Shown: positions 1-64,000 of the stretch, one piece after another | Position numbering within the stretch: the first letter of the stretch is position 1 | Layout: every line of letters starts with the position of its first letter | Origin: a virus | DNA: 64,000 nt | IMG/VR virus record: IMGVR_UViG_3300006802_000076 | Span: 1 to 64,000 of that record | Direction: 5' to 3' (one strand) | Made by a program: the position numbers and the translations under genes | Notes under the pieces: model-generated | Databases searched by the model: none | What the model was told of the DNA's origin: nothing | The model's input: the letters and a program-made list of their open reading frames with translations, nothing else

Positions 1-6
1 GGCACG

Positions 7-36
7 AAAAAAGCCCGGGGGCCGAAGCCCCCGGGC
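7..36 (-). terminator. Intrinsic terminator of the last array cassette
   Basis: A GC-rich hairpin (arms GCCCGGGGGC and GCCCCCGGGC with a UUCG-type loop on the minus strand, 13-36) is followed on the minus strand by six T residues (7-12). It is the only terminator hairpin of the array with a clear U-tract, which fits the end of the array or of its last transcription unit. Confidence 0.85.
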
Positions 37-45
37 GATTCCCGG

Positions 46-279
46 TCAGTAGTTCCTGGCCGTCAGGTATCGGGCACCTTCCAGGTCGGTCCCGATCGGG
101 AACCGGACTTCGTGGTCGGTGGCCGTTTCCTGCCAGTACCGGATCGTGACGATCGCCTCGCCGTCGACGATCCGGATCGAAACGTCGATGTCCTCTTCGA
201 CGGTGGTGATGTCGAAGTCGTCGTCGTCGGGATGCCAGGTCAGTCGGATCGTTCCGACTGACAGGTCGATGTCTTGCAT
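46..279 (-). CDS. Array cassette 1: small acidic protein, unknown function
   Basis: A 77-residue acidic protein with no family I recognise. It looks rich in beta-strand (alternating hydrophobic residues in DIDLSVGTIRLTWH and in the repeated DVSIRIVDGEAIVTIRYW stretch) with a DDDD patch near residue 20. The start at 279 is chosen because AGGAGGGGAC lies just upstream; a longer reading frame extends into the promoter and hairpin region and is not credible. Codons end mostly in C or G, unlike the AT-rich phage body. It is the last cassette of the array and is followed by a true U-tract terminator. Function unknown; expression from its own promoter is inferred. Confidence 0.75.
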   Translation of the reverse strand: MQDIDLSVGTIRLTWHPDDDDFDITTVEEDIDVSIRIVDGEAIVTIRYWQETATDHEVRFPIGTDLEGARYLTARNY

Positions 280-331
280 TGCGTCCCCTCCTGGGAGTCG
301 TGCAGGGAGTGGATTCCCCCTGACAAAGACC

Positions 332-460
332 ACCTTAGCAGGTGGGACAGAATACGTGCGAAACCTACAGGATCGCGTACCCTGTTGGACTGGCGTGCAA
401 GCTACACGCTTCGCTGCTTGCCCGCCAGTCGGCGGGTGGAAGAGAGATATGTGTGAAAGT
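332..460 (-). repeat. Array intergenic module, copy 1 (promoter, motifs, large hairpin)
   Basis: In minus-strand order: motif 2 (444-460, plus-strand GAGATATGTGTGAAAGT); a large hairpin (388-430) with 15-nt arms and one mismatch; motif 1 (350-364, plus-strand GAATACGTGCGAAAC); and an extended -10 TGCTAAGGT (TAAGGT at 332-337). Just downstream, 303-322 folds into a 7-bp leader hairpin in front of the SD of cassette 1. Motif 1 overlaps where the -35 element would lie. Confidence 0.75.
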
Positions 461-495
461 TGAGTTGGGATAAGTCGTAATGTGTCTGGTGTTGT

Positions 496-519
496 GCCCC
501 GGGGCCGAAGCCCCGGGGC
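496..519 (-). terminator. GC-rich terminator-like hairpin after cassette 2
   Basis: Perfect inverted repeat GCCCCGGGGC / GCCCCGGGGC around a TTCG-type loop, 7 nt after the stop codon of cassette 2. There is no U-tract, so it may be an actinobacterial-style terminator or an mRNA 3'-end stabiliser. Confidence 0.65.
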
Positions 520-526
520 CACACCG

Positions 527-733
527 TCACGCCTCCATCGTGGTCTTGGCCATGGTGAAGATGGTTCCCCACTCGTCAACCTTGACGAGGCAGATGATGC
601 CGGAGTACCCAGAGATGGCGGCGGCGTTCACCGCCGCCCCGTAGGCCATGATGGCCTCCCTTTCCTCCGTCGTGCCGACGAAGTGGGCAGTGTTGCCCAC
701 TCCGTTGTGGAACCGGTGCTGGATTGCGTACAT
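527..733 (-). CDS. Array cassette 2: small protein, unknown function
   Basis: A 68-residue protein of unknown family. The central part is Ala/Gly-rich and hydrophobic (AAVNAAAISGYSGIICLVKV, about residues 33-52) and could form a beta-alpha core or a weak membrane segment. The start at 733 follows GGAGGATC with normal spacing. It sits between its own promoter module (781-907) and terminator-like hairpin (496-519). Its GC-rich codon use matches the other cassettes. It shares no obvious sequence with its neighbours, so the array looks like different small genes in identical regulatory packaging. Confidence 0.75.
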   Translation of the reverse strand: MYAIQHRFHNGVGNTAHFVGTTEEREAIMAYGAAVNAAAISGYSGIICLVKVDEWGTIFTMAKTTMEA

Positions 734-780
734 GATCCTCCAATCATGCTTGCGGCGAGCCTCTCCCGCCGACAGATGTA

Positions 781-907
781 ACCTTAGCACATGAGACAGA
801 ATGCGTGCGAAACTTGCAGGCTCGCGTACCCTGTCAGACTGGCGTGCGATTTTGTTGCACCGCACCGCACGCCAGTCGGTCGGTGTGTGAGAGATATGTG
901 TGAAAGT
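781..907 (-). repeat. Array intergenic module, copy 2
   Basis: Motif 2 at 891-907, large hairpin at 837-877 with perfect 12-bp arms (GACTGGCGTGCG / CGCACGCCAGTC), motif 1 at 799-813 (one base different from copy 1), extended -10 TGTGCTAAGGT with TAAGGT at 781-786. The leader hairpin at 753-771 (CGGCG / CGCCG) has a different sequence from copies 1, 3 and 6 but the same position and shape. Confidence 0.75.
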
Positions 908-940
908 TGTAGGGATGATGAGAGTAATGTGTTTGGTGGT

Positions 941-967
941 GGCCCCGGGGCATGTCGCCCCGGGGCC
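941..967 (-). terminator. Hairpin after micro-ORF A
   Basis: GGCCCCGGGGC and GCCCCGGGGCC around a short loop, 6 nt past the stop of the 11-residue micro-ORF at 974-1009. No U-tract. Confidence 0.6.
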
Positions 968-973
968 GGTGTG

Positions 974-1009
974 TCACCCGATCAATGCTCGGAGTATGAT
1001 TCCTAGCAT
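974..1009 (-). CDS. Micro-ORF A, 11 residues (MLGIILRALIG)
   Basis: ATG is preceded by AAAGGAGGTGAC, essentially a perfect anti-SD match with ideal spacing. The peptide MLGIILRALIG is very close to micro-ORF B at 2045-2080 (MIGIILRALFM): same length, same IILRAL core, same SD and same flanking hairpins. It lies between the hairpin ending cassette 3 and another hairpin. Its hydrophobic shape with one Arg would suit a tiny membrane-active peptide or a leader whose translation controls the downstream hairpin; neither is shown. Confidence 0.6.
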   Translation of the reverse strand: MLGIILRALIG

Positions 1010-1031
1010 GTCACCTCCTTTCGGTAGTGGC

Positions 1032-1057
1032 GACCCCGGGGTCACGACCCCGGGGTC
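1032..1057 (-). terminator. Double palindrome after cassette 3
   Basis: Two copies of the palindrome GACCCCGGGGTC separated by two bases, forming a long GC-rich hairpin 6 nt after the stop of cassette 3 and about 10 nt before the SD of micro-ORF A. The micro-ORF would be translated only from read-through transcripts or from an unseen start. Confidence 0.6.
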
Positions 1058-1063
1058 ACACGG

Positions 1064-1237
1064 TCACCGACCGCCGAACTGCTCGTTCAGTTCGTCGGTG
1101 TAGGCCCACTCCCACTCCCGGCACTTGCGGCACTTCCAGTTCGGGTTCTTGATGTAGGAACCCTTGCCCGTAGCCCGGGCGGACTCCGTTGCGATGATGT
1201 CGAACCGGCCTTCATGGTTCAGAACGATGTGGAACAT
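1064..1237 (-). CDS. Array cassette 3: small protein with CxxC, unknown function
   Basis: A 57-residue protein. Residues about 36-39 form a single CRKC pair within a basic-aromatic stretch (NPNWKCRKCREWEWAY). One CxxC could be half of a zinc site completed by a dimer partner. The start at 1237 follows GGGAGGGGAC; an upstream in-frame extension runs into the promoter region. Codons are GC-rich. It is followed by a double palindrome and then by micro-ORF A, so the two may share a transcript. No family recognised. Confidence 0.7.
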   Translation of the reverse strand: MFHIVLNHEGRFDIIATESARATGKGSYIKNPNWKCRKCREWEWAYTDELNEQFGGR

Positions 1238-1286
1238 GTCCCCTCCCAGGGAGTCGTGCAGGGAGCGAATCCCCCTGACAGACACA

Positions 1287-1415
1287 ACCCTAGCACGTCG
1301 GTGAGAATACGTGCGAAACCTGGCAGTCAACCCTACCTGATCGACGGGCGTGCGATGTATCGCTTCGCCTCATCGCACGCCCGTCTTGGGGCGTGTGAAG
1401 GATATGTGTGAAAGT
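1287..1415 (-). repeat. Array intergenic module, copy 3
   Basis: Motif 2 at 1400-1415, large hairpin at 1343-1385 with a perfect 15-bp stem (GACGGGCGTGCGATG and its complement), motif 1 at 1305-1319, extended -10 CGTGCTAGGGT (TAGGGT at 1287-1292). Leader hairpin at 1259-1277 (7 bp with one G-U pair), directly before the SD of cassette 3. Confidence 0.78.
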
Positions 1416-1450
1416 CGGAGTGGTGATGGAGGTAATGTGCCTGGTGTTGT

Positions 1451-1474
1451 GCCCCGGGGCCGAAGCCCCGGGGC
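1451..1474 (-). terminator. GC-rich terminator-like hairpin after cassette 4
   Basis: Same GCCCCGGGGC / TTCG / GCCCCGGGGC hairpin as at 496-519, 7 nt after the stop of cassette 4. Confidence 0.65.
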
Positions 1475-1480
1475 ACCCGG

Positions 1481-1804
1481 TCAGTAGCCCCCGGCGGTGA
1501 TGATGTCGACCCTCTGCAGGGCCTCCATCACGGCCGGATCGGTCGGCGCCGGAATCCCGACCTCCACGGCCAGGTCGATCGCCCTGGCCAGCATCCCGGC
1601 ATACTGACTGGCCACGTCGAACCAGTCAAGGTGGTCACCTGGACGCTCGCCCTGGACGAACGGGTCGAGCGCCGACATTGCGACCAGAGCGGCCTCGTAG
1701 CTGCTCTGGAAGGTCGGCCGAACCTCGTGGTCGGAATGGTCGATCAGGTGACCGATGATGGTCACAATCTGATCTAGGAGATGGAAACAGGTCAAGGTGT
1801 GCAT
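1481..1804 (-). CDS. Array cassette 4: 107-residue helical protein, unknown function
   Basis: The largest cassette of the array. It is predicted mostly helical: a hydrophobic N-terminal helix (residues 1-22, TCFHLLDQIVTIIGHLIDH), a central helix (about 33-48) and a C-terminal pair including MLARAIDLAVEVGI. It might be a small alpha-helical dimer; I recognise no family. The start at 1804 is preceded by GGGAGGGTATC. The leader contains a perfect 7-bp hairpin (1826-1844) different in sequence from those of other cassettes. GC-rich codon use as in its neighbours. Confidence 0.78.
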   Translation of the reverse strand: MHTLTCFHLLDQIVTIIGHLIDHSDHEVRPTFQSSYEAALVAMSALDPFVQGERPGDHLDWFDVASQYAGMLARAIDLAVEVGIPAPTDPAVMEALQRVDIITAGGY

Positions 1805-1848
1805 GATACCCTCCCAGGTCGCACCGTCGGGGACGTTCCCCGACACGA

Positions 1849-1980
1849 CCCATATACACATATGGCTTGAGATACGTGCGAAACCTGACATGTTGGCACA
1901 CCGTAAAGGCTGGTGTGCAAGCTGCACGCTTCGCTGCTTGCCCACCAGCCGGTCGGTGTGTGAGAGATATGTGTGAAAGT
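1849..1980 (-). repeat. Array intergenic module, copy 4
   Basis: Motif 2 at 1964-1980, large hairpin at 1908-1950 (GGCTGGTGTGCAAGC against GCTTGCCCACCAGCC, one mismatch), motif 1 at 1869-1884, and a less typical -10 (TATGGG at 1849-1854). Compared with copy 1, the stem has changed G-C to G-T/A-type positions on both arms, keeping the pairing. Confidence 0.72.
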
Positions 1981-2013
1981 GGTAGGGTTGAATGATGTAA
2001 TGTGTTTGGTGTT

Positions 2014-2039
2014 GGCCCCGGGTCCGAAGACCCGGGGCC
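2014..2039 (-). terminator. Hairpin after micro-ORF B
   Basis: GGCCCCGGGTC / GACCCGGGGCC around CGAA, 5 nt after the stop of micro-ORF B. Compared with 941-967 the stem has compensating changes. Confidence 0.6.
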
Positions 2040-2044
2040 GGTCA

Positions 2045-2080
2045 TCACATGAACAGTGCTCTGAGTATGATGCCGATCAT
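2045..2080 (-). CDS. Micro-ORF B, 11 residues (MIGIILRALFM)
   Basis: Paralogue of micro-ORF A at 974-1009, with identical length, the IILRAL core and the same AAAGGAGGTGA SD with ideal spacing. It is again placed between two GC-rich hairpins downstream of a cassette (2177-2335). Substitutions are confined to residues 2, 10 and 11, all conservative or hydrophobic. Two independent copies with matching SD sites make chance unlikely. Confidence 0.62.
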   Translation of the reverse strand: MIGIILRALFM

Positions 2081-2105
2081 GTTCACCTCCTTTCGGTCGG
2101 TGGGT

Positions 2106-2131
2106 GACCCCGGGGCGGATGCCCCGGGGTC
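2106..2131 (-). terminator. Hairpin between cassette 5 and micro-ORF B
   Basis: GACCCCGGGGC / GCCCCGGGGTC around GGAT-type loop, about 45 nt after the stop of cassette 5 and upstream of the micro-ORF SD. Confidence 0.6.
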
Positions 2132-2176
2132 GGTTGGGGGATTCTGTTGCCACGCTCCCCGCAAGCGCCGATCCTC

Positions 2177-2335
2177 TCAGTCGTGCCGGTAGATCCAGGC
2201 CAAGTCGCTCTGGATGGCGATGTCATCATCGCTGTCCCGATCGACCTTGCTGCCTGCCCAGTCCTGCCAGCAGATGTCCTGCTGGCGTCGGACGAGGTCC
2301 TGCTCGTCCCGGCGCTGGCGCTCCTGTCGTGTCAT
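2177..2335 (-). CDS. Array cassette 5: 52-residue charged protein, unknown function
   Basis: A short reading frame with a very good start: AAGGAGGTGAGAC directly precedes the ATG at 2335. The protein is strongly charged: a basic/glutamine helix at residues 1-20 (RQERQRRDEQDLVRRQQD), one Cys, then an acidic run (DRDSDDD, residues 32-38) and a hydrophobic tail ending WIYRHD. It could be a nucleic-acid mimic or a small host-takeover protein; that is speculation. Unlike the other cassettes, its leader has no hairpin and a stronger SD, so it may be expressed constitutively. Confidence 0.65.
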   Translation of the reverse strand: MTRQERQRRDEQDLVRRQQDICWQDWAGSKVDRDSDDDIAIQSDLAWIYRHD

Positions 2336-2358
2336 GTCTCACCTCCTTCCATGCCTTC

Positions 2359-2487
2359 AATCTAGCACGTCGTCCCGAATACGTGCGAAACATGCCAGAC
2401 AGACACATCACAAGAGCTGGTGTGCAAGCTGCACGCTTCGCTGCTTGCCCACCAGTCGGATCACAAGAGAAAGATATATACGAAAGT
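2359..2487 (-). repeat. Array intergenic module, copy 5
   Basis: Degenerate motif 2 at 2471-2487 (AAGATATATACGAAAGT), large hairpin at 2417-2455 (CTGGTGTGCAAGC / GCTTGCCCACCAG), motif 1 at 2377-2391, extended -10 CGTGCTAGATT with TAGATT at 2359-2364. Loop sequence is the same as in copies 1 and 4. Confidence 0.72.
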
Positions 2488-2522
2488 TGGGTTGGGAGTA
2501 CAAGTAATGTGTCTGGTGTTGT

Positions 2523-2546
2523 GCCCCGGGGCCGAAGCCCCGGGGC
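2523..2546 (-). terminator. GC-rich terminator-like hairpin after cassette 6
   Basis: Same hairpin as at 496-519 and 1451-1474, 6 nt after the stop of cassette 6. Confidence 0.65.
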
Positions 2547-2552
2547 ACCCGG

Positions 2553-2765
2553 TCACCCGATGACCAGGGTGCGCATCGGGCGCACCGTGGCCATCTCATC
2601 GATGAAGACGAGCTTCAACTCGCCGTGGAACCTGTCCGAACCGATCGCCTGCTGGATGTAGTGGCTGGCGATTTCGGCGAGCTTTTCGTAGGCTTGCCTG
2701 TCTCCCTCCACATTGATGTTGACTCCGTACTCCGAAGCGTCGGTGATGATCTGGATGACGTACAT
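2553..2765 (-). CDS. Array cassette 6: 70-residue protein, unknown function
   Basis: First cassette of the array in transcription order. It looks like a small alpha/beta protein: strand MYVIQIITDA, strand YGVNINVEG, helix DRQAYEKLAEIASHYIQQAIG (about 22-42), strand ELKLVFIDE. No family recognised. The start at 2765 follows GGGAGGGAAC. The leader has a perfect 7-bp hairpin with loop ATTCG at 2786-2804, just before the SD. GC-rich codons, as throughout the array. Confidence 0.77.
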   Translation of the reverse strand: MYVIQIITDASEYGVNINVEGDRQAYEKLAEIASHYIQQAIGSDRFHGELKLVFIDEMATVRPMRTLVIG

Positions 2766-2813
2766 GTTCCCTCCCAGGGAGCCTGCAGGGAGCGAATCTC
2801 CCTGACAGATGTA

Positions 2814-2912
2814 ACCTTACCACGTTGTCCAGAATACGTGCGAAACCTGCCAGTCCATGCACCCACAATCGCGGGCGTACGAGTTGCACGCTTCGCTTCT
2901 CGTACGCCCGCG
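2814..2912 (-). repeat. Array intergenic module, copy 6 (outermost, incomplete)
   Basis: Large hairpin at 2870-2912 with a perfect 14-bp stem (CGCGGGCGTACGAG and complement) of almost wholly different sequence from the other copies but with the same loop core (TGCACGCTTCGCT). Motif 1 at 2832-2846, extended -10 CGTGGTAAGGT (TAAGGT 2814-2819). Motif 2 is absent, so this copy marks the upstream edge of the array. Confidence 0.75.
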
Positions 2913-2940
2913 AGACAAGTCTGGGATTGACCGTGGGTGA

Positions 2941-3169
2941 CAGAGGATGCGCGCCGCGGAAGAATTCACTGGTTGCCTTCTTCGGCTGTGTATTCAATTT
3001 TTGTGGGGGTTGGTTTGGGGGGTTGGGGGTGGGGTTGGGGGTGGGGTTTTGTATGGTTGGGGGTGGCGTGGGATTGGGCTGGTTTGTGGGGGGTTGTGTG
3101 TGGGGTTGTGTTGGGGTTTGTGTTGGGTTGTGTGGGTTTTTTTGTGGGGGGTGGGGTGTTTGTCGGGGT
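2941..3169. other. Gene-free G/T-rich patch between array and methyltransferase
   Basis: From about 2995 the plus strand is almost entirely G and T with many runs of four to six G, capable of quadruplex formation. Plus-strand reading frames here give only Gly/Trp/Val/Cys low complexity and are not credible. The composition switches abruptly from the GC-balanced array at about 2945-2990. The patch lies just past the stop of the minus-strand methyltransferase gene. Confidence 0.7.
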
Positions 3170-3706
3170 TTATGGTTTTATTTGGTATACGCCGATTGTG
3201 GGGGTTGTGTGGTGGGTTATGGTTGTGTTGGGGGTTAGGGTTGTCAGCATTTCTATCATTTCTTGGTGTGTCCAGTCGTCTTTGATGTGGTTTTGGTAGG
3301 GGTTTGTGTGGTCGTGTTGTGGCCAGTGTGTGATTGGTATGCTGATGAATAGGGTTTGTGTGTGGGGGAGGAGTTTTTGTATGACTTGTTCGGCTTCTGG
3401 CCGGGTCATGTGTTCTAGTATGTCTCCACAGTATGTTATGGTGTATTCCTGGCCGGGTTCCCATTTTCTCACGTCTTCGTTGATGATAACATCATATTTT
3501 TCGTAGAGTCGATATTGTTTGATGTATGGTTCCCATACTTCAATGCCTGTCCATCTGCCTCTATGAATTTTCCGGGTTATAATTTCCCAGTACGTTCCTT
3601 TTCCACATCCTACATCTAAAAATTCTGTTTGTTGATGATATTGTTCAACATGTTTTTTTGTTTGTTCAATTATCCATTGTTTTCCTTCGTGTGATGAGTT
3701 AGGCAT
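3170..3706 (-). CDS. Class I SAM-dependent methyltransferase
   Basis: A 178-residue protein with the Rossmann methyltransferase signature: motif I FLDVGCGKGTY (about residues 25-35), the acidic residue after strand 2 in WTGIEVWEPY, motif II-like VIINEDVRKW, and ITYCGDILEHM as the post-II motif. Substrate unknown: DNA base, small molecule or protein are all open. The start at 3706 is preferred because its ATG overlaps the stop of the upstream gene (AATGCCTAA); a longer frame adds a Cys-rich tandem-repeat tail but begins at a weak TTG. The C-terminal part is loaded with His, Thr, Pro and Gln because its codons end in C or A, the complement of the plus-strand G/T bias. Last gene of the minus operon. 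Confidence 0.8.
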   Translation of the reverse strand: MPNSSHEGKQWIIEQTKKHVEQYHQQTEFLDVGCGKGTYWEIITRKIHRGRWTGIEVWEPYIKQYRLYEKYDVIINEDVRKWEPGQEYTITYCGDILEHMTRPEAEQVIQKLLPHTQTLFISIPITHWPQHDHTNPYQNHIKDDWTHQEMIEMLTTLTPNTTITHHTTPTIGVYQIKP

Positions 3707-4337
3707 TGTTCCATGTTGTTCCTGCTGTTTGCATCGGTCGCATCTGTGGTGTTGGTTGCATCGGTCGCATTGTTCGCATTGATCGCATTGGTAGTAAAAA
3801 TTTACGGTTGCCAAGCTGGTCTTTGGTGAGCCACATTGTTGCGATTGCGCTGTATCCGATGATGTCTACGAGTGTATCGTTAAGACTTTCTTGTGGTACT
3901 GCGTTGATGTTTATCGCTGTGTTGAAGCTATCGGTTTTTTGTGTCATGTTTTCTAGTCTGGCGATCTTGTCGTTGACCCGAATGAGCAACCCGATGATCC
4001 CAAATTCTGAGATGTTCTTTGGACCATAATCCTTTTGTTTCATGGTGAGGATATCAAGCATGTTTTGTGCTGTGAATCTGGTCCCGGTTGAGTTTAACAG
4101 TCTAAGGCTGTGTGAGGCTAGGAATTGCCAAAACCCGGCTTGTGATGCCATCTTCGACATGTGACTGTAGTCGTATTCTCTGTTTTCGTCGGTTTTCAGG
4201 GTACTACCGATCTTCAGCCGCATATATCGGATGAGTTGATCTGGTTCCTCTAGACCTGAAATAACGGCCCTGTCGAACAGGGCGCTGATTGCTTCTTCTG
4301 CTGCGTCTTCCCATGTTTCACTTGTAGATTGATTCAT
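3699..4337 (-). CDS. Nucleotide-modification-associated (DUF1599-like) protein
   Basis: A 212-residue protein. The central part (about residues 95-175) has the pattern TMKQKDYGPKNI, then GIIGLLIRVNDKIARLENM, then ESLNDTLVDIIGYSAIA, which matches the nucleotide-modification-associated domain 1 family (DUF1599), common in phages and proposed to act on modified nucleotides. The C-terminus is a Met/Arg/Pro/Gln repeat (MRSMRTMRPMQ type) made by a tandem nucleotide repeat. The start at 4337 is chosen for AAGGA 9 nt upstream. It overlaps the upstream gene by 20 nt and the methyltransferase ATG by 8 nt, so translation is probably coupled. The pairing with a methyltransferase hints at nucleotide or DNA modification (inference). 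Confidence 0.72.
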   Translation of the reverse strand: MNQSTSETWEDAAEEAISALFDRAVISGLEEPDQLIRYMRLKIGSTLKTDENREYDYSHMSKMASQAGFWQFLASHSLRLLNSTGTRFTAQNMLDILTMKQKDYGPKNISEFGIIGLLIRVNDKIARLENMTQKTDSFNTAININAVPQESLNDTLVDIIGYSAIATMWLTKDQLGNRKFLLPMRSMRTMRPMQPTPQMRPMQTAGTTWNNA

Positions 4338-4671
4338 TTTCCATTTCCTTAATGAGAGTTGATTTGATAAAAGCTCTGATTGCTGCATCGATTATTTCTT
4401 TAGATACTGAAGGGTCTAGTGAGGCGATCATGTCGCCTTGTTCATCTACAATATCTATTTGATCGTATACTAATGTTTTTCTGTTGCTTTCTAGGCCTTT
4501 AATTAGATATTTAAGTTCTATATTGTCTTCCCGCAAATCTTTTAGTTCATTAACTACATCCATAAAAGTTGCGACATCAATAACAATTTGATCTTTTGCA
4601 ACAAAAAGATCATCTTCTGTTTGAGCTTCCATAAGCTCTAAAAGATGATCTTCTATGTAGTCACTTTCCAT
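4318..4671 (-). CDS. Acidic coiled-coil-like protein, unknown function
   Basis: A 118-residue acidic protein, mostly helical with heptad-like stretches (VVNELKDLREDNIELKYLIKGLE, about residues 36-58) suggesting a coiled coil, then a short strand region (LVYDQIDIVDEQGDMIASLD) and a C-terminal helix. The start at 4671 is preferred because the ATG overlaps the end of the upstream HTH gene and is preceded by GGAAGAAAAGA. No catalytic motif is visible. It lies between an HTH protein and the DUF1599-like protein. Confidence 0.68.
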   Translation of the reverse strand: MESDYIEDHLLELMEAQTEDDLFVAKDQIVIDVATFMDVVNELKDLREDNIELKYLIKGLESNRKTLVYDQIDIVDEQGDMIASLDPSVSKEIIDAAIRAFIKSTLIKEMENESIYK

Positions 4672-5098
4672 TCTTTTCTTCCATCCTCTTCTTGTATGCG
4701 TCAATGATCATATATTGACCCCGGCCTTCCTTCTTGAGCCAACCCGGCTGGTCTTTAATAAATTTGTAGATAGTAGGAAGACTCACACCGCAAAGATCAG
4801 CAATGTCTTTAGTCCCCATGATTTCCCCATCATGCTCTTTCAGAACATCGATAACAGAAAGCTTCTTTGCTGGCCTCTTCTTTTCAATGACAGCTTCTTC
4901 TTCTGGAAGACCGAAGAAGTTCCACCAATACCTGGCATCGTCTACCGATATCTGATAGAAACCACAAATATCTTTAAAGTTCTTGTCATCGAATAGCCCT
5001 GTTGCAATACATAGGCCAGCCCTAGCTTTTTCTGAGCTAATCTTTTTATGATCCTTTACCATCCGGCAAAGGCGCTCTTTTTCCTGAAAACTTATCAT
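4661..5098 (-). CDS. Helix-turn-helix DNA-binding protein
   Basis: A 145-residue basic protein. Residues about 88-120 (IMGTKDIADLCGVSLPTIYKFIKDQPGWL) read as a helix-turn-helix with recognition helix SLPTIYKFI, followed by a wing-like GRGQYMIID strand. The N-terminal half (DICGFYQISVDDARYWWNFFGLP) looks like a second HTH, as in small phage terminase subunits or two-headed regulators. It could regulate the divergent promoter region at 7997-8150, or be a small terminase subunit; the absence of a large subunit nearby argues weakly against the latter. Its 5' end overlaps the upstream gene by 53 nt. Confidence 0.65.
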   Translation of the reverse strand: MISFQEKERLCRMVKDHKKISSEKARAGLCIATGLFDDKNFKDICGFYQISVDDARYWWNFFGLPEEEAVIEKKRPAKKLSVIDVLKEHDGEIMGTKDIADLCGVSLPTIYKFIKDQPGWLKKEGRGQYMIIDAYKKRMEEKNGK

Positions 5099-5357
5099 AA
5101 TTAAATTTCCCCTTGGATAGAAGTCTTCTCTTTACAACACAGTTTTTTAAGACGGCGGTCCCGCCAGAGCATACGTCTGTGCCGAAGTCAAAATTAGATG
5201 CGACATAATAATAGTCATCATCTTCGTTAACGAGATACCCGACTGCCGAAAGGATTCGAACGCCTGGCATTTCGGTGACATCATACCACAGATCCCCGAT
5301 GGAGTAGTGGTCCTTCCAAAATAATTCGACAACGGGGTAAAAGATTTCTTTAGTCAT
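5046..5357 (-). CDS. Small conserved phage protein, unknown function
   Basis: A 103-residue protein whose pattern (a tryptophan-containing strand ELFWKDHYSIGDLW, then VRILSAVGYLVNEDDDYYYVASN, then LKNCVVKRRLL) resembles a family of small beta-rich proteins common in phages with no assigned role. The start at 5357 has no strong SD. Its leader contains the long inverted repeat 5366-5421 and a likely promoter at 5430-5438, so it can be expressed independently of the upstream genes. A DVCSGGT stretch near residue 60 has one Cys. Confidence 0.68.
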   Translation of the reverse strand: MTKEIFYPVVELFWKDHYSIGDLWYDVTEMPGVRILSAVGYLVNEDDDYYYVASNFDFGTDVCSGGTAVLKNCVVKRRLLSKGKFNYDKFSGKRAPLPDGKGS

Positions 5358-5365
5358 AATAAAGA

Positions 5366-5421
5366 GGGGAACCCCCTCGCTATAAATAATCTTTCGAAAT
5401 ATCTACAGCCGGGGGTTCCCC
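5366..5421 (-). repeat. Inverted repeat in the leader of the 5046-5357 gene
   Basis: GGGGAACCCCC at 5366-5376 is the exact complement of GGGGGTTCCCC at 5411-5421, with a 34-nt A/T-rich loop. In the RNA it would form a stem at the very 5' end of a transcript started from the -10 at 5430-5435. It may stabilise the 5' end, terminate the upstream gene, or serve as a protein-binding site. Confidence 0.6.
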
Positions 5422-5429
5422 ATAAGCTT

Positions 5430-5438
5430 ATTATACCA
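5430..5438 (-). promoter_or_regulatory. Extended -10 promoter, minus strand
   Basis: TGGTATAAT on the minus strand (TATAAT at 5430-5435). The predicted start site falls at about 5423, immediately before the inverted repeat 5366-5421. No convincing -35 was found. Confidence 0.55.
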
Positions 5439-5444
5439 GTAAAA

Positions 5445-5762
5445 TTAGCTATCTTTGTCTAAATGCCATTCAATATGATTGCCGAGCCTGTCATCAATTT
5501 TTTCGACTCTATCATCAACTCTTTCAACTTTTCTCTCAACAGCAGTTACTGCTTTCAGTATAGACTTTCGGTCATAATCCGCATCAGCTTCGAATCTTTC
5601 TAGAATCTTGTGAGTTTCTTCAGCGACTGATTTGTTCACTTGATGCTGTACTGTATTTTCTTCACGAAGCTTTTTTACTTCTTTTTTTGGAAGTAATGCT
5701 ATGACAACAAGACCTGTTGCTGAGATAAGAGCTACTATTATTGATGTCCAATCAATAAGCAC
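5445..5762 (-). CDS. Membrane-anchored coiled-coil protein (holin-like, DUF2746-type)
   Basis: A 105-residue protein with one N-terminal transmembrane segment (about residues 6-24, TSIIVALISATGLVVIALL) followed by a lysine-rich turn and a long charged coiled coil (30-95, with VERKVERVDDRVEKIDDRL). This architecture resembles the small membrane proteins with coiled-coil tails listed as putative holins in mycobacteriophages (DUF2746). GTG start at 5762, 7 nt after the upstream stop. It may help membrane disruption or anchor a complex; a second holin candidate lies at 54837-55034. Confidence 0.65.
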   Translation of the reverse strand: MLIDWTSIIVALISATGLVVIALLPKKEVKKLREENTVQHQVNKSVAEETHKILERFEADADYDRKSILKAVTAVERKVERVDDRVEKIDDRLGNHIEWHLDKDS

Positions 5763-5768
5763 TTCTTA

Positions 5769-6329
5769 TCAACCAAAAATCTGATTGACAATATCCTCTA
5801 CTGACTTTTCAAAGTCTCCGTATTCTGCGACGTGGTCATTGAGGATACTGATCAAATCTGCTTTCTTTACTGGGTCTAGTGGTACTGTTGTTGGAGCTGG
5901 GGCACTGGATGTTCCTTCTCCTGTTGTTGCCCCTCCTGCACCGCCAGCGCTAGGTGCTGGCTTTTGTTCGGGGTTAAGAGGAACTTGAATCATAGCTTTT
6001 TCAAGTTCTTCTGACTGCTGCTTGTGCCATTCTGCAGCATCTTGATGCTGCTTGGCCATGTTTTCGTTCCATGACTTCATTTGGTCATGATGCGCTTTCA
6101 TGACCTGAACATTGTCATATGACAAATTAATGATCATTTTTATCTCCTTTTTATTATCGCGATACTTTTCAGTCCAGCCGCCAGCTCTGGCAGCTCTTTC
6201 TTGCTGAATAGCTTTATCTCTTGCTGCTTTTCTGGAGGCAGAATCTCCGGATGTGTATGTATAACACTTACCGGAATCTCCAAACCTATATCCTGGCTTC
6301 CCACCCTCTGAGCACGGTCCAACTGGCAT
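5769..6329 (-). CDS. Gly-Lys-Cys-Tyr motif phage protein with internal start
   Basis: A 186-residue protein in two parts. The N-terminal part (1-50) has the pattern GGKPGYRFGDSGKCYTY followed by a basic helix, a motif I recall from phage structural or assembly proteins of unknown role. The second part (66-186) is a Gln/Glu/His-rich helix, then a Pro/Ala/Gly linker (PAPSAGGAGGATTGEG region) and an acidic C-terminal helix. Inside the gene, AAGGAGATAAAA lies just before an in-frame ATG at 6135-6137, ideal for internal initiation, so a shorter 122-residue product is likely. Function unknown. Confidence 0.7.
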   Translation of the reverse strand: MPVGPCSEGGKPGYRFGDSGKCYTYTSGDSASRKAARDKAIQQERAARAGGWTEKYRDNKKEIKMIINLSYDNVQVMKAHHDQMKSWNENMAKQHQDAAEWHKQQSEELEKAMIQVPLNPEQKPAPSAGGAGGATTGEGTSSAPAPTTVPLDPVKKADLISILNDHVAEYGDFEKSVEDIVNQIFG

Positions 6330-6350
6330 AGTGTATATTATACTATCAGA

Positions 6351-6638
6351 TTATCGATAATAAGCATACAAGTCTTCACGGCTCCATCTCCTAACCGGAA
6401 TGGACACGTTGTTGAATTCTTTGAATGCATCATCGCATGAGTAATAGATTTTTGCATATCCAAGTCTTGATCCTTCATCATAGGACTTACAAGATGGATT
6501 TGGATCTAAATATAGTGCTTTAAATATATATTGATCTTTTTGATTGTGAATAGCATTCACAAGCTTCATATCGTGTCCGCAAAACGGACAACTCTTTTTG
6601 GGATATGGGAATTTGTCTATAATTTTGCCTAGAATCAT
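6351..6638 (-). CDS. Small zinc-ribbon-like protein (Lar family-like)
   Basis: A 95-residue protein starting with a hydrophobic turn and then CPFCGH (residues 17-22). Further on CKSYDEGSRLGYAKIYYSC supplies two more cysteines, giving a plausible Cys4 zinc ribbon. The CPFCG...C...C spacing resembles small restriction-alleviation (Lar-like) proteins, but this is only a family-level resemblance. The ATG overlaps the stop of the upstream gene (ATGA), implying coupled translation. Confidence 0.65.
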   Translation of the reverse strand: MILGKIIDKFPYPKKSCPFCGHDMKLVNAIHNQKDQYIFKALYLDPNPSCKSYDEGSRLGYAKIYYSCDDAFKEFNNVSIPVRRWSREDLYAYYR

Positions 6639-6940
6639 TCTGAGTCATCATCCTCATCGTCCACATCAAACTCAAAAAACATCCCTTCAGGGAGATTATC
6701 TGGATCTATCATTTTTGGACTTATTAAAAAGTTTATCATCTGATCGACTTGCTTTGAAACTATCTCAAGACCGTCCATCAATGAGTTGAGTTCATCAAGA
6801 GTAATAATATAATCTTCACTTGAGGTGTTGATTACACATGCTGGTACATAGGAATCTTCAAAAGGAATTGATTTGATTACAATTGTTATTGTTGGGAATG
6901 AATCAATTTCTTCATCACTGGAATAAGGGACTATTCTCAT
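6635..6940 (-). CDS. Small acidic protein, unknown function
   Basis: A 101-residue very acidic protein ending in FEFDVDDEDDDSE. The middle (IIITLDELNSLMDGLEIVSKQVDQMINFLIS region) is helical. The highly acidic tail would suit a DNA mimic or a protein-binding tail. The start at 6940 (ATG) is preferred over a TTG nine bases upstream; AAAGGA lies about 11 nt before it. Overlaps both neighbours by a few codons, so it is part of the ThyX operon. Confidence 0.62.
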   Translation of the reverse strand: MRIVPYSSDEEIDSFPTITIVIKSIPFEDSYVPACVINTSSEDYIITLDELNSLMDGLEIVSKQVDQMINFLISPKMIDPDNLPEGMFFEFDVDDEDDDSE

Positions 6941-7310
6941 CGTAATCAAATCCTTTCTCGCTCAAAACAAAATTTTCAAAGTATCTAACAATTGTTTCTT
7001 TGTATATTTTTAGCAACCATTCTTTATCTCTATTAGATCTTTTGCCAAAAAAGAATGTAAGAATGTATTCTTCTTTATCAAGTTTCAGAATATCATCAAG
7101 CTTAAGCTCTTTATAAGGCCTAATACCGGCCCTTTTGAAATTAATTTTTGTATATCTATAGATATGCTCCGGATATTTGATGATATGTATCCGACTTTTT
7201 GTCAAAGTGGCAATAAATTTAACAATATACTCATACGGAATGTAGTCATCTGCAAGAATTACTACATTTTTGTCTTCTAGGAGCCTGCCAATATCTTGCT
7301 CATTGCTCAT
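6915..7310 (-). CDS. Alpha/beta protein of the ThyX operon, unknown function
   Basis: A 131-residue protein with alternating strands and helices (KNVVILADDYIPYEYIVKFIATL, then RIHIIKYPEHIY, then YILTFFFGKRSN), like a small Rossmann-type fold. No nucleotide-binding signature can be named. It overlaps the end of thyX by 4 nt (ATGA), so its translation is probably coupled to ThyX. A role in nucleotide metabolism is suggested only by position. Confidence 0.68.
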   Translation of the reverse strand: MSNEQDIGRLLEDKNVVILADDYIPYEYIVKFIATLTKSRIHIIKYPEHIYRYTKINFKRAGIRPYKELKLDDILKLDKEEYILTFFFGKRSNRDKEWLLKIYKETIVRYFENFVLSEKGFDYDENSPLFQ

Positions 7311-7996
7311 AAAGCCTCTCTACCGTTGTCTCTAAACAATTTTAGCGCAACAGGAGCAATGGATTCAGCAAATTCTTCAATAGCTTTAGCAAATTCTCGA
7401 ATTTCTAGCTGAGCATGAGAGTCATTCCTAAGCGATAGGAAATTTAGAAGACTTCTTAGATTAACTGTCCATACAAATTCTGTGTATTGACCAACAGGAA
7501 GAACTGATCTGGCAATTTCTTTTGCGACACCTGCATCTAAAAGGTCATAATATGCAGATTCTGCCACAGAATAAACATCACTCATCAAACCTTGAATAAA
7601 TGATACTGTTGTTTGATCGGTAATTGGTTCAAAAGAGTAATTTCCTGGCTTACCTACTTGTTTACGCATTGAATCATATTCTGGAATATAAAACTCTAGC
7701 TCATCTGGTACATAATATCTCATACTCATCTCGTTAAAAGATGACCATCTATGTCTAAACCACTCTCTCGCCACAAAAATTGGGCATTTTACATAAAACT
7801 TGTATGTAACATGCTCAAATGGAGTGGCGTGCTTATTCTTCATCAAAAAATTGATGAGTCCTTCAGCGCGCTCATCCATTTCGGACTGGTAGCTAGAAAA
7901 GCTAACTCTTGCAGCATTAACAATATCTAAATCTCCACCCATTGCATCAATTAAATCAACTTTTCCATGATCTAGAACTTTAATCCCTAATGTCAT
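7307..7996 (-). CDS. thyX: FAD-dependent thymidylate synthase ThyX
   Basis: Flavin-dependent thymidylate synthase, making dTMP from dUMP with methylene-tetrahydrofolate and NAD(P)H. The 229-residue length is normal. The family signature RHRxxSxNExSxRY is intact as RHRWSSFNEMSMRY (about residues 82-95). Upstream, HATPFEH is the typical folate/FAD region. Near the C-terminus, NLRSLLNFLSLR supplies the conserved Arg and hydrophobic core. First gene of the minus operon. The -10 element (8004-8009) lies only 7 nt before the ATG and no SD is present, so the mRNA is probably leaderless. Fits an actinobacterial phage with its own dNTP supply. Confidence 0.95.
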   Translation of the reverse strand: MTLGIKVLDHGKVDLIDAMGGDLDIVNAARVSFSSYQSEMDERAEGLINFLMKNKHATPFEHVTYKFYVKCPIFVAREWFRHRWSSFNEMSMRYYVPDELEFYIPEYDSMRKQVGKPGNYSFEPITDQTTVSFIQGLMSDVYSVAESAYYDLLDAGVAKEIARSVLPVGQYTEFVWTVNLRSLLNFLSLRNDSHAQLEIREFAKAIEEFAESIAPVALKLFRDNGREAL

Positions 7997-8150
7997 GGGA
8001 AGCAGTCTACACGGGATTTCGCTGAAGATCGTCAGATCAAAAGATTTTTTCAGGGGATTTGCATCTTTTTCTTTTTAGTCGTGTATACTTCGCAAGCGAA
8101 GCGCGCGATAAGCTTATAGACGTGTAACTGTTTAGGGGTTAAAATATAAT
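7997..8150. promoter_or_regulatory. Divergent promoter region
   Basis: The intergenic control region between the minus operon (thyX) and the plus-strand genes. Leftward -10 TAGACT (8004-8009, preceded by TG); rightward -10 TATACT (8084-8089, preceded by GTG). Around the rightward start site lie a tight hairpin CTTCGCAAGCGAAG (8088-8101) and a palindrome ATAAGCTTAT (8108-8117), both possible operators. The first plus-strand ATG follows at 8151. Confidence 0.6.
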
Positions 8151-8375
8151 ATGAAAGTAATTGCAATAGTAGAATCTGACGACTACAGCGGAGCAGCAAT
8201 AGTAGATCCTTCATTCATTACTGTCGTCCAAGTTGATGACACATATTTTGCTGCATCAAGATGCCTATTTAGCGAAAGAGGTGTCACATGCGAAATATCT
8301 GAATCTGATGCTCTTGCGCTTGTTAGTCGCGGTGTAGAATTAATTTCTACAGATTCGCTAACAGGTAACCAATGA
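8151..8375 (+). CDS. Small protein, unknown function
   Basis: A 74-residue protein with a beta-rich N-terminal half (KVIAIVESDDYSGAAIVDPSFITVVQVDDTYFAAS) and a short acidic helix (EISESDALALVSRG). No family recognised. Its stop overlaps the start of the glycosyltransferase (ATGA), so the two are coupled and may act together. A weak SD (AGGGG) lies 12 nt before the ATG. Confidence 0.65.
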   Translation: MKVIAIVESDDYSGAAIVDPSFITVVQVDDTYFAASRCLFSERGVTCEISESDALALVSRGVELISTDSLTGNQ

Positions 8376-9379
8376 AAAAAATAAGCTGGTTTACTCCTCA
8401 ATCAAACGATTTATCAGGCGAGCAGTGGTATTCGCCTGGATATCAGAATGCTGCAATAGCAAACATAAAAGAACTAAATGCAATGCACGTCGCGGTTTAT
8501 TACAATAAACCGGAAATTCCATATCATATTAATTTCTGCCAGCCCGTGTACTATCAGCATAATAATGACTATGTAGTTGGCTACACACCGTGGGAAAGTA
8601 CTGTTGTGCCTAGTAGCTGGCTATATAATATGTCTTTATGTGATGAAATATGGACTACATCTAACTTCGTAAAAGATGTGTTTTCTAACTACAACGTGAA
8701 CAATAACATTCACGTTATTCATCATGGTGCGTCTCCAGAGTTTACTATTCTAGATAGAGAAATTACAGACAAGTTTAATTTTTTGCATGTTGGTGGTGAG
8801 TCTCTTAGAAAGAATTCTCAGATGGTTGTTGATGCATTCTTGGATTTATTCGATGGCAATAAAGATTATAGACTTATTCTAAAATATAATAATAAGAGCA
8901 ATGCAAAAGTAAGAATGAATAATGAACTTGTAGATGCCAGTAAGCATCCACAGATTGTATGTTTAGAACATTCTTTAAATACTCAAGATCTTATTGAACT
9001 TTATCATAAATCACATTGTATGATTTATCCGACTAAAGGTGAAGGGTTTGGTATGATACCCTTTGAAGCTATAGCTACAGGTATGCCAACTATTGTGACT
9101 AATGCAACAGGTACAGCAGATTTTGCTGAAATGTCATTTGCATTAAATGCTGAGATGGCGGAAGCAAAAGAGCAATCTGAATATTATGGGGTAGACACCG
9201 GCCTGTGGGCTTACCCAAGCTATGATCATCTCCTTGAACTTATGCGTCAGGTGGTAGATGATTATGATGCGGCAAAAAGAAAAACGATCCAGTCCGCAAA
9301 AATCATTCACGATTCGTGGAGATGGACGGATTCCGCTGCTAAGATCTATGATCGGTATCAAGATTTTGTCGGCTTCTAG
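8372..9379 (+). CDS. Glycosyltransferase, GT-B fold (GT4-like)
   Basis: A 335-residue protein. The C-terminal half shows the retaining GT4 nucleotide-sugar region: FNFLHVGGESLRKN, then LILKYN, then the acceptor/donor motif EGFGMIPFEAIATGMPTIVT (about residues 225-244), where the two Glu residues are the E-x7-E pair. The N-terminal half holds the acceptor domain (VGYTPWES, DEIWTTSNFVKDVF). It would transfer a sugar from a nucleotide donor; the target could be modified phage DNA, a virion protein or the host surface. Translationally coupled to the small upstream gene. Confidence 0.85.
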   Translation: MKKISWFTPQSNDLSGEQWYSPGYQNAAIANIKELNAMHVAVYYNKPEIPYHINFCQPVYYQHNNDYVVGYTPWESTVVPSSWLYNMSLCDEIWTTSNFVKDVFSNYNVNNNIHVIHHGASPEFTILDREITDKFNFLHVGGESLRKNSQMVVDAFLDLFDGNKDYRLILKYNNKSNAKVRMNNELVDASKHPQIVCLEHSLNTQDLIELYHKSHCMIYPTKGEGFGMIPFEAIATGMPTIVTNATGTADFAEMSFALNAEMAEAKEQSEYYGVDTGLWAYPSYDHLLELMRQVVDDYDAAKRKTIQSAKIIHDSWRWTDSAAKIYDRYQDFVGF

Positions 9380-9474
9380 TTTTTACTAATAGTCAATAAT
9401 TATCCTAGTCAATTTTTAGTGTTGAAAGTTTTTGATACTGTTATGATTGAAGTCTATTATTTTTAGGAGGCAGA

Positions 9475-11403
9475 GTGGAAAATATTATAACACCAGAATT
9501 TGTATCAAAGTATGTTGATAAGACACCGCCGTGGGGCTTTAACGGGATGGGTGAAATCGTTTATCGAAGGACTTATGCAAGAGACATTGAATCGCTAGGT
9601 CGAAAAGAGTATTGGTTTGAAACAATTGCTAGGGCTATTAATGGAGCACAAGAAATTGGTGCTAACTATACAAAGGACGAAGCAGAAAGACTTTTTGATT
9701 ATATCTTTAATTTAAAGGGTATTTTTGCCGGTCGCGCACTTTGGCAGTTAGGAACGCCACTTGTCAAGCAGATGAGTGGCGTTTCTCTTGTCAACTGCTG
9801 GATGACAACAATCTCTAAAGTCGAAGATTTTAAGTTTTTGATGGACCATCTAATGGTTGGTGGTGGTGTCGGTTTCTCTGTTGAAAGAGCGGTAGTCCAT
9901 GATTTTCCAAAAGTTAAGTCTATTGATAGCATCAAGCATCTAAGGGCTAATGATGCAGATTTTATTGTTCCAGATAGCCGTCAGGGGTGGTCTGCTCTAC
10001 TTGGAAAGGTGCTTGAAAGCTATTTTTATACTGGAGAGTCGTTTACTTATAGCACTATTTTGATTCGTGGTTACGGCGCACCTCTCAAGACTTTCGGTGG
10101 AACAGCGTCCGGTCCTGAGATTTTGATTGAAGGCATTGCTGACATTTGCAAAATCCTTGATGCTCGTTCTGGCAAAAAGATTCGCTCCGTTGATGCTCTT
10201 GATATCTGCAATATTATTGGCAAAATTGTTGTTGCCGGGTCTGCTCGTCGTTCGGCCCAGATTGCTATTGGTGATCCTGATGATTTTTTGTATCTGCGAG
10301 CGAAGAACTGGGGTAAGGGTGATATTCCATCATGGCGTGGTAATTCAAACAACTCTATCTTTGCTGATTCTTATGATGAAATTATTGATGAGTTCTGGAA
10401 GGGCTATGATGGAACCGGTGAACCATATGGTCTGATTAACCGTGAACTTATTCGCAAGACCGGCCGTCTTGGGGAGCGCGTTAATGATAGCAAAGTTATT
10501 GGAACAAACCCTTGTGGTGAAATTGGGCTTGAAGATGGAGAACCTTGCAATCTTGCTGAAATCTTTCTTCCAAATATTCAAAGCAAGGAGGAGTTGATTG
10601 ATATTAGTAGATTGCTTTACAAGACTCAAAAGGCAATTACTACTCTCAGCTATCCTTATAAAAAGTCTCAAGATGTAATTTCTCGCAATCGCCGTCTTGG
10701 TCAGGGTATTACTGGCTGGCTTCAGTGTACTGAAGATCAGTTATCGTGGGTTTCTGATTGCTATGAAGACCTTCGCAAGTTTGATATTGAGTGGTCGAAA
10801 GAAATTGGTGTTAATTCGTCTATCAAGTTGACAACTGTAAAACCTTCAGGTACTTTGAGTTTGCTTGCTGGGGTTACTCCTGGAATCCATCCAGCGTATT
10901 CTCAGTATTATATTCGCAGAGTTCGAATGGGAAGCAATGATCCTCTTGTTAATTATTGCCGGGACCGCGGATTCGATGTCCAGTATGATATAGGCCTAGA
11001 TGGTAAGGAAAATCACACAATTTGCGTGGTTTCGTTTCCATGCGAAACTCCTGAAAATGCCGTTCTTGCAAAGAACATGACTGCCATTGAGCAGCTTGAG
11101 TGGGTTGTGAAAGCTCAGTCTGTTTGGGCTGACAATAATGTTTCTGTAACTGTTTATTATCGTAAAGAGGAGCTTCCTAAAATTCAGGAATGGATGAAAA
11201 AGAACTATAAAAACAAAGTCAAGTCTGTTTCGTTTTTGCTTCATAGCGATCACGGTTTTGCGCTTGCTCCATATGAAGAGATTGATAAGTTTGAATACGA
11301 TAAGATGAAATCAAAGATTAAAGAGGTTGCTTTTATTGATCAAATTAATGAGTACTCAATTGAAGATTTGGAATGTGAAGGTGGAGCATGTCCGATTCGG
11401 TAA
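9475..11403 (+). CDS. nrdJ: Adenosylcobalamin-dependent ribonucleoside-triphosphate reductase (class II)
   Basis: Single-chain class II ribonucleotide reductase, 642 residues, reducing NTPs to dNTPs with vitamin B12 coenzyme. Visible features in order: VNCWMTT near residue 107 (first active-site Cys region), GGGVGFSVERA, AGSARRSAQIAIGD, NNSIFADSYDEI, the catalytic loop GTNPCGEIGLEDGEPCNLAE, KPSGTLSLLAGVTPGIHP, and a C-terminal redox pair in CEGGACPIR. It resembles the monomeric RTPR type. GTG start at 9475 with a strong TAGGAGG SD. The last bases overlap a small zinc-ribbon gene. Use of a B12 enzyme implies a host that makes or imports cobalamin. Confidence 0.93.
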   Translation: MENIITPEFVSKYVDKTPPWGFNGMGEIVYRRTYARDIESLGRKEYWFETIARAINGAQEIGANYTKDEAERLFDYIFNLKGIFAGRALWQLGTPLVKQMSGVSLVNCWMTTISKVEDFKFLMDHLMVGGGVGFSVERAVVHDFPKVKSIDSIKHLRANDADFIVPDSRQGWSALLGKVLESYFYTGESFTYSTILIRGYGAPLKTFGGTASGPEILIEGIADICKILDARSGKKIRSVDALDICNIIGKIVVAGSARRSAQIAIGDPDDFLYLRAKNWGKGDIPSWRGNSNNSIFADSYDEIIDEFWKGYDGTGEPYGLINRELIRKTGRLGERVNDSKVIGTNPCGEIGLEDGEPCNLAEIFLPNIQSKEELIDISRLLYKTQKAITTLSYPYKKSQDVISRNRRLGQGITGWLQCTEDQLSWVSDCYEDLRKFDIEWSKEIGVNSSIKLTTVKPSGTLSLLAGVTPGIHPAYSQYYIRRVRMGSNDPLVNYCRDRGFDVQYDIGLDGKENHTICVVSFPCETPENAVLAKNMTAIEQLEWVVKAQSVWADNNVSVTVYYRKEELPKIQEWMKKNYKNKVKSVSFLLHSDHGFALAPYEEIDKFEYDKMKSKIKEVAFIDQINEYSIEDLECEGGACPIR

Positions 11404-11558
11404 ACTCTAATATAAATAAATACTCCCTTGTCATATCTAAATGCTGTGAAGAGTTCCCAATTATTTCAAAGTACACTATTGGATATACGCAAACTTGCCC
11501 CACTTGCGGCGAAGATGTGGAAATCTTTTATCAAAAGTACAATATACCGAATACCTAG
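11388..11558 (+). CDS. Small zinc-ribbon protein overlapping the reductase end
   Basis: A 56-residue protein starting at an ATG inside the last codons of the reductase gene, with GGTGGAG as SD. Residues 19-20 are CC and residues 37-40 form CPTC followed by GED, so the four cysteines could hold one zinc. Its start within the reductase gene suggests translational coupling and a role with that enzyme, for instance as a reductant or regulator (inference). It ends 14 nt before the terminator. Confidence 0.68.
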   Translation: MSDSVNSNINKYSLVISKCCEEFPIISKYTIGYTQTCPTCGEDVEIFYQKYNIPNT

Positions 11559-11571
11559 ATTAAAGATCAAC

Positions 11572-11605
11572 GAGAAAACCGCACCTATTTGGTGCGGTTT
11601 TTCTC
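11572..11605. terminator. Bidirectional intrinsic terminator
   Basis: ACCGCACC and GGTGCGGT arms flanked by A-tract and T-tract (GAGAAAA before, TTTTTCTC after), so it works on both strands. It closes the nucleotide-metabolism unit before the structural genes. Confidence 0.9.
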
Positions 11606-11636
11606 ATTTCTATGTGCTTTTTGGACAAAAGTAATG

Positions 11637-11642
11637 TAGTAT
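11637..11642 (+). promoter_or_regulatory. -10 element for the structural operon, leaderless
   Basis: TAGTAT preceded by TG, 7 nt before the ATG at 11650; no SD is present. The predicted start site coincides with the start codon. Confidence 0.5.
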
Positions 11643-11649
11643 ATCTTGG

Positions 11650-11994
11650 ATGATTGATAATTACGTGAAGAATAAGCAACTATATGTTCCTGAAAGGACT
11701 TTTGGTGTCTGTATTTGGATCATGCCAAACGGAAAGCCATTATCTGATGGCGACGGGGTTCTTTGCGCCGAAGGTTTAGTTGGAGATAAGAATGTTGAAA
11801 AGCAAGTTGCTCAAGCTGCTAAGTATTGGACAGGTAGTGATGAGGGGTACACAACATGGGTCGGAGGGGCTAGAAAGGTTTCAGCCTCAGAGCGAGATGA
11901 TCAAGTTGAGCGCCTTAATGAAGGTTTAAATCCAGATCCTTATGAGGATGTTATTGAAGAAGCGGTTCGTAAAGAACTTAATAGGAGAAAGTGA
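11650..11994 (+). CDS. Small protein upstream of portal, unknown function
   Basis: A 114-residue protein with an aromatic-rich N-terminal half (FGVCIWIMPNGKPLSDGDGVLCAEGLVGD) and a helical, charged C-terminal part (RDDQVERLNEGLNPDPYEDVIEEAVRKELNRR). I recognise no domain. Its position directly before the portal gene, with one-base overlap to the portal ATG, suggests a DNA-packaging or head role. Probably the first, leaderless gene of the structural operon. Confidence 0.68.
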   Translation: MIDNYVKNKQLYVPERTFGVCIWIMPNGKPLSDGDGVLCAEGLVGDKNVEKQVAQAAKYWTGSDEGYTTWVGGARKVSASERDDQVERLNEGLNPDPYEDVIEEAVRKELNRRK

Positions 11995-13613
11995 TGAGAG
12001 GGCAAGTAAGTCATGTTGATGAGTCTGATGTCGAAGAATTAATTCTTGACGATGTAGATTATTATCAGTCCATTACAAAAATTGAAAAAACTGATCCATT
12101 TAAGAGTGTTAAGTTTTCATCTCTTTCAGCCAAGATGAAAAGAAAAGCCTCGCGGCTCTCTAAGAGGTATGAGGGGGTTGATGGAGCTGAATCTAAGTAT
12201 ATTGATCCAGAGAATCTGGATGGGTATTCTCTTTACGATATTGTTTCGCCTCCATATGATTTAATAACTCTTGCTGAGCTTTATGATTCAAGTGCAATTC
12301 ATAATGCTGCTATTAATGCTAGAGTTATGAATACTGTTGGCCTTGGTTATTCTTTCCCTGAGACTTTGAAGTCTAAGAGGCGTCTTGAAAAGGCACAGGG
12401 AGATTCAGAGAGGCTGAGTCGGGTAAGAAAAAATATTCAAGATGTACGTCAAGCGTTAGAAGAGAAATTTGAAAACTTCAATGAAGAAGAGACTTTTATT
12501 GAGACTATAACAAAAGTATGGCTTGATGTTTTAACCACTGGTAATGGCTATATTGAAATTGGTAGAACTAATTCTGGAGAGATTGGCTATATAGGACATG
12601 TTCCATCCACTTTGATGAGAGTTCGTAGAAAAAGGGATGGATATGTGCAAATCGCAAAGAGTAATAAAATTCAGGCAGTTTTTTTTAGGAACTTTCAAGA
12701 TTTAGAGACTGATGATCCTATTAATTCAGATCCTTCTCCAAACGAAATAATCCATTTTAAGACTTATTCACCAAATAGTACATATTATGGAATCCCATCA
12801 AGCGTTTCTGCGGCTGCGGCAATTGTCGGAGATAAGTTTGCAAAAGAATACAATATTGATTATTTCGAAAATAAAGCTATTCCAAGATATGCAATTATTA
12901 TTAAAGGAGCGAAGCTCAGTGCCAGGTCTAAGCAGGAGCTGGTCAACTACTTCCGTCAGGAGGTCAAGGGTAGAAATCACGGTACGTTGATTGTTCCGCT
13001 TCCAGCTTCTCTGGGTGGAGACACGGATATCAAATTTGAAAAACTTGAGGCTGGCATCCAGGACGCTTCTTTTGATAAGTATCGTAAATCAAACAGGGAT
13101 GAGATTCTTGTAGCTAACCGTGTTCCAGCACCAAAAGTGGGTGTTTATGATAATGCAAACCTTGCTGTTTCTAGGGACGCCGATAAAACTTTTAAAACTC
13201 AAGTTATCGGCCCAGATCAGTCAGTTATCGAAAAGAAACTAAATAGATTAATTTCTGAATTTACTGATCTTGTAACAATCAAATTTAATCGTATTGATCT
13301 TGTTGATGAAGATATTCAATCAAGAATTCATGATAGATATCTTCGTACTGAAGTAATTACACCTAATGAAGTTCGTAATGAGTTGGGTATGCCTGAGCGT
13401 ATTGATGGTGATGAGCCTTTGCCATACCCAACAAAGATAAAAAGAGAACAAGGGGCTTCTAAAGGCCCAGGTGCTCCTGAAGGAAATACCAACAATATAG
13501 CTGATGTTCCAAGAAGGGCATATTCTGATACGCCATCCGGTTCTTCTGATCCTCGCACAAGCGGCGATCAGGCTGAGCGAGGGCAAAATCAAGACAATGG
13601 AGGAAACGAATAA
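11994..13613 (+). CDS. Phage portal protein
   Basis: Dodecameric portal subunit at the capsid vertex through which DNA passes. The 539-residue length is normal. Recognisable portal features are: YDLITLAELYDSSAIHNAAINARV near residue 90, VWLDVLTTGNGYIEI and the following HVPSTLMRVRR (about 180-215), EIIHFKTYSPNSTYYGIPSSVSAA (about 250), and the C-terminal LISEFTDLVTIKFNRIDLVDEDIQSRI. The ATG at 11994 overlaps the upstream stop and follows AGGAGAAAG; a GTG at 11991 is also possible. The Ser/Gly/Pro-rich tail (residues 480-539) is presumably flexible. No large terminase gene lies just upstream, which is unusual. Confidence 0.92.
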   Translation: MRGQVSHVDESDVEELILDDVDYYQSITKIEKTDPFKSVKFSSLSAKMKRKASRLSKRYEGVDGAESKYIDPENLDGYSLYDIVSPPYDLITLAELYDSSAIHNAAINARVMNTVGLGYSFPETLKSKRRLEKAQGDSERLSRVRKNIQDVRQALEEKFENFNEEETFIETITKVWLDVLTTGNGYIEIGRTNSGEIGYIGHVPSTLMRVRRKRDGYVQIAKSNKIQAVFFRNFQDLETDDPINSDPSPNEIIHFKTYSPNSTYYGIPSSVSAAAAIVGDKFAKEYNIDYFENKAIPRYAIIIKGAKLSARSKQELVNYFRQEVKGRNHGTLIVPLPASLGGDTDIKFEKLEAGIQDASFDKYRKSNRDEILVANRVPAPKVGVYDNANLAVSRDADKTFKTQVIGPDQSVIEKKLNRLISEFTDLVTIKFNRIDLVDEDIQSRIHDRYLRTEVITPNEVRNELGMPERIDGDEPLPYPTKIKREQGASKGPGAPEGNTNNIADVPRRAYSDTPSGSSDPRTSGDQAERGQNQDNGGNE

Positions 13614-13876
13614 TGAGTGAAGGACATATTGTCTATTCAAATGTAAATCTATCTGACACTGACGGTGTTCAGACAATTAATCATCACACTTATGCTATTT
13701 ATTTAGTTAATCGTGATGCGAATAATTGGGTTGAAGTTAAGCTGAATGGAAAACATTCAGTAGTTTTGCCGGACTCTCAAGGTCATGTGCATAACTATTT
13801 AGAAGTTTATGGTGACTATAACACTATTGAAGTCTTAACTGCGGGCGCAAGTATTGGCGTTTTTGCTGTTGGATGA
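13613..13876 (+). CDS. Small beta-rich virion protein candidate
   Basis: An 87-residue protein of alternating strands (HTYAIYLVNRDANNWVEVKLNGKHSVVL) ending in IGVFAVG. It has the look of a small capsid-decorating or fibre-base protein, but no family is recognised. Its ATG overlaps the portal stop (TAATG), so it is co-translated with portal. It opens a cluster of fibre-like genes inserted between portal and protease. Confidence 0.62.
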   Translation: MSEGHIVYSNVNLSDTDGVQTINHHTYAIYLVNRDANNWVEVKLNGKHSVVLPDSQGHVHNYLEVYGDYNTIEVLTAGASIGVFAVG

Positions 13877-13896
13877 CATTATTATAAGAGGTTTAA

Positions 13897-14229
13897 ATGG
13901 CTGCTGAAAGAAATATATCAATTTATCAAGGTGATACATATATCCATGATGTTACAATAGCTAATTCAAGCAATGCGGCTATTGATATCAGTGGCAGGTC
14001 TTATTCTGGGCAAATCCGTCTTTATGCCGGTGACTCAAATGTTGTTGCGAATTTTACAACAGAAGTCGTTTCTGGCCCCGATGGACAGATGAGGTTTAGT
14101 CTTTCACCAGCTCAGACAGCCAATATCCCTGGAGGCGTTTATGTTTATGATCTTCAGGAAACAAATGGGTCGGTTATTTTGACAATCCTGTCAGGTTCTG
14201 TGACAGTAACACCAGAGGTAACCAGGTGA
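13897..14229 (+). CDS. BppU-like N-terminal domain protein
   Basis: A 110-residue beta-sandwich-like protein with the pattern ISIYQGDTYIHDVTIANSSNAAIDISG, then SYSGQIRLYAGDS, then GPDGQMRFSLSPAQTANIPGGVYVYDLQ, which resembles the N-terminal adaptor domain of phage baseplate upper proteins (BppU type) and similar fibre-anchoring modules. It probably docks a fibre to the virion. SD GAGG precedes its ATG at 13897. The last four bases overlap the next gene. Confidence 0.68.
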   Translation: MAAERNISIYQGDTYIHDVTIANSSNAAIDISGRSYSGQIRLYAGDSNVVANFTTEVVSGPDGQMRFSLSPAQTANIPGGVYVYDLQETNGSVILTILSGSVTVTPEVTR

Positions 14230-14654
14230 GCGCTGATTTAACTACTGTTAGAATAACTGAATTTGACTCCACTAATCTCTCAATAGGTGGATCTGATAGT
14301 ACAACTTTATCAATATCCTCTGGTGATGCAAGTTCTGTTTTTATAAGAGAGAACGAGTCAACAAGTATTTCTTTTACTGGGTATGAGGTTTCATCTGTAT
14401 CAATTTCGAATCTTGAAACAACAGCTGTTTCAATAACGCCAGCAGAATCTACTGCTGTTTCATTTTTTAATGCTGAAGCAACAGTGCTGCAAGCAGTTGC
14501 TGCTACTTTAAATATTGGAGCTGGTATTTCATTTTCTAATGAGCTACCGCTTGAGTTATCAAATACAGGATCGTCTGGAACAAGCCTATTAGCTTCTAGA
14601 TCGGATCATAGACATCCATCAACTGGGATGTTTTTAAATGGAGGAAATTTTTAA
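14226..14654 (+). CDS. Repetitive beta-strand fibre-like protein
   Basis: A 142-residue protein, about two thirds of which consists of short repeats around the core (E/D)ST-x-x-SI or ESTAVSF every 10-12 residues (for example FDSTNLSI, SDSTTLSI, NESTSISF, ESTAVSF). This predicts a stacked beta helix or beta prism, as in fibre shafts. GTG start overlapping the upstream stop. The C-terminal SGTSLLASRSDHRHPS ends in the DHRH-type motif common in phage fibre proteins. Likely part of a fibre with the neighbouring genes. Confidence 0.65.
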   Translation: MSADLTTVRITEFDSTNLSIGGSDSTTLSISSGDASSVFIRENESTSISFTGYEVSSVSISNLETTAVSITPAESTAVSFFNAEATVLQAVAATLNIGAGISFSNELPLELSNTGSSGTSLLASRSDHRHPSTGMFLNGGNF

Positions 14655-16454
14655 ATGTCTAATACAATTAGAATCAAAAGAAGAGCTACTGGGCTAGCAG
14701 GTGCCCCTAGTACGCTTAAGAATGCTGAGCTAGCATTTAACGAAGTCGATGAGGTCTTGTATTATGGTACTGGTGCCGATGTAAATGGTGATGCTAATAC
14801 CATTATCTCAATTGGTGGCCCTGGCGCTTTTGTAAACCTTTCTGGAACTCAGACTATTTCTGGTGGAAAGACTTTTTCTGGAACAGTCGCTCTAGGATCT
14901 TCTGCTACCGCTTCAACTAAAAGCGCTAATGATAATTCAACTAGCGTCGCTACTACTGCGTATGTTGATGCTGCCATTGGTGGTGTAGGTGGCACTCTTA
15001 CTGTTGCTGCAGACAGCGGAAGTCCTGACGGTGTTGTTGTCGGGACAGATACTCTTACATTTGCTGGAGATACTGGCATAACAACAACTGTTTCTAGTAA
15101 TCAAATATCTATTGATCTTGATGATACAGCTGTGAGTCCGGCTAGTTATGGGTCGTCTTCCTCCGTTGCGACCTTTACAGTCGATCAGCAAGGACGTTTG
15201 ACTGCTGCTGGATCTGCCTCCATCTCTATTGCTTCCACTGCTGTATCTGACTTCACAGAGGCTGTGCAAGATGTTGCTGGTGCTCAGATTGCAACTAATG
15301 GCGTTCATACTGGTATTTCTGCTTCTTACGATGACGCTGGCGATGGGGCTATTGATCTTGCTCTGACTACTACTGGTGTGACAGGAGCAACTTATGGTGA
15401 TGCAAATTCTGTTGGTCAATTCACTGTTGACTCTTATGGTCGCCTTACTGCGGCATCAAATGTGGATATTTCAATCACATCAAGTCAAGTAAGTGATCTT
15501 GGTACTAACACTGTTACATCTTTAACCGGAACAACTAATGAAGTTCAAGTTTCTGCCTCCAATGGCGCTGTGACAGTTGGGCTTCCTGACAGTGTCACTA
15601 TCGCATCTAATCTTACTGTTGGTGGAAATTTGACTGTCAATGGTGACACAACTACTGTTAATACATCAACTCTATCTGTTGAAGATCCACTAATAATTCT
15701 TGCAAGTGGAAATGGTACAAGTGATTCTGTAGATATTGGTTTCTATGGCTTATATGATACGTCTGGAAGTCAAGATCTTTACGCCGGGCTATTTAGGGAT
15801 GCCTCAGATGGCAAGTTCAGACTATTCAAGGATTTGCAATCCGCTCCTGATACAACTGTCAATACTGCTGGCACTGGTTACTCAGTTGCTTCTCTTGTCG
15901 CGAACCTTGAGGGCAATGTCACTGGCAATGCATCAACAGCCACGACTCTTGAAACAGCAAGAAACATTAACGGGGTATCGTTTGATGGCTCTGCGGATAT
16001 AACAGTTACGGCTGCTGCTGGTACATTGACTGGGACGACATTGAATTCTAGTGTTGTTACATCTTCTTTAACAACTCTGGGAACTATTGGAACTGGTGTC
16101 TGGCAGGGTACAGCGGTGGGTATCGCATACGGCGGTACTGGGGCAACCACTGCATCCGCAGCCAGAACCAATCTTGGTTTGGCTATTGGTACAAACGTGC
16201 AGGCTTACGATGTCGAACTTGCAGCTATAGCTGGTTTGACATCTGCAGCTGATCGTTTGCCTTATTTTACTGGAAGCGGTACTGCTGGATTAGCAACGTT
16301 TACAGCATTTGGTCGCACACTGGTTGATGATGCTGATGCCGGTACAGCTAGAACAACTCTAGGTCTTGGAAGCATTTCTACTCAGAATTCCAATAATGTG
16401 AGCATTACTGGTGGTAGCATTGATGGTGTAACTTTTGATGGCGGTACTTTCTAA
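14655..16454 (+). CDS. Large tail-fibre-like protein with collagen-free repeats
   Basis: A 599-residue low-complexity fibre. The N-terminal 60 residues (NTIRIKRRATGLAGAPSTL, then NAELAFNEVDEVLYYG) form the attachment module that is also found in the next gene, so the two are related. The body is built of Ser/Thr/Gly/Asp-rich repeats (for instance QFTVDSYGRLTAASNVDISITSSQVSDLG recurring twice) as in many trimeric fibres. The C-terminus has ARTNLGLAIGTNVQAYDVELAAIAGLTSA, a widespread fibre motif. No catalytic domain seen. Host-recognition role inferred. Confidence 0.82.
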   Translation: MSNTIRIKRRATGLAGAPSTLKNAELAFNEVDEVLYYGTGADVNGDANTIISIGGPGAFVNLSGTQTISGGKTFSGTVALGSSATASTKSANDNSTSVATTAYVDAAIGGVGGTLTVAADSGSPDGVVVGTDTLTFAGDTGITTTVSSNQISIDLDDTAVSPASYGSSSSVATFTVDQQGRLTAAGSASISIASTAVSDFTEAVQDVAGAQIATNGVHTGISASYDDAGDGAIDLALTTTGVTGATYGDANSVGQFTVDSYGRLTAASNVDISITSSQVSDLGTNTVTSLTGTTNEVQVSASNGAVTVGLPDSVTIASNLTVGGNLTVNGDTTTVNTSTLSVEDPLIILASGNGTSDSVDIGFYGLYDTSGSQDLYAGLFRDASDGKFRLFKDLQSAPDTTVNTAGTGYSVASLVANLEGNVTGNASTATTLETARNINGVSFDGSADITVTAAAGTLTGTTLNSSVVTSSLTTLGTIGTGVWQGTAVGIAYGGTGATTASAARTNLGLAIGTNVQAYDVELAAIAGLTSAADRLPYFTGSGTAGLATFTAFGRTLVDDADAGTARTTLGLGSISTQNSNNVSITGGSIDGVTFDGGTF

Positions 16455-16465
16455 GGAGAGTTTAA

Positions 16466-17314
16466 GTGGCCAACACTATTAAGATCAAAAATTCAGGTAC
16501 TGCTTCTAATGTCCCTTCGTCGCTTGAATTTGGTGAGCTTGCTATTAATTATGCTGACGGTAAGCTTTTCTATAAGAATGGCGGTGGGGCTGTTGTGGAA
16601 TTCTCTTCTGGAGGCGGGTCTTCAGTGTCTGTTTCAGACACAGCGCCATCGTCCCCATCCTCTGGAGATTTATGGTACGACTCATCAACGCAGGTGATGT
16701 ACATATACTATAATGATGGTTCGTCTAGCCAGTGGGTAGAAGTTGTTGCAGGAGCTGGAGGCGGTGCTGTTAGCTATCTTACGGCAAATCTTAGTGGTGG
16801 CTATTCTATCCCTGGGGTTTTTCTTACTCAAGAAGCAAGCAATCAAAGTATTGCAGCAAACACTGCATACTATCAACCGTTTATAGTTGGTGAAGAAATA
16901 ACAGTTTCGTCTATAAGGCTGTATGTTCAGACCGCTTCAGGTACGTCTGGAGCAAAACTCCGGTTGTCGATTTACGAGTCTGACGCAGATTGGGTGCCTG
17001 GTGATCTTGTATTAGATGCTGGGGAAGTAGCTTGTGACTCTACTGGGAGTAAGAGTATTTCTATTTCTCAGACTCTTTCTCCAGGCTACTACTTTATGCG
17101 TGTCCATGGTGATGGCTCTGCGTCAAGGCCACTACTATATACTTGGAGAGGGTTTCCTATTTCTGGTGCGTGGACTGGTCCTGATGTACAATATTATTAC
17201 GAATATAAATCTAGTAAGACGTATGGTACTGCTGAAGACCCTGCTTCGCCTTCTCCTTCGGTATCTGGTACTAGTAGCGCTCCTTTCTTATATTTCACTA
17301 GGATGGTTTACTAA
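16466..17314 (+). CDS. Fibre protein with carbohydrate-binding-like C-terminus
   Basis: A 282-residue protein; GTG start with AAGGAG SD. Residues 1-50 repeat the attachment module of the upstream fibre (NTIKIKNSGTASNVPSSLEFGELAINYADGKLFY style). Residues 55-85 hold PSSPSSGDLWYDSSTQVMYIYY, a common linker in phage fibres. The C-terminal 160 residues form a beta-rich domain with several Trp and Tyr (QEASNQSIAANTAYYQPF, YYFMRVHGDGSASRPLLYTWRG) resembling carbohydrate-binding modules. It may bind host glycans; a precise family cannot be given. Confidence 0.72.
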   Translation: MANTIKIKNSGTASNVPSSLEFGELAINYADGKLFYKNGGGAVVEFSSGGGSSVSVSDTAPSSPSSGDLWYDSSTQVMYIYYNDGSSSQWVEVVAGAGGGAVSYLTANLSGGYSIPGVFLTQEASNQSIAANTAYYQPFIVGEEITVSSIRLYVQTASGTSGAKLRLSIYESDADWVPGDLVLDAGEVACDSTGSKSISISQTLSPGYYFMRVHGDGSASRPLLYTWRGFPISGAWTGPDVQYYYEYKSSKTYGTAEDPASPSPSVSGTSSAPFLYFTRMVY

Positions 17315-17538
17315 TGAGACAAGACGTTAATGAAGTTTGGGATTCTGAGGGTAATTTGCTGTCTTCAGAGGTTGTTGATGTCCCTCATATCCCTTTATCT
17401 GGGCTTCCTTTAATTGGAGCTTTGAATGCTGCTTTGGGTTTGTGGTCTTTAGAAGATGCAGCTAATTTAACCGGGGTGTCTCAGCAAGAACTTATTGATG
17501 AAGTTCTAGCTTGGGAGGAGGTACAGAATGGCAGTTAA
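17314..17538 (+). CDS. Small fibre-associated protein
   Basis: A 74-residue protein with a conserved-looking helical C-terminal half (LWSLEDAANLTGVSQQELIDEVLAWEEVQ). That half could be a small fibre-assembly chaperone or a short HTH-like helix bundle. Its start overlaps the upstream stop and its end overlaps the next gene by 11 nt, so all are co-translated. Confidence 0.6.
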   Translation: MRQDVNEVWDSEGNLLSSEVVDVPHIPLSGLPLIGALNAALGLWSLEDAANLTGVSQQELIDEVLAWEEVQNGS

Positions 17539-18250
17539 TTTTCCAGATTCTCCGTCTTTGAATGATGTTTTCACATCCAGCGGCAAAACGTGGGTATGGA
17601 ATGGGACGGCTTGGAGCGCGGCAAGTGTTGATCATGGTTCTTTATCTGGTCTTTCAGATGATGATCATACCCAATACCTTTTGGTTGATGGGACTAGAAC
17701 CGCCACTTCTCTAAACGTTTCTGGGAGTCTTACAGTTGATACAAATACTTTGTTTGTAGATTCCGTCAACAATAAGGTAGCTATCAACGCCTCTTCTGTT
17801 TACGGTACGGCCAACTTTGAAGTTTCGTCTTCTTCAGGTAATGCAGCTGCCATGATTGACGCTCCATCTGGCGGTTACGCGATTCAATACTTTGGAGAGA
17901 ATGGTATTTCATCTTGGCACTACGAGTCTCTACCAAGCGCTGCTGGTAAACACTTTCACTTTGTCGAAACCGGTATTGCTGCCAGATTGGCATTGGAAGC
18001 TGGTGGAAATGTCGGTATTGGGACAACTAGTCCATCGGCAAAGCTTGATGTTGTTGGCAATGCTGAGATTAACGGAAACATCACTGTTACGGGCACGGTT
18101 GACGGTCGCGACATTGCTGCTGACGGTGCCATAATTGATGCTGCTATCACAAGTTCCGATGTTGATAATATTGTTGAAATAAGTCAAGCATCTTATGATG
18201 CGTTGGGATCGGGTCGCCCCGCTGGGCGGCTATACTTGATTACGAGCTAA
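17528..18250 (+). CDS. Tail fibre with GIGTTSP motif
   Basis: A 240-residue fibre. The N-terminus (FPDSPSLNDVFTSSGKTWVWNGTAW) is the common fibre module for attachment. The middle contains GNVGIGTTSPSAKLDVVGNAEINGN, typical of trimeric intramolecular-chaperone fibres, and TVDGRDIAADGAIID, which recurs in the 24455-24901 gene. The C-terminus ends ASYDALGSGRPAGRLYLITS. GGGAGGAGG SD lies upstream of the ATG at 17528. The following gene begins 4 nt later and is of foreign composition. Confidence 0.75.
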   Translation: MAVNFPDSPSLNDVFTSSGKTWVWNGTAWSAASVDHGSLSGLSDDDHTQYLLVDGTRTATSLNVSGSLTVDTNTLFVDSVNNKVAINASSVYGTANFEVSSSSGNAAAMIDAPSGGYAIQYFGENGISSWHYESLPSAAGKHFHFVETGIAARLALEAGGNVGIGTTSPSAKLDVVGNAEINGNITVTGTVDGRDIAADGAIIDAAITSSDVDNIVEISQASYDALGSGRPAGRLYLITS

Positions 18251-18253
18251 GCT

Positions 18254-18613
18254 ATGACTACACCAACAGAAGATCCGACAACGTGGGTAACTGCGCAATA
18301 TGATGATGTGTGGGAGTATGAGAACACTGACGGGCTTCGGTGGCGTATCACGGGCACCTGCAACGCCTGCGGGGCGTGCGAGATGCCGCCCGCTGCGATT
18401 GACGGCGAACCCGTCACGTTCACCAACCTTCGCATCTATCTGGATGGGACGAGCGACGAGTGGACACGCACCGTTCGCTGGTACGACGAACCCGGCCAAC
18501 CGGGCGCGTGCATCGAAGAGGGCTACGATCAGCGGCGTGACATTCCACTGACGCCCGACGGCCTGCCGAACCCGGCGCAGGGATGCCTTCTCGCTGGTGA
18601 GTGGCTGCCGTGA
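18254..18613 (+). CDS. Cys-rich protein at the start of a GC-rich island
   Basis: A 119-residue protein with CNACGAC near residue 35 and two later single cysteines, suggesting a disulfide-bonded or metal-binding loop. No family recognised. From about 18330 the codons are strongly GC-ended, in contrast to the AT-rich flanks, so most of this gene appears imported. It belongs to the fibre cluster by position and may be a small adhesin tip. Its stop overlaps the next gene (GTGA). Confidence 0.6.
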   Translation: MTTPTEDPTTWVTAQYDDVWEYENTDGLRWRITGTCNACGACEMPPAAIDGEPVTFTNLRIYLDGTSDEWTRTVRWYDEPGQPGACIEEGYDQRRDIPLTPDGLPNPAQGCLLAGEWLP

Positions 18614-19338
18614 CTACGTTCTACTGGCGGTCGATCACGCCCGACGACGGGCCTGGCAATACGACGCAATCGATTGCGTTGCCGTGGGGTACTGATGTAA
18701 CCGGGAACCAGTTGACGTCTCGGGCGACTGTGTACGGGTCGCTCTCCGAGACGATCAACCCGACGTCGTCATTCAACAGCCTCGTTCGGGTGACGGCGGC
18801 GCAAACCGCCCGCCAGTCCGGCCTGTTCGCCGTCTGGGTGTCTGAGCCGCTTGCAGCGCAGACCGTTTCAGCGCAGACGTGGACGATGTTCGTCGGCAAC
18901 CAGCAGAGCAACTCCCGCGCCGACGCTTACACGGCAGCGTCGCTCTACATCTGGCGGTCGGGTGCGGTCGCCTCGTACATCTTCGACGCCGCTCAACAGT
19001 TGGGGTCCGAGTGGACGACAACGACCAGCGTTGAATCGTTCACGGCAAGCCTCGGGTCGTTCACGCTGCAAGCAAGCGACCGGCTGGTGCTGGAGGTGTG
19101 GTACACGTCCGCGCAAGTGAAGGCGCAGTCGTATCAGAACACCCTGCTCTGGGGTGGCAACGACGACACAACGACAGGTAATGGTAATGGTAGCCCAGCC
19201 AGCTATATTAGTCTTCCTCAAACTTTAAATTTTCTAGGAGATTCCAATATAGCACTTGGAGATCTTACTGTTACAAAAGCTTATTTGGGAGACTTGGCTG
19301 TTTCCGCAGCGTATCTTGGTGATGTTAAAGTTCTTTAA
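18610..19338 (+). CDS. Chimeric adhesin: GC-rich body, AT-rich YLGD tail
   Basis: A 242-residue protein. Residues 1-195 are beta-rich, Ser/Thr/Gln-rich and GC-rich in codon use; the last 45 residues are AT-rich and contain the repeat AYLGDLAV-SAAYLGDVKVL, a motif seen at the C-terminus of phage fibres. The composition boundary lies at about 19190-19210 inside the gene. GTG at 18610 is chosen because it overlaps the upstream TGA; an in-frame GTG at 18601 is possible. It reads as a recent domain swap that retained the resident tail. Confidence 0.65.
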   Translation: MTTFYWRSITPDDGPGNTTQSIALPWGTDVTGNQLTSRATVYGSLSETINPTSSFNSLVRVTAAQTARQSGLFAVWVSEPLAAQTVSAQTWTMFVGNQQSNSRADAYTAASLYIWRSGAVASYIFDAAQQLGSEWTTTTSVESFTASLGSFTLQASDRLVLEVWYTSAQVKAQSYQNTLLWGGNDDTTTGNGNGSPASYISLPQTLNFLGDSNIALGDLTVTKAYLGDLAVSAAYLGDVKVL

Positions 19339-19340
19339 TG

Positions 19341-19368
19341 TTGATCTATTTAAGGAATAGTGTATAAT
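19341..19368 (+). promoter_or_regulatory. Promoter of the endolysin gene
   Basis: TTGATC (19341-19346), 16-nt spacer, TATAAT (19363-19368). The predicted start site is at or next to the ATG at 19375, so the mRNA is leaderless. Confidence 0.65.
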
Positions 19369-19374
19369 ATATTT

Positions 19375-20217
19375 ATGAGTGGAGTTTTATACCCGACAAG
19401 ATATGGATCTCGTCTTGTTACTATAGACGAGCTTTTTGCTGAGCATCATCTTGACAAGATGCATCCAGAATTTGCAAGACGTTTAAAGAAATGGCTTGTT
19501 GATCAAAATGGAAATGTTGGCATTGGCGGATCTTGGAGAGATACTGGTGCTCAACCAGATAAGCCAGGCTTTGCCCCTGAAGGTAAAAGTTTTCATCAAT
19601 ATCAAAAGTTTGCTTCCGGATTGATTAAATTTTCTGCTGTCGATCTTGTTGTGAGAAATCCTGGGAAGGTGCATCGTGCTCCTAAGTGGTCAGAAGTTCC
19701 TGTTCAGTATTCAGATTGGTCAAAAAAGTATGGTGTTCATGCAAATGTTTCAACTGAAAGTTGGCATATGCAGCCGATTGAGATCGACGGACATCTGGGC
19801 TGGATGAGGGCTGGGTGCCCCGATCCAGTCTCTAATTATCCAATTCCAGGTAGTGAAGTATATATACAACATGGAATGCTAATACCAAAAGGAGAAGACT
19901 TAGAAATGATAGTAAATAAACCGCATAGAGCTTATGATTCAAGAAGCGGCTCTGTGCATAAAGCTGGTGAGACTAGAAAGATTAAAGTGGCGAATGCGAA
20001 AGCTGCCTTTATTAATATTGTTGCCGTTAATCCAGATGGATCTGGTTACCTGACTGCATGGGGGGATGGTAATCGTCCCGACTCTTCACATATGAACTAC
20101 ACTAAAGGTGTGACCATTGCTAATGGTGTCTGGGTTCCGGTTATGAGTGATGGATCAATTAATGTTTATACCCACAAATCATGCCATGTCGTTATTGATG
20201 TGCTGGCCACAGCTTAA
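19375..20217 (+). CDS. Endolysin: M15-type peptidase with actinobacterial beta-sandwich domain
   Basis: A 280-residue cell-wall hydrolase. The N-terminal domain has the D-Ala-D-Ala carboxypeptidase (M15/VanY-like) pattern SFHQYQKF (His), SAVDLVV (Asp) and TESWHMQP (Glu, His), all in order and consistent with a zinc site. The C-terminal 100 residues (PHRAYDSRSGS, IKVANAKAAFINIVAVNPDGSGYLTAW, SSHMNYTKGVTIANGVWVPV, CHVVIDVLATA) match a beta-sandwich domain common in secreted actinobacterial proteins. Would cut peptide cross-links of the host wall, or ease DNA entry if virion-bound. A GTG at 19360 is an alternative start, but the promoter geometry favours the ATG at 19375. Confidence 0.82.
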   Translation: MSGVLYPTRYGSRLVTIDELFAEHHLDKMHPEFARRLKKWLVDQNGNVGIGGSWRDTGAQPDKPGFAPEGKSFHQYQKFASGLIKFSAVDLVVRNPGKVHRAPKWSEVPVQYSDWSKKYGVHANVSTESWHMQPIEIDGHLGWMRAGCPDPVSNYPIPGSEVYIQHGMLIPKGEDLEMIVNKPHRAYDSRSGSVHKAGETRKIKVANAKAAFINIVAVNPDGSGYLTAWGDGNRPDSSHMNYTKGVTIANGVWVPVMSDGSINVYTHKSCHVVIDVLATA

Positions 20218-20257
20218 TCTAGTTTAGATAGATAAATTTTACTTTTTAAACAATATT

Positions 20258-20268
20258 TGTGGTATCCT
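20258..20268 (+). promoter_or_regulatory. Extended -10 promoter of the capsid module
   Basis: TGTGGTATCCT, a member of the TGTGRTATnnT motif set, 9 nt before the ATG at 20278. Predicted leaderless mRNA. Confidence 0.55.
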
Positions 20269-20277
20269 ATATTCACT

Positions 20278-21834
20278 ATGGAAGATTTAAATCTTAGCTT
20301 CCCGATTGATATGATCAAGAAGGAGCAACGTATTGTTGTTGGCATTGCAACTGCTGACAATGTTGATAAAGCTGGAGATTTGATTGACTTTGAGGCTTCT
20401 GTTGAAGCTTTCAAAAACTGGACTGGCAATATCCGCGAGATGCACGCACCAATCGCTGTTGGCAAAGCTATTAGCTATAAGCCAATTAAAATAAAAGGCG
20501 ATGATGGTGTTGAATACAATGCAATGCAAGTTGAGGCTTATGTCTCAAAAGGTGCTCAAGATACTTGGGAAAAAGTTCTTGATGGTACATTGAGATCATT
20601 TTCTGTTGGTGGTCGGATTCTTCAAAAGGAAGAAGATACGACAAAGATGTTCCGCGGTAAGCCTGTTTCTATTATCAAGAAATACGAGCTTGGAGAGTTG
20701 AGTTTGGTAGACAATCCAGCTAATCCTGCGGCCGTTATTGATATTGTAAAGTTTGATCAGTCAGATCATCTTGATTATATTCTTAAGATCGATTGTAATG
20801 ATATCGATTTAACTATTCCTGAGTCTGTTCGTAAGATGGCAGAAGTAGGTCTGCGGCAGAGGCGTGAGCATGGTCGTGGTGGAACAAGTGTTGGTATGGG
20901 GTCGGCTAGAAGGCTTGCCCGCGGCGGATCTGTTTCTCCAGAATTTGTTAGAAAAGTAGCTAGATACTTTCCTAGACATGCTGTTGATCTTAAAGCTGAA
21001 GGGGCAAATCCTGGTGATGATGGTTATCCATCTAATGGGAGAATTGCATGGAATCTTTGGGGTGGCACACCTGGATGGGTTTGGGCTAGGTCTAAAGTTC
21101 GTCAATTAGACAATTGCACAAGGAAATTTGAAAATTCAGATTTTGAGAAAGAAATCTCATGCTCATGCGGTTGCGGGGTATGTAATGATGATATTATTAA
21201 GGAGTTCACCGATATGGAAGAAATGTTGGAACAAGTTCTTAATGAAGAGGGTTTGACCCTTGAAGATGTTGAGAAATCTTTGCATAATGATGAAAATTAT
21301 GCTAAGGTATCAAATGTGGATACGTCTGCTGAAGTCAAACTTTCTTTGTTAAAAAGATTTGTCAACTGGTTAATGGTTGACGAAGAGGCAGTCGTTGAAA
21401 AGTCTGTCGAAATTGAAGATGCTTCAACTCAAACTGAGATTGAAGCGGATATCGACCAAATGGAGGATCAAATGGATATTGAAATTCTAAAAGATGCTCT
21501 AGGTTCGGTCTTTGATCAGAAGCTTACCGACTTCGCCGCTTCTCTAAAAGAAGAGGTTGAAGCGTCTATGGATGCGAAGATTGAAGAAGTAACCAAGAGC
21601 GCTGACGCTCAGCGTGAAGAGTTGGAGCAGAAGCTTGCTTCTGCCGAAGAAGCTCTTGCTGAGCAAACTGCTAAGGTGGAAGCTTTTGCTACCGCTGGTG
21701 CCGTAAAGAAGAGCGTCGATCCAGACGACGATGAGGAAGGGGAAGATGCGCTTGTCAAGTCTGCTCCTAAGCCATTCTGGAATAATGTTTATCTGCCAGC
21801 AGAGCTAGTCAAGGCTCTTGGCTATGAGTCGTGA
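20278..21834 (+). CDS. Prohead protease fused to a scaffold-like domain
   Basis: A 518-residue fusion. Residues 1-170 form the prohead serine protease: VDKAGDLIDFEAS, IREMHAPI (His56, likely catalytic), GTLRSFSVGGRI (Ser109 region), GELSLVDNPANPAA. Residues about 182-276 form a separate conserved phage domain (RREHGRGGTSVGMGSARRLA, YFPRHAVDLK, PSNGRIAWNLWGGTPGW). A short Cys cluster (CSCGCGVC, about 297) follows, then a long acidic coiled coil (395-480) typical of scaffolding. So protease, extra domain and scaffold are one chain, removed after assembly. It precedes the major capsid gene with AGGAGG between. Confidence 0.88.
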   Translation: MEDLNLSFPIDMIKKEQRIVVGIATADNVDKAGDLIDFEASVEAFKNWTGNIREMHAPIAVGKAISYKPIKIKGDDGVEYNAMQVEAYVSKGAQDTWEKVLDGTLRSFSVGGRILQKEEDTTKMFRGKPVSIIKKYELGELSLVDNPANPAAVIDIVKFDQSDHLDYILKIDCNDIDLTIPESVRKMAEVGLRQRREHGRGGTSVGMGSARRLARGGSVSPEFVRKVARYFPRHAVDLKAEGANPGDDGYPSNGRIAWNLWGGTPGWVWARSKVRQLDNCTRKFENSDFEKEISCSCGCGVCNDDIIKEFTDMEEMLEQVLNEEGLTLEDVEKSLHNDENYAKVSNVDTSAEVKLSLLKRFVNWLMVDEEAVVEKSVEIEDASTQTEIEADIDQMEDQMDIEILKDALGSVFDQKLTDFAASLKEEVEASMDAKIEEVTKSADAQREELEQKLASAEEALAEQTAKVEAFATAGAVKKSVDPDDDEEGEDALVKSAPKPFWNNVYLPAELVKALGYES

Positions 21835-21852
21835 TTAGGAGGATATAATAAA

Positions 21853-22884
21853 ATGGCAACTCAAGAAGAAATTCTATCAAAGGCTAACGAAGTAACCACC
21901 TCAGTTGTTGGTGGCGCTTCCGGTGGCCTCCTTAACGCTGAACAGTCTAATCGCTTCCTAGATTTCGTCGTGGATCAGTCTGTTCTTATGCAAAACAGCC
22001 GTGTTGTCCGTATGCGTGCATCAAGCATGGATATCGACAAGCTTTCGGTCGGTAGCCGCATCATGCGGAAGGCTACTGAGGCAACCGATGACGGTTCAAA
22101 TGCAGCCGTAACCTTCTCGAAGGTTTCACTTTCCAGCGTCAAGCTTCGTCTTGACTGGGAAATCTCAACTGAGTCTCTTGAAGACAACATTGAGGGTGCT
22201 TCTCTTGAGGATCATCTCGCTCAGGTCATGGCTCGCCAGACCGCTAACGATCTTGATGACCTTCTCATCAATGGCAACACCTCGTCTTCAAACACTCTCC
22301 TGAAGGCTCTTGACGGTTTCGTCAAGCTCGCCCTCGCCAGCGGCACTACCGTTGATGAGGCCGGTGACAACATTTCACGTTCAGTTTTCGATCGTGTTTT
22401 GCGTAACCTTCCAAACAAGTACTTGCAGCGTCGTAACGAGCTTCGGTTCTTCACTGGCCCTGGTGTGGTGCAGGATGCGATCTATTCGCTCCAGAACCCC
22501 AACTCTGCCACTGAGGCTTCCGCTGGTGCCCCAAGCCCAGGTTCGACCACTGGCGACATGGCTTTCCTGAATGGTGCCATGCGTGCAAATGGTGGCGCTG
22601 GTGCAACTGGTCTTGCTCCTTACGGCATTCCGCTGGTTGAGGTTCCTCTGATGCCAGAGGCCGAGACTGGTGACTACTCAGGTGCAGCCGGTTCACACGG
22701 TTACGTTGAGCTTACCTTCCCCAATAACCGGGTTGTTGGTTTGCATCGTGACATCACTGTCTACCGTCAGTTCCAGCCAAAGACTGACACGATTGAGTAC
22801 ACCCAGTACATGCGTGTCGCTGCGAACATTGAGAACGCAGACAGCTACGTCATCGCTAAGAACGTTAAGCTTCGTAGCGCTTGA
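21853..22884 (+). CDS. Major capsid protein, HK97 fold
   Basis: A 343-residue capsid subunit. HK97-type features are the N-terminal helix region (QEEILSKANEVTT), the central LRLDWEISTESLEDNIEGASLEDHLAQVMAR (spine helix and E-loop region), and the C-terminal QFQPKTDTIEYTQYMRVAANIENADSYVIAKNVKL. The length without a long propeptide fits capsids whose scaffold is supplied by the protease fusion upstream. Codons end more often in C than in the neighbours, as expected for a very highly expressed gene. Strong SD TTAGGAGG. A hairpin (22922-22941) lies after the gene. Confidence 0.92.
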   Translation: MATQEEILSKANEVTTSVVGGASGGLLNAEQSNRFLDFVVDQSVLMQNSRVVRMRASSMDIDKLSVGSRIMRKATEATDDGSNAAVTFSKVSLSSVKLRLDWEISTESLEDNIEGASLEDHLAQVMARQTANDLDDLLINGNTSSSNTLLKALDGFVKLALASGTTVDEAGDNISRSVFDRVLRNLPNKYLQRRNELRFFTGPGVVQDAIYSLQNPNSATEASAGAPSPGSTTGDMAFLNGAMRANGGAGATGLAPYGIPLVEVPLMPEAETGDYSGAAGSHGYVELTFPNNRVVGLHRDITVYRQFQPKTDTIEYTQYMRVAANIENADSYVIAKNVKLRSA

Positions 22885-22921
22885 TCTTAGGGCCGTTATA
22901 GTTATCAGTCCTATGTGGATG

Positions 22922-22941
22922 GCGGGGGGTTTTCCCCCCGC
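22922..22941 (+). terminator. Terminator-like hairpin after major capsid gene
   Basis: GCGGGGGG / CCCCCCGC with a TTTT loop, followed by TATTCTCATTT. Only a weak U-tract, so likely a partial terminator that lowers downstream expression. Confidence 0.7.
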
Positions 22942-22968
22942 TATTCTCATTTATAAACAGTTTTATGG

Positions 22969-22974
22969 TAATAT
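22969..22974 (+). promoter_or_regulatory. -10 element, leaderless
   Basis: TAATAT preceded by TGG (extended -10), 7 nt before the ATG at 22982, no SD. Confidence 0.45.
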
Positions 22975-22981
22975 TGATATT

Positions 22982-23380
22982 ATGAGTGATATGAGTAATA
23001 ATGTAATTAAGTCAACTGATCTGCCTGAATCTTCTAAACCAGTTAAGGCTGCTGCTAAGAAGACGACCGCCAAGAAGGCGGCTGCGAAAAAGATTGATTC
23101 TGAGCCGGTCGTTGAAAGTGATGTCGTTTCAAGTGAAGAGGCTCCTGTTGTTGAAAAGTCACCGCTTCCTGATAAATCAGTTGCGAAGGCATCTAATGGG
23201 AAGAAGTTTGTTTTCTTTTCTAGTGGGTCGGCTTATTCGACAAAAGAAGGAATTCGCTTTACTAGAGATAAGCGAATTTATGAGATCGATGAAGAGGAAG
23301 CGGATCATCTTTTGAGTTTTGATAATTTTAGACTTCCTACTCAATTAGAATTAGAAGAATATTATAAGGAGAATACCTGA
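22982..23380 (+). CDS. Lys/Ala-rich small virion-associated protein
   Basis: A 132-residue protein. Residues 15-40 are an Ala/Lys repeat (KAAAKKTTAKKAAAKK) like histone H1 tails, likely DNA- or RNA-binding or a flexible tether. The C-terminal half (KKFVFFSSGSAYSTKEGIRFTRDKRIYEI) looks like a small SH3- or ribbon-like beta fold. Position right after the major capsid gene suggests a minor head protein or head-tail linker. Leaderless start; a second ATG lies three codons in. Confidence 0.65.
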   Translation: MSDMSNNVIKSTDLPESSKPVKAAAKKTTAKKAAAKKIDSEPVVESDVVSSEEAPVVEKSPLPDKSVAKASNGKKFVFFSSGSAYSTKEGIRFTRDKRIYEIDEEEADHLLSFDNFRLPTQLELEEYYKENT

Positions 23381-23763
23381 TGGCTGGAAACTTAAGCAAT
23401 TATCTAGAAAATGAACTTCTTGATCACTTTCTAGGAACCGGGGCGTACACGATGCCTTCTAATGTTTATCTTGCATTGTATACAGTTGCACCCACTGATA
23501 CTGGTGGTGGCACCGAAGTCACCGGGGGGTCCTATGTTAGGAAGGCTATTACTTTCGGCGCAGCGTCAGGTGGTTCTGCAGCTAATGATGCAAATATAGA
23601 TTTTACCAATATGCCAGCTTGCACAGTTGTCGCTGTAGGGCTTTTGGATGCATCAACAGGGGGTAATCTTCTTGTTTATGGAACTCTGACAACTAATAAA
23701 ACGCTAGATGCGGGCGATATCTTTAGAGCGCAGATTGGTGATATAGTTGTTTCTATTGACTAA
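23380..23763 (+). CDS. Phage capsid/fibre small beta-sandwich protein
   Basis: A 127-residue protein of a family widespread in phages. It begins with NYLENELLDHFLGTGAYTMPSNVYLALYTVAPTDTGGGTEV, then GGSYVRKAITFGAASGG and GDIFRAQIGDIVV. This pattern is annotated in related phages as a capsid-decorating or fibre-adaptor protein. The ATG overlaps the upstream TGA. It opens the second fibre cluster, placed inside the head module. Confidence 0.72.
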   Translation: MAGNLSNYLENELLDHFLGTGAYTMPSNVYLALYTVAPTDTGGGTEVTGGSYVRKAITFGAASGGSAANDANIDFTNMPACTVVAVGLLDASTGGNLLVYGTLTTNKTLDAGDIFRAQIGDIVVSID

Positions 23764-23771
23764 GGATCGAT

Positions 23772-24122
23772 ATGGAAAGAAGAGAATTTAGCGGAGCCGT
23801 AGAAGAGACTGATCTATCGTCTGGGATTTCAGATGTTGATACAGCCATACCTGTCACCGATGGTAGCACGTATCCGTTAGGCACAGTTAATCCATTTGTG
23901 ATTGTTGTTGATAAAGGCGTTCCTGCTGAAGAGAAGATACTCTGTTCTTCAAGAAGCGGCAATACTATAACAGCTTTGATTAGGGGTTACGATGGAACCT
24001 CTGCCTCCTCTCATTCTTCTGGTGCCAGAGTCGATCATGTTCTTGACGCTGAAGCGGTTCAAAGCATGAATGATATAACTTTTGATAATTCCATTCTTTT
24101 ATGGAGTGGTATAGGAGGCTAA
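23772..24122 (+). CDS. Small adaptor-like protein
   Basis: A 116-residue beta-rich protein with EEKILCSSRSGNTITALIRGYDGTSASSHSSGARVDHVLDAEAVQ. The motif RGYDGTSASSHSSGARV is related to a segment of the large minor tail protein at 46.7 kb (RGFNGSKARSHNSGVTV), so the two share a module. Probably part of fibre attachment. SD AAGGA precedes the ATG. Confidence 0.65.
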   Translation: MERREFSGAVEETDLSSGISDVDTAIPVTDGSTYPLGTVNPFVIVVDKGVPAEEKILCSSRSGNTITALIRGYDGTSASSHSSGARVDHVLDAEAVQSMNDITFDNSILLWSGIGG

Positions 24123-24125
24123 TTT

Positions 24126-24458
24126 ATGGCTAATATTACACCAAAGCTTTTATATATAGGGAACGATACTGCTTCGAACGTTTATACTGTCTCGTCTAAT
24201 GTTGGATCGTATTCAATTGTTAGAACTATAAATGTTTGCAATACTGCTGCGACTGATAAAACTTTTTCTTTGAATATTATTCCGGCTAGCGGTTCCGCTG
24301 GGGCGAATAACAAGGTCATGAGCAGCTTAACTGTCCCTGCTAATGATGTTGTTGTTTCTGATACTGTTCTTGTTTTGAATGCTGGAGATTCTATATACTA
24401 TGATCCTGTAGATTCTAATTTGACGCTAGCAGTGAGTGGAGTGGAGTACGTTGCATGA
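24126..24458 (+). CDS. Small beta-sandwich protein, unknown function
   Basis: A 110-residue protein rich in beta-strands (YSIVRTINVCNTAATDKTFSLNIIPAS, SSLTVPANDVVVSDTVLVLNAGDSIYY). The arrangement resembles small phage fibre or decoration proteins with an immunoglobulin-like fold. No specific family. Overlaps the next gene by 4 nt. Confidence 0.62.
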   Translation: MANITPKLLYIGNDTASNVYTVSSNVGSYSIVRTINVCNTAATDKTFSLNIIPASGSAGANNKVMSSLTVPANDVVVSDTVLVLNAGDSIYYDPVDSNLTLAVSGVEYVA

Positions 24459-24901
24459 TAAGGAATTTATCTGGCAATAAAAATGCAATCCGAGTCCTTG
24501 AGAACGCTGATATTGACGGCAATATTATTGTTGGCGGGACTGTTGATGGCAGAGATGTCGCCTCAGATGGTTCAAAACTTGACGGTATTGAATCTGGTGC
24601 AGTTGATCCAAGCGTAGAAATAAACACCGTGGTAACTGGCACAACAGATACACTTGCTGCCGGTGATGTTTGGAAGCTTACACAATATAGCAATGCTACC
24701 CTTGTCACGGTCACAGTGCCTACTGGTACATTCTCTACTGGTGACTGGTTTTTGCTTCAGTCAACCGGGGCTGGTGGTTTGACTTTATCGACTACAGGTC
24801 TTACTGTTAATGGTGCAAATACAACTATCGCTGAGTCTGAGGGGATGATGGTAGTTTTCACAGGGGCCAGCACAATATCTGTATTTGGAGGCACTTCGTG
24901 A
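24455..24901 (+). CDS. Fibre protein with TVDGRDVASDG module
   Basis: A 148-residue fibre fragment. Its N-terminus (ADIDGNIIVGGTVDGRDVASDGSKLDGIESGA) shares the TVDGRD-A-DG-ID module with the 17528-18250 fibre. The rest (LAAGDVWKLTQYSNATLVTVTVPTGTFSTGDWFLLQSTGAGGLTLSTTG) is a beta-helix-like stretch also common in fibres. GTG/ATG overlap with its neighbours shows tight coupling. May assemble with the following small proteins. Confidence 0.68.
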   Translation: MIRNLSGNKNAIRVLENADIDGNIIVGGTVDGRDVASDGSKLDGIESGAVDPSVEINTVVTGTTDTLAAGDVWKLTQYSNATLVTVTVPTGTFSTGDWFLLQSTGAGGLTLSTTGLTVNGANTTIAESEGMMVVFTGASTISVFGGTS

Positions 24902-24951
24902 GTCTTACTTCTTTTGTTACTGCTTCTGTTGGACAAATAAAAAAGGGATAG
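24898..24951 (+). CDS. 17-residue reading frame, possible remnant of a fibre start
   Basis: GTG overlapping the upstream TGA; the peptide VSLTSFVTASVGQIKKG begins like the large adhesin at 25238 (VSFFSLISSVLRQQGS). It may be a leftover of an earlier adhesin gene or chance. Confidence 0.3.
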   Translation: MSLTSFVTASVGQIKKG

Positions 24952-24955
24952 GATT

Positions 24956-25222
24956 ATGAATTATTTCACTTGGATAAGTCAAGAGGCATTTGATAACTGG
25001 CATCAGACTGTTGTGGAAGGATTAAATTTACCACGTATAGGTGTCAATTCTGCTACCGGAGAGCTTGCTCCGGACAAACAGCACACTACTGCGTATACAT
25101 CTGTTTTGGAAGTCTCTGCTGATGACTGGCGCGCTCCGGTGGAGTCAGATATTGCAGCTGCGTATTCGGATGGGCTGGGTGCGCCGTGTGATCCGCCACC
25201 ATCGTTAGATCTATACGAATAG
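24956..25222 (+). CDS. Small protein between fibre genes, unknown function
   Basis: An 88-residue protein with several Trp (YFTWISQEAFDNWHQTVV, VSADDWRAP) and an acidic C-terminus ending PPPSLDLYE. Likely a small chaperone or connector for the next, very large adhesin. A GGGATAGGATT stretch is the probable SD for the ATG at 24956. Confidence 0.6.
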   Translation: MNYFTWISQEAFDNWHQTVVEGLNLPRIGVNSATGELAPDKQHTTAYTSVLEVSADDWRAPVESDIAAAYSDGLGAPCDPPPSLDLYE

Positions 25223-25237
25223 TATTGGAAGGATGTT

Positions 25238-28200
25238 GTGAGTTTTTTTAGTTTAATTTCTTCGGTATTAAGACAACAAGGTAGTTTGCCTAATCTTATT
25301 GTTAAGTATCTTGTTATTGCTGGCGGTGGTGGCGGTGGTGCTGGTAATGATGGTGGCGGTGGTGGTGCTGGAGGTTATAGAACTTCTTATGAGTCTGTTT
25401 TTTACACTGGCACATTAAGTCAGTTAGGTTCTGATATTGACGGTGAAGCCGAATATGATTGGTTTGGATTTACTGTTGATATATCGTCTGATGGTGGCCG
25501 TCTTGCCGTAGGAGCTACTTTGAATGACGGTAGTGGTGTAGATGCTGGTAACGTGAGAGTTTTTGACTGGAACGGCTCTGCTTGGGTGCAGGCCGGTTCT
25601 GATATTGACGGTGAGGCTGCTGGTGATCAGTTTGGACGTTACTTGTCTTTATCGTCTGATGGTGACCGTCTTGCTGTTGGTGCTATCTTCAATGACGGTA
25701 GTGGTGTAGATGCTGGTAGCGTGAGAGTTTTTGACTGGAACGGTTCGGCTTGGGTGCAGGCCGGTTCTGATATTGACGGTGAGGCCGCAGATGATCGGTT
25801 CGGACGCTACCTTGATCTATCGTCTGATGGTAATCGTCTTGCTGTGGGGGCCGATAGGAATGACGGTAGTGGTGTAGATGCTGGTAGCGTGAGAGTTTTT
25901 GACTGGAACGGTTCTTCTTGGGTTCAAGTTGGTTCTGACATCGACGGCGAGGCTGCTGGTGATTGGTTTGGATATGCTCTTGCTTTATCGTCCGATGGTA
26001 ACCGTTTAGCTGTGGGTGCTTATCTGAACGACGGTAACGGAACAGACTCTGGTCATGTGAGAGTTTTTGACTGGAACGGCTCTGCTTGGGTGCAGGCCGG
26101 TTCTGATATTGACAGTGAGGTTGCTGGCGATCTGTTTGGAGTTTCTGTTGCTTTATCGTCCGATGGCAATCGTTTAGCTGTAGGAGCTGCTTCGAACGAC
26201 GGTAACGGAACAGACTCTGGTCATGTGAGAGTTTTTGACTGGAACGGTTCTGCTTGGGTGCAGGCCGGTTCTGATATTGACGGTGAGGATGTTGGTGATC
26301 AGTTTGGAGTTTCTGTTGCTTTATCGTCCGATGGTAATCGTTTAGCTGTAGGAGCTAGTTTGAACGACGGTGGTGGGTTTGATAGTGGTCATGTGAGAGT
26401 TTTTGACTGGAACGGTTCTTCTTGGGTTCAAGTTGGTTCTGATATTGACGGTGAGGCCGAATATGATCGGTTTGGTCGCTCTGTTGCTTTATCATCGAAT
26501 GGTGACCGTCTTGCTATTGGTGGTTTCCTTAACGACGGTGGTGGGGTTGATAATGGTCATGTGAGAGTTTATGAGTTTGCTCCTGTTATAGTTGGTGTTT
26601 CTGGTGGTGGTTCTTCTGTTGAGGAGGCGGTCACGCTTAACCCCGGTGAACTTTATAATGTTACTGTCGGTGCGGGTGGTGCTGCTAATGTTAATGGTTC
26701 ACTGTCTGAATTTATTATAATTGGATCACAAGGTGGTGGTCATGGTGGTGGCAATACCGTTGGGGTTCCTACGGTTGGTGGTAGTGGTGGCGGTGGTGGT
26801 GCTGGTACTGGCAATACCACTGGGGCTGCTGGTACTGTTAATCAGGGTTATGCGGGTGGAAATTATGTGACGGATGCTGGTGGTGGCGGTGGCGCTGGCG
26901 GGCCTGGTCAAAATGGTAATACCACTGGTGCTCAAGCGTATGGTGGTGTGGGGCTTGCTTCCAGGATAACCGGATCTATAGTCCGTCGTGGTGGTGGTGG
27001 CGGTGGTGGTAATGACACTGCTGGTTACGGTGTGGCTGTTGATGGTGGCGGTAGTGGAACAACGAGTGATGGTCTTGATGGTGATGCTAACACTGGCGGC
27101 GGTGGTGGTGGTACGAATGGCCAGACCCCTGGCGCTGGTGGGTCTGGTGTGGTTATTTTGCGGTATCCAGATTCCTATGTTCCTATTCTTTATTCAGGCT
27201 TGACTGGCACCACTGTTAATATTGAAAACGATAATGTGACTACTATTACGGCTGGTACCGGAAATATTACATTTTTGCCTGTTTCTTCTAGTTCTCCAAT
27301 GGTGTTGGTTTTTGATACTTCTTTAGGTGATACGACTATAGAAATGCCATTGGAAGGTACTGTGAGCTGCACTATTGATTGGGGCGATGGAACATATGAT
27401 TCATATACAACTGTGGGCACTAAAACTCATACTTATGATTCAGATGGTGAGTATACAGTTAAAGTATTCGGACTTTTAACAGGCTTTGGTGCCAATGTCA
27501 CCCGTCCAGAGCTTACTAAATGCTTGTCGTTCGGTGAAATCGGTTTGACATCGCTGGTAACTGCTTTCCGCGGTTGTGCAAACCTGACACAGGTTCCAAC
27601 ATCGTTGCCTACCACTTCTGCTGTTACGACTATTCAAGGGATGTTCCGTGACGCTACGTCTTTCAACCAAGATATTAGCGGTTGGGATACATCATCAATA
27701 ACTGGCATGTATGCAGCTTTTCATACTGCGACTTCATTTAACCAGGATATCTCTTCTTGGGATACATCAAGCGTTGAAAACATGGTGCTTATGTTTAATA
27801 ATGCTACGTCTTTTGATCAAAATCTCGGCAGTTGGGATGTTACATCTCTGCTGTTTGCAAATGATATGTTTGCTGGTGTCACTCTTTCTGCGGCTAACTA
27901 CGAAGCTCTTCTGATTGGCTGGGCTGCACAATCCGTTCAGCCTAATGTTCTATTCGGCGGCGGGAATAGCCAATACTCTTTTGGCGAAGCAACTACTGCT
28001 AGATCTATTCTTACTTCAGCAGCTAATGGCTGGACGATAACTGATGGCGGTCCTGAGCCAGTATCTGGAATGATTTTATGGCTAGACGCTTCAAATGCTT
28101 CAACTATTACTGCATCTTCTGGAAAAGTTTCTCAATGGGACGACCTGTCTGGTAGTGGCAACTCTGTAACTCAGCCCACGTCTGCGTATCAGCCCACTAC

Positions 28201-28744
28201 TGGCACAAGAACTTTGAATGGTTTGAATGTTATTGATTTTGATGGAGCCTCTGATGAGATGCAGAAGACTTCTGCAAATATCATGGGCGGCGAAATGACT
28301 GCTTTTGTTGTGTTTCAGCATGATGGCGGTGGCGGCGGTGCTACCCCTGGCCTTGCGGCGCTAGTCAGTACTACTACAGATGCTAATAACTTCCGCACAA
28401 TCTATGGCGATACTAGATCGGGCACAAATAGGCATACGATCCATAGAGCTTCAGGAACGTATTATCTTCTTGATACAACCGGTCCAATTTCGACTACCGT
28501 CCCGTATATATATTCAACTACAGTTTCATCTGCTGGCAATGCAGAGGCTTTTGTTAATGGAGTCTCGGTTGGGACACAGACTTTCCCTGAATTGACCACT
28601 ACCGCTACATTCTTTGTTGGTAATAGGCTTCAAACTGTTCCGGCAGATGCAATAATTGCTGAAATTGTTCTTTTTGATATAAGTCTAACATCTAATGAAA
28701 TGAATGAAATTATAACATATTTGTCTACTAAGTGGGGAGTATAA
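25238..28744 (+). CDS. Giant multi-domain adhesin: Gly-rich, FG-GAP propeller, PKD, DUF285, LamG-like
   Basis: A 1,168-residue adhesin, GTG start. Domain order: Gly-rich strand (LVIAGGGGGG, residues 25-50), then seven 56-residue FG-GAP-like repeats (about 63-447), then continuation of the Gly-rich domain (VTLNPGELYNVTVGAGG, about 465-640), a PKD-like segment with the motif CTIDWGDGTYDSYT (about 687-744), leucine-like repeats of the DUF285/BspA type (MFRDATSFNQDISGWDTSS, 760-888), and a C-terminal LamG-like domain (WLDASNASTITASSGKVSQWDD onward, 941-1168). The propeller interrupts the Gly-rich domain, which is normally continuous in fibres. Presumed host-surface binding. Confidence 0.85.
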   Translation: MSFFSLISSVLRQQGSLPNLIVKYLVIAGGGGGGAGNDGGGGGAGGYRTSYESVFYTGTLSQLGSDIDGEAEYDWFGFTVDISSDGGRLAVGATLNDGSGVDAGNVRVFDWNGSAWVQAGSDIDGEAAGDQFGRYLSLSSDGDRLAVGAIFNDGSGVDAGSVRVFDWNGSAWVQAGSDIDGEAADDRFGRYLDLSSDGNRLAVGADRNDGSGVDAGSVRVFDWNGSSWVQVGSDIDGEAAGDWFGYALALSSDGNRLAVGAYLNDGNGTDSGHVRVFDWNGSAWVQAGSDIDSEVAGDLFGVSVALSSDGNRLAVGAASNDGNGTDSGHVRVFDWNGSAWVQAGSDIDGEDVGDQFGVSVALSSDGNRLAVGASLNDGGGFDSGHVRVFDWNGSSWVQVGSDIDGEAEYDRFGRSVALSSNGDRLAIGGFLNDGGGVDNGHVRVYEFAPVIVGVSGGGSSVEEAVTLNPGELYNVTVGAGGAANVNGSLSEFIIIGSQGGGHGGGNTVGVPTVGGSGGGGGAGTGNTTGAAGTVNQGYAGGNYVTDAGGGGGAGGPGQNGNTTGAQAYGGVGLASRITGSIVRRGGGGGGGNDTAGYGVAVDGGGSGTTSDGLDGDANTGGGGGGTNGQTPGAGGSGVVILRYPDSYVPILYSGLTGTTVNIENDNVTTITAGTGNITFLPVSSSSPMVLVFDTSLGDTTIEMPLEGTVSCTIDWGDGTYDSYTTVGTKTHTYDSDGEYTVKVFGLLTGFGANVTRPELTKCLSFGEIGLTSLVTAFRGCANLTQVPTSLPTTSAVTTIQGMFRDATSFNQDISGWDTSSITGMYAAFHTATSFNQDISSWDTSSVENMVLMFNNATSFDQNLGSWDVTSLLFANDMFAGVTLSAANYEALLIGWAAQSVQPNVLFGGGNSQYSFGEATTARSILTSAANGWTITDGGPEPVSGMILWLDASNASTITASSGKVSQWDDLSGSGNSVTQPTSAYQPTTGTRTLNGLNVIDFDGASDEMQKTSANIMGGEMTAFVVFQHDGGGGGATPGLAALVSTTTDANNFRTIYGDTRSGTNRHTIHRASGTYYLLDTTGPISTTVPYIYSTTVSSAGNAEAFVNGVSVGTQTFPELTTTATFFVGNRLQTVPADAIIAEIVLFDISLTSNEMNEIITYLSTKWGV
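25427..26602 (+). repeat. Seven tandem 168-bp repeats encoding FG-GAP blades
   Basis: Units of exactly 168 bp (56 residues) with the core SDIDGEA, then DxFG, then LSSDGNRLAVGA, then NDGxGxDxGxVRVFDWNGSxWVQ. Seven units match a closed seven-bladed propeller. High DNA identity between units suggests recent expansion or gene conversion. Confidence 0.9.
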
Positions 28745-28745
28745 A

Positions 28746-29105
28746 ATGGCACATTACGCATTCATAGATGAAAATAATATAGTAACTGAAGTCATAGTTG
28801 GTAACGATGAATTAGAAGGTGACTGGGAGCAGGTATATGGAGATTTCCGTGGCAGTGTTTGTAAAAGAACTTCTTACAACACCCGCGCAGGTCAGCATAT
28901 TTATGGCGGTACGCCTTTTAGGAAGAATTATGCAGGTATAGGTTTTTCATATGATGAAATAAGAGACGCTTTTATTCCACCAAAACCTTTTGAGTCATGG
29001 GTATTGAATGAAGATACATGCTTATGGGAGGCACCCGTTTCCTATCCTGATGACGGTCAAGAATATGTTTGGGATGAGGACTCAAATCAGTGGGTTCTTT
29101 CTTAA
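28746..29105 (+). CDS. Conserved phage fibre-associated small protein
   Basis: A 119-residue protein starting AHYAFIDENNIVTEVIVGNDELEGDWEQVYG and containing CKRTSYNTRAGQH and GGTPFRKNYAGIGFSYDEIRDAFIPPKP. This pattern recurs in proteins encoded beside fibre genes in many marine phages, with no assigned role. It probably helps folding or attachment of the preceding adhesin. The ATG lies right after the adhesin stop. Confidence 0.68.
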   Translation: MAHYAFIDENNIVTEVIVGNDELEGDWEQVYGDFRGSVCKRTSYNTRAGQHIYGGTPFRKNYAGIGFSYDEIRDAFIPPKPFESWVLNEDTCLWEAPVSYPDDGQEYVWDEDSNQWVLS

Positions 29106-29116
29106 TTTATCAATAT

Positions 29117-29127
29117 TGTGATATAAT
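29117..29127 (+). promoter_or_regulatory. Extended -10 promoter
   Basis: TGTGATATAAT, the best match to the phage's extended -10 motif, 25 nt before the ATG at 29153. Unlike many of its siblings it precedes a leader with a TAGGAGGATA SD. Confidence 0.6.
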
Positions 29128-29152
29128 TTTAATACATTCATAGGAGGATATT

Positions 29153-29539
29153 ATGGAGAAATCTTATTCGAAAAGATGGGATCGCAAAAGTTCAGATTTT
29201 TCTGAGTCCGATGATTTAGATACTGTCGATACTGTCATTGGTGAAGATGAAATTCCTGATGCTGATGATGCCGATTCTGTAGTCGATTTCGAGGTTGAGC
29301 TTAAAACTGTTCCAAATGTCAAAACGTCTACGACTGCCTCATGGAATGGTGTAAACATCGGTCTTGGGTCAAAAGATTTCGATGCTGTTGAAGCTATTCA
29401 GAGAGCTATAGGTATTGAAGTCAATGGCGCTTTTGATCGTCATACTCGCGATAAAGTTAGGACTTGGCAACAAGAACACGGTCTTGTTGTTACTGGAACT
29501 GTTGACTTTAAGACATGGAAGTCAATGTTCAATATCTGA
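29153..29539 (+). CDS. Peptidoglycan-binding protein
   Basis: A 128-residue protein. The N-terminal half is acidic and disordered-looking (SESDDLDTVDTVIGEDEIPDADDADSV). The C-terminal 60 residues form a PG_binding_1 domain: FDAVEAIQRAIGIEVNGAFDRHTRDKVRTWQQEHGLVVTGTVDFKTWKSMF, with the typical three helices and Gly-Thr-Val-Asp turn. It may anchor a virion protein to the host wall or assist the endolysin. It has its own promoter and is followed by a terminator. Confidence 0.82.
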   Translation: MEKSYSKRWDRKSSDFSESDDLDTVDTVIGEDEIPDADDADSVVDFEVELKTVPNVKTSTTASWNGVNIGLGSKDFDAVEAIQRAIGIEVNGAFDRHTRDKVRTWQQEHGLVVTGTVDFKTWKSMFNI

Positions 29540-29558
29540 TCTATTGTTCATAGTTGAA

Positions 29559-29593
29559 CAACAAAAACCGCACAATATGTGCGGTTTTTGTTG
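29559..29593. terminator. Bidirectional intrinsic terminator
   Basis: CAACAAAAACCGCAC and GTGCGGTTTTTGTTG arms with an AATAT loop; the arms carry A- and T-tracts for both directions. Same CCGCAC/GTGCGG core as the terminator at 11572-11605. Confidence 0.9.
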
Positions 29594-29641
29594 TTTCTGT
29601 TGTTATATCTTCTTACTCTGTCCATCTAGTCAAATATTGGG

Positions 29642-29647
29642 TATAAT
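29642..29647 (+). promoter_or_regulatory. Promoter of the metallothionein-like peptide
   Basis: TATAAT (preceded by GGG) 24 nt before the ATG at 29671; AAGGAG SD follows at 29660-29665. Placed just after a terminator, so it starts an independent transcript. Confidence 0.55.
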
Positions 29648-29670
29648 TGATATATATTTAAGGAGATTCT

Positions 29671-29748
29671 ATGAGAACTAAAAATTGCGGTTGTGGGTGT
29701 TTTTGCACTGATCATTGCGATTGCGGTTGTGATGAATGCGCTTGTTGA
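29671..29748 (+). CDS. 25-residue metallothionein-like peptide (nine cysteines)
   Basis: A tiny reading frame with ideal signals: own -10, AAGGAG SD, ATG. Cys at residues 6, 8, 10, 12, 16, 18, 20, 23 and 25, plus His15: CxC pairs in two clusters separated by TDH, the classic pattern of metal-thiolate clusters. Bacterial metallothioneins (BmtA type) have about nine Cys and one or more His but are about twice as long. It would bind Zn, Cu or Cd, or protect against oxidative stress. Its stop codon overlaps the SD of the next gene, so translation of the head-tail connector is coupled to it. No such peptide is known to me at this position. Confidence 0.7.
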   Translation: MRTKNCGCGCFCTDHCDCGCDECAC

Positions 29749-29758
29749 GGAGGATTAA

Positions 29759-30682
29759 ATGGATGATGTTAAAATAAACAACTCTAAAACGCTTACTCTG
29801 ACATTGCCATCTGATGCTGATTCAAATGCAGTCAGTGTCACTTTGACGCATGAGTTTGGTGATGTTGTAAAAGAAGGAGTTTCTGCAACAAGGGTGTCTG
29901 ATGGTGTTTATACCGTTACTTTCGGTCAGGAGGCCTCTGGTATATACGTCTTAAATTCTGCCGGTAAGTATCGTGCAGATTTCGCATATTCAATAAGCTC
30001 TACCGAATACACTCAGTCACAGTACATAAACGTATACACACCGTACCTGGGGTGGGGGGATTTTGTCCTTCAGCACCCAGAGCTTTCAAGTTTTGTTTCT
30101 AAGTTTGATTTGTATGAAGGCAAAGCTAGAAATATAATAAATACCTTTTGTGGCCAGAGTTTTGATTTTTACGAAAACAAAAGTATTACTTTAGATGGTT
30201 ATAATCATAGCAACTTGCATTTACCTATCCCTATTACAGTATTGAGAAAAGTTACGATGAATAATGGCGATTCTGATTCTGAAGTGATTCATGATTATAC
30301 TAATGCTGGTCTTGTAAATATTGAAAAAGTAAGACAGCCATTTAATTTTGAAAGTTCTTATTATATAAGATTCAAGAGTGAATCTGTTCAAACAAACTCA
30401 TCAAGGTTGATGAGCAAATACTTTAAAAACGGTTCTGATTACAAAATTGAAGGAGATTTTGGATGGAGGTACGTTCCATCTAATGTCAAGCAAGCTGCAG
30501 AATTAATAATTGCTGACTTGATGAATGGTGACTCAGAGTATAGAAGACACGGGATATACGAGGTCGATATGGATATCGTAAAATTCAGGATGAATAATAG
30601 CTTTTATGAATCAACAGGCAACATTGAAGCAGATGTTCTCCTTATGGATTATACGATGTTCATTATGGATTATATAATATAA
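29759..30682 (+). CDS. Head-tail connector with N-terminal Ig-like domain
   Basis: A 307-residue protein. Residues 1-90 form an immunoglobulin-like beta domain (KTLTLTLPSDADSNAVSVTLTHEF, GVYTVTFGQEASGIYVL). The rest has the head-completion (gp6-like adaptor) pattern YLGWGDFVLQHPELSSF, ARNIINTFCGQSFDFY, and PSNVKQAAELIIADLM near the C-terminus. It would form the ring below the portal. The N-terminal Ig extension is unusual and might be surface-exposed. GAGGAGG SD. Confidence 0.78.
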   Translation: MDDVKINNSKTLTLTLPSDADSNAVSVTLTHEFGDVVKEGVSATRVSDGVYTVTFGQEASGIYVLNSAGKYRADFAYSISSTEYTQSQYINVYTPYLGWGDFVLQHPELSSFVSKFDLYEGKARNIINTFCGQSFDFYENKSITLDGYNHSNLHLPIPITVLRKVTMNNGDSDSEVIHDYTNAGLVNIEKVRQPFNFESSYYIRFKSESVQTNSSRLMSKYFKNGSDYKIEGDFGWRYVPSNVKQAAELIIADLMNGDSEYRRHGIYEVDMDIVKFRMNNSFYESTGNIEADVLLMDYTMFIMDYII

Positions 30683-31071
30683 TGGCATACAGTTCATATT
30701 TAAGATTTGTTCAAACCTGTGATATATATCAAAAAAGTGTTGTGACTAATAATGCAGGTCAAAAAGTAGCCACTTTTACAAAAGTTGATACTGTGCCGCT
30801 TCATTTTCAATCACCAAGCACACAAACGACTGGCGGAGACAGACGGCTTGCTCCATATGTCGAAAATATTGCTGTCTATGAGGCCATTGTTCCGGAATCT
30901 AATTCTCAATACATTACTTACGACAACCGTATTCAAAACATAAAAGATAGATACGGAAATGTTATAGAGGAAGGCCCATATGAGATAGTGGCTTTGCAGC
31001 CGAAATTCGGATGGGGCGGGAAAAGGCATCATGTCTGTGCAATTCTTCGTCGTGTTGTGGAGAAGCTGTGA
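30682..31071 (+). CDS. Head-tail stopper-like protein
   Basis: A 129-residue protein with the small beta-barrel look of stopper proteins (YLRFVQTCDIYQKSVVTNNAGQKV, VPLHFQSPSTQTTGGDRRLAPYVENIAVYEAIVP). It follows the adaptor with a TAATG overlap, the usual connector order (adaptor, stopper, tail completion, terminator). Confidence 0.72.
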   Translation: MAYSSYLRFVQTCDIYQKSVVTNNAGQKVATFTKVDTVPLHFQSPSTQTTGGDRRLAPYVENIAVYEAIVPESNSQYITYDNRIQNIKDRYGNVIEEGPYEIVALQPKFGWGGKRHHVCAILRRVVEKL

Positions 31072-31427
31072 TTGAGATAAAACATAGAATTCCAAAGAAA
31101 ATTGATCAAGTTAATGCTACTACAATCCAATTGATAAGCGCAATGCAGGATTCTATGAGAATAACTAAAAAAGATGTCGAAGAACTCCTTCAGAATATGT
31201 TTGGAGAAAAATCTTCATGGTTTGATGTGATTATTGATGAGTCGGTAATGAATATTAGAATCTCACCCACTTCTGAAACTCTTGGGAGCGAGGAGAAGAT
31301 GAGATTGTATCAATGGTTTATTGACCATCATGGCCATGAGATTGGTGAGTTTGCAAAGACAAGAATTCACTTGAATGCTAGAATAGCATTCAGAGCTGAA
31401 GTTGGAGGTGTTGGTTTTGTCTATTGA
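31068..31427 (+). CDS. Tail-completion (HK97 gp10-like) protein
   Basis: A 119-residue protein with KKIDQVNATTIQLISAMQDSMRITKKDVEELLQNM and a C-terminal strand region (RIHLNARIAFRAEVGGVGFVY). The order and length match tail-completion proteins that cap the tail tube. GTG at 31068 is chosen because it overlaps the upstream TGA; a longer Cys-rich extension in the same frame lies inside the stopper gene and is not credible. Confidence 0.68.
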   Translation: MIEIKHRIPKKIDQVNATTIQLISAMQDSMRITKKDVEELLQNMFGEKSSWFDVIIDESVMNIRISPTSETLGSEEKMRLYQWFIDHHGHEIGEFAKTRIHLNARIAFRAEVGGVGFVY

Positions 31428-31836
31428 TTATATGCCTGTCTATGATGTCAATACATTCTTCAAGAATGATTCGACATTGCAGACAATTGCTGGCAAAATT
31501 ATGAACTTTTTCCCTGTGGTAGCAACTGATGATGAACCTGCCCCATTTGTCGTTTATTATTATAATCCATTCGTACAGTCCGCTGATATATGGTGGAAGC
31601 GGAATGATTATGTAAGATATTCAATATTTGATACTGATGTGGATAGGCTTTTTAAGATTTCCGAACGGATGATCGAAGTTTTAGGGCGGGCCGATAATAT
31701 AAGCGCCCCTGGCGGTATTGATGGTACTGATGTTAGATTACTGTATTCGTATATGATTTCATCTAACCTTGTTGCCCCACTAGAAAAAGTCGGCTGGTAC
31801 AGGATGAATCTTGATTTCAGGATTTGTTCTGTGTAA
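31417..31836 (+). CDS. Tail terminator-like protein
   Basis: A 139-residue protein at the tail-terminator position. It has VYDVNTFFKNDSTLQTIAGKIMNFFPVVATDDEPAPFVVYYYNPF and later GWYRMNLDFRICSV, in line with lambda gpU-like proteins. TTG at 31417 lies 8 nt after a GGAGG SD; an ATG at 31432 is the alternative start. Confidence 0.66.
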   Translation: MSIDYMPVYDVNTFFKNDSTLQTIAGKIMNFFPVVATDDEPAPFVVYYYNPFVQSADIWWKRNDYVRYSIFDTDVDRLFKISERMIEVLGRADNISAPGGIDGTDVRLLYSYMISSNLVAPLEKVGWYRMNLDFRICSV

Positions 31837-31838
31837 CT

Positions 31839-31849
31839 TGTGGTATTAT
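31839..31849 (+). promoter_or_regulatory. Extended -10 promoter, leaderless
   Basis: TGTGGTATTAT, 8 nt before the ATG at 31858. No SD. Starts the tail-tube transcript. Confidence 0.55.
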
Positions 31850-31857
31850 AAAGACAT

Positions 31858-32055
31858 ATGAAGTATACTACTATCACATACATAGCAAAGTCCGGTGGGG
31901 GTTTTCTGGCTCGCGTTGGAAGAAACACATACGAGTTCGAATGGCAAAAAGGCGTCGGGATCGGTAAAAGACAGGACGAAATACCACTAGATGTAGCTAT
32001 GAGAATCGCTAGATGGCGTGATAAGAAGGGCAAAAAAATATTTGTCCTTGAATAG
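31858..32055 (+). CDS. Small basic protein before tail tube
   Basis: A 65-residue basic protein (FLARVGRNTYEFEWQKGVGIGKRQDEIPLDVAMRIARWRDKKGKK). Short beta-strands followed by a helix suggest a small fold binding DNA, RNA or tail protein; no family known. First gene of a leaderless transcript, followed by the tail-tube gene after 11 nt. Confidence 0.62.
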   Translation: MKYTTITYIAKSGGGFLARVGRNTYEFEWQKGVGIGKRQDEIPLDVAMRIARWRDKKGKKIFVLE

Positions 32056-32066
32056 GAGGATTTAAA

Positions 32067-32633
32067 ATGGCAGTTAATGTGTCAAACATCGTAGTCGGTG
32101 AGGCTACGATTCAAATCGATGATAGCGCTAACGCAACTGACATCGCAGCAATGGATGCTTTCGATGACATTGGCGCTACTCAGAATGGTGTTGAGATTTC
32201 ATGGGAGCCAGATATGGTTGACATTGAGATCGATCAATACGGCGATGCGGCTAAGATTATTCAGACCCGCGTCAAGGTTATGGTTAAGACCACTCTCGCA
32301 GAGGCTACTCTTACCAACCTTACTCATGCTTGGAACTATGGCTCAACTGATATCTCAGCAGCTCAAGACGGGGCTAACACCACAACTTTCAACTTTGCAA
32401 GCCAGGGTGTTACTCCTTACGAGAAGGCTTTGGTTATCACTGGTAAGGCCCCAGGTCATACCGCTTCTGTTACCAAGGAGCGCAAGTTCTACACCAAGCG
32501 CGCTATTTCGATGGCGTCAACCCAGCTAAATATGAAGCGCGATGAGGCTTCGACTTTTGCCGTGGAATTCCGTATTCTTCCAAAGACTGAAGATGTCGGC
32601 TACGAGTATGGCAAGATTATTGACGACGACTGA
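32067..32633 (+). CDS. Major tail tube protein
   Basis: A 188-residue protein at the tail-tube position. Strands such as ISWEPDMVDIEIDQYGDAAKIIQTRVKVMVKTTLAEATL, KALVITGKAPGHTAS and ASTFAVEFRILPKTED match the tube fold of siphoviruses. Like the capsid gene it uses more C-ended codons than its neighbours, consistent with the most abundant virion proteins. SD TAGGAGG. Followed by the hairpin 32659-32699. Confidence 0.85.
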   Translation: MAVNVSNIVVGEATIQIDDSANATDIAAMDAFDDIGATQNGVEISWEPDMVDIEIDQYGDAAKIIQTRVKVMVKTTLAEATLTNLTHAWNYGSTDISAAQDGANTTTFNFASQGVTPYEKALVITGKAPGHTASVTKERKFYTKRAISMASTQLNMKRDEASTFAVEFRILPKTEDVGYEYGKIIDDD

Positions 32634-32658
32634 TCGTAATTAAAATAACTTAATCGGT

Positions 32659-32706
32659 ACAATGGCTCCATGTGTGATATAATCATATGGAGCCATTGTG
32701 CTTTTT
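32659..32706. terminator. Terminator with -10 element in its loop
   Basis: Arms of 15-16 nt (CAATGGCTCCATGTG / CATATGGAGCCATTG, one G-T pair) followed by TTTTT. The loop and the 5' arm contain TGTGATATAAT (32673-32683), the phage's extended -10 motif, on the plus strand. It can end the tail-tube transcript and start the chaperone transcript. Confidence 0.8.
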
Positions 32707-32728
32707 CAATATAAAGGAGAAATTTTAA

Positions 32729-33031
32729 ATGTCTAAGAATAAGGATATCCTTGGTGGTCGCACCATTTTGTTTGCTGACGGTGTTGAGCGTACTATTCAG
32801 CCTCTAACCATTCGTCAACTAAGAGAATTTATGAAGGCTGTGCAGGATTTGAATACCGAGGGCGGGATGAGTGATGAGGATATTGACCTCATGGTCCGCG
32901 CCGCTGGTATTGCTCTTCGTCAGGTAGACCCAGATATCGCAAATGACCCAGAAGCTCTGGAAGATATTCTTGATCTTCGCAGCTTTGGTGAAGTCATGTC
33001 TGCGGCTATGGGTTCAGACCCTTCTCTCTGA
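32729..33031 (+). CDS. Tail assembly chaperone, short form
   Basis: A 100-residue protein placed between tail tube and tape measure, the invariable position of the tail assembly chaperone (gpG-like). It is helical: TIRQLREFMKAVQDLNTEGGMSDEDIDLMVRAAGIALRQVDPDIANDPEALEDILDLRSFGEVMSAAMG. The frame stops at 33029-33031; the -1 frame is open from 32947 to 33357, fitting a programmed -1 frameshift to the long form. SD AAGGAG. Confidence 0.85.
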   Translation: MSKNKDILGGRTILFADGVERTIQPLTIRQLREFMKAVQDLNTEGGMSDEDIDLMVRAAGIALRQVDPDIANDPEALEDILDLRSFGEVMSAAMGSDPSL

Positions 33032-33357
33032 CCGGAGAGGAAGAAGACTCTATAGAGGGTCTTGCTTGGGAAGATATTCCTCTCCTTAAATATGAAGCAG
33101 AATTGCTCGTCAGGTGTGGGGCCTGGAAATCAATTATTGAGATTGAAAGCATCCTCACACTTGAAGAGCTTTTTTTGCTGTACAGAGCGTCGGTTAATGA
33201 AGTTGCAACAAACATGAAAATTGCTGCGGCTGCTCAAGGTGCTGATGTTGATATGAATGAAGATTGGTATGAGCCTGAACCTGAAGAGGCGGCGAGTGCT
33301 GGTGAGATTCGATCTTTGCCATTTGGTCTAGGTTATAGCGTTGCTGAAAGTAAATAG
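32947..33357 (+). CDS. Tail assembly chaperone, -1 frame extension
   Basis: Frame -1 relative to the short form, open from 32947 to the stop at 33355-33357. It has no plausible SD or ATG of its own, so it is read by frameshifting within 32947-33029. It encodes an acidic, partly helical C-terminal extension (SLTGEEEDSIEGLAWEDI, LTLEELFLLYRASVNEVATNMKIAAAAQGADVDMNEDWYEPEPEEAASAG). The fused form would have about 209 residues. Two near-slippery sites lie in the window: GGGTTCA (33010-33016) and CCCTTCT (33019-33025). Confidence 0.72.
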
Positions 33358-33387
33358 TTATGACATAATTGATGAGGTAGGTGGTGC

Positions 33388-36300
33388 ATGGCTGATTATG
33401 ACATTCTTGTAAATGCCCATATGCAAGGCTTCTTGAATAAGGAGCTTGATAGCCTTTCTGGTAATTTACGAAATCTTTTAACCACAATTGATCGTGTTAA
33501 TGACGTAACAAGAAACTATGAGAAGTCTCAGCGTGCTCTCAACTCAGCTCTTGGTATAGGCTCTGATGGACAAAAAGTCTATGCAAAGAATCTGTTAGAT
33601 GCATCTAAAAACGCTGCCGTTCTTTCAAGCAATCTTCGTCTTGCTAAGAAGCAGGCGCAGGAATTTAATTCTGTTTACTCTAAAGAATTGAATGCTGCTA
33701 GATTTAATAAGTTGACATTTGGACTGAAAACTTTTAATGGTCAGTCTAAAGAGGTTAATGCCTCACTTCTTGCCACTGCAAGGAATCTTAAGAATATTCA
33801 GAGTTCAGCGCGAGCTATACGCTTTACTGCTGCGCTGCGGGATTCCCAATCTCTTGCTAAGAACGTTCTAAATATCGGTAAGAACCTTCAATATGTAGGT
33901 AGAAACCTTACTATTGGGTTGACTTTGCCTTTAGTTCAGTTCTTTAGGATTGGTCTTGATAGCTTTAAGAAGCTTGAAACTGAAATTGTTAGATTTGAGA
34001 AAATTGTTGGCAGAGATGCTGTCCAAGCTTTGAAAGCACAGAGTGCTGAGATTGTAGAGATTAAAAAGACATCCGAAGGATGGACTGAGGTAATCATAGG
34101 TACAGGGAATGCTTACGATGCGTTTAGTAAAAAGCTTGATAATGTAAGTTATAAATATGGTGTAGCAAGAGAGCTTGTGCAAGCTGTGGCTGCAGACTTT
34201 GCCACTGTTGGTATTTCTGGTACTGATGTCATTGGTGATCTTGTCGAATTGGCAGCTATTGTTGAAAAAGTTGGCGATGTCGATATGACTCAGTCTCGTG
34301 AGTTTGTCCAATCTCTTGTTCAAAACACCATTACTGCTCAGAATCAAAATAAGGCTTTTAAAGAGCAAATTAGCCTACTCAGCGCTGCTGAACAAAGCTC
34401 ATACCAGTATCGACTTGCAGTAGATCAGGTAACTGGCGCTCTTGCATTGTTTAACGTCATTGAGAATAATACAGTTGTAACCCTTGAGAAGCTAGCAAAA
34501 GGCATCCCTGAAATGCAAGCTGTTACAACTCAATTTGGTCTTACTTTGGGTGAAGCAGCGGCTCTTTTTGCACCAATGTTGGCGTCAGGGTTTGAGACTG
34601 GAGCTTCAGCGAACTCCCTCAAAGTCTCTTTGCAAAGACTTGTAGCTCCAACTATCAAAAACCAGAACACATTAGCTTATTTGAATAGAACTATTGGTGA
34701 ATTCAATTATACAACCGGTGTTGGTATTGAGAATATATCTGAGTTTGCTAAAGCTTTTGTTAAGTTAAAAGAGCAAAAAGGTGAGCTTGGTGCGTTAGAG
34801 CTGTTTGCTGAGCTTTTCGGCGTCCGTCAGGGTTCTCGTATGCTCGCCGCAATGAATGATTTTGGTATCTTCCAGGAAGAGCTTTTAAAGCGCACTTCTA
34901 CCGCCAACAAGATAGCGACTGTAATAGTTGATTCAATTAATAAAACCGTTGCTGATGCGGGGCAGCAGAGTCGGCTTGCAGAAATCGTTGAGGGAGGAAA
35001 GTTTAGTGCATCAGATATTGCAGGACTTGGTAAAATTGGAAGAGTTGTTGCCGATGAATATGCAGCAGGTTTTGAAAAGGGCGGAACCGCACTATATAGA
35101 GCTATAATTGAAGGTCAGGGTGTAGCTCTTGACAAACTTAAAAAAGAATTCGGTGAAGACTCAGATATCCTTGACTTGATAACATCGCAGTCTGGTAAGG
35201 TCATCCTTGCTCAGGCTTTGGGTACTGAGGAGGCTATCAGAGCATTTAATGAAGAGGTTGATAGAGCGCTTGAAACCCCCGCTGTGAAGTTGTCTAGAGC
35301 TAAAGAGACATTTAAAGCTATCAGCAGAACTCTTATTCCTGATCTTGTCTCTGCTCTTGAAGCTTTGATGCCTACGATTAGATCTATTGCTAACTTCTTC
35401 ACAAATATGAATGAGGGGTCAAGAAGGTTTTTGTCTGGTATCGTACTTTTGGCTGCTGCTCTTGGTCCTATTATCTCTGTTTTCTCAAACCTTACTCAAA
35501 TCTTAGGTCTTGCTGGTGGTGCTGCGTTTAGATTTGTTGGCATGATAAGTAAGCTCAGAATATTTGGTTTAGGTGGTATTTCTATTGCGTCGGATACTTT
35601 AGCTGGTTTGAATAATCTTGATAAGTTTGGCAAGAAGCTTTCTCGTATAAGTGACCAAACATTTTTCTTTAAAGGAACAAATAAAGAGTTTCAGAAACTT
35701 CTTAAAAAATCGCAAAGACTGCAAGATAGAGGTAGCGAATCTTATGGTATTAGAAGGCTTGCTAATTTATTTAAATGGCAAAACAAATTAACAACCTCAA
35801 CGGAAACTTTATCTGGTCAAACAAATCTTTTCACCGCCGCGCAGCAAAAAAAGCTTACCGCTATGAGAATTCTTTCTTCAGCTTATCGGCAAATGGCTTC
35901 AGAGTTAAACGCTGTGCAATTAACTTTTACTGCTCAAAAACAGGCTTTAGATGATTTAGGTAATTATATTATTACTTTAAAACATCGTATGGATGAAGCA
36001 AAAAAAATGGCTGGTAAGTTTGTCTCTGCTCTTATCCATATAAAAGATAGTGCAGATAGTGCAGCAAGAGCGATTGGTCTTGTTGGTGATGCTAATTCGG
36101 TAAATGGAAGGCTTGACAAATTAGCTAAGAATATGGCTAAAGCCGCTGGTGCTAGTGATAATCTTGTTCTTAATTTGCAGTATTTTGTGCAAGAGTCAGC
36201 AAAGATTGCTGGGTCAACTGATGCTGCAGCCAATTCTGTTAAGAATATGGCTACTGCTATTGCAGATTTAAATACTTCGTTTGGCAATGTCAATGGTAAG

Positions 36301-39300
36301 CTTGGGACATTTGTAAAGCATGAAGAAAAGCTTAGTGGACAAGCAGCAGGTATTCAGAATGCTGCGGACGCAATTTATGAACAAGCTAGAGCTACGAAGA
36401 AGCTGGCGAATCATACTGAGAGACTTATTAATTTGTCTAAGAGCGCTGGTGAGGCAATCAGATCTCAATCATCTGCTGTTATAGATAAAAAGAAAGCTAT
36501 CTCTGACATAAATAAAGTTATTACAACATTCTTGACGCAAGAGGGTGAGATTGTAGTGGCGACTGAGGCTGCTGAGACTGGTTTATACAATCAAAGAATG
36601 GAGATTATTTATAAGATACAGGCGATGGAGTTGTTCTCTGAGGCAGCAGATCTTTTTGTGCTTGATGAGGGCAAGATTGTTGGCGCTGCTGAAGCCGCTG
36701 CGGCTGCGATTGATGCGCAGGTTGCAGCCATTGGTAGGCTTGTTGCCGCCCTGGAGGCTTTGGACGCTTCTAAGCTTTCCATGCTTAATACCGCAGGAGT
36801 GCAGGGTGCTGCCGGTACTACTGTCGCTGAAACAAAACCAAAGAGAACCAAGAGGCCTGCTCGCGGCCCTCCTGCAGATGATGCTGAGCAATTAAGTCTT
36901 CTTGCAAAAGAAGAAAAGGCAGCAAATATTGATCTTGCAACAGCTGCTAAAGGAGCTGAAATTGTTGAGGTAGAAGGCACCGCTGCTGAGGTTAATTTAG
37001 ATACCGCGGTTAAAAGCAAGAGCGTTGTTGAAAAAGCTAAAGAAGCGGCTAACATCCAACTGTTAGCTGCTAGAAAACAACTTGAAGCTGCTATAGATCA
37101 AAGCAAGCTCGCTAAGTCTAACTTAGCCGATCGCCCTCGCCGCAATGCTGCTGGGATAGCTAAAGCTATAGAGTATCGTGAAAAAGAGGCGGAGAAAGAG
37201 CGTAAGCGTTTAGAAAAGAATGCTAGAGCTAGGGAGCTTAGAGCTGAGAAGAAGGCGGCTGCTGAAGCGGCTAAGGCAGGCACTGCTGCCGATCTTGATG
37301 TGGCATCTGCTGAAAAAAGCGCCGAGGCTGTCGCTGAAGAAAAAATCGGGGCTGATCTTGATGTCAAGGCTGGTAAAGAGAGCCTTGTTGCTGCCGAAAA
37401 GGCTAAAGAAGCCGCCAATATTCAACTACTTGCTGCTAGAAAGCAACTTGAAGTCGCTATAGAGCAAGGCACACTTGCTAAGTCTAACTTAGCCGATCGC
37501 CCTCGTCGTAATGCTGCTGGGATCGCTAAAGCTATTGAATATAGGAATTCAGCCGAGTATGGCAAAGTTGCTAGTCAAGAAAAACTTGGTGCTGCTCTTG
37601 ATGTTGAAGCCGGTAAAGAAAGTCTTGAGGCTGCTCAGATTGAAAAGAAGGCAGCAAAAACTAAACTTGCTAGGGCTTCAAAGCCTCAATGGTCAGAGAG
37701 GCCTCCTGGATCAAAACCGTGGCCTACGATGGAGAAATCTCTAGCAAAAATTCCTGGCTTCGGAGTGTTGTCGGCATCTCAGTTTGGGCAAACATCTAGG
37801 TTCCCAGCGGTCCTTGGTCCAGGGCCTGGTGGGGCTATGGCTGGTCAGATCGGGGCCAGGATTATTGACATGTTTAGGTCCGCAGGTGTTATTCCTCCAC
37901 CAGAAGTTTTGTATGCCCTGTCACAGATGAGTGATGATTTTCTAAAAAGCCGTGGCGTTTCTAGTTTCAAGCAGGCTGGCGCAGTTAAAACATTTAAAAA
38001 AGATGTTATTTTCAATAAAGCATTCTCTCCATTGGAAAGCGGTGTTGGTTTTTATGGAACACCATCGGGTAAAAACACCAGTTCTACCGGTAAGCTTTTT
38101 AATGCAATAAGAGACTTTTTAATAATGGAGGATGCGCTTGCGAAACAAGTCGCTTTACCGATACCAAACCAACCAGCAAGTTTCAGGCAGGGGTCTACGA
38201 AAAAAGGAAGATTGTCTTCTGTAAGTGTGCAAAGTATTTATAGAGATAGTGTTGAAAGAGCTATGGCTCCGCCTAGATCTGATTTTGGTCGGCTCTATTC
38301 GACTTTGCCGAAGACAACAAGAGCTGATAAGACATTTAAAGAAGGCACGCTTTACATTAAAAAGCTCAGGACTGCTCTTGAAGATCGTATATATAAATTA
38401 AGTGAAGCTATGGAAAGCGCTAGCGCTTCTGATAAAAAAGTTCTTGGGAAGCGATTGGCAAGATTAAAGAGGGCCAGGGCGCGCTTTGAAGATTTGCAGG
38501 CTGGTCTTGCAAATAATTTTGGTAAATATTCAGCAATGAGTAGATACAACCTTCCGTCTCCGTCTGTTAGAGATGAGAAAGGTAGAGTTAGTTTAAGAAG
38601 GATTAAGACTTTAGCCAGTTCTCGCAATAGTGTTGAGATGCTTGCCGCTAGATCGCTTTCTACAATGTCTGGCACTGGGATGCTTGATCCCCATATCAAA
38701 TCTTTTGGAGATTATGTATCAACATCTTTAAGAAAACAGTTCCCGAAGATGACCGATGCACGTATCGCAGAGCTTACGAAAGCTGAAGTTGGAGTATTCA
38801 AAAGAAGGTTATTTGATAATTTATTCAATGCATTAACTCGTAATATTTCAAATATTGAACCCGGTGGCACACCTTTAGCTAGAGCGGGGCGTTTGAAGAA
38901 GGCAATGGATCAGTCTCTGTATGAAGCTCTAGCACCTTCTCGTAAAGGCATAAATGTTTCCCAAGCAACAGCCGCCGCTTCAGCCGCTGCCCCAGTAACT
39001 GCTCCAGTAGCCGCCCCAGCAGCCGCTCCAGCAGCTGCCCCATCCGCTGCAGTTAGTAAGGCTGCAGCTAAGCCCGCTTTACCACCACCACCTCCACCAA
39101 CGTCAAAACCTGGACGTAAAACATTGCTTTCTGCAGCTTTGACAGCTATGGGTATGGGTGGGAATGAGGAAGTTGAAAAGAGACTGATGCAGCAGGCAGA
39201 GGCGGCTGTCAAATCAGGCAATAAGAAAGCTGATCTTTTGCATTTGCTAAACAGACAAGCCACTGATGCGCAGAATGAAGTTTCTAAGGCTCTGCAAGCA

Positions 39301-42300
39301 CAGTCTGCTAAGAAGGGAATAATTGGCAGGGCGCTTGCAACTAGGGCCGGGGCTATGCGTTCGATGGCTGAGTCTGCTTCAGCTAAAGATCAAAGCAAAG
39401 AAGCAGGAAAGCTCCGTGGCATAGTAAGAAATGCTTTAAGCAAAGCGCGACGAGATTATGTGGATGGTATTGGTGCAACTGTTCGGGCTAGCAATGAAAA
39501 TCTTCTAAAATCTCTTGGTACAGGCTCAAAACTTGGTAAATCAGCTGAAGGTGTTGTACTCAGAGCTGTTAGTTCTGTTAATGAACTTATAGGTGAAATT
39601 ACTGACGAGCTTCAGGCTCTTGGTGTGCAGGCTGATCTGTTAAAGGAACCTATTAAGGCTCATGAGATAGAGGCCCAGAAGTCGCTGGAGCACTTCTTAT
39701 TTACCCTGAAAGGCACCTTTGAAGAGGTACAAGATTCTGTTGATTGTGTTGCTGATGCCGCAAGGGTGGTTGGAAATATTGTTTCTGTGGAGGGCGAGCA
39801 GGGAGAAGGGACTGTATTGTATTCTGGAATACCTATCACTGAGGCAATCAAGTTTATTGCTAACACTATCAGAAGTATCGCAAGCAAAGCTAAGGGTGTT
39901 GGTGAAAGTGTTGAGGCTGCTGGTGCTCAAGCAGTCGCAGAAGTTGATCAGGCGGGTGCGAGTGTTGTAAGCGATGTTGAAGATCTTGGTGATCCTTTCA
40001 GGTATATAGCTGCTGCCATGAATACTGCTCAAGATGCAGCTAACGCTGCTACTGTTGAAGCTGTTGCTGAAGTTGAGGCTGCTGGTGCTTCTGCGGTTGA
40101 TAGCGTGAGGGATCTTGGTGATCCGTTTAGATATATTACTGGCGCAATGGGTGGTGCTGTAAATCTTGCGAACACAGCGACAGCTGAATCCCAGGCAGAG
40201 ATTGCTGCTTCGTCAAACTCTATTCGAAAGTCTATCAATGCTATTGGTGCCACTTTTGTGAGGATGGCTGCAGCTGCTAAAGCTGGTGCTGTCAGGATTG
40301 TTGCTTCTGGTAATGCAACAAGCGCTGCCACTGCCGCTGCTGCCGCAAACTGGGCAGCACCAAATGGCGCGGCTGCTGCGACCGGTGCTGTGAGTAATGC
40401 GTGGGCTGCACCAACTGGGCCAAAGGCCGGTAGCCCTGCTAAGACTCCAATGACTGGCAAATTTGCCTCTATGATTGCCGGATTTAAAGACAGCATGTCT
40501 GGTATAGGTGGGGTCTTTACTAAGGGGTGGGGTGAGGTTCTAACTGCCAATAAGGGTGTTCTAAACAGCTTGAGAACACTGGTTGGCACTCTTGGTAAAA
40601 CACTTCTAAATTCAGCAAAACTTCTTGGAAGTCTTGTTATGGGTCCAATCCGTGTTGCTTCAGGAGTATTTAAGCTAGCTAAGAAAAACGTTGCAGGAGC
40701 TGCCGATATAGGAAAGGCCTTTGGAAGCATTCTAAAGAATCTAGCTAAGACTGCAGTTGATCTTGTTAAAGGTGTTTTAAGTGCAGTCGTTTCTGTAGGT
40801 AAAACGGTTGTTTCAGTAATTGGCACTGTTGCTAAGAGTATGATGTCTGCTTTCCAGTCTGTGACTAAGCTTGCTATTAAAGGTATTATTTTTGCACCAA
40901 TTGTAGCTGCAATTATTGTTATCGCTGTGGCGGCGAAGCGGCTTTCGACTGCGTTTAAAGCTGTTGATGAGAACGGCAAGAGACTTGAATCTATGCAGAA
41001 GATTGTGGATAGATTGAAGCAAGCATGGACTGCTTTCAAAAGCGTTCTTGTCGCGTTATTTAAACCATTTGCTGATGTTTTAAACAATATATTCGGGGTT
41101 TCGAACGGTACTGAAGCTGCAACTCAGAATGTTTCTGCTACTACTAGAGCATTCTCTAAACTTGGTGCGGTTTTAATTGTTGCTCTTGAGCAAATAACAA
41201 ATGGTCTTAATAAACTGCGTGAAAGTGAAGGATTTAAGAAGTTTATAAAAAGCATGACTTCTTTCATGTACCAATTCTTCAATATTGCAAAGGCTGTTTT
41301 TGGCGGTATTAAAGCTGTGATTAGTGGCGATAGCGAAGAGGCTGCTTCTAAGTTTGGTGAGGCGGCTGATCGCATCAAGCTTTATATGATGTCAATTGTA
41401 ATATTCCTTGCTCCTATGTGGAGAAAGATGCTTTTGAAGATGATTTCAAGCTTGGTTGCTTTTGCTAAGACTGTTTTAAATATCGGAGAAAAGGTACTTG
41501 AAGGCTTAGCTCATGCATTTGGGCCTCCACTTGTTAAAGCTGTTGTGTGGACGATTAAGAAAGTTCTTACACTTTTCTTCTCACTACCTCGCTATATTCC
41601 AAAAATTCTACTTAAGATAATTGAAATGGCGATTGAGTTTAAGTTGAAATATGAATTGGCTATGCGACAGCTTGTTATCAACATTGTTTTGATACTGGCT
41701 GGGATGCTTCCTGGGCTTGCTCAGATTTTAATTAAAGCATTCAATATGATTATTGAATTTGCCTTGAAGGCTCAAGGTGCTCTTGAGAGCGCTCTTAAGT
41801 CACTTAGCCCATTTGGATTCCTTGATGATGCTATCGGTCTTGTTGGCAGTGTCTTTTCTTCGCCTCTTGAGTTTGCTAGCGCAACTCTTGAAGGATGGGT
41901 TGAAGATATTGCTAGTACTGAGGGCACGTTTAAAGGTGTTATTAATGATATAGCTGGTGCTATTAATAAAGCCTTTGATTCTGTTTATAATCTTCTTGAT
42001 CAAGGTATAAATGCGATCTTTGATTCGGATGTTGTGAACGATTTTGTACAAGATATATCTGATTCTATTGATGGATGGTCGCAAGGCCAATTGCAGGATA
42101 TTTTTGGCTGGATCGATGATCTTGCTTTCGGTGAGGATGGCGATGGTGGAGTGGCTGCATGGTTTGCAAATCTGGATATTCCTGATTTTAAGGGAAGCGA
42201 GTTTGAGAGGGCTATTGATGATTTCGCTGTCGGAGCGGAGGAGTGGGTCGGTACTAAGTTTGATGAAATAATTAATAAGGTTGCCGATAAGCAGCAAGAG

Positions 42301-44322
42301 TTGAAGGATCAGTTCAAAGAGAAGTATGGTGTTGAGTTTGATGCTGTTCCTGGTTTATTCACTCCTGAAATTGTTGCTGATGTTGAAGCTATGGCTAAAG
42401 ATATTGCAAATGCATATACTCAAGCAATTAATGCTGGTGGTGAGTCTTTGGAGGATGCTGCGGCGAACGCCGGTAATTCAATCAAAGATGCTCTTCTTGA
42501 TGCAATGCAAAAGTTTGTTGATCTTGTTGTAGATTATTTAGCTTCTGCTATTGATAAGTTGAAAGCTGATATAACAGATAAATTAACTGAGCAAAAAGAT
42601 GCTTATTTGCAGGTTTTTGATGATCAGATTGCTGCGATAGATGCTTTAGAGAAAGCGGAAGAGGAGCTGTTTAGGAAGCAAGAGCGGATTGAAGAGGATC
42701 GCAAACGTATGCGTGACCGCGCTCTGCAGGAGGAGAATTATCGTAGGAATCGTACTCTTGCTATTTATGAAGGTCGTATTGATGATGCTCGTATGCTTGA
42801 TCTTGAGCAGAGAAAGATTGAGTCTGACAATGCTTATGATGACGCTAAGACTGCGAGAGAGCGGGCTAGGGAGGAACAGAAGAATCAGAGAGATATTGTA
42901 CGCGAGATTCTTGAAAATCAGAAGCGTGATGCAGAAGAGGCTTTTGATCTTATTCTTGAGAACTTCCAAAAGTTTATTGAAGAGATTGGCAAATATGGCA
43001 CTTACAACCAGGAAGAGCTGGAAGAGCAGTTCAAGGAAATTATTGAAAGCGCCGAGGGTGCATCTGAAGAAATGCTTAGCGCATTTGAAGATTACTACAA
43101 GGCTATCCCTGATCTTATTGATCAATATACAGATTCCACGGTCGGGTTTTTCGAGAACCCACTTGATCAGCTTGTTGAGCTAGCTAGGGATCGTTTTGGA
43201 TTAACTTCTAACTCAGAGTCGCCGGATACGATACTGGGTGCTACTGCGATGATGCTTAGCGGTATGGGGAACCAGTTCACTGATCCAGGTGGGCACTTGC
43301 AAATGATTCCTGGTCATTTCGAAACAGTATTTACTCAGGTTATAGAGAACGTTATTCAGCCTTCGATTGATTCAATGCATAATGTCATTGAAAACTTTAG
43401 ACCTGAAGAGATCTTCCAGAAAGCTTTAGATCATGCAAATCTAACTATCCAAAGGGAATATGCAAAGATTGTAGGATCAACTAATAGCGTTGTTGACGAT
43501 ATTGCTAGTGCTATGAGTGAATTGACTAGAAATATTGTTACATCTATGGCTCAGATAACCAACGCTGTTGGGGCTGCTCAGGATGCTCTAAATGGATTTA
43601 ATCCTGGAGCATCTCCCATTCCAATCATTGATCAAACTGCTGCTAAGAATAGTCTTACTTCATACTTTAGAAGTATAGGAATGCAAGAGTATATGTATAG
43701 CTCTACTGTTGCATCGCTTGCGCCTTATGCTTCTGAATTGATGGAGCGCTTTAAGGTGATAACAGATAACAATGTTAGAAACATTGTATATAAGCAAATT
43801 GCTGCAAAGATAAGCGGTTCGGGGAATCAGTCTTCATTTGCAAATTGGGTTAAGGCTACATACGGCGCTGCAGTTCTGAACCCGCCTGTTTCTTTTGCTA
43901 ATGGTGGTCTTGTGAAGAAATATGGTTATGGCGGTATGGCTGTGCCTGGGTTTGGCAGCACTGCTGTTCCAGCGATATTGCATGGCGGTGAGTTTGTTTT
44001 AAACAAGAAGGCAGTGGAAAGAAGTGGCATTGGTATAAAGATGCTTGAGCAATTAAATAAAGCTAGATTTGATCAGGGTGGCTTCAGTATCCCTGATGTA
44101 AACAGTGTAAGATTTAATAATCCATCTAGGAATATGAATAGTGGTGTTGTGAATCATTACAACAGCACAAATACAACAAATATTTATGTTGAGAATTTCA
44201 TTGGTGAGGATCAGTGGTTCCAGTCAATGTTGAAAGAGTACAATATGAAACATAAGCCATTGGCTGATAAGCGTGTCGGCAATGAGAATAGATTCTATAC
44301 AAGCTATAAAGGTGGCAACTGA
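33388..44322 (+). CDS. Tape measure protein, 3,644 residues
   Basis: Very long helical tape measure that sets tail length and may exit into the host at infection. From about 0.15 nm per residue the tail would be near 550 nm long. Regions: N-terminal helical/coiled zone (1-1,150); a 369-nt repeat (about residues 1,213-1,260 and 1,336-1,383); an Ala/Pro hinge (PAAAPAAAPSAAVSK, then PPPPPP, about 1,855-1,905); Ala-rich repeats around DLGDPFRYI (about 2,180-2,280); several hydrophobic segments (for example IIFAPIVAAIIVIAVAA near 2,500, and IVLILAGMLPGL near 2,770); a charged coiled coil (about 3,080-3,200); and a C-terminal GGLVKKYGYGGMAVPGFGSTA motif typical of tape measures. Start GTG/ATG after AGGTGGTGC. 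Confidence 0.9.
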   Translation: MADYDILVNAHMQGFLNKELDSLSGNLRNLLTTIDRVNDVTRNYEKSQRALNSALGIGSDGQKVYAKNLLDASKNAAVLSSNLRLAKKQAQEFNSVYSKELNAARFNKLTFGLKTFNGQSKEVNASLLATARNLKNIQSSARAIRFTAALRDSQSLAKNVLNIGKNLQYVGRNLTIGLTLPLVQFFRIGLDSFKKLETEIVRFEKIVGRDAVQALKAQSAEIVEIKKTSEGWTEVIIGTGNAYDAFSKKLDNVSYKYGVARELVQAVAADFATVGISGTDVIGDLVELAAIVEKVGDVDMTQSREFVQSLVQNTITAQNQNKAFKEQISLLSAAEQSSYQYRLAVDQVTGALALFNVIENNTVVTLEKLAKGIPEMQAVTTQFGLTLGEAAALFAPMLASGFETGASANSLKVSLQRLVAPTIKNQNTLAYLNRTIGEFNYTTGVGIENISEFAKAFVKLKEQKGELGALELFAELFGVRQGSRMLAAMNDFGIFQEELLKRTSTANKIATVIVDSINKTVADAGQQSRLAEIVEGGKFSASDIAGLGKIGRVVADEYAAGFEKGGTALYRAIIEGQGVALDKLKKEFGEDSDILDLITSQSGKVILAQALGTEEAIRAFNEEVDRALETPAVKLSRAKETFKAISRTLIPDLVSALEALMPTIRSIANFFTNMNEGSRRFLSGIVLLAAALGPIISVFSNLTQILGLAGGAAFRFVGMISKLRIFGLGGISIASDTLAGLNNLDKFGKKLSRISDQTFFFKGTNKEFQKLLKKSQRLQDRGSESYGIRRLANLFKWQNKLTTSTETLSGQTNLFTAAQQKKLTAMRILSSAYRQMASELNAVQLTFTAQKQALDDLGNYIITLKHRMDEAKKMAGKFVSALIHIKDSADSAARAIGLVGDANSVNGRLDKLAKNMAKAAGASDNLVLNLQYFVQESAKIAGSTDAAANSVKNMATAIADLNTSFGNVNGKLGTFVKHEEKLSGQAAGIQNAADAIYEQARATKKLANHTERLINLSKSAGEAIRSQSSAVIDKKKAISDINKVITTFLTQEGEIVVATEAAETGLYNQRMEIIYKIQAMELFSEAADLFVLDEGKIVGAAEAAAAAIDAQVAAIGRLVAALEALDASKLSMLNTAGVQGAAGTTVAETKPKRTKRPARGPPADDAEQLSLLAKEEKAANIDLATAAKGAEIVEVEGTAAEVNLDTAVKSKSVVEKAKEAANIQLLAARKQLEAAIDQSKLAKSNLADRPRRNAAGIAKAIEYREKEAEKERKRLEKNARARELRAEKKAAAEAAKAGTAADLDVASAEKSAEAVAEEKIGADLDVKAGKESLVAAEKAKEAANIQLLAARKQLEVAIEQGTLAKSNLADRPRRNAAGIAKAIEYRNSAEYGKVASQEKLGAALDVEAGKESLEAAQIEKKAAKTKLARASKPQWSERPPGSKPWPTMEKSLAKIPGFGVLSASQFGQTSRFPAVLGPGPGGAMAGQIGARIIDMFRSAGVIPPPEVLYALSQMSDDFLKSRGVSSFKQAGAVKTFKKDVIFNKAFSPLESGVGFYGTPSGKNTSSTGKLFNAIRDFLIMEDALAKQVALPIPNQPASFRQGSTKKGRLSSVSVQSIYRDSVERAMAPPRSDFGRLYSTLPKTTRADKTFKEGTLYIKKLRTALEDRIYKLSEAMESASASDKKVLGKRLARLKRARARFEDLQAGLANNFGKYSAMSRYNLPSPSVRDEKGRVSLRRIKTLASSRNSVEMLAARSLSTMSGTGMLDPHIKSFGDYVSTSLRKQFPKMTDARIAELTKAEVGVFKRRLFDNLFNALTRNISNIEPGGTPLARAGRLKKAMDQSLYEALAPSRKGINVSQATAAASAAAPVTAPVAAPAAAPAAAPSAAVSKAAAKPALPPPPPPTSKPGRKTLLSAALTAMGMGGNEEVEKRLMQQAEAAVKSGNKKADLLHLLNRQATDAQNEVSKALQAQSAKKGIIGRALATRAGAMRSMAESASAKDQSKEAGKLRGIVRNALSKARRDYVDGIGATVRASNENLLKSLGTGSKLGKSAEGVVLRAVSSVNELIGEITDELQALGVQADLLKEPIKAHEIEAQKSLEHFLFTLKGTFEEVQDSVDCVADAARVVGNIVSVEGEQGEGTVLYSGIPITEAIKFIANTIRSIASKAKGVGESVEAAGAQAVAEVDQAGASVVSDVEDLGDPFRYIAAAMNTAQDAANAATVEAVAEVEAAGASAVDSVRDLGDPFRYITGAMGGAVNLANTATAESQAEIAASSNSIRKSINAIGATFVRMAAAAKAGAVRIVASGNATSAATAAAAANWAAPNGAAAATGAVSNAWAAPTGPKAGSPAKTPMTGKFASMIAGFKDSMSGIGGVFTKGWGEVLTANKGVLNSLRTLVGTLGKTLLNSAKLLGSLVMGPIRVASGVFKLAKKNVAGAADIGKAFGSILKNLAKTAVDLVKGVLSAVVSVGKTVVSVIGTVAKSMMSAFQSVTKLAIKGIIFAPIVAAIIVIAVAAKRLSTAFKAVDENGKRLESMQKIVDRLKQAWTAFKSVLVALFKPFADVLNNIFGVSNGTEAATQNVSATTRAFSKLGAVLIVALEQITNGLNKLRESEGFKKFIKSMTSFMYQFFNIAKAVFGGIKAVISGDSEEAASKFGEAADRIKLYMMSIVIFLAPMWRKMLLKMISSLVAFAKTVLNIGEKVLEGLAHAFGPPLVKAVVWTIKKVLTLFFSLPRYIPKILLKIIEMAIEFKLKYELAMRQLVINIVLILAGMLPGLAQILIKAFNMIIEFALKAQGALESALKSLSPFGFLDDAIGLVGSVFSSPLEFASATLEGWVEDIASTEGTFKGVINDIAGAINKAFDSVYNLLDQGINAIFDSDVVNDFVQDISDSIDGWSQGQLQDIFGWIDDLAFGEDGDGGVAAWFANLDIPDFKGSEFERAIDDFAVGAEEWVGTKFDEIINKVADKQQELKDQFKEKYGVEFDAVPGLFTPEIVADVEAMAKDIANAYTQAINAGGESLEDAAANAGNSIKDALLDAMQKFVDLVVDYLASAIDKLKADITDKLTEQKDAYLQVFDDQIAAIDALEKAEEELFRKQERIEEDRKRMRDRALQEENYRRNRTLAIYEGRIDDARMLDLEQRKIESDNAYDDAKTARERAREEQKNQRDIVREILENQKRDAEEAFDLILENFQKFIEEIGKYGTYNQEELEEQFKEIIESAEGASEEMLSAFEDYYKAIPDLIDQYTDSTVGFFENPLDQLVELARDRFGLTSNSESPDTILGATAMMLSGMGNQFTDPGGHLQMIPGHFETVFTQVIENVIQPSIDSMHNVIENFRPEEIFQKALDHANLTIQREYAKIVGSTNSVVDDIASAMSELTRNIVTSMAQITNAVGAAQDALNGFNPGASPIPIIDQTAAKNSLTSYFRSIGMQEYMYSSTVASLAPYASELMERFKVITDNNVRNIVYKQIAAKISGSGNQSSFANWVKATYGAAVLNPPVSFANGGLVKKYGYGGMAVPGFGSTAVPAILHGGEFVLNKKAVERSGIGIKMLEQLNKARFDQGGFSIPDVNSVRFNNPSRNMNSGVVNHYNSTNTTNIYVENFIGEDQWFQSMLKEYNMKHKPLADKRVGNENRFYTSYKGGN
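37029..37534 (+). repeat. Imperfect duplication inside the tape measure gene
   Basis: Two near-identical stretches of about 137 nt (37029-37165 and 37398-37534) 369 nt apart, coding EKAKEAANIQLLAARKQLE and SNLADRPRRNAAGIAKAIEY. A whole in-frame unit of 123 residues appears duplicated and partly diverged. Confidence 0.8.
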
Positions 44323-44327
44323 TAGTT

Positions 44328-44747
44328 ATGCCAGCTCAAGTGTATCAACAGACAGGTCTTGTAAAATACCTATCAATAAACAACACTGAGATAACTGTTG
44401 GTGGGTCTAATATTTCTCTTGATTCCAATTTCAATGTAAGTGATATTGAGACTGCTGCTGGGCGAATCAAAAGGTTTTACAAGAAGAATAAAAAGACATT
44501 AAAAGTTTCTTATGAATATCTTGCTTCTTCTAGTTCTTTTACAGTTGATGGTCGTGAGGGGCGGGATTTTATATATGGTCTGGCGGCTTCTTCGCCGTAT
44601 GTTTTAGTATCTTACAAGGATATACCAAATGGTGTATCTGAAGAATTTTATGGATTCATAGATTCTTATAGTGATTCAATTATAAGAAGAGATATGAGCA
44701 CGCAGTGCATTTATTATAATCTAAGCTTTGATATAATGGAGGCTTAA
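44328..44747 (+). CDS. Distal tail-like protein
   Basis: A 139-residue protein following the tape measure, at the position of the distal tail (Dit) protein. It is beta-rich: ITVGGSNISLDSNFNVSD, KTLKVSYEYLASSSSFTVDGREGRDFIYGLAASSPYVLVSYKD, and the C-terminal IIRRDMSTQCIYYNLSFDIMEA. Its C-terminal half is related to the next gene, which suggests duplication. Likely forms the ring at the tail tip. Confidence 0.72.
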   Translation: MPAQVYQQTGLVKYLSINNTEITVGGSNISLDSNFNVSDIETAAGRIKRFYKKNKKTLKVSYEYLASSSSFTVDGREGRDFIYGLAASSPYVLVSYKDIPNGVSEEFYGFIDSYSDSIIRRDMSTQCIYYNLSFDIMEA

Positions 44748-45622
44748 TGGCTGGGAAATTTTCTTTTACGCAGAGCCTTCGTGGTATAGATTTTTATGGC
44801 CCAGATCAAACTGGCAATCCTGTTCTTATATCTATTTCTACAAACCTTGTAGCGACTCCTGATATATACTATCCACCCGCTAACCCGGCTTCAATTTCTA
44901 TAACTTCTGATCTTCAATCGGATGGGACAAAGGTAGCTATCGGAAGTTCTAGTCCATCTGCGTCAGCTACTTTAGTTGCTGTTGCGACTGAGATTGTTTT
45001 AGGCGCTTCAAGTATAGACTCTCAGTCTTCTATTTCTGCTATCGGAACTCGCATACACAATGGTGAGTCAATAATAGACGGCATCGCGTTTGTTTTATCA
45101 TCTGGTATTGCTGTTACTCCAATGGGAGAAGTGTTAATCTCATCATCAGCTACTGTTGATAATTTAGGTTTTATAAGATTTAGCCCGTCTATAGTTGAAG
45201 ATACTCAATCTATACGTCCATTCCTTGTAATAGACAATATACCACTGTCTGAACATGGGCGCACTATTGATGAATCTCTTATCCATTCATTCATAGAAGT
45301 GAAAAACTGGGACGCATTAAAAAGTCGTTTCTATAAAAGAACCAATGCAAGAAGATCGTTTAAGATATCATGGACTTATCTCCCTGGTGAAAGAGAATTC
45401 ACCGCTGATAGAAGATTTGGAAGAAATAAAGTTAAAGAAATAGCTGAAGACCCAGATTTGCATATTTTGAAAATTAGAAATATAGACACTAATGGTGTTA
45501 CTCCATACACTGAAGATGAGTATAGTGTTTTAATAAAGTCATATAATGAAGAACTTCTAAGACGGGATGAAATAAATGGTGTGTATTACTGGGATTGCAG
45601 TATGGAACTGGAGGAGGTCTGA
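44747..45622 (+). CDS. Second distal tail-like protein with Ser/Ile-rich insert
   Basis: A 291-residue protein. The C-terminal 110 residues (RFYKRTNARRSFKISWTYLPGEREFTADRRFGRN, ELLRRDEINGVYYWDCSMELEEV) are related to the preceding 139-residue protein, so the pair are paralogues. The N-terminal 170 residues are Ser/Ile/Val-rich strands (ASISITSDLQSDG, SIDSQSSISAIGTRI) suggesting a stacked beta domain. Starts at an ATG overlapping the upstream TAA region; ends in GAGGAGG, the SD of the next gene. Confidence 0.72.
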   Translation: MAGKFSFTQSLRGIDFYGPDQTGNPVLISISTNLVATPDIYYPPANPASISITSDLQSDGTKVAIGSSSPSASATLVAVATEIVLGASSIDSQSSISAIGTRIHNGESIIDGIAFVLSSGIAVTPMGEVLISSSATVDNLGFIRFSPSIVEDTQSIRPFLVIDNIPLSEHGRTIDESLIHSFIEVKNWDALKSRFYKRTNARRSFKISWTYLPGEREFTADRRFGRNKVKEIAEDPDLHILKIRNIDTNGVTPYTEDEYSVLIKSYNEELLRRDEINGVYYWDCSMELEEV

Positions 45623-48600
45623 TGATAGATATTGATATTTATGGCAATCAATTAACTAATACTTTTATTTCAAAAACGTCTTCGACAGCTCAAAAGCTGA
45701 AGCCTAAAGTTTATGCTTATTGGCTAGAGAGTCGAAATGTTGTTTTTGATATGGACTCCAATCCTCCCAGTGTTGATATCAATAATCAACACTCTTCCTC
45801 TCAGCAAGGCGATCTTGGATATTACTTCAAGATGGAAGAAGCGATGAATGGCTTGGAAAGGCAGTCATTCACATGGGGTGTCTGTGACGCCAAAGACGTT
45901 GACGGCAATGTAATTCGTGCTGACGGTAATTGGTATGCGATGCCTGGCGATCTTTCTGAGAATTACGAGTATGGGTGGTGGTCTGGTTCAATATCTGAAG
46001 CAACTGTTGAGCCAACATATGGCGGTTATGGGTTTGCTAATAACCCTACTGCTACATATCCTTTTACCGCAATGCCATGCAACCTCATAAAGGTTTTTAC
46101 TTCTGAATATTATGGTCAAGTTCATACTTATAGATTGACAGTCCGTAGTGATGAAGTTGGTGTTGCTAATCCCCTGTATTCAGAGGTTATTACATTCAAA
46201 GATAATCAGTATGTTTACGAGCATTTTTTGCCTGAATCTCTTGGTCATTCTACTATAAGCGAAATTGAAATTGAAATTATTTCAACAAAAAATCCAGAGG
46301 ATAATGCAAGAATTCAAGAGATAAATACTATTTTTGAAGTTGACATCTCTGATGATGTTATTTCAATGAATACTGAAAAGTCTAGGGATCTTCATATAAC
46401 TGAGCTACCGATAGCTGGTGAAGGATCTACTTCAATTGATTTTGTTTTAGACAACACGAATAAAGATTACAATATTTTTAATACTTCTTCACTGTATGGG
46501 AAATACATGAAAAAAAATGTTCGATTTAAATCAACAATTGGGTGGCAAGTCAAAAAGAGTTCAGATTTATATATTGATAAGATTCTATCTAGTGGTATAT
46601 CAGATACGGATACAACTTTTTCTTTGAATGATGTTTCAGACCTGCCTGACGGTGGTGTTGGTGATTATTATGTAATGGTTATTGATCCAGATAATTACAC
46701 TAGGGAATATGTATTGGTTTCGTCAAAAGCGCCTAATGCTAATGATGTCTATATTGTTGAAAGGGGCTTTAATGGCTCTAAAGCTAGATCGCATAATTCA
46801 GGTGTGACAGTAAGATTTGAAACTTTTGAATATCCTGCCTATGTTGAGAGCTGGATTGATGAGTGGCAGGGTGGATCTGATAATATGACAATTTCGGCTA
46901 ACTCTACTGATTGGACAAAGTTTGCCTCAGAGAGAATTATTAATAATGGATTTTTCATTGATAAAGCAACCACTACAGATGCTGTTGAAGGTTTGCTTTT
47001 AACTACCAATTTTCCTAAAAAGAATTTTAGGGGTTTGAATCGTTATAAAAAAACTGCATCAAAAAATGGTGCCGTGTTGCATCTTAATTTTTCTGAGCAG
47101 GCTTTATCTGGTTCTGGGGTCGATGTTGTTGATTATGGTCTTAGAGCTAGATTCTTCTCTATGCCGTCCGGTCAAGAGCGTTTAGTTAAGGATATTCGTG
47201 CTGATGCCCTTGATAGGGAGCTTTCTCCTCTTGAGAAGGCATTGGGCGAGTTGCCAAGTGTTACTCCTGACTACACAGTTAATACTCAAGATATAAACAC
47301 CAATGCACTGTATGCTCTTGATCTTGTTGATTTTTCTTATACCAGAACGGATAGCTCTGTTGTAAACACTTATTACAATATGGTTTTTGATGGTATTTAT
47401 GTGGCTCCAGACACAGGAGATCAGGTTTTAGGCGTGAGCATAGCTCATGGTGGTGTTAGATTGTATCTTGAAGAAATACTTATACTTGATGAATACTTCT
47501 CTCACCCCGTATCTCCCGGTGCAGACACTGAAGTGGAATCAGATGTTGTTAACCTTGTAGCTGGTAAGCCTTATAAGATAAGAGTGGAGGCCTATCACAC
47601 AGTAGACACGAACACTTCTGATACTTTTGGTATAAAGCTTCTTTATGCTACAGGTGTTGATCCCCTGTCGCCTGTCCCTCTTGAGTATACCTATAGAACT
47701 TCTGCTTTCGATATAGCTGGTGCGTCTGATGCCCCGTTCACTGATTTATCAACTGACCGCGGAAAGGTTACAAATAATGCAGTTTATTCTAATGGTGTCG
47801 AAATCGGATTAGAAGGCGGTCTGGTTTCTGATCCTGAGAACTATGCCGCCAGGATCAATAATACTAATTATGCTCGTCTTCCTTACGATCAGTCTTGGGA
47901 TATGACTGATACTGGTAGCGAGAATTACACCGGCAAGTTTTCTATTGAGTTGAATGTGAAATCTAATGAGGCGGCTGGTTTTGGTTCTGATGGTGAGTAT
48001 ATTAGTACGTTTGGTAATTTTTCTCCTTTAGATTTGTCCCCTGCTCTTTGGCTTGATGCTTCTGATACTTCTACGATTACGGCTGCGGATGGTGCCTGGT
48101 TGGACGGAACTGGTTTGGTGTTGCCTGGCACGACGGGGAACTATGCTTCGACGCCGGATTCAGCGGCTCTGGACATCACCGGCGACATGGAGATCGTGGT
48201 GCGAGCCTCAATGGCCGACTGGACTCCTTCTTCTCCTTTACCAATGCAAGGATTGGTGGCAAAGTTTGATGGGCCGTCAGGTTCGGGCCGCTCATACTTC
48301 TTTCGTATTAGATTTGATAGCAACAAGCTAGAGTTTGGTTGGCAGGACAGCGGCACCGCATCAGTCCGAACTCTTGTTGCTGACGCTAATATTTCATTTA
48401 GCGACAATCAAATCGGCTGGGTGAAAGTCGAGTTTGATGTAGACAACGGATCGTCGCAAGCGGAAGCGAAGTTTTACACGGCAGCGGATCAGGCGACCGA
48501 ACCGTCTGTGTGGACGCAGCTTGGTTCTACGAAGACATCGGCTGGTGTTGCTGCGATCGCTACGGGTACTGTTCCGGTTGTTATCGGTTCAGATCAGACG

Positions 48601-50856
48601 GCAACTCGCGCTGCGACTGGCACGTTCTACCGCGCCATCATTCGTGATGGCATCGGTGGCACCGTCGTATTTGACGCAGATTTCTCCGCTGAAGCCGAAG
48701 GCACTCTTTCATTTACCGAAGATTCTGTGAATGCTGCAACGGTTACACTTACGACAACGTATGGTCAGGTGTCGCAATGGGATGATAAGTCCGGTTCGGG
48801 TAACGATGTGGTGCAGGCGACATCGGCAGCGCAGCCGAAGTCGGGTAGGCGTGCGCTCAATGGCTTGAACGTCATTGACGCTGACGGCACCGACTACATG
48901 ACGAACTCAACGCTGGCGTTGACTGCTCAACCAAACACGGTGTTTATCGTTGCGAAACAGGACACCGACACCGATGGCGCACTATTCGACGGCATCACGT
49001 CAACAACCCGGCACATGCTGTACGAGGGGAGCTCAATCTGGCGTTTCTTTGCAGGTACAGCCACCGGGATCGTCGGTGCTTGGGACACCAATGAGCATGT
49101 GTTCACTTGCGCTTTCAACGGTGCTAGTTCCTACCTTCGCATTGACGGAACCCAATCGGCCAACGTCGATGCGGGAGCGCAAAACCTGCAAGGTTTTACT
49201 CTTTTCGGCTCATATGGCGGTGCTGGTCGTTTGTCTGACGGCGCGATCGCCGAGGTCATCGTCATCGACGGCACCCTGACCGCCGATCAGATCGCCGCCA
49301 CCGAAGCATATTTGGCAAGTAAGTGGGGTATTGATTTATCTCCTTCATCATCAAATGGTTTTGAATTCTTTAATGATAGTTCATCTAATGGTTTTAGAAT
49401 TAAAACATCTGCCGGTGTAGAAGAGGTGTCTGCTTCTGGTGTTTTAAGTGCGTCAGATTGGACTCATATAAATGTTACTTTTGATGGTTCTGACCTAAAA
49501 TACTATGTAAATGGTGATCTTGAAGATACGTTAACATTGTCCGGCTCAATTCTGTCTTGGGCGGATTTGGATGTAACTTTTGGGGGTAGGGGTTCTATTT
49601 ACACGATAGGGACCGGTCAAACAGGACCGTATTCTGGTGATTGTGATTTTTATTGTGATCAATTCATTATTTACAATAAGTCCTTGACTGATGATCAGGT
49701 TGCCGATCGTTACACAGAGGCTGTCATGCAGCCGATTACGACATATCCATTCTTGTATGGTAATGAGGCATCTGTTAGGGATATTATCTCTGAGATAACT
49801 CTTGCCGATTTGGGCCGGTTCTATATTGATGAACTTGGATATGGTAAGTATGAACATTTCTACAGGTATTTTGAACCTTCGATTGATCAGCATACTATTG
49901 TTCAAGATACTATCAGTGATGATACTCATATCATTTCTGCTGATTACAATGTTCAACTTCAAACTAATAAAGTTGTTGTAAAGATTGCCGGTCTATCAAG
50001 TAACCTTAGCGGAACGCAATCTTTGTGGCGCGCAGATAATCCGACCATTTTAGCAGTTGTTAATCTTGAATTGCCTACAACTGCTGACGCTAATAGCATT
50101 ACTGTTTCAAGCACAGTTGACCCCCCATTTTATAATGCTGGTTATCTTGTCATTGACGATGAGATTATTAAATATTCTTCAAAAACTCCAACGACTTTCA
50201 ATAATCTAGAGAGGGGTATGTTTGGAACTACAGCGGCATCTCATGATGCTGATACTCCGATCAGGGAGGCTAGATATTGGGACTTGAAATACAACAAGGC
50301 TCCGGCTTATAATGTGAAGAATCCTTTGATTTCAGGCATTGAATTTGAAGACCCTGATCAGATAGACATTCTGATGTGGAAGCCTGGCTTCTATGGTGCT
50401 GAGCTTGTTTTATGCGCTGATGAGAATATAGGTGTTGGTGAAGTTGTTCTTGTTGAAGGAACTGATCCCATTTCTGGGAAGGTTTCTTTTGCGGCGATTG
50501 CCGGTATTCCGGTTCTGCTTACTGAGCAGGGAAGCCAGATCGAAGAACAGGTTGCTGACTTGTCAGAGAGTATTAGATTGTACGGTTTGAAAGAGGTTGT
50601 TATTGAAAACAAATTTATTACAGACTTTAATCACGGTCAAAAGATTGCTGATTTCATTATTAGCAAGATGAGTACTCCTGTGCCACTTATAAATCTTAAT
50701 ACTATTTTGATGCCTCAAGCGGCTATTGGTGATCGAATTAAGATTTCTTCTCTTGATGCGTTTGATATAATAAATGGGGAGTACTGGTTAATTTCCAAGT
50801 CTGTTTCTTATGGTGATTCTCCATCCCAATCTATAATTCTAAGGAAGGTTGTATAA
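45622..50856 (+). CDS. Giant minor tail protein with triple-nested LamG-like domains
   Basis: A 1,744-residue tail-tip protein; ATG at 45622 after GGAGGAGG. N-terminal ~730 residues hold tail-hub-like beta domains (DISDDVISMNTEKSRDLHIT, LYIDKILSSGISDTDTTFSLND). A LamG-like domain starts at about 731. Within it, at residue 802, a second LamG-like domain begins (PALWLDASDTSTITAAD); within that, at about 824-1049, lies a third (STPDSAALDITGDMEIVVRA onward). The second resumes at VSQWDDKSGSGND (1050) and ends near KWGIDLSP (1240); the first resumes at NGFEFFNDSSSNGF (1245-1368). The inner two are GC-rich. A C-terminal hub domain follows (1369-1744). Confidence 0.85.
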   Translation: MIDIDIYGNQLTNTFISKTSSTAQKLKPKVYAYWLESRNVVFDMDSNPPSVDINNQHSSSQQGDLGYYFKMEEAMNGLERQSFTWGVCDAKDVDGNVIRADGNWYAMPGDLSENYEYGWWSGSISEATVEPTYGGYGFANNPTATYPFTAMPCNLIKVFTSEYYGQVHTYRLTVRSDEVGVANPLYSEVITFKDNQYVYEHFLPESLGHSTISEIEIEIISTKNPEDNARIQEINTIFEVDISDDVISMNTEKSRDLHITELPIAGEGSTSIDFVLDNTNKDYNIFNTSSLYGKYMKKNVRFKSTIGWQVKKSSDLYIDKILSSGISDTDTTFSLNDVSDLPDGGVGDYYVMVIDPDNYTREYVLVSSKAPNANDVYIVERGFNGSKARSHNSGVTVRFETFEYPAYVESWIDEWQGGSDNMTISANSTDWTKFASERIINNGFFIDKATTTDAVEGLLLTTNFPKKNFRGLNRYKKTASKNGAVLHLNFSEQALSGSGVDVVDYGLRARFFSMPSGQERLVKDIRADALDRELSPLEKALGELPSVTPDYTVNTQDINTNALYALDLVDFSYTRTDSSVVNTYYNMVFDGIYVAPDTGDQVLGVSIAHGGVRLYLEEILILDEYFSHPVSPGADTEVESDVVNLVAGKPYKIRVEAYHTVDTNTSDTFGIKLLYATGVDPLSPVPLEYTYRTSAFDIAGASDAPFTDLSTDRGKVTNNAVYSNGVEIGLEGGLVSDPENYAARINNTNYARLPYDQSWDMTDTGSENYTGKFSIELNVKSNEAAGFGSDGEYISTFGNFSPLDLSPALWLDASDTSTITAADGAWLDGTGLVLPGTTGNYASTPDSAALDITGDMEIVVRASMADWTPSSPLPMQGLVAKFDGPSGSGRSYFFRIRFDSNKLEFGWQDSGTASVRTLVADANISFSDNQIGWVKVEFDVDNGSSQAEAKFYTAADQATEPSVWTQLGSTKTSAGVAAIATGTVPVVIGSDQTATRAATGTFYRAIIRDGIGGTVVFDADFSAEAEGTLSFTEDSVNAATVTLTTTYGQVSQWDDKSGSGNDVVQATSAAQPKSGRRALNGLNVIDADGTDYMTNSTLALTAQPNTVFIVAKQDTDTDGALFDGITSTTRHMLYEGSSIWRFFAGTATGIVGAWDTNEHVFTCAFNGASSYLRIDGTQSANVDAGAQNLQGFTLFGSYGGAGRLSDGAIAEVIVIDGTLTADQIAATEAYLASKWGIDLSPSSSNGFEFFNDSSSNGFRIKTSAGVEEVSASGVLSASDWTHINVTFDGSDLKYYVNGDLEDTLTLSGSILSWADLDVTFGGRGSIYTIGTGQTGPYSGDCDFYCDQFIIYNKSLTDDQVADRYTEAVMQPITTYPFLYGNEASVRDIISEITLADLGRFYIDELGYGKYEHFYRYFEPSIDQHTIVQDTISDDTHIISADYNVQLQTNKVVVKIAGLSSNLSGTQSLWRADNPTILAVVNLELPTTADANSITVSSTVDPPFYNAGYLVIDDEIIKYSSKTPTTFNNLERGMFGTTAASHDADTPIREARYWDLKYNKAPAYNVKNPLISGIEFEDPDQIDILMWKPGFYGAELVLCADENIGVGEVVLVEGTDPISGKVSFAAIAGIPVLLTEQGSQIEEQVADLSESIRLYGLKEVVIENKFITDFNHGQKIADFIISKMSTPVPLINLNTILMPQAAIGDRIKISSLDAFDIINGEYWLISKSVSYGDSPSQSIILRKVV
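48091..49320 (+). other. GC-rich island inside the minor tail gene
   Basis: From about 48091 to 49320 the codons become strongly GC-ended while the flanks are AT-rich. It covers the innermost LamG-like domain (48091-48768) and the C-terminal part of the middle one. The middle insertion is flanked by near-identical 12-base stretches (GATTTGTCCCCT at 48031 and GATTTATCTCCT at about 49333), possibly the trace of the event. Confidence 0.72.
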
Positions 50857-52505
50857 TGGCTCAAAGAAGATCACTTAACACTGGTATGTCTGAGACTGCT
50901 GTGTTCTTTTATGACTCCGGAGGCCATAGTCATGATGGTCAAGATTCAAGTTTAATAGATGTCAATAAGTATTCTATTTTTGACTTTGGTGTTAACACTA
51001 TTTATACTACTAATGATAGAGCGATTAATCAAGATAAAAATATTCGCGCCTTAAAGAATTTTATTGTGAACACTGTTAATAATAATGTTTTAGCTCCTGC
51101 GGGTATAACTTTAGGAGAGAATGTTATTAATGGATACAATATTATTGCTAGATCTATTAGATCTGAAAATATTGGTGCTAACCAAATTACATCTAATGAA
51201 ATATTGGCAGGCACTATTACAACTTTAGAGCTTGCAACAGATTCAATTAAAAGCCTTAATTACTCTAATCCTTTATCTAATATTTATTCGGATTCTGGAA
51301 CTTTTTTTGATCTTGCTAACGGTGATATTTTTTCTGAAAACTTCTCCTTGGTTTCTGGATCATTGAGGCTTAGAGGAAATCTGTACGGGAATAAAACTGG
51401 CTACTCCGATACCACAAATGGTTATTTTCTTGGTGAAGATGGTGGAAATTACAAACTAAATATTGGTAATAGTAGTACTAATATTAAATGGGATGGATCT
51501 AGCTTAACCACCCAAGGGGCTACTATAACTGGCGGTGTGATCCAAACATCAACAAGCGGCGAAAGAGTTGTTATATCAAATAATAGAATTAGTTTATATG
51601 CTCCATCTAGTGCAGGTAATACTGCTGCAATTTATTTTGATCCTCCTACAAATTTATACAATGGGGTCATTCAGAGCACCGGGTCTATACTTATTTCTAC
51701 AGCGGCTGGTAATTTTCAGATTGGATACCATAGTGGTGTTTATAGTGGTGTTTACTCAAATATGGGATATGAATCAGATAATATTTTTGAAGGAACTCTT
51801 AATGCTACTCTTGATTCAACTCATTTTAGTGACAACTGGAATCAGGTTCAATTTATTGCTCAAAATATAAGTTCCGATGGTGCTGCTATAGCATTAAGGG
51901 GTGGAAATGATACTGGGACGGTGCAGTTGAGAGTCAATTATAACTCTCAACTTCTTCGTGTAAGAAATTACAACAATACAGCATGGGTTAATGTTCAAGC
52001 TTACGATGGTATATTTAATGAAGTGTTTTTATCTGGGCAAGGGATTAAATATAATGGCTTACTTAACAAGCCAGCAGGAGCAACAGCAAACTATACTGGT
52101 TTCACATGGGACTCTCCTAATATGTATGGTCTTATTGATAACGGAGCCGCCACTTTTGTTGTTGGAACTAGTTCAGATAGGCGAGTGAAAACAAATATTT
52201 TACCATTTGAAAATGGTTTAGATGTTATAAATAGTTTTAATACAGTTTCTTTTAACCCAATTCAAAACATTTCTTTTGAAGGCGGCATTGTTTCTGTTCC
52301 GGATGACGAATACCAGATCTTAGGAGAGAGTAGAGTTGGTCTTATTGCTGATGAGGTGAAATCTATAACACCTTGGCTTGTAATTGGCGATGCTAATGAA
52401 TCTCAGATTCAATCTGTAGACTATTCTGGTATAACTCCATTATTAATAAGGGCAGTTCAGGAGTTGAGTGAAAGAATAGAAGCATTAGAGGCTCAGTTGC
52501 CGTAG
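50856..52505 (+). CDS. Tail fibre with S74 intramolecular chaperone
   Basis: A 549-residue fibre. The C-terminal 110 residues form the peptidase S74 (self-cleaving intramolecular chaperone) domain: SSDRRVKTNI with the Ser-Asp catalytic pair, then FNTVSFNP, GLIADEV and the ending VDYSGITPLLIRAVQELSERIEALE. The chaperone helps trimerise the fibre and then cuts itself off. The N-terminal part has GGHSHDGQDSSLID, a common fibre module, and the central part is a beta-rich shaft. The ATG overlaps the upstream stop. Confidence 0.88.
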   Translation: MAQRRSLNTGMSETAVFFYDSGGHSHDGQDSSLIDVNKYSIFDFGVNTIYTTNDRAINQDKNIRALKNFIVNTVNNNVLAPAGITLGENVINGYNIIARSIRSENIGANQITSNEILAGTITTLELATDSIKSLNYSNPLSNIYSDSGTFFDLANGDIFSENFSLVSGSLRLRGNLYGNKTGYSDTTNGYFLGEDGGNYKLNIGNSSTNIKWDGSSLTTQGATITGGVIQTSTSGERVVISNNRISLYAPSSAGNTAAIYFDPPTNLYNGVIQSTGSILISTAAGNFQIGYHSGVYSGVYSNMGYESDNIFEGTLNATLDSTHFSDNWNQVQFIAQNISSDGAAIALRGGNDTGTVQLRVNYNSQLLRVRNYNNTAWVNVQAYDGIFNEVFLSGQGIKYNGLLNKPAGATANYTGFTWDSPNMYGLIDNGAATFVVGTSSDRRVKTNILPFENGLDVINSFNTVSFNPIQNISFEGGIVSVPDDEYQILGESRVGLIADEVKSITPWLVIGDANESQIQSVDYSGITPLLIRAVQELSERIEALEAQLP

Positions 52506-52525
52506 GCTTCTAACTGTTTTTGATG

Positions 52526-52531
52526 TATAAT
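52526..52531 (+). promoter_or_regulatory. -10 element
   Basis: TATAAT preceded by ATG, 10 nt before the ATG at 52542. A short GAGG lies between, so the leader would be about 4 nt or leaderless. Confidence 0.5.
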
Positions 52532-52541
52532 AGAGGTTACT

Positions 52542-53186
52542 ATGGCTTATGAAAATTATCGTTTTGTTAGCTGGGCTGCTAAAACACCTTTGACTGGTGA
52601 TCGCCTAGCCCAAATGTCAACGAATATAGAGCAGGTCAAACTTGCTACGGATGATAGACCACAAGGTGTTATTAAATATATATCTAATACTGATATAGGC
52701 AGTTCGTTTAGCGATTTTACAGAGCATCAGCTTGCAGTTCTTGATTATTCAGGTCTTACTGATTACAGAATCAGCGCAGATGGTAATCGTTTTGTTAGGC
52801 TTACTGTTTCTTTTCCTGGTGTAAAAGTGGCAGCAAGAGGTGCTGAAGATTGTAGATACGAGTTAAAGATTAAGCAAGGAGATGTGTCACCTTCCATACT
52901 TGGTACGTTTTATCTTAACTCGCATCTTTTTTCTTTTTACGATGTTTCAGCTAACGCATCTACAACTACTATAGACGTTAGAAGTATTGCGTATCCGGTG
53001 TACTTCGGTGCTGGAGTGTACTCCATCATAGCGACGACATCGGGTGGCGGGTGGTCAAACGAGACTTTTTCTGTGTCGATCGAAAGAAAGCAAAACGCGA
53101 ATACAAACAACGCTCCAAGTTATACTATTATGAGTTCGACAACCGCACCTGTTGAGCTGTACGCAGAGGATGTTGGCGGTTTCTGA
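52542..53186 (+). CDS. Minor tail protein, beta-rich
   Basis: A 214-residue protein. N-terminus YRFVSWAAKTPLTGDRLAQMSTNIEQVKLATDDRPQGVI is a module seen in minor tail or fibre-associated proteins of actinobacteriophages; the C-terminal part is a beta sandwich (FVRLTVSFPGVKVAARGAEDCRYELKI, YSIIATTSGGGWSNETFSVSIER). It may decorate the tail tip or fibre. Own -10, short leader. Confidence 0.7.
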   Translation: MAYENYRFVSWAAKTPLTGDRLAQMSTNIEQVKLATDDRPQGVIKYISNTDIGSSFSDFTEHQLAVLDYSGLTDYRISADGNRFVRLTVSFPGVKVAARGAEDCRYELKIKQGDVSPSILGTFYLNSHLFSFYDVSANASTTTIDVRSIAYPVYFGAGVYSIIATTSGGGWSNETFSVSIERKQNANTNNAPSYTIMSSTTAPVELYAEDVGGF

Positions 53187-53629
53187 TGGCCTCTAGAGGC
53201 CTAGCTTCTCAACGGAAAGATGTTGATTGGAAAGAGATTGCTGTTGTAGGGGAACTTAATCCAAATTATAGCGGTGGTAAGTATATTGATGATAAAGGGT
53301 ATGTGCGTATACTTATGCCTAATCATCCTAAAAATATTAAAGGATATGTTTATGAGCATCGTCTTGTGATTGAAGCATATCTAGATAGATTTTTAAACCC
53401 TTGGGAGTCTGTTCATCATATAAACGAAGTAAAATCCGATAATCGTGTTGAGAACTTATATCTTTGTACATCTAAAGAGCATAGCGCAATACACAGAGAA
53501 GGTAGTCGCCCTACTGAAGCGCACCGTAAAATTTTGCGAGACAATATGACGGAGAGAAACCGGGCGATCAAAAAAAATCCGAAAAAGAAGCCCCTTTTGC
53601 CTCCGAAATACCCTAGACTGGCCCCCTGA
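53186..53629 (+). CDS. HNH homing endonuclease
   Basis: A 147-residue protein with the HNH signature in order: GYVYEHRLVIEAYLDRFLNPWESVHHINEVKSDNRVENLYLCTSKEHSAIH, where EHR, VHH-N and the final H give the metal site. The basic C-terminus (KKNPKKKPLL) fits DNA binding. Probably a free-standing homing endonuclease inserted between tail and phosphoesterase genes. The ATG overlaps the upstream TGA, an unusually tight fit for a mobile gene. Confidence 0.88.
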   Translation: MASRGLASQRKDVDWKEIAVVGELNPNYSGGKYIDDKGYVRILMPNHPKNIKGYVYEHRLVIEAYLDRFLNPWESVHHINEVKSDNRVENLYLCTSKEHSAIHREGSRPTEAHRKILRDNMTERNRAIKKNPKKKPLLPPKYPRLAP

Positions 53630-53644
53630 CCGGATAGAAAGTGC

Positions 53645-53650
53645 TAAAAT
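53645..53650 (+). promoter_or_regulatory. Extended -10, leaderless
   Basis: TGCTAAAAT with TAAAAT at 53645-53650, 6 nt before the ATG at 53657; no SD. Confidence 0.5.
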
Positions 53651-53656
53651 TTCCCT

Positions 53657-54826
53657 ATGAAGATTTGCCAAGGGCAAGGTTGCTCTTTAGAATTTGAGCC
53701 GAATAGCCCCAATCAAAAGTACGCTTTCCCTACTTGTAGAAAGTCAATCGACTCGTTGGGGGTGTGTAAATACAGAAAAGAAAATGGACTAGTTGAGATG
53801 CCTGAAGATGTTTTGTCGGGGGATATCCCAGAGTCCGACTCGGAGCTGCGTATCGCATACTCTAAGCTTTTACAAGAGTACGACAAGGTAAAGTCTAAGA
53901 AGGATGATCTTGTGGATGCAGTTTACAGGGCTGTTCTTGATTCAACAGCCACCTCGCAACTTGACAAGGTAAAAGCTCCACCTTACGTGTCTAGCAAGAC
54001 CTCTAGTGATGAGGTTGCTGTTGCTGTTATTGCTGACTGGCAGTTAGCTAAAGTCACACCAGATTATAATTCACAAGTTTGTGAAGATCGTATTGAGCAG
54101 TATGCTCAGAAGATTGTGGATCTCACTAACATTCAGAGAGCAGACCATCCTGTTAATACTATTCATGTATGGGCGCTGGGTGATATTGTTGAGGGAGAGT
54201 TAATTTTTCCAGGTCAATCGTTTTTGATTGATGGTGGCCTTTATCGACAAGTCACTGTTGATGGTCCTCGCATTTTGAAGAACTTCCTAACTAAGTTGCT
54301 TGAAAACTTTGACAAAGTTCATTTTACCGGTGTGATTGGTAATCATGGTGCCCTTGGTGGGCGTAGCCGTAGGGACCATGATCCTGAGACTAACGCGGAT
54401 AGAATGTTGTATCGTATTGTACAATGGATGTTTGAGAATGAAAAAAGGATCACTTTCGATATCCCAGATGGTCGTGGCGAAAAGCATTGGTTTGCTGTTC
54501 CAAAGATTGGAAACTATAAGAGCCTTCTTTGTCACGGCGACCAGTTTGGGGGTCTTTCCTCCTTCTTTTCTTTCCAGAAGAAAGTTTATGGATGGAAGAT
54601 TGGAGCTTTAGGTGAGGATTTTGATGATGTTTATATTGGGCACTGGCATACTCCAACTAAAATGACTTTCAATACGATTCAAGTTAGAGTGTCGGGTAGT
54701 CCTGAGTCTACAAACACATATGCTATGGAGAGTTTGGCGGCTGTTGGTCGCCCTTCGCAGCCTTTGATGTTTGTTCACCCCGAAAAGGGGATAGTCACAG
54801 CTGAATACAACTGTTGGCTTGATTAA
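53657..54826 (+). CDS. Calcineurin-like metallophosphoesterase
   Basis: A 389-residue protein. Metallophosphatase motifs in order: VAVIADWQLAKV (metal Asp), VWALGDIVEGE (GD), FTGVIGNHGALGG (GNH), LLCHGDQFGG (His) and DVYIGHWHTPT (GHWH). The N-terminal part has cysteines at CQGQGC and AFPTCRKSIDSLGVC, possibly a zinc ribbon. It could act on nucleic acid or nucleotide. Common in actinobacteriophages downstream of the tail genes. Leaderless promoter. Followed by the holin with AAGGAGG between. Confidence 0.85.
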   Translation: MKICQGQGCSLEFEPNSPNQKYAFPTCRKSIDSLGVCKYRKENGLVEMPEDVLSGDIPESDSELRIAYSKLLQEYDKVKSKKDDLVDAVYRAVLDSTATSQLDKVKAPPYVSSKTSSDEVAVAVIADWQLAKVTPDYNSQVCEDRIEQYAQKIVDLTNIQRADHPVNTIHVWALGDIVEGELIFPGQSFLIDGGLYRQVTVDGPRILKNFLTKLLENFDKVHFTGVIGNHGALGGRSRRDHDPETNADRMLYRIVQWMFENEKRITFDIPDGRGEKHWFAVPKIGNYKSLLCHGDQFGGLSSFFSFQKKVYGWKIGALGEDFDDVYIGHWHTPTKMTFNTIQVRVSGSPESTNTYAMESLAAVGRPSQPLMFVHPEKGIVTAEYNCWLD

Positions 54827-54836
54827 GGAGGATATA

Positions 54837-55034
54837 ATGAAAACTATTTATAAAGATCTGATTGAGAGAGTTGCTTGGACAGCCGTTCAGGCGTTTCTAG
54901 CGGCTTTCACTATTGGTGGAGTTGATAATACAAAGGCCGCAGCAATTGCGGCCGTTGCTGCGGCGTTAAGTGTTATTAAAGGGTTTGCAGCTACTAGGAT
55001 TGGTAATCCGAACTCAGCAGCCACTATTCGGTGA
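54837..55034 (+). CDS. Holin, r1t-like
   Basis: A 65-residue membrane protein: MKTIYKDLIERVAWTAVQAFLAAFT (first hydrophobic helix) and AAAIAAVAAALSVIKGFAATRIGNPNSAAT (second). This closely follows the small r1t-type holin family, which punches the membrane to let endolysin out. ATG at 54837 chosen for the AAGGAGG SD; a longer frame starts inside the preceding gene. It is 35 kb from the endolysin gene. Confidence 0.85.
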   Translation: MKTIYKDLIERVAWTAVQAFLAAFTIGGVDNTKAAAIAAVAAALSVIKGFAATRIGNPNSAATIR

Positions 55035-55065
55035 TTTATAATTGCTTAACATCCTCACATTTTGT

Positions 55066-55076
55066 TGTGATATTAT
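55066..55076 (+). promoter_or_regulatory. Extended -10 promoter, leaderless
   Basis: TGTGATATTAT, 6 nt before the ATG at 55083. No SD. Starts the replication/regulation transcript. Confidence 0.6.
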
Positions 55077-55082
55077 ATAATT

Positions 55083-55283
55083 ATGAAAATTAAATCAAAG
55101 ATTAATTTAAAGTGCTCAAGATGTGGGGGTGTTAAGTATATCGATGACCCATATAATTTGTCTTCAACATGGTTTGCTGATATCTCATGCCTTACTTGCG
55201 GGGATATTAGAAGTATCGAAGTGGATAAGTTGAAGATATTACTTAGTAAGCTTGAAGGAGCCAAGCCTATTGCTGACAGATAA
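55083..55283 (+). CDS. Small zinc-ribbon protein
   Basis: A 66-residue protein with CSRC (residues 11-14) and CLTC (38-41), spaced as a zinc ribbon (LKCSRCGGVKYIDDP, DISCLTCGDIRS). Role unknown; small phage zinc ribbons often bind nucleic acid or modulate host RNA polymerase. First gene after the leaderless promoter at 55066-55076, next to MerR- and WhiB-like regulators. Confidence 0.7.
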   Translation: MKIKSKINLKCSRCGGVKYIDDPYNLSSTWFADISCLTCGDIRSIEVDKLKILLSKLEGAKPIADR

Positions 55284-55728
55284 GGTCATTGTTAAAAAAA
55301 TATATTTGTATTCTGGTGTTTTGCATAAAGTTAAAAGAGTTAATAAAACAAGAAAGCTTGTTACTCTTCAAGATTTGCAAACAAATGATTTGATCGGAAT
55401 TCCGCTTGGCGGCGCAGAAATTCTGCTTTCAAGGGTGTATTCGATCGGTGAAGTCGCTAGAATAGTTGAGCGCAAGACTGATACAATCAGGAAGTACGAA
55501 AGGGGTGGTCTAATACCAAAGCCTTTTTGTGTTGGGGATGACTATCCAGCATTCAAAGGGTGGAGGTTTTATACAACAGATGATGTTTATGAGATGGTCG
55601 AATTCTTTGCAAATAGAACACCTGGAAGACCAACTAAGCCAATCCCAATTGTTGATGTAAAGATAAACAATTTAAACGAAAAAATTAAATTTATTAATAG
55701 GAGTTTTAATGTCGATGCAAGAACATGA
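55270..55728 (+). CDS. MerR-like HTH regulator
   Basis: A 152-residue protein. The DNA-binding part is VYSIGEVARIVERKTDTIRKYERGGLIPKP (about residues 57-86), the MerR-type winged HTH in which the tyrosine in RKYER and the following GLIP turn are diagnostic, followed by GWRFYTTDDVYEMVEFF. The N-terminal region is beta-rich (VIVKKIYLYSGVLHKVKRV). No ligand-binding cysteines are visible. Start TTG at 55270 with GAAGGAG SD; an earlier TTG at 55252 is possible. Confidence 0.8.
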   Translation: MLTDKVIVKKIYLYSGVLHKVKRVNKTRKLVTLQDLQTNDLIGIPLGGAEILLSRVYSIGEVARIVERKTDTIRKYERGGLIPKPFCVGDDYPAFKGWRFYTTDDVYEMVEFFANRTPGRPTKPIPIVDVKINNLNEKIKFINRSFNVDART

Positions 55729-55915
55729 TGTTGAAATATGGGCATCTATTGGTGTTACTAAGAATCTTGGTAATTATGAATCTTTGCGGCTGGATGCTGG
55801 TGCTAGAGTGAAGGCGTCGTCTGCGGATGACGATAGCGCTTGGCAAGCTTTGTGGAATGCTGTTGATGAACAGATTGAAGCAAAGCTTCAGGAGCTAGAT
55901 GGTGACAAGTCCTGA
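55709..55915 (+). CDS. Conserved small phage protein
   Basis: A 68-residue protein with VEIWASIGVTKNLGNYESLRLDAGARVKASS, a short beta motif (VTKNLGNYESLRLD) that recurs in small actinobacteriophage proteins near replication genes, with no known role. SD AGGAG. Ends overlapping the WhiB-like start. Confidence 0.65.
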   Translation: MSMQEHDVEIWASIGVTKNLGNYESLRLDAGARVKASSADDDSAWQALWNAVDEQIEAKLQELDGDKS

Positions 55916-56204
55916 AGATTGGCATAGAAGTGCTCTATGTAAAAAAGACGATTTTCCGTCCTTCTGGCTTTCTAGTGAAATCGATAAGGTAAGGTATGCA
56001 CAGGCTGTTTGCCAAAAATGTACTGTTAGAGTTGAATGCTTTTTATCTGCCATACATGAGCGATATGAGTTTATTGGTGTCAATGGTGGAGTGAGTGAAA
56101 TTGAATTTCTTATTCGTACATGGGAGGAGGTAGAGGATGCAGAACAATCTAACTGGAGAGGGTCTGATTTCCTTATTCAAGAATTGCTCAGAGAAATCGC
56201 ATAA
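55899..56204 (+). CDS. WhiB-like regulator
   Basis: A 101-residue member of the actinobacteria-specific WhiB family, whose four cysteines hold a [4Fe-4S] cluster. Here: Cys14 in HRSALCKKDDFPSFW, then CQKCTVRVECFLSA with CxxC and the fourth Cys five residues later. The usual G(V/I)WGG turn reads GVNGG, missing the Trp that contacts the sigma factor. Phage WhiB proteins (for example WhiB of TM4) block host WhiB2 and superinfection. ATG at 55899; a GTG at 55902 has better SD spacing. Confidence 0.85.
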   Translation: MVTSPEDWHRSALCKKDDFPSFWLSSEIDKVRYAQAVCQKCTVRVECFLSAIHERYEFIGVNGGVSEIEFLIRTWEEVEDAEQSNWRGSDFLIQELLREIA

Positions 56205-56448
56205 GCTTTTTGTGCCGGATTCGCCACGTCAGGATGATATTGCTGAAAGTTTAGCAAAGCATTATGATTCTGATTTACTTGTTAAGGCTGTAGAGTGGTA
56301 CGTTGAAAACCGCCCAGGCCCTTTTCTGATTTTTGATTTTGCAATTGAGTCAAGGGAGATGGTTGAAAGAGTCAAGCACGAAAGCGAAGCTAAGGCTAAG
56401 TTTAAAGATATTGTAGAACAAACACGTCAGAGAATGGAAAATTCTTGA
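56137..56448 (+). CDS. Replication-associated small protein, unknown function
   Basis: A 103-residue helical protein (SPRQDDIAESLAKHYDSDLLVKAVEWYVENRPGPFLIFDFAIES) overlapping the end of the whiB-like gene by 68 nt and preceding the helicase. The length and position suggest a helicase loader or partner. GGAGGAGG SD. The C-terminal half is a charged helix (EMVERVKHESEAKAKFKDIVEQTRQRM). Confidence 0.65.
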   Translation: MQNNLTGEGLISLFKNCSEKSHKLFVPDSPRQDDIAESLAKHYDSDLLVKAVEWYVENRPGPFLIFDFAIESREMVERVKHESEAKAKFKDIVEQTRQRMENS

Positions 56449-57665
56449 ACTACGAAATTAAACTTCTTAATTCCATTATTGACACGGGTGACTATGTGGA
56501 AGCCGTCAATGGAGGGGTAGAGAATGTATTCATCGAATACAGGGATATCTGGAACTTCATTGTTAACCACTACGATCAACACTCTAAAGTTCCCTCAAAG
56601 GAGACTGTTAAGGGGCATTTTACTGATTTTGATTTTTTTAATACGCCAGAGCCTCTTAATTACTACGTTGATCAGGCTCGTAAGGAGTCTCTAGCCTTTC
56701 AGACTAGACAGATTGTAGCTAAGGCGCATTCTATTATTTCTGATTCCGGTCCAAAGGATGCGTTAGCGTATCTGATGGAGAATACTAGTAAGCTTTATAA
56801 GTATTCTTCATCTCTTAAAGATACAGATCTAGTTAGTGAATGGCGTGATCGCTTCTTGGATTTGAAAGAGCGGTCTGAGAATCCTAATAAGCATTATATT
56901 GGTATCCCTAGCGGTATTGATGTTATTGATAAGACGTTTGGTGGCTGGCAAGCTGGCGACTTTATTGTTCTTCTTGGGTGGACTGGTGTTGGTAAGTCAT
57001 TTATTGCAAGACTGTTTGCAGTTAATGCATGGCGTGCTGGCTACCGTCCTATGATTATCTCTCTTGAGATGAATAAGAAGCAGGAAGGTCAGCGACTTGA
57101 TACCTTACTTAACAATGGTGAAGGGTATTTTACAAATACGGATTTAATTAAAGCTAATCCAAACATTGTTGATACTTATGAAAAGTGGGGCGAGAACATG
57201 TTTAAGGACAAGCCGCCCATTTATCTGATCACATCAGAGGGGCTTGAAACTGCCGATCAAAATATGGTGCAGGCTAAGATTGACCAGTATCAACCTGATA
57301 TGGTTATCTTGGACTATCATGGACTCTTTGACGATTCATCAGGCGCAAAGAATGAGACAGAGAAGGCTAAGAATCTGTCTAAGGCGTTTAAGAGGATCGC
57401 TGTGAAGAACAATGTTCCTATTATTGATGTCGCAGCGGTTACCATGTCTGATGGGCATGGTGATAGACCACCTGAGCTTGAAGAGGTTGCTTGGTCGAAG
57501 CAGTTGGCTTATGATGCTGATCTTGTTTTAGCTATTCATCGTGAGTTTAACTCCGATCAATTTCAGGTAGTGTCTAGAAAAGTTAGACGGGCAACACACT
57601 TTGGGTTCTATCTACGATGGAATCTTGAAACTGGAGAATGGAGAGAAGAATGGGACGTGGGGTGA
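56445..57665 (+). CDS. DnaB-like replicative helicase
   Basis: A 406-residue helicase; the TTG start overlaps the upstream TGA. RecA-like motor: Walker A LGWTGVGKSFIARLF (about residues 178-192), the MIISLEMNKKQEGQRL region (motif 1a), Walker B MVILDYHGLFDD (about 286-297), and DADLVLAIHREFNSDQFQVVSRKVRRA near the C-terminus. The N-terminal part (residues 1-130) is a helical domain smaller than the classic DnaB N-terminal domain. Runs with the primase and SSB-like protein as a replication unit. Confidence 0.88.
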   Translation: MNYEIKLLNSIIDTGDYVEAVNGGVENVFIEYRDIWNFIVNHYDQHSKVPSKETVKGHFTDFDFFNTPEPLNYYVDQARKESLAFQTRQIVAKAHSIISDSGPKDALAYLMENTSKLYKYSSSLKDTDLVSEWRDRFLDLKERSENPNKHYIGIPSGIDVIDKTFGGWQAGDFIVLLGWTGVGKSFIARLFAVNAWRAGYRPMIISLEMNKKQEGQRLDTLLNNGEGYFTNTDLIKANPNIVDTYEKWGENMFKDKPPIYLITSEGLETADQNMVQAKIDQYQPDMVILDYHGLFDDSSGAKNETEKAKNLSKAFKRIAVKNNVPIIDVAAVTMSDGHGDRPPELEEVAWSKQLAYDADLVLAIHREFNSDQFQVVSRKVRRATHFGFYLRWNLETGEWREEWDVG

Positions 57666-57844
57666 CTGAGCCTTTCTATGTTTTGGACGGGCAGGCTAAA
57701 GATATTGAAACCATCATCAGACTTAGACCTTGGATGGAAGACGAGGTTCGTATGGAGCATGGTTTTTTCAATAAAACTGGTTTAATCACAGACTACGACA
57801 AGGCTAAAGAGACTTTTGACTTTAAAATTGAGTTCTTTCGCTAA
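57662..57844 (+). CDS. Small protein between helicase and primase
   Basis: A 60-residue protein, MTEPFYVLDGQAKDIETIIRL type start, then RPWMEDEVRMEHGFFNKTGLITDYDKAKETFDFKIEFFR. GTG at 57662 overlaps the helicase stop (GTGA). It overlaps the primase start by nearly 30 nt. No family; possibly a helicase-primase bridging peptide. Confidence 0.6.
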   Translation: MTEPFYVLDGQAKDIETIIRLRPWMEDEVRMEHGFFNKTGLITDYDKAKETFDFKIEFFR

Positions 57845-58748
57845 TATAGAGAAATCAATACTTGACTTACTCAATGATAAGGGTATTGAGATTCATGCCC
57901 AGTCAAGTAACGAGGTGGCAATCTATTGCCCTTTCCACAGGAATGAAAACAGCCCTGCTCTGTATATAAACACTAAAACTGGACTGTGGCAGTGTTTCAA
58001 TCCTTCTTGTGGTAAAAAGGGCAACTTTCGACAACTTTATTATCACATTGCTGGTAAAGAGTTCGGTCGTGAGTGGATTCTTGATCCTGTTAATCTTCAA
58101 CGAGAGCTTGATAATGCTCTTAAGATTGATGATTACGACGATGAGTTGTCTTTGGATTCCGTGGAGATAGATTACGAGTCTGACGAGGATCGTCTGTTGC
58201 TACAGCCCTTTATTGACAGGGGTTATAGTTATGAGACTCTAATGGCATTTGAAATCGGTTATTCAAAGATTAAAGATAGGATTGTAATCCCTGTTCGTGA
58301 TCAGTCTTTTAAACTTGTTGGTTTAATCGGTCGTGCTGTTCATGATTGGCAAGATCCACGCTATCTTTACAATAAAGGGTTTAAGAGAGCCGATGTATTA
58401 TTCAATATACAGAACGCAAAATCTTATGACTCAGTTATAATATGTGAAGGTAGTCTTGACGCTATCAAGATAGCGCAATCCGGTTATAAAAACGTTGTTG
58501 CTACTCTTGGTGCAAAAGTGTCGCCAAATCAGGTAAAGATGATTAAGAAGTTTTTTGATAAAATTATTGTCTTTTCTGATGCGGATGAGGCCGGTGACGC
58601 GATGAAGCGTGCTATACTGGCGGAGTGTTGTGGCAAAGAGATCTATACGGCTTCCATCCCTGATGGGCTTAAAGATCCCGGCGACATGACTGACAAGCAA
58701 ATACAACAAGCTATTGAGCAAAGTACAATTTACATAGGAGATTTTTAA
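57816..58748 (+). CDS. DnaG-type primase (zinc finger and TOPRIM)
   Basis: A 310-residue primase, shorter than bacterial DnaG because it lacks the C-terminal helicase-interaction part. CHC2-type zinc finger CPFHRNENSPALYINTKTGLWQCFNPSCG (about residues 34-62); TOPRIM core VIICEGSLDAIKIAQSG (Glu) and DKIIVFSDADEAGDA (DxD) near residues 208 and 245. TTG start at 57816. Makes RNA primers for lagging-strand synthesis together with the DnaB-like helicase upstream. Confidence 0.88.
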   Translation: MTLKLSSFANIEKSILDLLNDKGIEIHAQSSNEVAIYCPFHRNENSPALYINTKTGLWQCFNPSCGKKGNFRQLYYHIAGKEFGREWILDPVNLQRELDNALKIDDYDDELSLDSVEIDYESDEDRLLLQPFIDRGYSYETLMAFEIGYSKIKDRIVIPVRDQSFKLVGLIGRAVHDWQDPRYLYNKGFKRADVLFNIQNAKSYDSVIICEGSLDAIKIAQSGYKNVVATLGAKVSPNQVKMIKKFFDKIIVFSDADEAGDAMKRAILAECCGKEIYTASIPDGLKDPGDMTDKQIQQAIEQSTIYIGDF

Positions 58749-58750
58749 TA

Positions 58751-59389
58751 ATGTTTCAAACACTTAAGACACTGCAAGATATTGAAAAGAGCATCCCAAA
58801 GGTTGGCGGAGAGGGCGGAGGTAAGAAGTTCTTCAACCTCAAGTCAGGTGAAACTTACAAGATTCGCTTCCGTCAGGAATTGACTGAGGATTCAAAGAAC
58901 TTTAATGAAGAAGATGGCACCGGTATTATTGTCCCGGTTGTGACTTCCCCTATTAACTGGAAGTGGCGTTGCGCATCGACAGCGCAGATGCCTGAGCATT
59001 CATATCGTTGCTGGGCGTCAGAGCAGATTGTTCAGGACGGTCGTTGGCGACCAAAGCCACACCTTCTGATTAACATCGCTGTGGAAATGGACGGTGTCTG
59101 GGAGGCGCGAGTCCTTGATACAACTTTCAATCAACGCCATATTGGGATTATGCTTACTGAGTATGCTAAGGAGTTTGGTACGATTACCAATCAGGTATTT
59201 AAGTACAGCAGAACTGGATCTGGCGCTCAGGATACGAATTACAGTTTGATCCCTCTTGGGCCATCTGATCCTGACCCTGCCATTGCATCGCTGCCTATGC
59301 ACGATTTGGGTAATGTGTATATGGTCCTTGGTTACGATAAGCAGAAGTCATTCCTCACCACTGGTGAGCTTAATAACGATAGCTGGTAA
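58751..59389 (+). CDS. Single-stranded DNA-binding-like protein
   Basis: A 212-residue protein following the primase. Features: PKVGGEGGGKKFFNLKSGETYKIRFRQEL (OB-fold start), INWKWRCASTAQMPEHSYRCWASEQ (two cysteines, possible zinc site) and GVWEARVLDTTFNQRHIGIMLTEYAKEFGTITNQVFKYSRTGSGAQDT, like the ssDNA-binding proteins of actinobacteriophages. Ends in acidic LNNDSW, a typical acidic tail for partner docking. Codons are more C-ended than neighbours, matching high expression. Confidence 0.72.
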   Translation: MFQTLKTLQDIEKSIPKVGGEGGGKKFFNLKSGETYKIRFRQELTEDSKNFNEEDGTGIIVPVVTSPINWKWRCASTAQMPEHSYRCWASEQIVQDGRWRPKPHLLINIAVEMDGVWEARVLDTTFNQRHIGIMLTEYAKEFGTITNQVFKYSRTGSGAQDTNYSLIPLGPSDPDPAIASLPMHDLGNVYMVLGYDKQKSFLTTGELNNDSW

Positions 59390-59405
59390 TATCACTATGT
59401 AGTGT

Positions 59406-59457
59406 TGTGGGCGGTGTGTTTTGCATTATTCACTTTGCCGCACTGCGGACGCCCACA
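59406..59457 (+). other. Structured leader before the MazG-like gene
   Basis: Outer stem TGTGGGCG (59406-59413) with CGCCCACA (59450-59457); an inner hairpin CCGC-ACT-GCGG at 59438-59448. It ends 9 nt before the SD (59467-59471). Could be an attenuator or a translation switch; it might instead be only a weak terminator of the SSB-like gene. Confidence 0.45.
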
Positions 59458-59476
59458 GCATTCGTTAGGAGTTCGT

Positions 59477-60031
59477 GTGATTGAAAACATTGAAGAACTA
59501 ATTTCTGATCTTAGAGCTATGGCCGACATAATAAATGAATCAGAGGGTAGGGCTTCTGTTGTGATGTTGAGTGGCGACCTTTTTGAAGAGGCTGCTGATG
59601 TCATTGAAACCACACATGAACGTCTTCATAATGCTCTTAGTTATTTGAATGATTTGGTGTATGAGTATTACAGAAACACGTCGGTGGATGACGGATATAA
59701 GCGTCCACCATCTATTGACTCTTCACTTATTCAAAAACAAAAAGACTGGTCTTCTTCGACTTTTGGGCCGGGCCGCAGAACTGAGGGTATCCTAGATCAC
59801 ATCAGGAAAGAGCTTGATGAGATTCAGGCTAAACCTGATGATATTGTTGAATGGGTTGATGTAATTCTTCTTGCAATTGATGGGGCTTGGCGACATGGTG
59901 GTCAGCCGCAAGAAATTATCAATCTGGTTCGTGAAAAGCAGTTTTTAAACAGAACAAGAGCATGGCCTGACTGGAAATATTTTGGTGAAAATGAAGCCAT
60001 TACTCACATTGAGATCAAAAATGAACAATGA
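59477..60031 (+). CDS. MazG-like dNTP pyrophosphohydrolase (DUF550/MazZ-like)
   Basis: A 184-residue protein. The C-terminal 90 residues have the all-alpha NTP-pyrophosphohydrolase pattern: STFGPGRRTEGILDHIRKELDEIQAKPDDIVEWVDVILLAIDGAWRHG and the terminal NRTRAWPDW. This is the DUF550 family, whose MazZ branch hydrolyses dATP/dGTP in phages with 2-aminoadenine DNA. The N-terminal part (IEELISDLRAMADIINESEG, DLFEEAADVIETTHERLHNAL) is a separate helical domain. GTG at 59477 chosen for AGGAG. Likely cleans the dNTP pool; without PurZ in the window a Z-genome is not supported. Confidence 0.8.
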   Translation: MIENIEELISDLRAMADIINESEGRASVVMLSGDLFEEAADVIETTHERLHNALSYLNDLVYEYYRNTSVDDGYKRPPSIDSSLIQKQKDWSSSTFGPGRRTEGILDHIRKELDEIQAKPDDIVEWVDVILLAIDGAWRHGGQPQEIINLVREKQFLNRTRAWPDWKYFGENEAITHIEIKNEQ

Positions 60032-60132
60032 AACTAGAGTACGGTATTGTTTTTGTTTTGATTTTAATTTTACGATCTCTACTTCGTAGGTTATTTATCC
60101 GCAGTCGCAATACAAAAAAGTATTTTTTTTAA
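60028..60132 (+). CDS. 34-residue membrane protein
   Basis: ATG overlapping the upstream TGA. MKLEYGIVFVLILILRSLLRRL: one hydrophobic segment followed by a basic tail (RSRNTKKYFF). Likely a small membrane protein; function unknown. Confidence 0.5.
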   Translation: MKLEYGIVFVLILILRSLLRRLFIRSRNTKKYFF

Positions 60133-60243
60133 GTGAGTGCAATGCTTATTCTAAAAATCATAGCAATTTGGACTATCATTTCTATTCCTGTTAGTCTTTT
60201 TCTTGGCAAATTCCTGTCTAACATTGGTGACGGGGAGTCCTGA
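60133..60243 (+). CDS. 36-residue membrane protein
   Basis: GTG one base after the previous stop. One hydrophobic segment (LILKIIAIWTIISIPVSLFLG) and an acidic tail. Together with the preceding frame it looks like a pair of small membrane proteins of the kind actinobacteriophages carry near tRNA genes. Confidence 0.5.
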   Translation: MSAMLILKIIAIWTIISIPVSLFLGKFLSNIGDGES

Positions 60244-60252
60244 TTTTGCTCT

Positions 60253-60324
60253 ACCTCTCTAGCTCAATGGTAGAGCAGCGGGCTTTTAACCCGTTGGTTG
60301 TGGGTTCGAATCCCACGGGGGGTA
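60253..60324 (+). tRNA. tRNA-Lys (anticodon TTT)
   Basis: Cloverleaf complete: acceptor ACCTCTC with GGGGGGT (two G-U pairs), D-stem GCTC/GAGC, anticodon stem GCGGG/CCCGT with loop CTTTTAA, T-stem GTGGG/CCCAC with loop TTCGAAT. Anticodon TTT reads AAA/AAG lysine codons. CCA is not encoded. The next ATG lies 3 nt after the tRNA. Confidence 0.93.
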
Positions 60325-60327
60325 CTT

Positions 60328-60624
60328 ATGGATATTGTAGAACAACTTAGAAAATACGAGTGCATGTGTACGAATGAACAGTGTTGTTCCTGTGCGGCTG
60401 CCGACGAGATCGAACGTCTGCGTAAGCTAGTTGAAGAATTCCTTCCTTATGCGCTTAGAGAAGCGGAGCAGGGTGTTCTTATTGGTCCTCCACCTGAAGG
60501 TGATGAGTTCTGCCAGCAGTGTGATCATGTTTGCTCCGATTGTGAACGGTATAATAGTAGTCTTGATTTCCTTGAAAAGTTTCGTTCAGGACAGTTTAAC
60601 TTGGATAATAAGGAGAATTCATGA
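60328..60624 (+). CDS. Two-cluster Cys-rich protein
   Basis: A 98-residue protein with CMCTNEQCCSC (residues 11-21) and CQQCDHVCSDC (about 69-79), each cluster able to bind metal. Between them lies a Glu-rich helix. Start ATG 3 nt after the tRNA-Lys, without an SD; it would be leaderless after tRNA 3' processing. Earlier in-frame codons lie inside the tRNA. Possibly a metal-dependent regulator or a nucleic-acid-binding protein. Confidence 0.65.
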   Translation: MDIVEQLRKYECMCTNEQCCSCAAADEIERLRKLVEEFLPYALREAEQGVLIGPPPEGDEFCQQCDHVCSDCERYNSSLDFLEKFRSGQFNLDNKENS

Positions 60625-61142
60625 ACATATGTCTTGATATTGATGGTGTAATCGCTGATATTGCTGGTGGTATCAACAGGAAATTAGATAAGCTAGGTGT
60701 TGAAAATTATGACTATGCACATTGGCTTATTGGATTGTCGGATGACAACCTTTATCCAACTGTATTCAGTGATTACAATTTCTGGAGAAATCTAAAACCT
60801 TTTACTGATGCATGGTATGCTGTCAATGGATGGTGGGAGAGGGGTTACGATGTTCATCTGATTACCGCTAGATCTTCTCCTGAGTCTATGAATACAGCAT
60901 TCTCTTGGCTGGAGGATTGGAGGTTTCAATATTCATCTCTTCATTTTGTTGAGATGGGCAAAAAGATTGAAACTGTTAAAGATCTGAATGGGGATATTTT
61001 TGTTGAAGATAATCCATATGAGTTGAAAATTGTACAAGATGCCGGTGTGAGGTGTTTTCTTCGTCGGGCTTGGTATAATAGTCCTCATTGGGAATCTTTT
61101 GATTCGATTTCTAGCTTGTTGGAGGTTGATTTAGGTGAGTGA
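60621..61142 (+). CDS. HAD-like 5'(3')-deoxyribonucleotidase-type phosphatase
   Basis: A 173-residue HAD protein. Motif I DIDGVIADI (residues 5-13) with the two Asp; motif II LITARSSP; later KKIETVKDLNGDIFVEDNPYELKIV with motif III Lys and motif IV ED. This matches small phage HAD enzymes such as deoxyribonucleotidases or the 3'-phosphatase of polynucleotide kinase. Fits nucleotide salvage or end repair. SD AAGGAG, overlap with the upstream TGA. Confidence 0.8.
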   Translation: MNICLDIDGVIADIAGGINRKLDKLGVENYDYAHWLIGLSDDNLYPTVFSDYNFWRNLKPFTDAWYAVNGWWERGYDVHLITARSSPESMNTAFSWLEDWRFQYSSLHFVEMGKKIETVKDLNGDIFVEDNPYELKIVQDAGVRCFLRRAWYNSPHWESFDSISSLLEVDLGE

Positions 61143-61272
61143 TCGTAGGAAGTATTCTGGTCTTGAGTCTTTAGTTGTTGGTGGTGTGCCTGCTGTTTGC
61201 ACTTTTCTTTATGATTGGCGGCTTGGTGTGGCTTGGTTGTGTTTTGCCTTGATTGCCGGTTCCAGCCGTTGA
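61135..61272 (+). CDS. 45-residue membrane protein before DnaE
   Basis: GTG overlapping the upstream stop (GGTGAGTGA). Hydrophobic from about residue 12 to 41 (SLVVGGVPAVCTFLYDW, LGVAWLCFALIAG) with few charges, giving one or two membrane segments. Function unknown. The C-rich to G/T-rich change in codon use starts here. Confidence 0.55.
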   Translation: MSDRRKYSGLESLVVGGVPAVCTFLYDWRLGVAWLCFALIAGSSR

Positions 61273-61349
61273 TGGCCGCGCGCCCTTTGATTGGGTTTTA
61301 AAATTTTTTACTATCCGTTTGTTGTGTTTGTTGTGTTTGGGGTGTTTTT

Positions 61350-64000
61350 GTGACTGATTTTGTGCATTTGCATTGTCATAGTGAGTATTCGTTGTTGGAT
61401 GGGATGTCTACTCCTTTGGATATTGCTTCTAGGGCTTCTTCGAATGGTCAGTTTGCTGCTGCGATTACTGATCATGGGACGATGGGTGGTGTGTTGAAGT
61501 TTCAGGCGGCGTGTGATCGTTTTGGTGTGCGTCCGTTGTTTGGTGTTGAGGCGTATTTTGTTCCGTCTGTTGGGGCTGATGGTGATTCTAAGGGTGAGCG
61601 TTCTCATTTGATTTTGTTGGCGAAGAGTGATGAGGGTTTGCGGAAGTTGTTTCGTATTAATGAGGTTGGGTGGAGGGATAATTTTTATTATAAGCCTCGT
61701 ATTGATTTTGATTTGCTTGAGGATTTGGTTGATGGGGATGTTGTGGCTTTGTCTAGTTGTATGGGTGGGGCTATTTCTAAGGCTTTGGAGCGTGGGGAGT
61801 TTTCTGAGGCTGAGAGGTTGTCGTCTAGGTTTGTCGATATTTTTGGGGATGATTTTTATTTTGAGGTTCAGGCGTGGAATCCTCGTTCGTTGAATGATGG
61901 TTTGATTGATTTGGCGGGGTCGTTTGGTAAGAGGGTTGTTGCTACTGCTGATTGCCATTTTCCTTCTGAGCATGATGCTCATGATGAGGAGGTTTTGTTG
62001 ATGGTGTCGCAGTATCCGTCTTTGAATACTGCTCAGATTCGTCATGCTAAGGAGAATATGTTGTGTTCTGGTTCTGTTACTGAGCGTATGAATGTGATGT
62101 ATCCTGATCGTTTTTTGCGGTTTGATGAGATTAATCCGTATGTTGCTTCTGTGGGGGATGTTGCTTCTTGGTTTGAGGCTGTTGGGTTTTCTGATTCTTC
62201 GTTTTTTGAGAATACTGTTGAGGTTGCTGAGAAGTGTTCTGCTCGTTTGGGGCGGCGTGCTGGTTTGTTGCCGAAGTATTTGAAGTCTTTGGATTCTGAT
62301 GATTATTTGCGTGAGTTGTGTGTGACTGCTCTTGCTGATAAGGGTCTTGTTGGTGGGGTGTATTCTGATCGGTTGGTTGAGGAGCTTGATGTTATTTGTT
62401 CGTTGGGTTTTGCTGACTATTTTTTGATGGTTTGGGATTTGGTGAAGTGGTGTGATCGTAATGGGGTTGGTCGTGGTCCCGGTCGTGGGTCTGTTGGTGG
62501 GTCTTTGATTGCGTTTTTGTTGGATATTTCTTTGGTTGATCCTATTAAGTATGGTTTGTTGTTTTCTCGTTTTTTGAATCCTGATCGTAATGATTATCCT
62601 GATATTGATTTGGATTTTGAGGATAAGCAGCGTGAGCGTGTGAAGTCGTATTTGTCTGAGCGGTGGGGTGCTGATAATGTTGCGGCTATTGCTACTTATG
62701 GTGTTTTTAAGCCAAAGTCTGTGGTTAAGGATGTTGCGCGTGTTTTTCAGGTTCCGTTTGATGAGACGAATAGTGTGACGCCGTTTTTTGAGACGTTGGA
62801 TGAGTTGATGGCTACTGATAAGGGTAAGACGTTTGTTCGTAAGTATCCTGATGTTTTGAAGGTGGCTAGGAAGTTGGAGGGGCGTATTCGTAATACTGGT
62901 ATTCATGCTGCTGGTGTTGTTGTTTCTGCTGTTCCTTTGACTGATGTGTGTCCTGTTGAGACTAGGAAGAATAGTGGTGGGGATGGTCGTGTTCCTGTTA
63001 CGTCTTTTGATATGGAGGATGCTGAGGGTGTTGGTCTTATTAAGGTCGATATTCTTGGGTTGAAGACTGTTTCTGTTATCAAGGATTGTTTGGAGAAGGT
63101 TTGTGAGGTGCATGGTGTTGATGTGCGTGATGAGTCTTTGGGTTTGGATGATCCCGATGTGTTTAAGAATTTTAATGAGGGGAATACTGTTGGTGTTTTC
63201 CAGGCTGATGCTGCTGCGTATCGTAATTTGATTGATCGTATGGGTATTGACGATTTTAATGATTTGGTGGTGTCTAATGCTTTGGTGAGGCCTGGTGCGT
63301 TGTTGTCGCAGGGTCAGGCTTATATTGATTGTAAGAAGGGTGATGCTTCTCCTAAGTATCCTCATGAGGTTGTTCGGCCTATTTTGGAGGAAACGTATGG
63401 GACGGTTATTTTCCAGGAGCAGTTGATGCAGATGGCTGTGTTGCTTGCTGGGTTTTCTTGGTCTGAGGCGGATAAGCTTCGTAAGATTATTGGTAAGAAG
63501 CGTGATGCTGCTGAGTTTGAGCAGTATAAGGAGAAGTTTGTTTCGAATGATTTTTTGACTCGTCGTCAGTCTGAGAAGATTTGGGCGGATTTTGAGCTTG
63601 CGGCTTTGTATATGTTTAATAAGTCTCATGCTGTTGCTTATTCGATGTTGTCGTATCAGACGATGTGGTTGAAGATTCATTATCCTCGCGAGTTTGTGTG
63701 GTCGTTGTTGTTCAATGAGTCTGAGAAGGGTAAGATTACGGCTTATTTGATGGAGGCTGCTCGTTTGGGTGTGAATATTTTGCCTCCTGATGTTAATCAT
63801 TCTGGTGAGTTTTTTTCTATTGATAGTAATGGTATTCGTTTTGGTTTGAGTAATGTGGCTGGTTGTGGTCGGACGGCTATTGATGAGATTTTGAAGCATC
63901 AGCCTTTTTCGACTTATGATGAGTTTTTGAATAAGTGTTCGAAGCGTTGTGTTCGTGCGCCTTTGCGTGAGAATTTAACTAAGGTTGGTGCTTTTGGTAG
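61350..64000 (+). CDS. dnaE: DNA polymerase III alpha subunit (partial)
   Basis: Replicative polymerase, running off the right edge after 883 codons. GTG start at 61350; residues 4-16 VHLHCHSEYSLLD form the PHP motif. Further features: GVGRGPGRGSVGGSLIAF (about 375-392), YPDIDLDFED with catalytic aspartates (about 418-427), GIHAAGVVVSA, MEDAEGVGLIKVDILGLKT, GVFQADAAAYR, EETYGTVIFQEQLMQMA, FNKSHAVAYSM. Nearly every codon ends in T or G, which leaves a long open frame on the antisense strand that is not a gene. A plus-strand G/T bias of this strength is shared with 3000-3600. Confidence 0.93.
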   Translation, partial: MTDFVHLHCHSEYSLLDGMSTPLDIASRASSNGQFAAAITDHGTMGGVLKFQAACDRFGVRPLFGVEAYFVPSVGADGDSKGERSHLILLAKSDEGLRKLFRINEVGWRDNFYYKPRIDFDLLEDLVDGDVVALSSCMGGAISKALERGEFSEAERLSSRFVDIFGDDFYFEVQAWNPRSLNDGLIDLAGSFGKRVVATADCHFPSEHDAHDEEVLLMVSQYPSLNTAQIRHAKENMLCSGSVTERMNVMYPDRFLRFDEINPYVASVGDVASWFEAVGFSDSSFFENTVEVAEKCSARLGRRAGLLPKYLKSLDSDDYLRELCVTALADKGLVGGVYSDRLVEELDVICSLGFADYFLMVWDLVKWCDRNGVGRGPGRGSVGGSLIAFLLDISLVDPIKYGLLFSRFLNPDRNDYPDIDLDFEDKQRERVKSYLSERWGADNVAAIATYGVFKPKSVVKDVARVFQVPFDETNSVTPFFETLDELMATDKGKTFVRKYPDVLKVARKLEGRIRNTGIHAAGVVVSAVPLTDVCPVETRKNSGGDGRVPVTSFDMEDAEGVGLIKVDILGLKTVSVIKDCLEKVCEVHGVDVRDESLGLDDPDVFKNFNEGNTVGVFQADAAAYRNLIDRMGIDDFNDLVVSNALVRPGALLSQGQAYIDCKKGDASPKYPHEVVRPILEETYGTVIFQEQLMQMAVLLAGFSWSEADKLRKIIGKKRDAAEFEQYKEKFVSNDFLTRRQSEKIWADFELAALYMFNKSHAVAYSMLSYQTMWLKIHYPREFVWSLLFNESEKGKITAYLMEAARLGVNILPPDVNHSGEFFSIDSNGIRFGLSNVAGCGRTAIDEILKHQPFSTYDEFLNKCSKRCVRAPLRENLTKVGAFG

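What the first reader, a model, noticed from the sequence alone, without database searches (positions are those of the whole stretch)
1..2940. Array of six small gene cassettes with identical regulatory packaging
Six unrelated short ORFs, all on the minus strand, are each preceded by the same promoter type, most by a leader hairpin, and followed by a GC-rich terminator hairpin. Between them lies a conserved module with two motifs flanking a large hairpin. The genes differ but the packaging is the same, and codon use is GC-rich unlike the phage body. This looks like a modular unit in which small genes can be swapped, loosely like the start-associated sequence systems of cluster K mycobacteriophages or an integron-like cassette array. 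It could be a bank of host-takeover or anti-defence genes.
Basis: partly seen in the sequence, partly recalled or inferred. Interest (0 to 1): 0.85.

Follow-up and report, generated by a model that had tools for sequence, protein, structure and literature searches.

The report
Swappable early-gene array of an actinophage
One end of this uncultured virus carries at least thirteen tiny, mostly unknown genes, each with its own start signal, RNA leader, stop signal and a shared control element; relatives keep this packaging but carry different genes, so it looks like an exchangeable kit for taking over the host cell.

Summary
The window opens inside the array. An overlapping 99.9%-identical contig (G001) bridges both ends of the 94.5-kb record: a circular map of about 99 kb with 13 single-gene units on one strand, 6 of them in the window.

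Each unit has a terminator hairpin, motif 2, a covarying hairpin, motif 1 exactly 95 bp from motif 2 (10 of 12), TANNNT at a fixed distance (12/13), a leader hairpin (12/13) and a Shine-Dalgarno sequence usually inside a second hairpin. GC3 is 84% versus 33% in the body.

The virus is a siphovirus related to Streptomyces cluster BE phages (Stanwilliamsviridae). Relatives have the same plan with different words: CTAACGTTAG, GTAANNTTAC, and TGTCSGGSCCGGACA in NootNoot's 11-kb terminal repeat. Cassettes differ between relatives that share a word; one cassette loss ends in word tracts.

Most likely this is an early, SPO1-like host-takeover region of independent, exchangeable transcription units, with clade-specific operators read by a phage protein (RGRKS-motif proteins are candidates). 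It is not an integron (no recombinase found), and the cluster K SAS motif is absent. Architecture and turnover are shown; early timing, the binding protein and gene functions are inferred.

The parts
46..279 (-). cassette gene 6 of the window (77 aa, MQDIDLSVGTIRLTW..)
   Evidence: ORF with SD AGGAGGGG; no family match
527..733 (-). cassette gene 5 (68 aa, MYAIQHRFHNGVG..)
   Evidence: ORF starting right after the leader hairpin and SD GGAGG
974..1009 (-). micro-ORF MLGIILRALIG between two hairpins
   Evidence: SD AAAGGAGGTGA; 79% identical DNA to 2045-2080; 3 of 6 codon differences silent
1064..1237 (-). cassette gene 4 (57 aa)
   Evidence: ORF, GC3 0.84
1481..1804 (-). cassette gene 3 (107 aa)
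   Evidence: ORF, GC3 0.82
2045..2080 (-). micro-ORF MIGIILRALFM between two hairpins
   Evidence: SD AAAGGAGGTGA
2177..2335 (-). cassette gene 2 (52 aa)
   Evidence: ORF, GC3 0.85
2553..2765 (-). cassette gene 1 (70 aa), first transcribed unit of the array
   Evidence: ORF, GC3 0.86
2832..2846 (-). motif 1 (GTTTCGCACGTATTC); other window copies 2377-2391, 1870-1884, 1305-1319, 799-813, 350-364
2472..2486 (-). motif 2 (CTTTCRYAYATATCT); other copies 1965-1979, 1400-1414, 892-906, 445-459
2415..2457 (-). inter-motif hairpin with GCGNAGC apex; other copies 2870-2912, 1908-1950, 1343-1385, 837-877 (no GCGNAGC), 388-430
   Evidence: covariation; apex in 12/13 modules
2814..2819 (-). -10 element TANNNT; others 2359-2364, 1287-1292, 781-786, 332-337; none at the fixed offset for the 1870 copy
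   Evidence: fixed offset 27 from motif 1 start in 12/13
2763..2809 (-). two-hairpin leader: hairpin near +1, then SD in or beside the loop of a second hairpin
   Evidence: 12/13 units have the first hairpin
2523..2546 (-). terminator hairpin GCCCCGGGGC-TTCG-GCCCCGGGGC; others 2015-2038, 1451-1474, 943-966, 496-519, 13-36
2107..2130 (-). intercistronic hairpin before the micro-ORF; second copy 1031-1057

Best explanation
The region is the leftward early region of a lytic siphovirus related to Streptomyces cluster BE phages: an array of at least 13 independent, single-gene transcription units. Each unit is read by host RNA polymerase from its own TANNNT (often TGn-extended) promoter, gets a structured 5' leader that shields the RNA and presents the Shine-Dalgarno sequence, and stops at its own hairpin. 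The element between units (motif 2, hairpin, motif 1, with motif 1 covering -39 to -25) is an operator set for a trans-acting phage protein that switches or tunes all units together; the word drifts between clades as protein and sites co-evolve, and RGRKS-motif proteins, which sit in every array examined, are the leading candidates. The repeated modules and separate promoters let single cassettes be gained, lost or reordered without disturbing neighbours, so the content turns over as hosts and defences change. Shown: anatomy, covariation, word enrichment, cassette turnover in relatives, shared plan with the BE terminal repeat. Inferred: early timing, the trans-acting protein, product functions, recombination between modules as the route of exchange.
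For: Thirteen units with fixed geometry, covarying hairpin, word enrichment, leaders, terminators. Same plan with different words in relatives: CTAACGTTAG (G024, L154), GTAANNTTAC (G033 and L156-L161, L163); the four near-complete records carrying arrays have 80-82% identical capsid proteins. Cassette turnover. NootNoot's terminal repeat has terminator, palindrome (12 sites against 0.0), TAGACT (14 on the gene strand, 0 on the other) and leader hairpin for each unit, and content differs from MulchMansion. BE phages have about 11-kb terminal repeats with 20-25 mostly unknown genes and an lsr2-like gene (PMC5764925); terminal-repeat GC is raised, 54.4 against 47.0% (PMC8612146); gene content of two BE phages differs chiefly in the repeats (PMC10690885). 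No recombinase or HTH_3 repressor in the record. RGRKS proteins in all arrays.
Against: No expression, binding or phenotype data. Whether this array lies in a terminal repeat cannot be told from the contigs. The RGRKS link to the G001 proteins is weak (E about 1e-3), and binding of the word is a guess; in G024 and G033 the words do not overlap the -35 region, so one mechanism may not fit all. Cassette proteins have no family, so host takeover is by analogy only. G001 is the same virus, not an independent relative.
Confidence: 0.7

Rival explanations
1. The module is first of all a recombination or mobility device: hairpin and motifs are sites for a recombinase or a hairpin-nicking enzyme that moves cassettes, as in integrons or REP/RAYT systems, and regulation is secondary.
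For: Cassette loss with the junction in word tracts, reordering (69), different content behind the same module (123), strongly conserved hairpin (79).
Against: No tyrosine or serine recombinase in the record (117, 118; the record lacks about 4.5 kb of the genome, but that stretch is the array itself as read in G001 and codes for none that was seen); sequence of the stem is free to vary; fixed distance from promoter to motif 1 points to transcription; ordinary homologous recombination between 75-92% identical modules suffices.
Confidence: 0.12
2. The words are stoperators: one-directional sites for an immunity repressor of a temperate phage that silences the array in the prophage.
For: In G001 all 19 sites face one way relative to transcription and are intergenic, as described for cluster A and CA stoperators (PMC13313380); the consensus differs between clades.
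Against: No integrase and no HTH_3 repressor (117, 120); closest isolated relatives (BE) are described as virulent (PMC10690885); sites are confined to the array; in other clades the word is a palindrome without direction.
Confidence: 0.08
3. The inter-motif hairpin is only a second transcription terminator or insulator in RNA, and motifs 1 and 2 are just parts of host-type promoters.
For: It lies between units and folds strongly as RNA.
Against: A separate terminator already precedes it (84); it has no U tract and a different apex (GCGNAGC in 12/13 against UUCG in terminators; 75, 84, 116); motif 2 has no -10 downstream in the gene direction; exact 95-bp spacing is not needed for a terminator.
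Confidence: 0.1

Closest known systems
Direct terminal repeats of Streptomyces cluster BE phages (Stanwilliamsviridae; NootNoot, Paradiddles, MulchMansion)
   Same: Left-end position, leftward small unknown genes, raised GC, per-unit terminator, repeated intergenic palindrome, TANNNT promoter, leader hairpin; related capsid (53-54% aa) and portal (45-47%) proteins; varying gene content.
   Different: Different word; no Lsr2 found here; here a two-motif element with a 43-nt hairpin and a smaller array; terminal repeat status of the new virus unknown. In the papers read, the repeats are described by gene count, not by this packaging.
SPO1 host-takeover module
   Same: Cluster of mostly small early genes with their own strong promoters in a terminal region (PMC6873191).
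   Different: Unrelated phage and host; SPO1 genes lie in operons; no shared covarying element with a clade-specific word is described in the text read.
Start-associated sequences (SAS/ESAS) of cluster K mycobacteriophages
   Same: Repeated short motif plus inverted repeats upstream of a subset of small genes; the inverted-repeat consensus differs by subcluster (PMC3203893).
   Different: The 13-bp SAS sits at the start codon and is absent here; the element here lies upstream of the promoter and comes with a terminator.
Stoperators of cluster A/CA phages
   Same: Short one-directional intergenic sites whose consensus differs between clades.
   Different: No repressor or integrase found; sites confined to one array.
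Integron cassette arrays
   Same: Small exchangeable cassettes separated by hairpin-forming elements.
   Different: No integrase; each unit has its own promoter; no attC core.

Membership tests
Cluster BE-type terminal-repeat early region | Phage related by capsid and portal proteins | tested here: met
   MCP 53-54% and portal 45-47% aa identity to BE phages
Cluster BE-type terminal-repeat early region | Array of small leftward units with terminator, palindrome or hairpin, TANNNT promoter and leader hairpin | tested here: met
Cluster BE-type terminal-repeat early region | Lies in a long direct terminal repeat | not testable with these tools
   needs reads; contigs only show a circular map
Cluster BE-type terminal-repeat early region | lsr2-like gene in the array | tested here: not met
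   no PF11774 match in the record; RGRKS proteins occur instead
Integron | IntI-type tyrosine recombinase | tested here: not met
   no PF00589 match in G000, control genomes ring
Integron | promoterless cassettes read from one Pc promoter | tested here: not met
   promoter-like TANNNT at fixed offset before 12 of 13 genes; by sequence only
Cluster K SAS | 13-bp GGGATAGGAGCCC at start codons | tested here: not met
   9 matches at 3 mismatches against 7.8 expected, none in the array
Stoperator system | one-directional intergenic sites | tested here: met
   19 of 19 on the gene strand
Stoperator system | immunity repressor of a temperate phage | tested here: not met
   no PF01381 and no integrase match; other repressor folds not tested
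SPO1-like host-takeover module | early, high expression and growth-inhibiting products | not testable with these tools
   needs infection transcriptome and expression assays

The most novel reading that the evidence does not exclude
Each phage clade keeps its own regulatory dialect: RGRKS proteins are a new family of phage DNA-binding regulators that recognise the clade's word, so that any gene landing between two word-bearing modules is captured into a coordinately controlled, exchangeable early regulon. In the virus of the window the hairpins, with the d(GCGNAGC) mini-hairpin apex on one strand, may even be read as extruded or single-stranded DNA.
Probability: 0.3. Interest if true: 0.82.

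Novelty: new variant of a known kind. Interest (0 to 1): 0.62.

Why it matters
Early phage genes that disable hosts and defences are hard to find because they are small and unrelated. A recognisable package (terminator, word, hairpin, promoter, leader) that stays while genes change gives a way to collect such genes by their packaging from uncultured phages of this clade. It also offers a testable case of co-evolution between a regulator and dozens of its sites within one phage lineage, and it explains the GC-rich, gene-variable terminal repeats noted in cluster BE phages.

Tried and rejected
N4-type virion RNA polymerase: considered because d(GCGNAGC) hairpins resemble N4 promoters (own knowledge), but the 3644-aa protein matches a tail tape-measure domain (PhageMin_Tail). 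DNA-level relatives: none in phage records. Motif 1 as a 15-mer in viral contigs gives 21 stretches, about what chance allows; motif 2 then hits only the same virus. The word in 50 related records: only scattered near-matches, no cluster; arrays in relatives turned up only after looking for repeats and for the RGRKS family. Relatives by the gene next to the array: only the same virus. RGRKS in bacterial genomes with one member as query: none. RGRKS model: no PDB match below E 0.25; in BFVD one uncharacterised homologue and weak DUF7609 hits. Rfam: nothing reaches a gathering score (best malK-I, 35 bits against 60.3). PADLOC and NCBIfam: nothing significant. Weasels2 and Trina ends: gene layout looks operon-like, not analysed further. 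First count of words inside ORFs in G033 depends on hand-set ORFs and is not used.
Full report
WHAT WAS CHECKED. The six minus-strand ORFs and their repeated flanks are in the sequence as described. The window is bases 1-64000 of a 94,497-base IMG/VR record, G000. A second contig, IMGVR_UViG_3300025889_000395 (G001, 36,271 bases), matches both ends of G000 at 99.9% identity: G000 83828-94497 = G001 1-10669 and G000 1-21062 = G001 15210-36271. The genome therefore has a circular map of about 99.0 kb, and the window opens in the middle of the array. G001 is the same virus, not an independent relative.

ANATOMY. On G001 the array runs from about 18130 down to 11240 and holds 13 copies of motif 1 and 13 of motif 2, with 13 single genes of 52-114 aa. 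In gene direction a unit reads: terminator, motif 2, hairpin, motif 1, -10 element, leader, gene. Motif 2 to motif 1 is 95 bp in 10 of 12 modules, 93 and 94 in the others, although the hairpin sequence varies. TANNNT lies 27 bases from the start of motif 1 in 12 of 13, often preceded by TGn; motif 1 thus spans about -39 to -25 and takes the place of a -35 element (the promoter reading is from sequence only). The hairpin is supported by covariation: 9 of 15 pairs with changes on both sides, 30 such cells against 10.7 in shuffles and 6 or fewer in slid controls. Its apex is GCGNAGC in 12 of 13 modules (12 copies on the gene strand of the array against 1.9 expected). This heptamer family is known as an extraordinarily stable DNA mini-hairpin (PMC4686876). 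Nine terminators of the array instead carry the RNA-type C(UUCG)G loop on 10-bp stems. The leader has a 7-8 bp hairpin in 12 of 13 units, usually followed by a second hairpin holding the Shine-Dalgarno sequence in or next to its loop.

MORE THAN CHANCE. The shared word TTTCRCACRTAT occurs 19 times in the array, always on the gene strand, with 0.0 expected, and not once in the rest of G001. GC3 is 0.84 in array genes against 0.33 in ten body genes.

WHICH PHAGE. The 3644-aa protein has a tape-measure domain; portal, protease, capsid, tail fibre, ribonucleotide reductase, helicase, primase and exonuclease genes were recognised. Capsid protein 53-54% and portal 45-47% identical to Streptomyces cluster BE phages. 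No integrase, resolvase, Lsr2 or HTH_3 gene was found in the record. The host is unknown; an actinobacterium is inferred from the relatives.

RELATIVES. G024 (IMGVR_UViG_3300021962_000060) and G033 (IMGVR_UViG_3300032315_000979) were fetched through the capsid protein and show arrays of small genes with repeated modules, but with other words: CTAACGTTAG type, 50 sites against 0.1 expected, and GTAANNTTAC type, 69 against 0.8. Small proteins with the motif RGRKS occur in all three arrays. A profile made without the G001 members ranks the two G001 proteins first among 1426 ORFs, at E about 1e-3, so the link is likely but weak. A search with this family found nine more contigs, all with word-rich arrays. 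The four near-complete records with arrays have capsid proteins 80-82% identical to the one here.

CASSETTE TURNOVER. L153 and L154 share the word and modules (about 75-82% identical over 100-200 bases) but, apart from RGRKS genes, no detectable cassette gene. L160 lacks a two-gene stretch of about 1.06 kb that lies between word tracts in L159 and L158; the junction in L160 is at words. The small genes MNxYEV, MGxHND and MSYLT differ in order and presence between L158, L159 and L160. Isolated phages agree: NootNoot and MulchMansion terminal-repeat genes correspond in part, with several genes lacking a counterpart on each side, and the literature reports gene-content differences concentrated in the repeats (PMC10690885) and, in cluster CG, repeats of similar length but different content (PMC13325033).

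THE BE TERMINAL REPEAT HAS THE SAME PLAN. NootNoot's repeat is 10,787 bp (PMC5764925). Most of its longer intergenic spaces hold, in order, a terminator, a palindrome TGTCSGGSCCGGACA (12 sites by a strict pattern against 0.0 expected), a promoter with TAGACT (14 on the gene strand, none on the other) and a leader hairpin before the Shine-Dalgarno sequence. Its GC is above the genome average, as published for the cluster (PMC8612146). I found no description of this packaging in the papers read; the library holds only open-licence papers, so this is not proof of novelty.

INTERPRETATION. Independent promoters, stable leaders, own terminators, host-like base composition and variable unknown genes fit a region expressed at once after entry by host polymerase, as in the SPO1 host-takeover module (PMC6873191). 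A word that is constant within a genome, different between clades and tied to a fixed architecture is what regulator-operator co-evolution would leave. RGRKS proteins are candidates because they are the one gene family common to the arrays; Lsr2, which has an RGR AT-hook motif, is part of the BE repeats (PMC8612146). The predicted RGRKS fold (pLDDT 78, pTM 0.59) has a disordered N-terminal arm with RGRKS and a small alpha/beta domain without a clear known match. This part is inference.

LIMITS. No transcripts, no binding data, no reads, no host. The role of the hairpin is open: operator scaffold, insulator or recombination site. The functions of the 13 proteins are unknown: no significant match in PHROGs, Pfam, NCBIfam or PADLOC for those scanned, and no tblastn match in 50,697 phage records.

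Noticed in passing
window 974-1009 and 2045-2080 (-): Two 11-codon ORFs, MLGIILRALIG and MIGIILRALFM, with near-perfect Shine-Dalgarno sequences, each between two hairpins behind unrelated genes; half of the codon differences are silent, which suggests real translation of a hydrophobic micropeptide.
   Followed up: partly
window 2990-3240, 25000-27000 and 61000-64000: Strongly G+T-rich tracts on the + strand (GC skew up to 0.45, AT skew to -0.5), including G-run clusters just upstream of the array's first promoter and two long opposing frames at 61.3-64 kb.
   Followed up: no
L031 (G001) 10100-11240: About 1.1 kb of AT-rich DNA with few ORFs between the array's far end and the rightward genes, with repeated CTATATAGG, ending in an 18-21 bp hairpin with a GAA triloop at 11205-11250; possible origin or genome end (NootNoot has about 0.9 kb without annotated genes at its left end).
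   Followed up: no
L031 11956-12000, 12580-12620, 13205-13255: The far units of the array carry an extra hairpin (CTGGYGTTC..GAACRCCAG) directly behind the terminator in place of the CACATTAC box found in the other units.
   Followed up: no
window 477-484, 924-931, 1432-1439, 1997-2004, 2504-2511 (-): A CACATTAC box at nearly constant distance upstream of motif 2; on the + strand it reads GTAATGTG and could be a -10 of a divergent promoter running into the terminator.
   Followed up: no
L120 (G024) 706-1089 and 2059-2448: Two further array genes on the opposite strand encode proteins that look alike by eye (KVxxxx..AxxRLAVLVALITGxSVxV), outside the RGRKS family.
   Followed up: no
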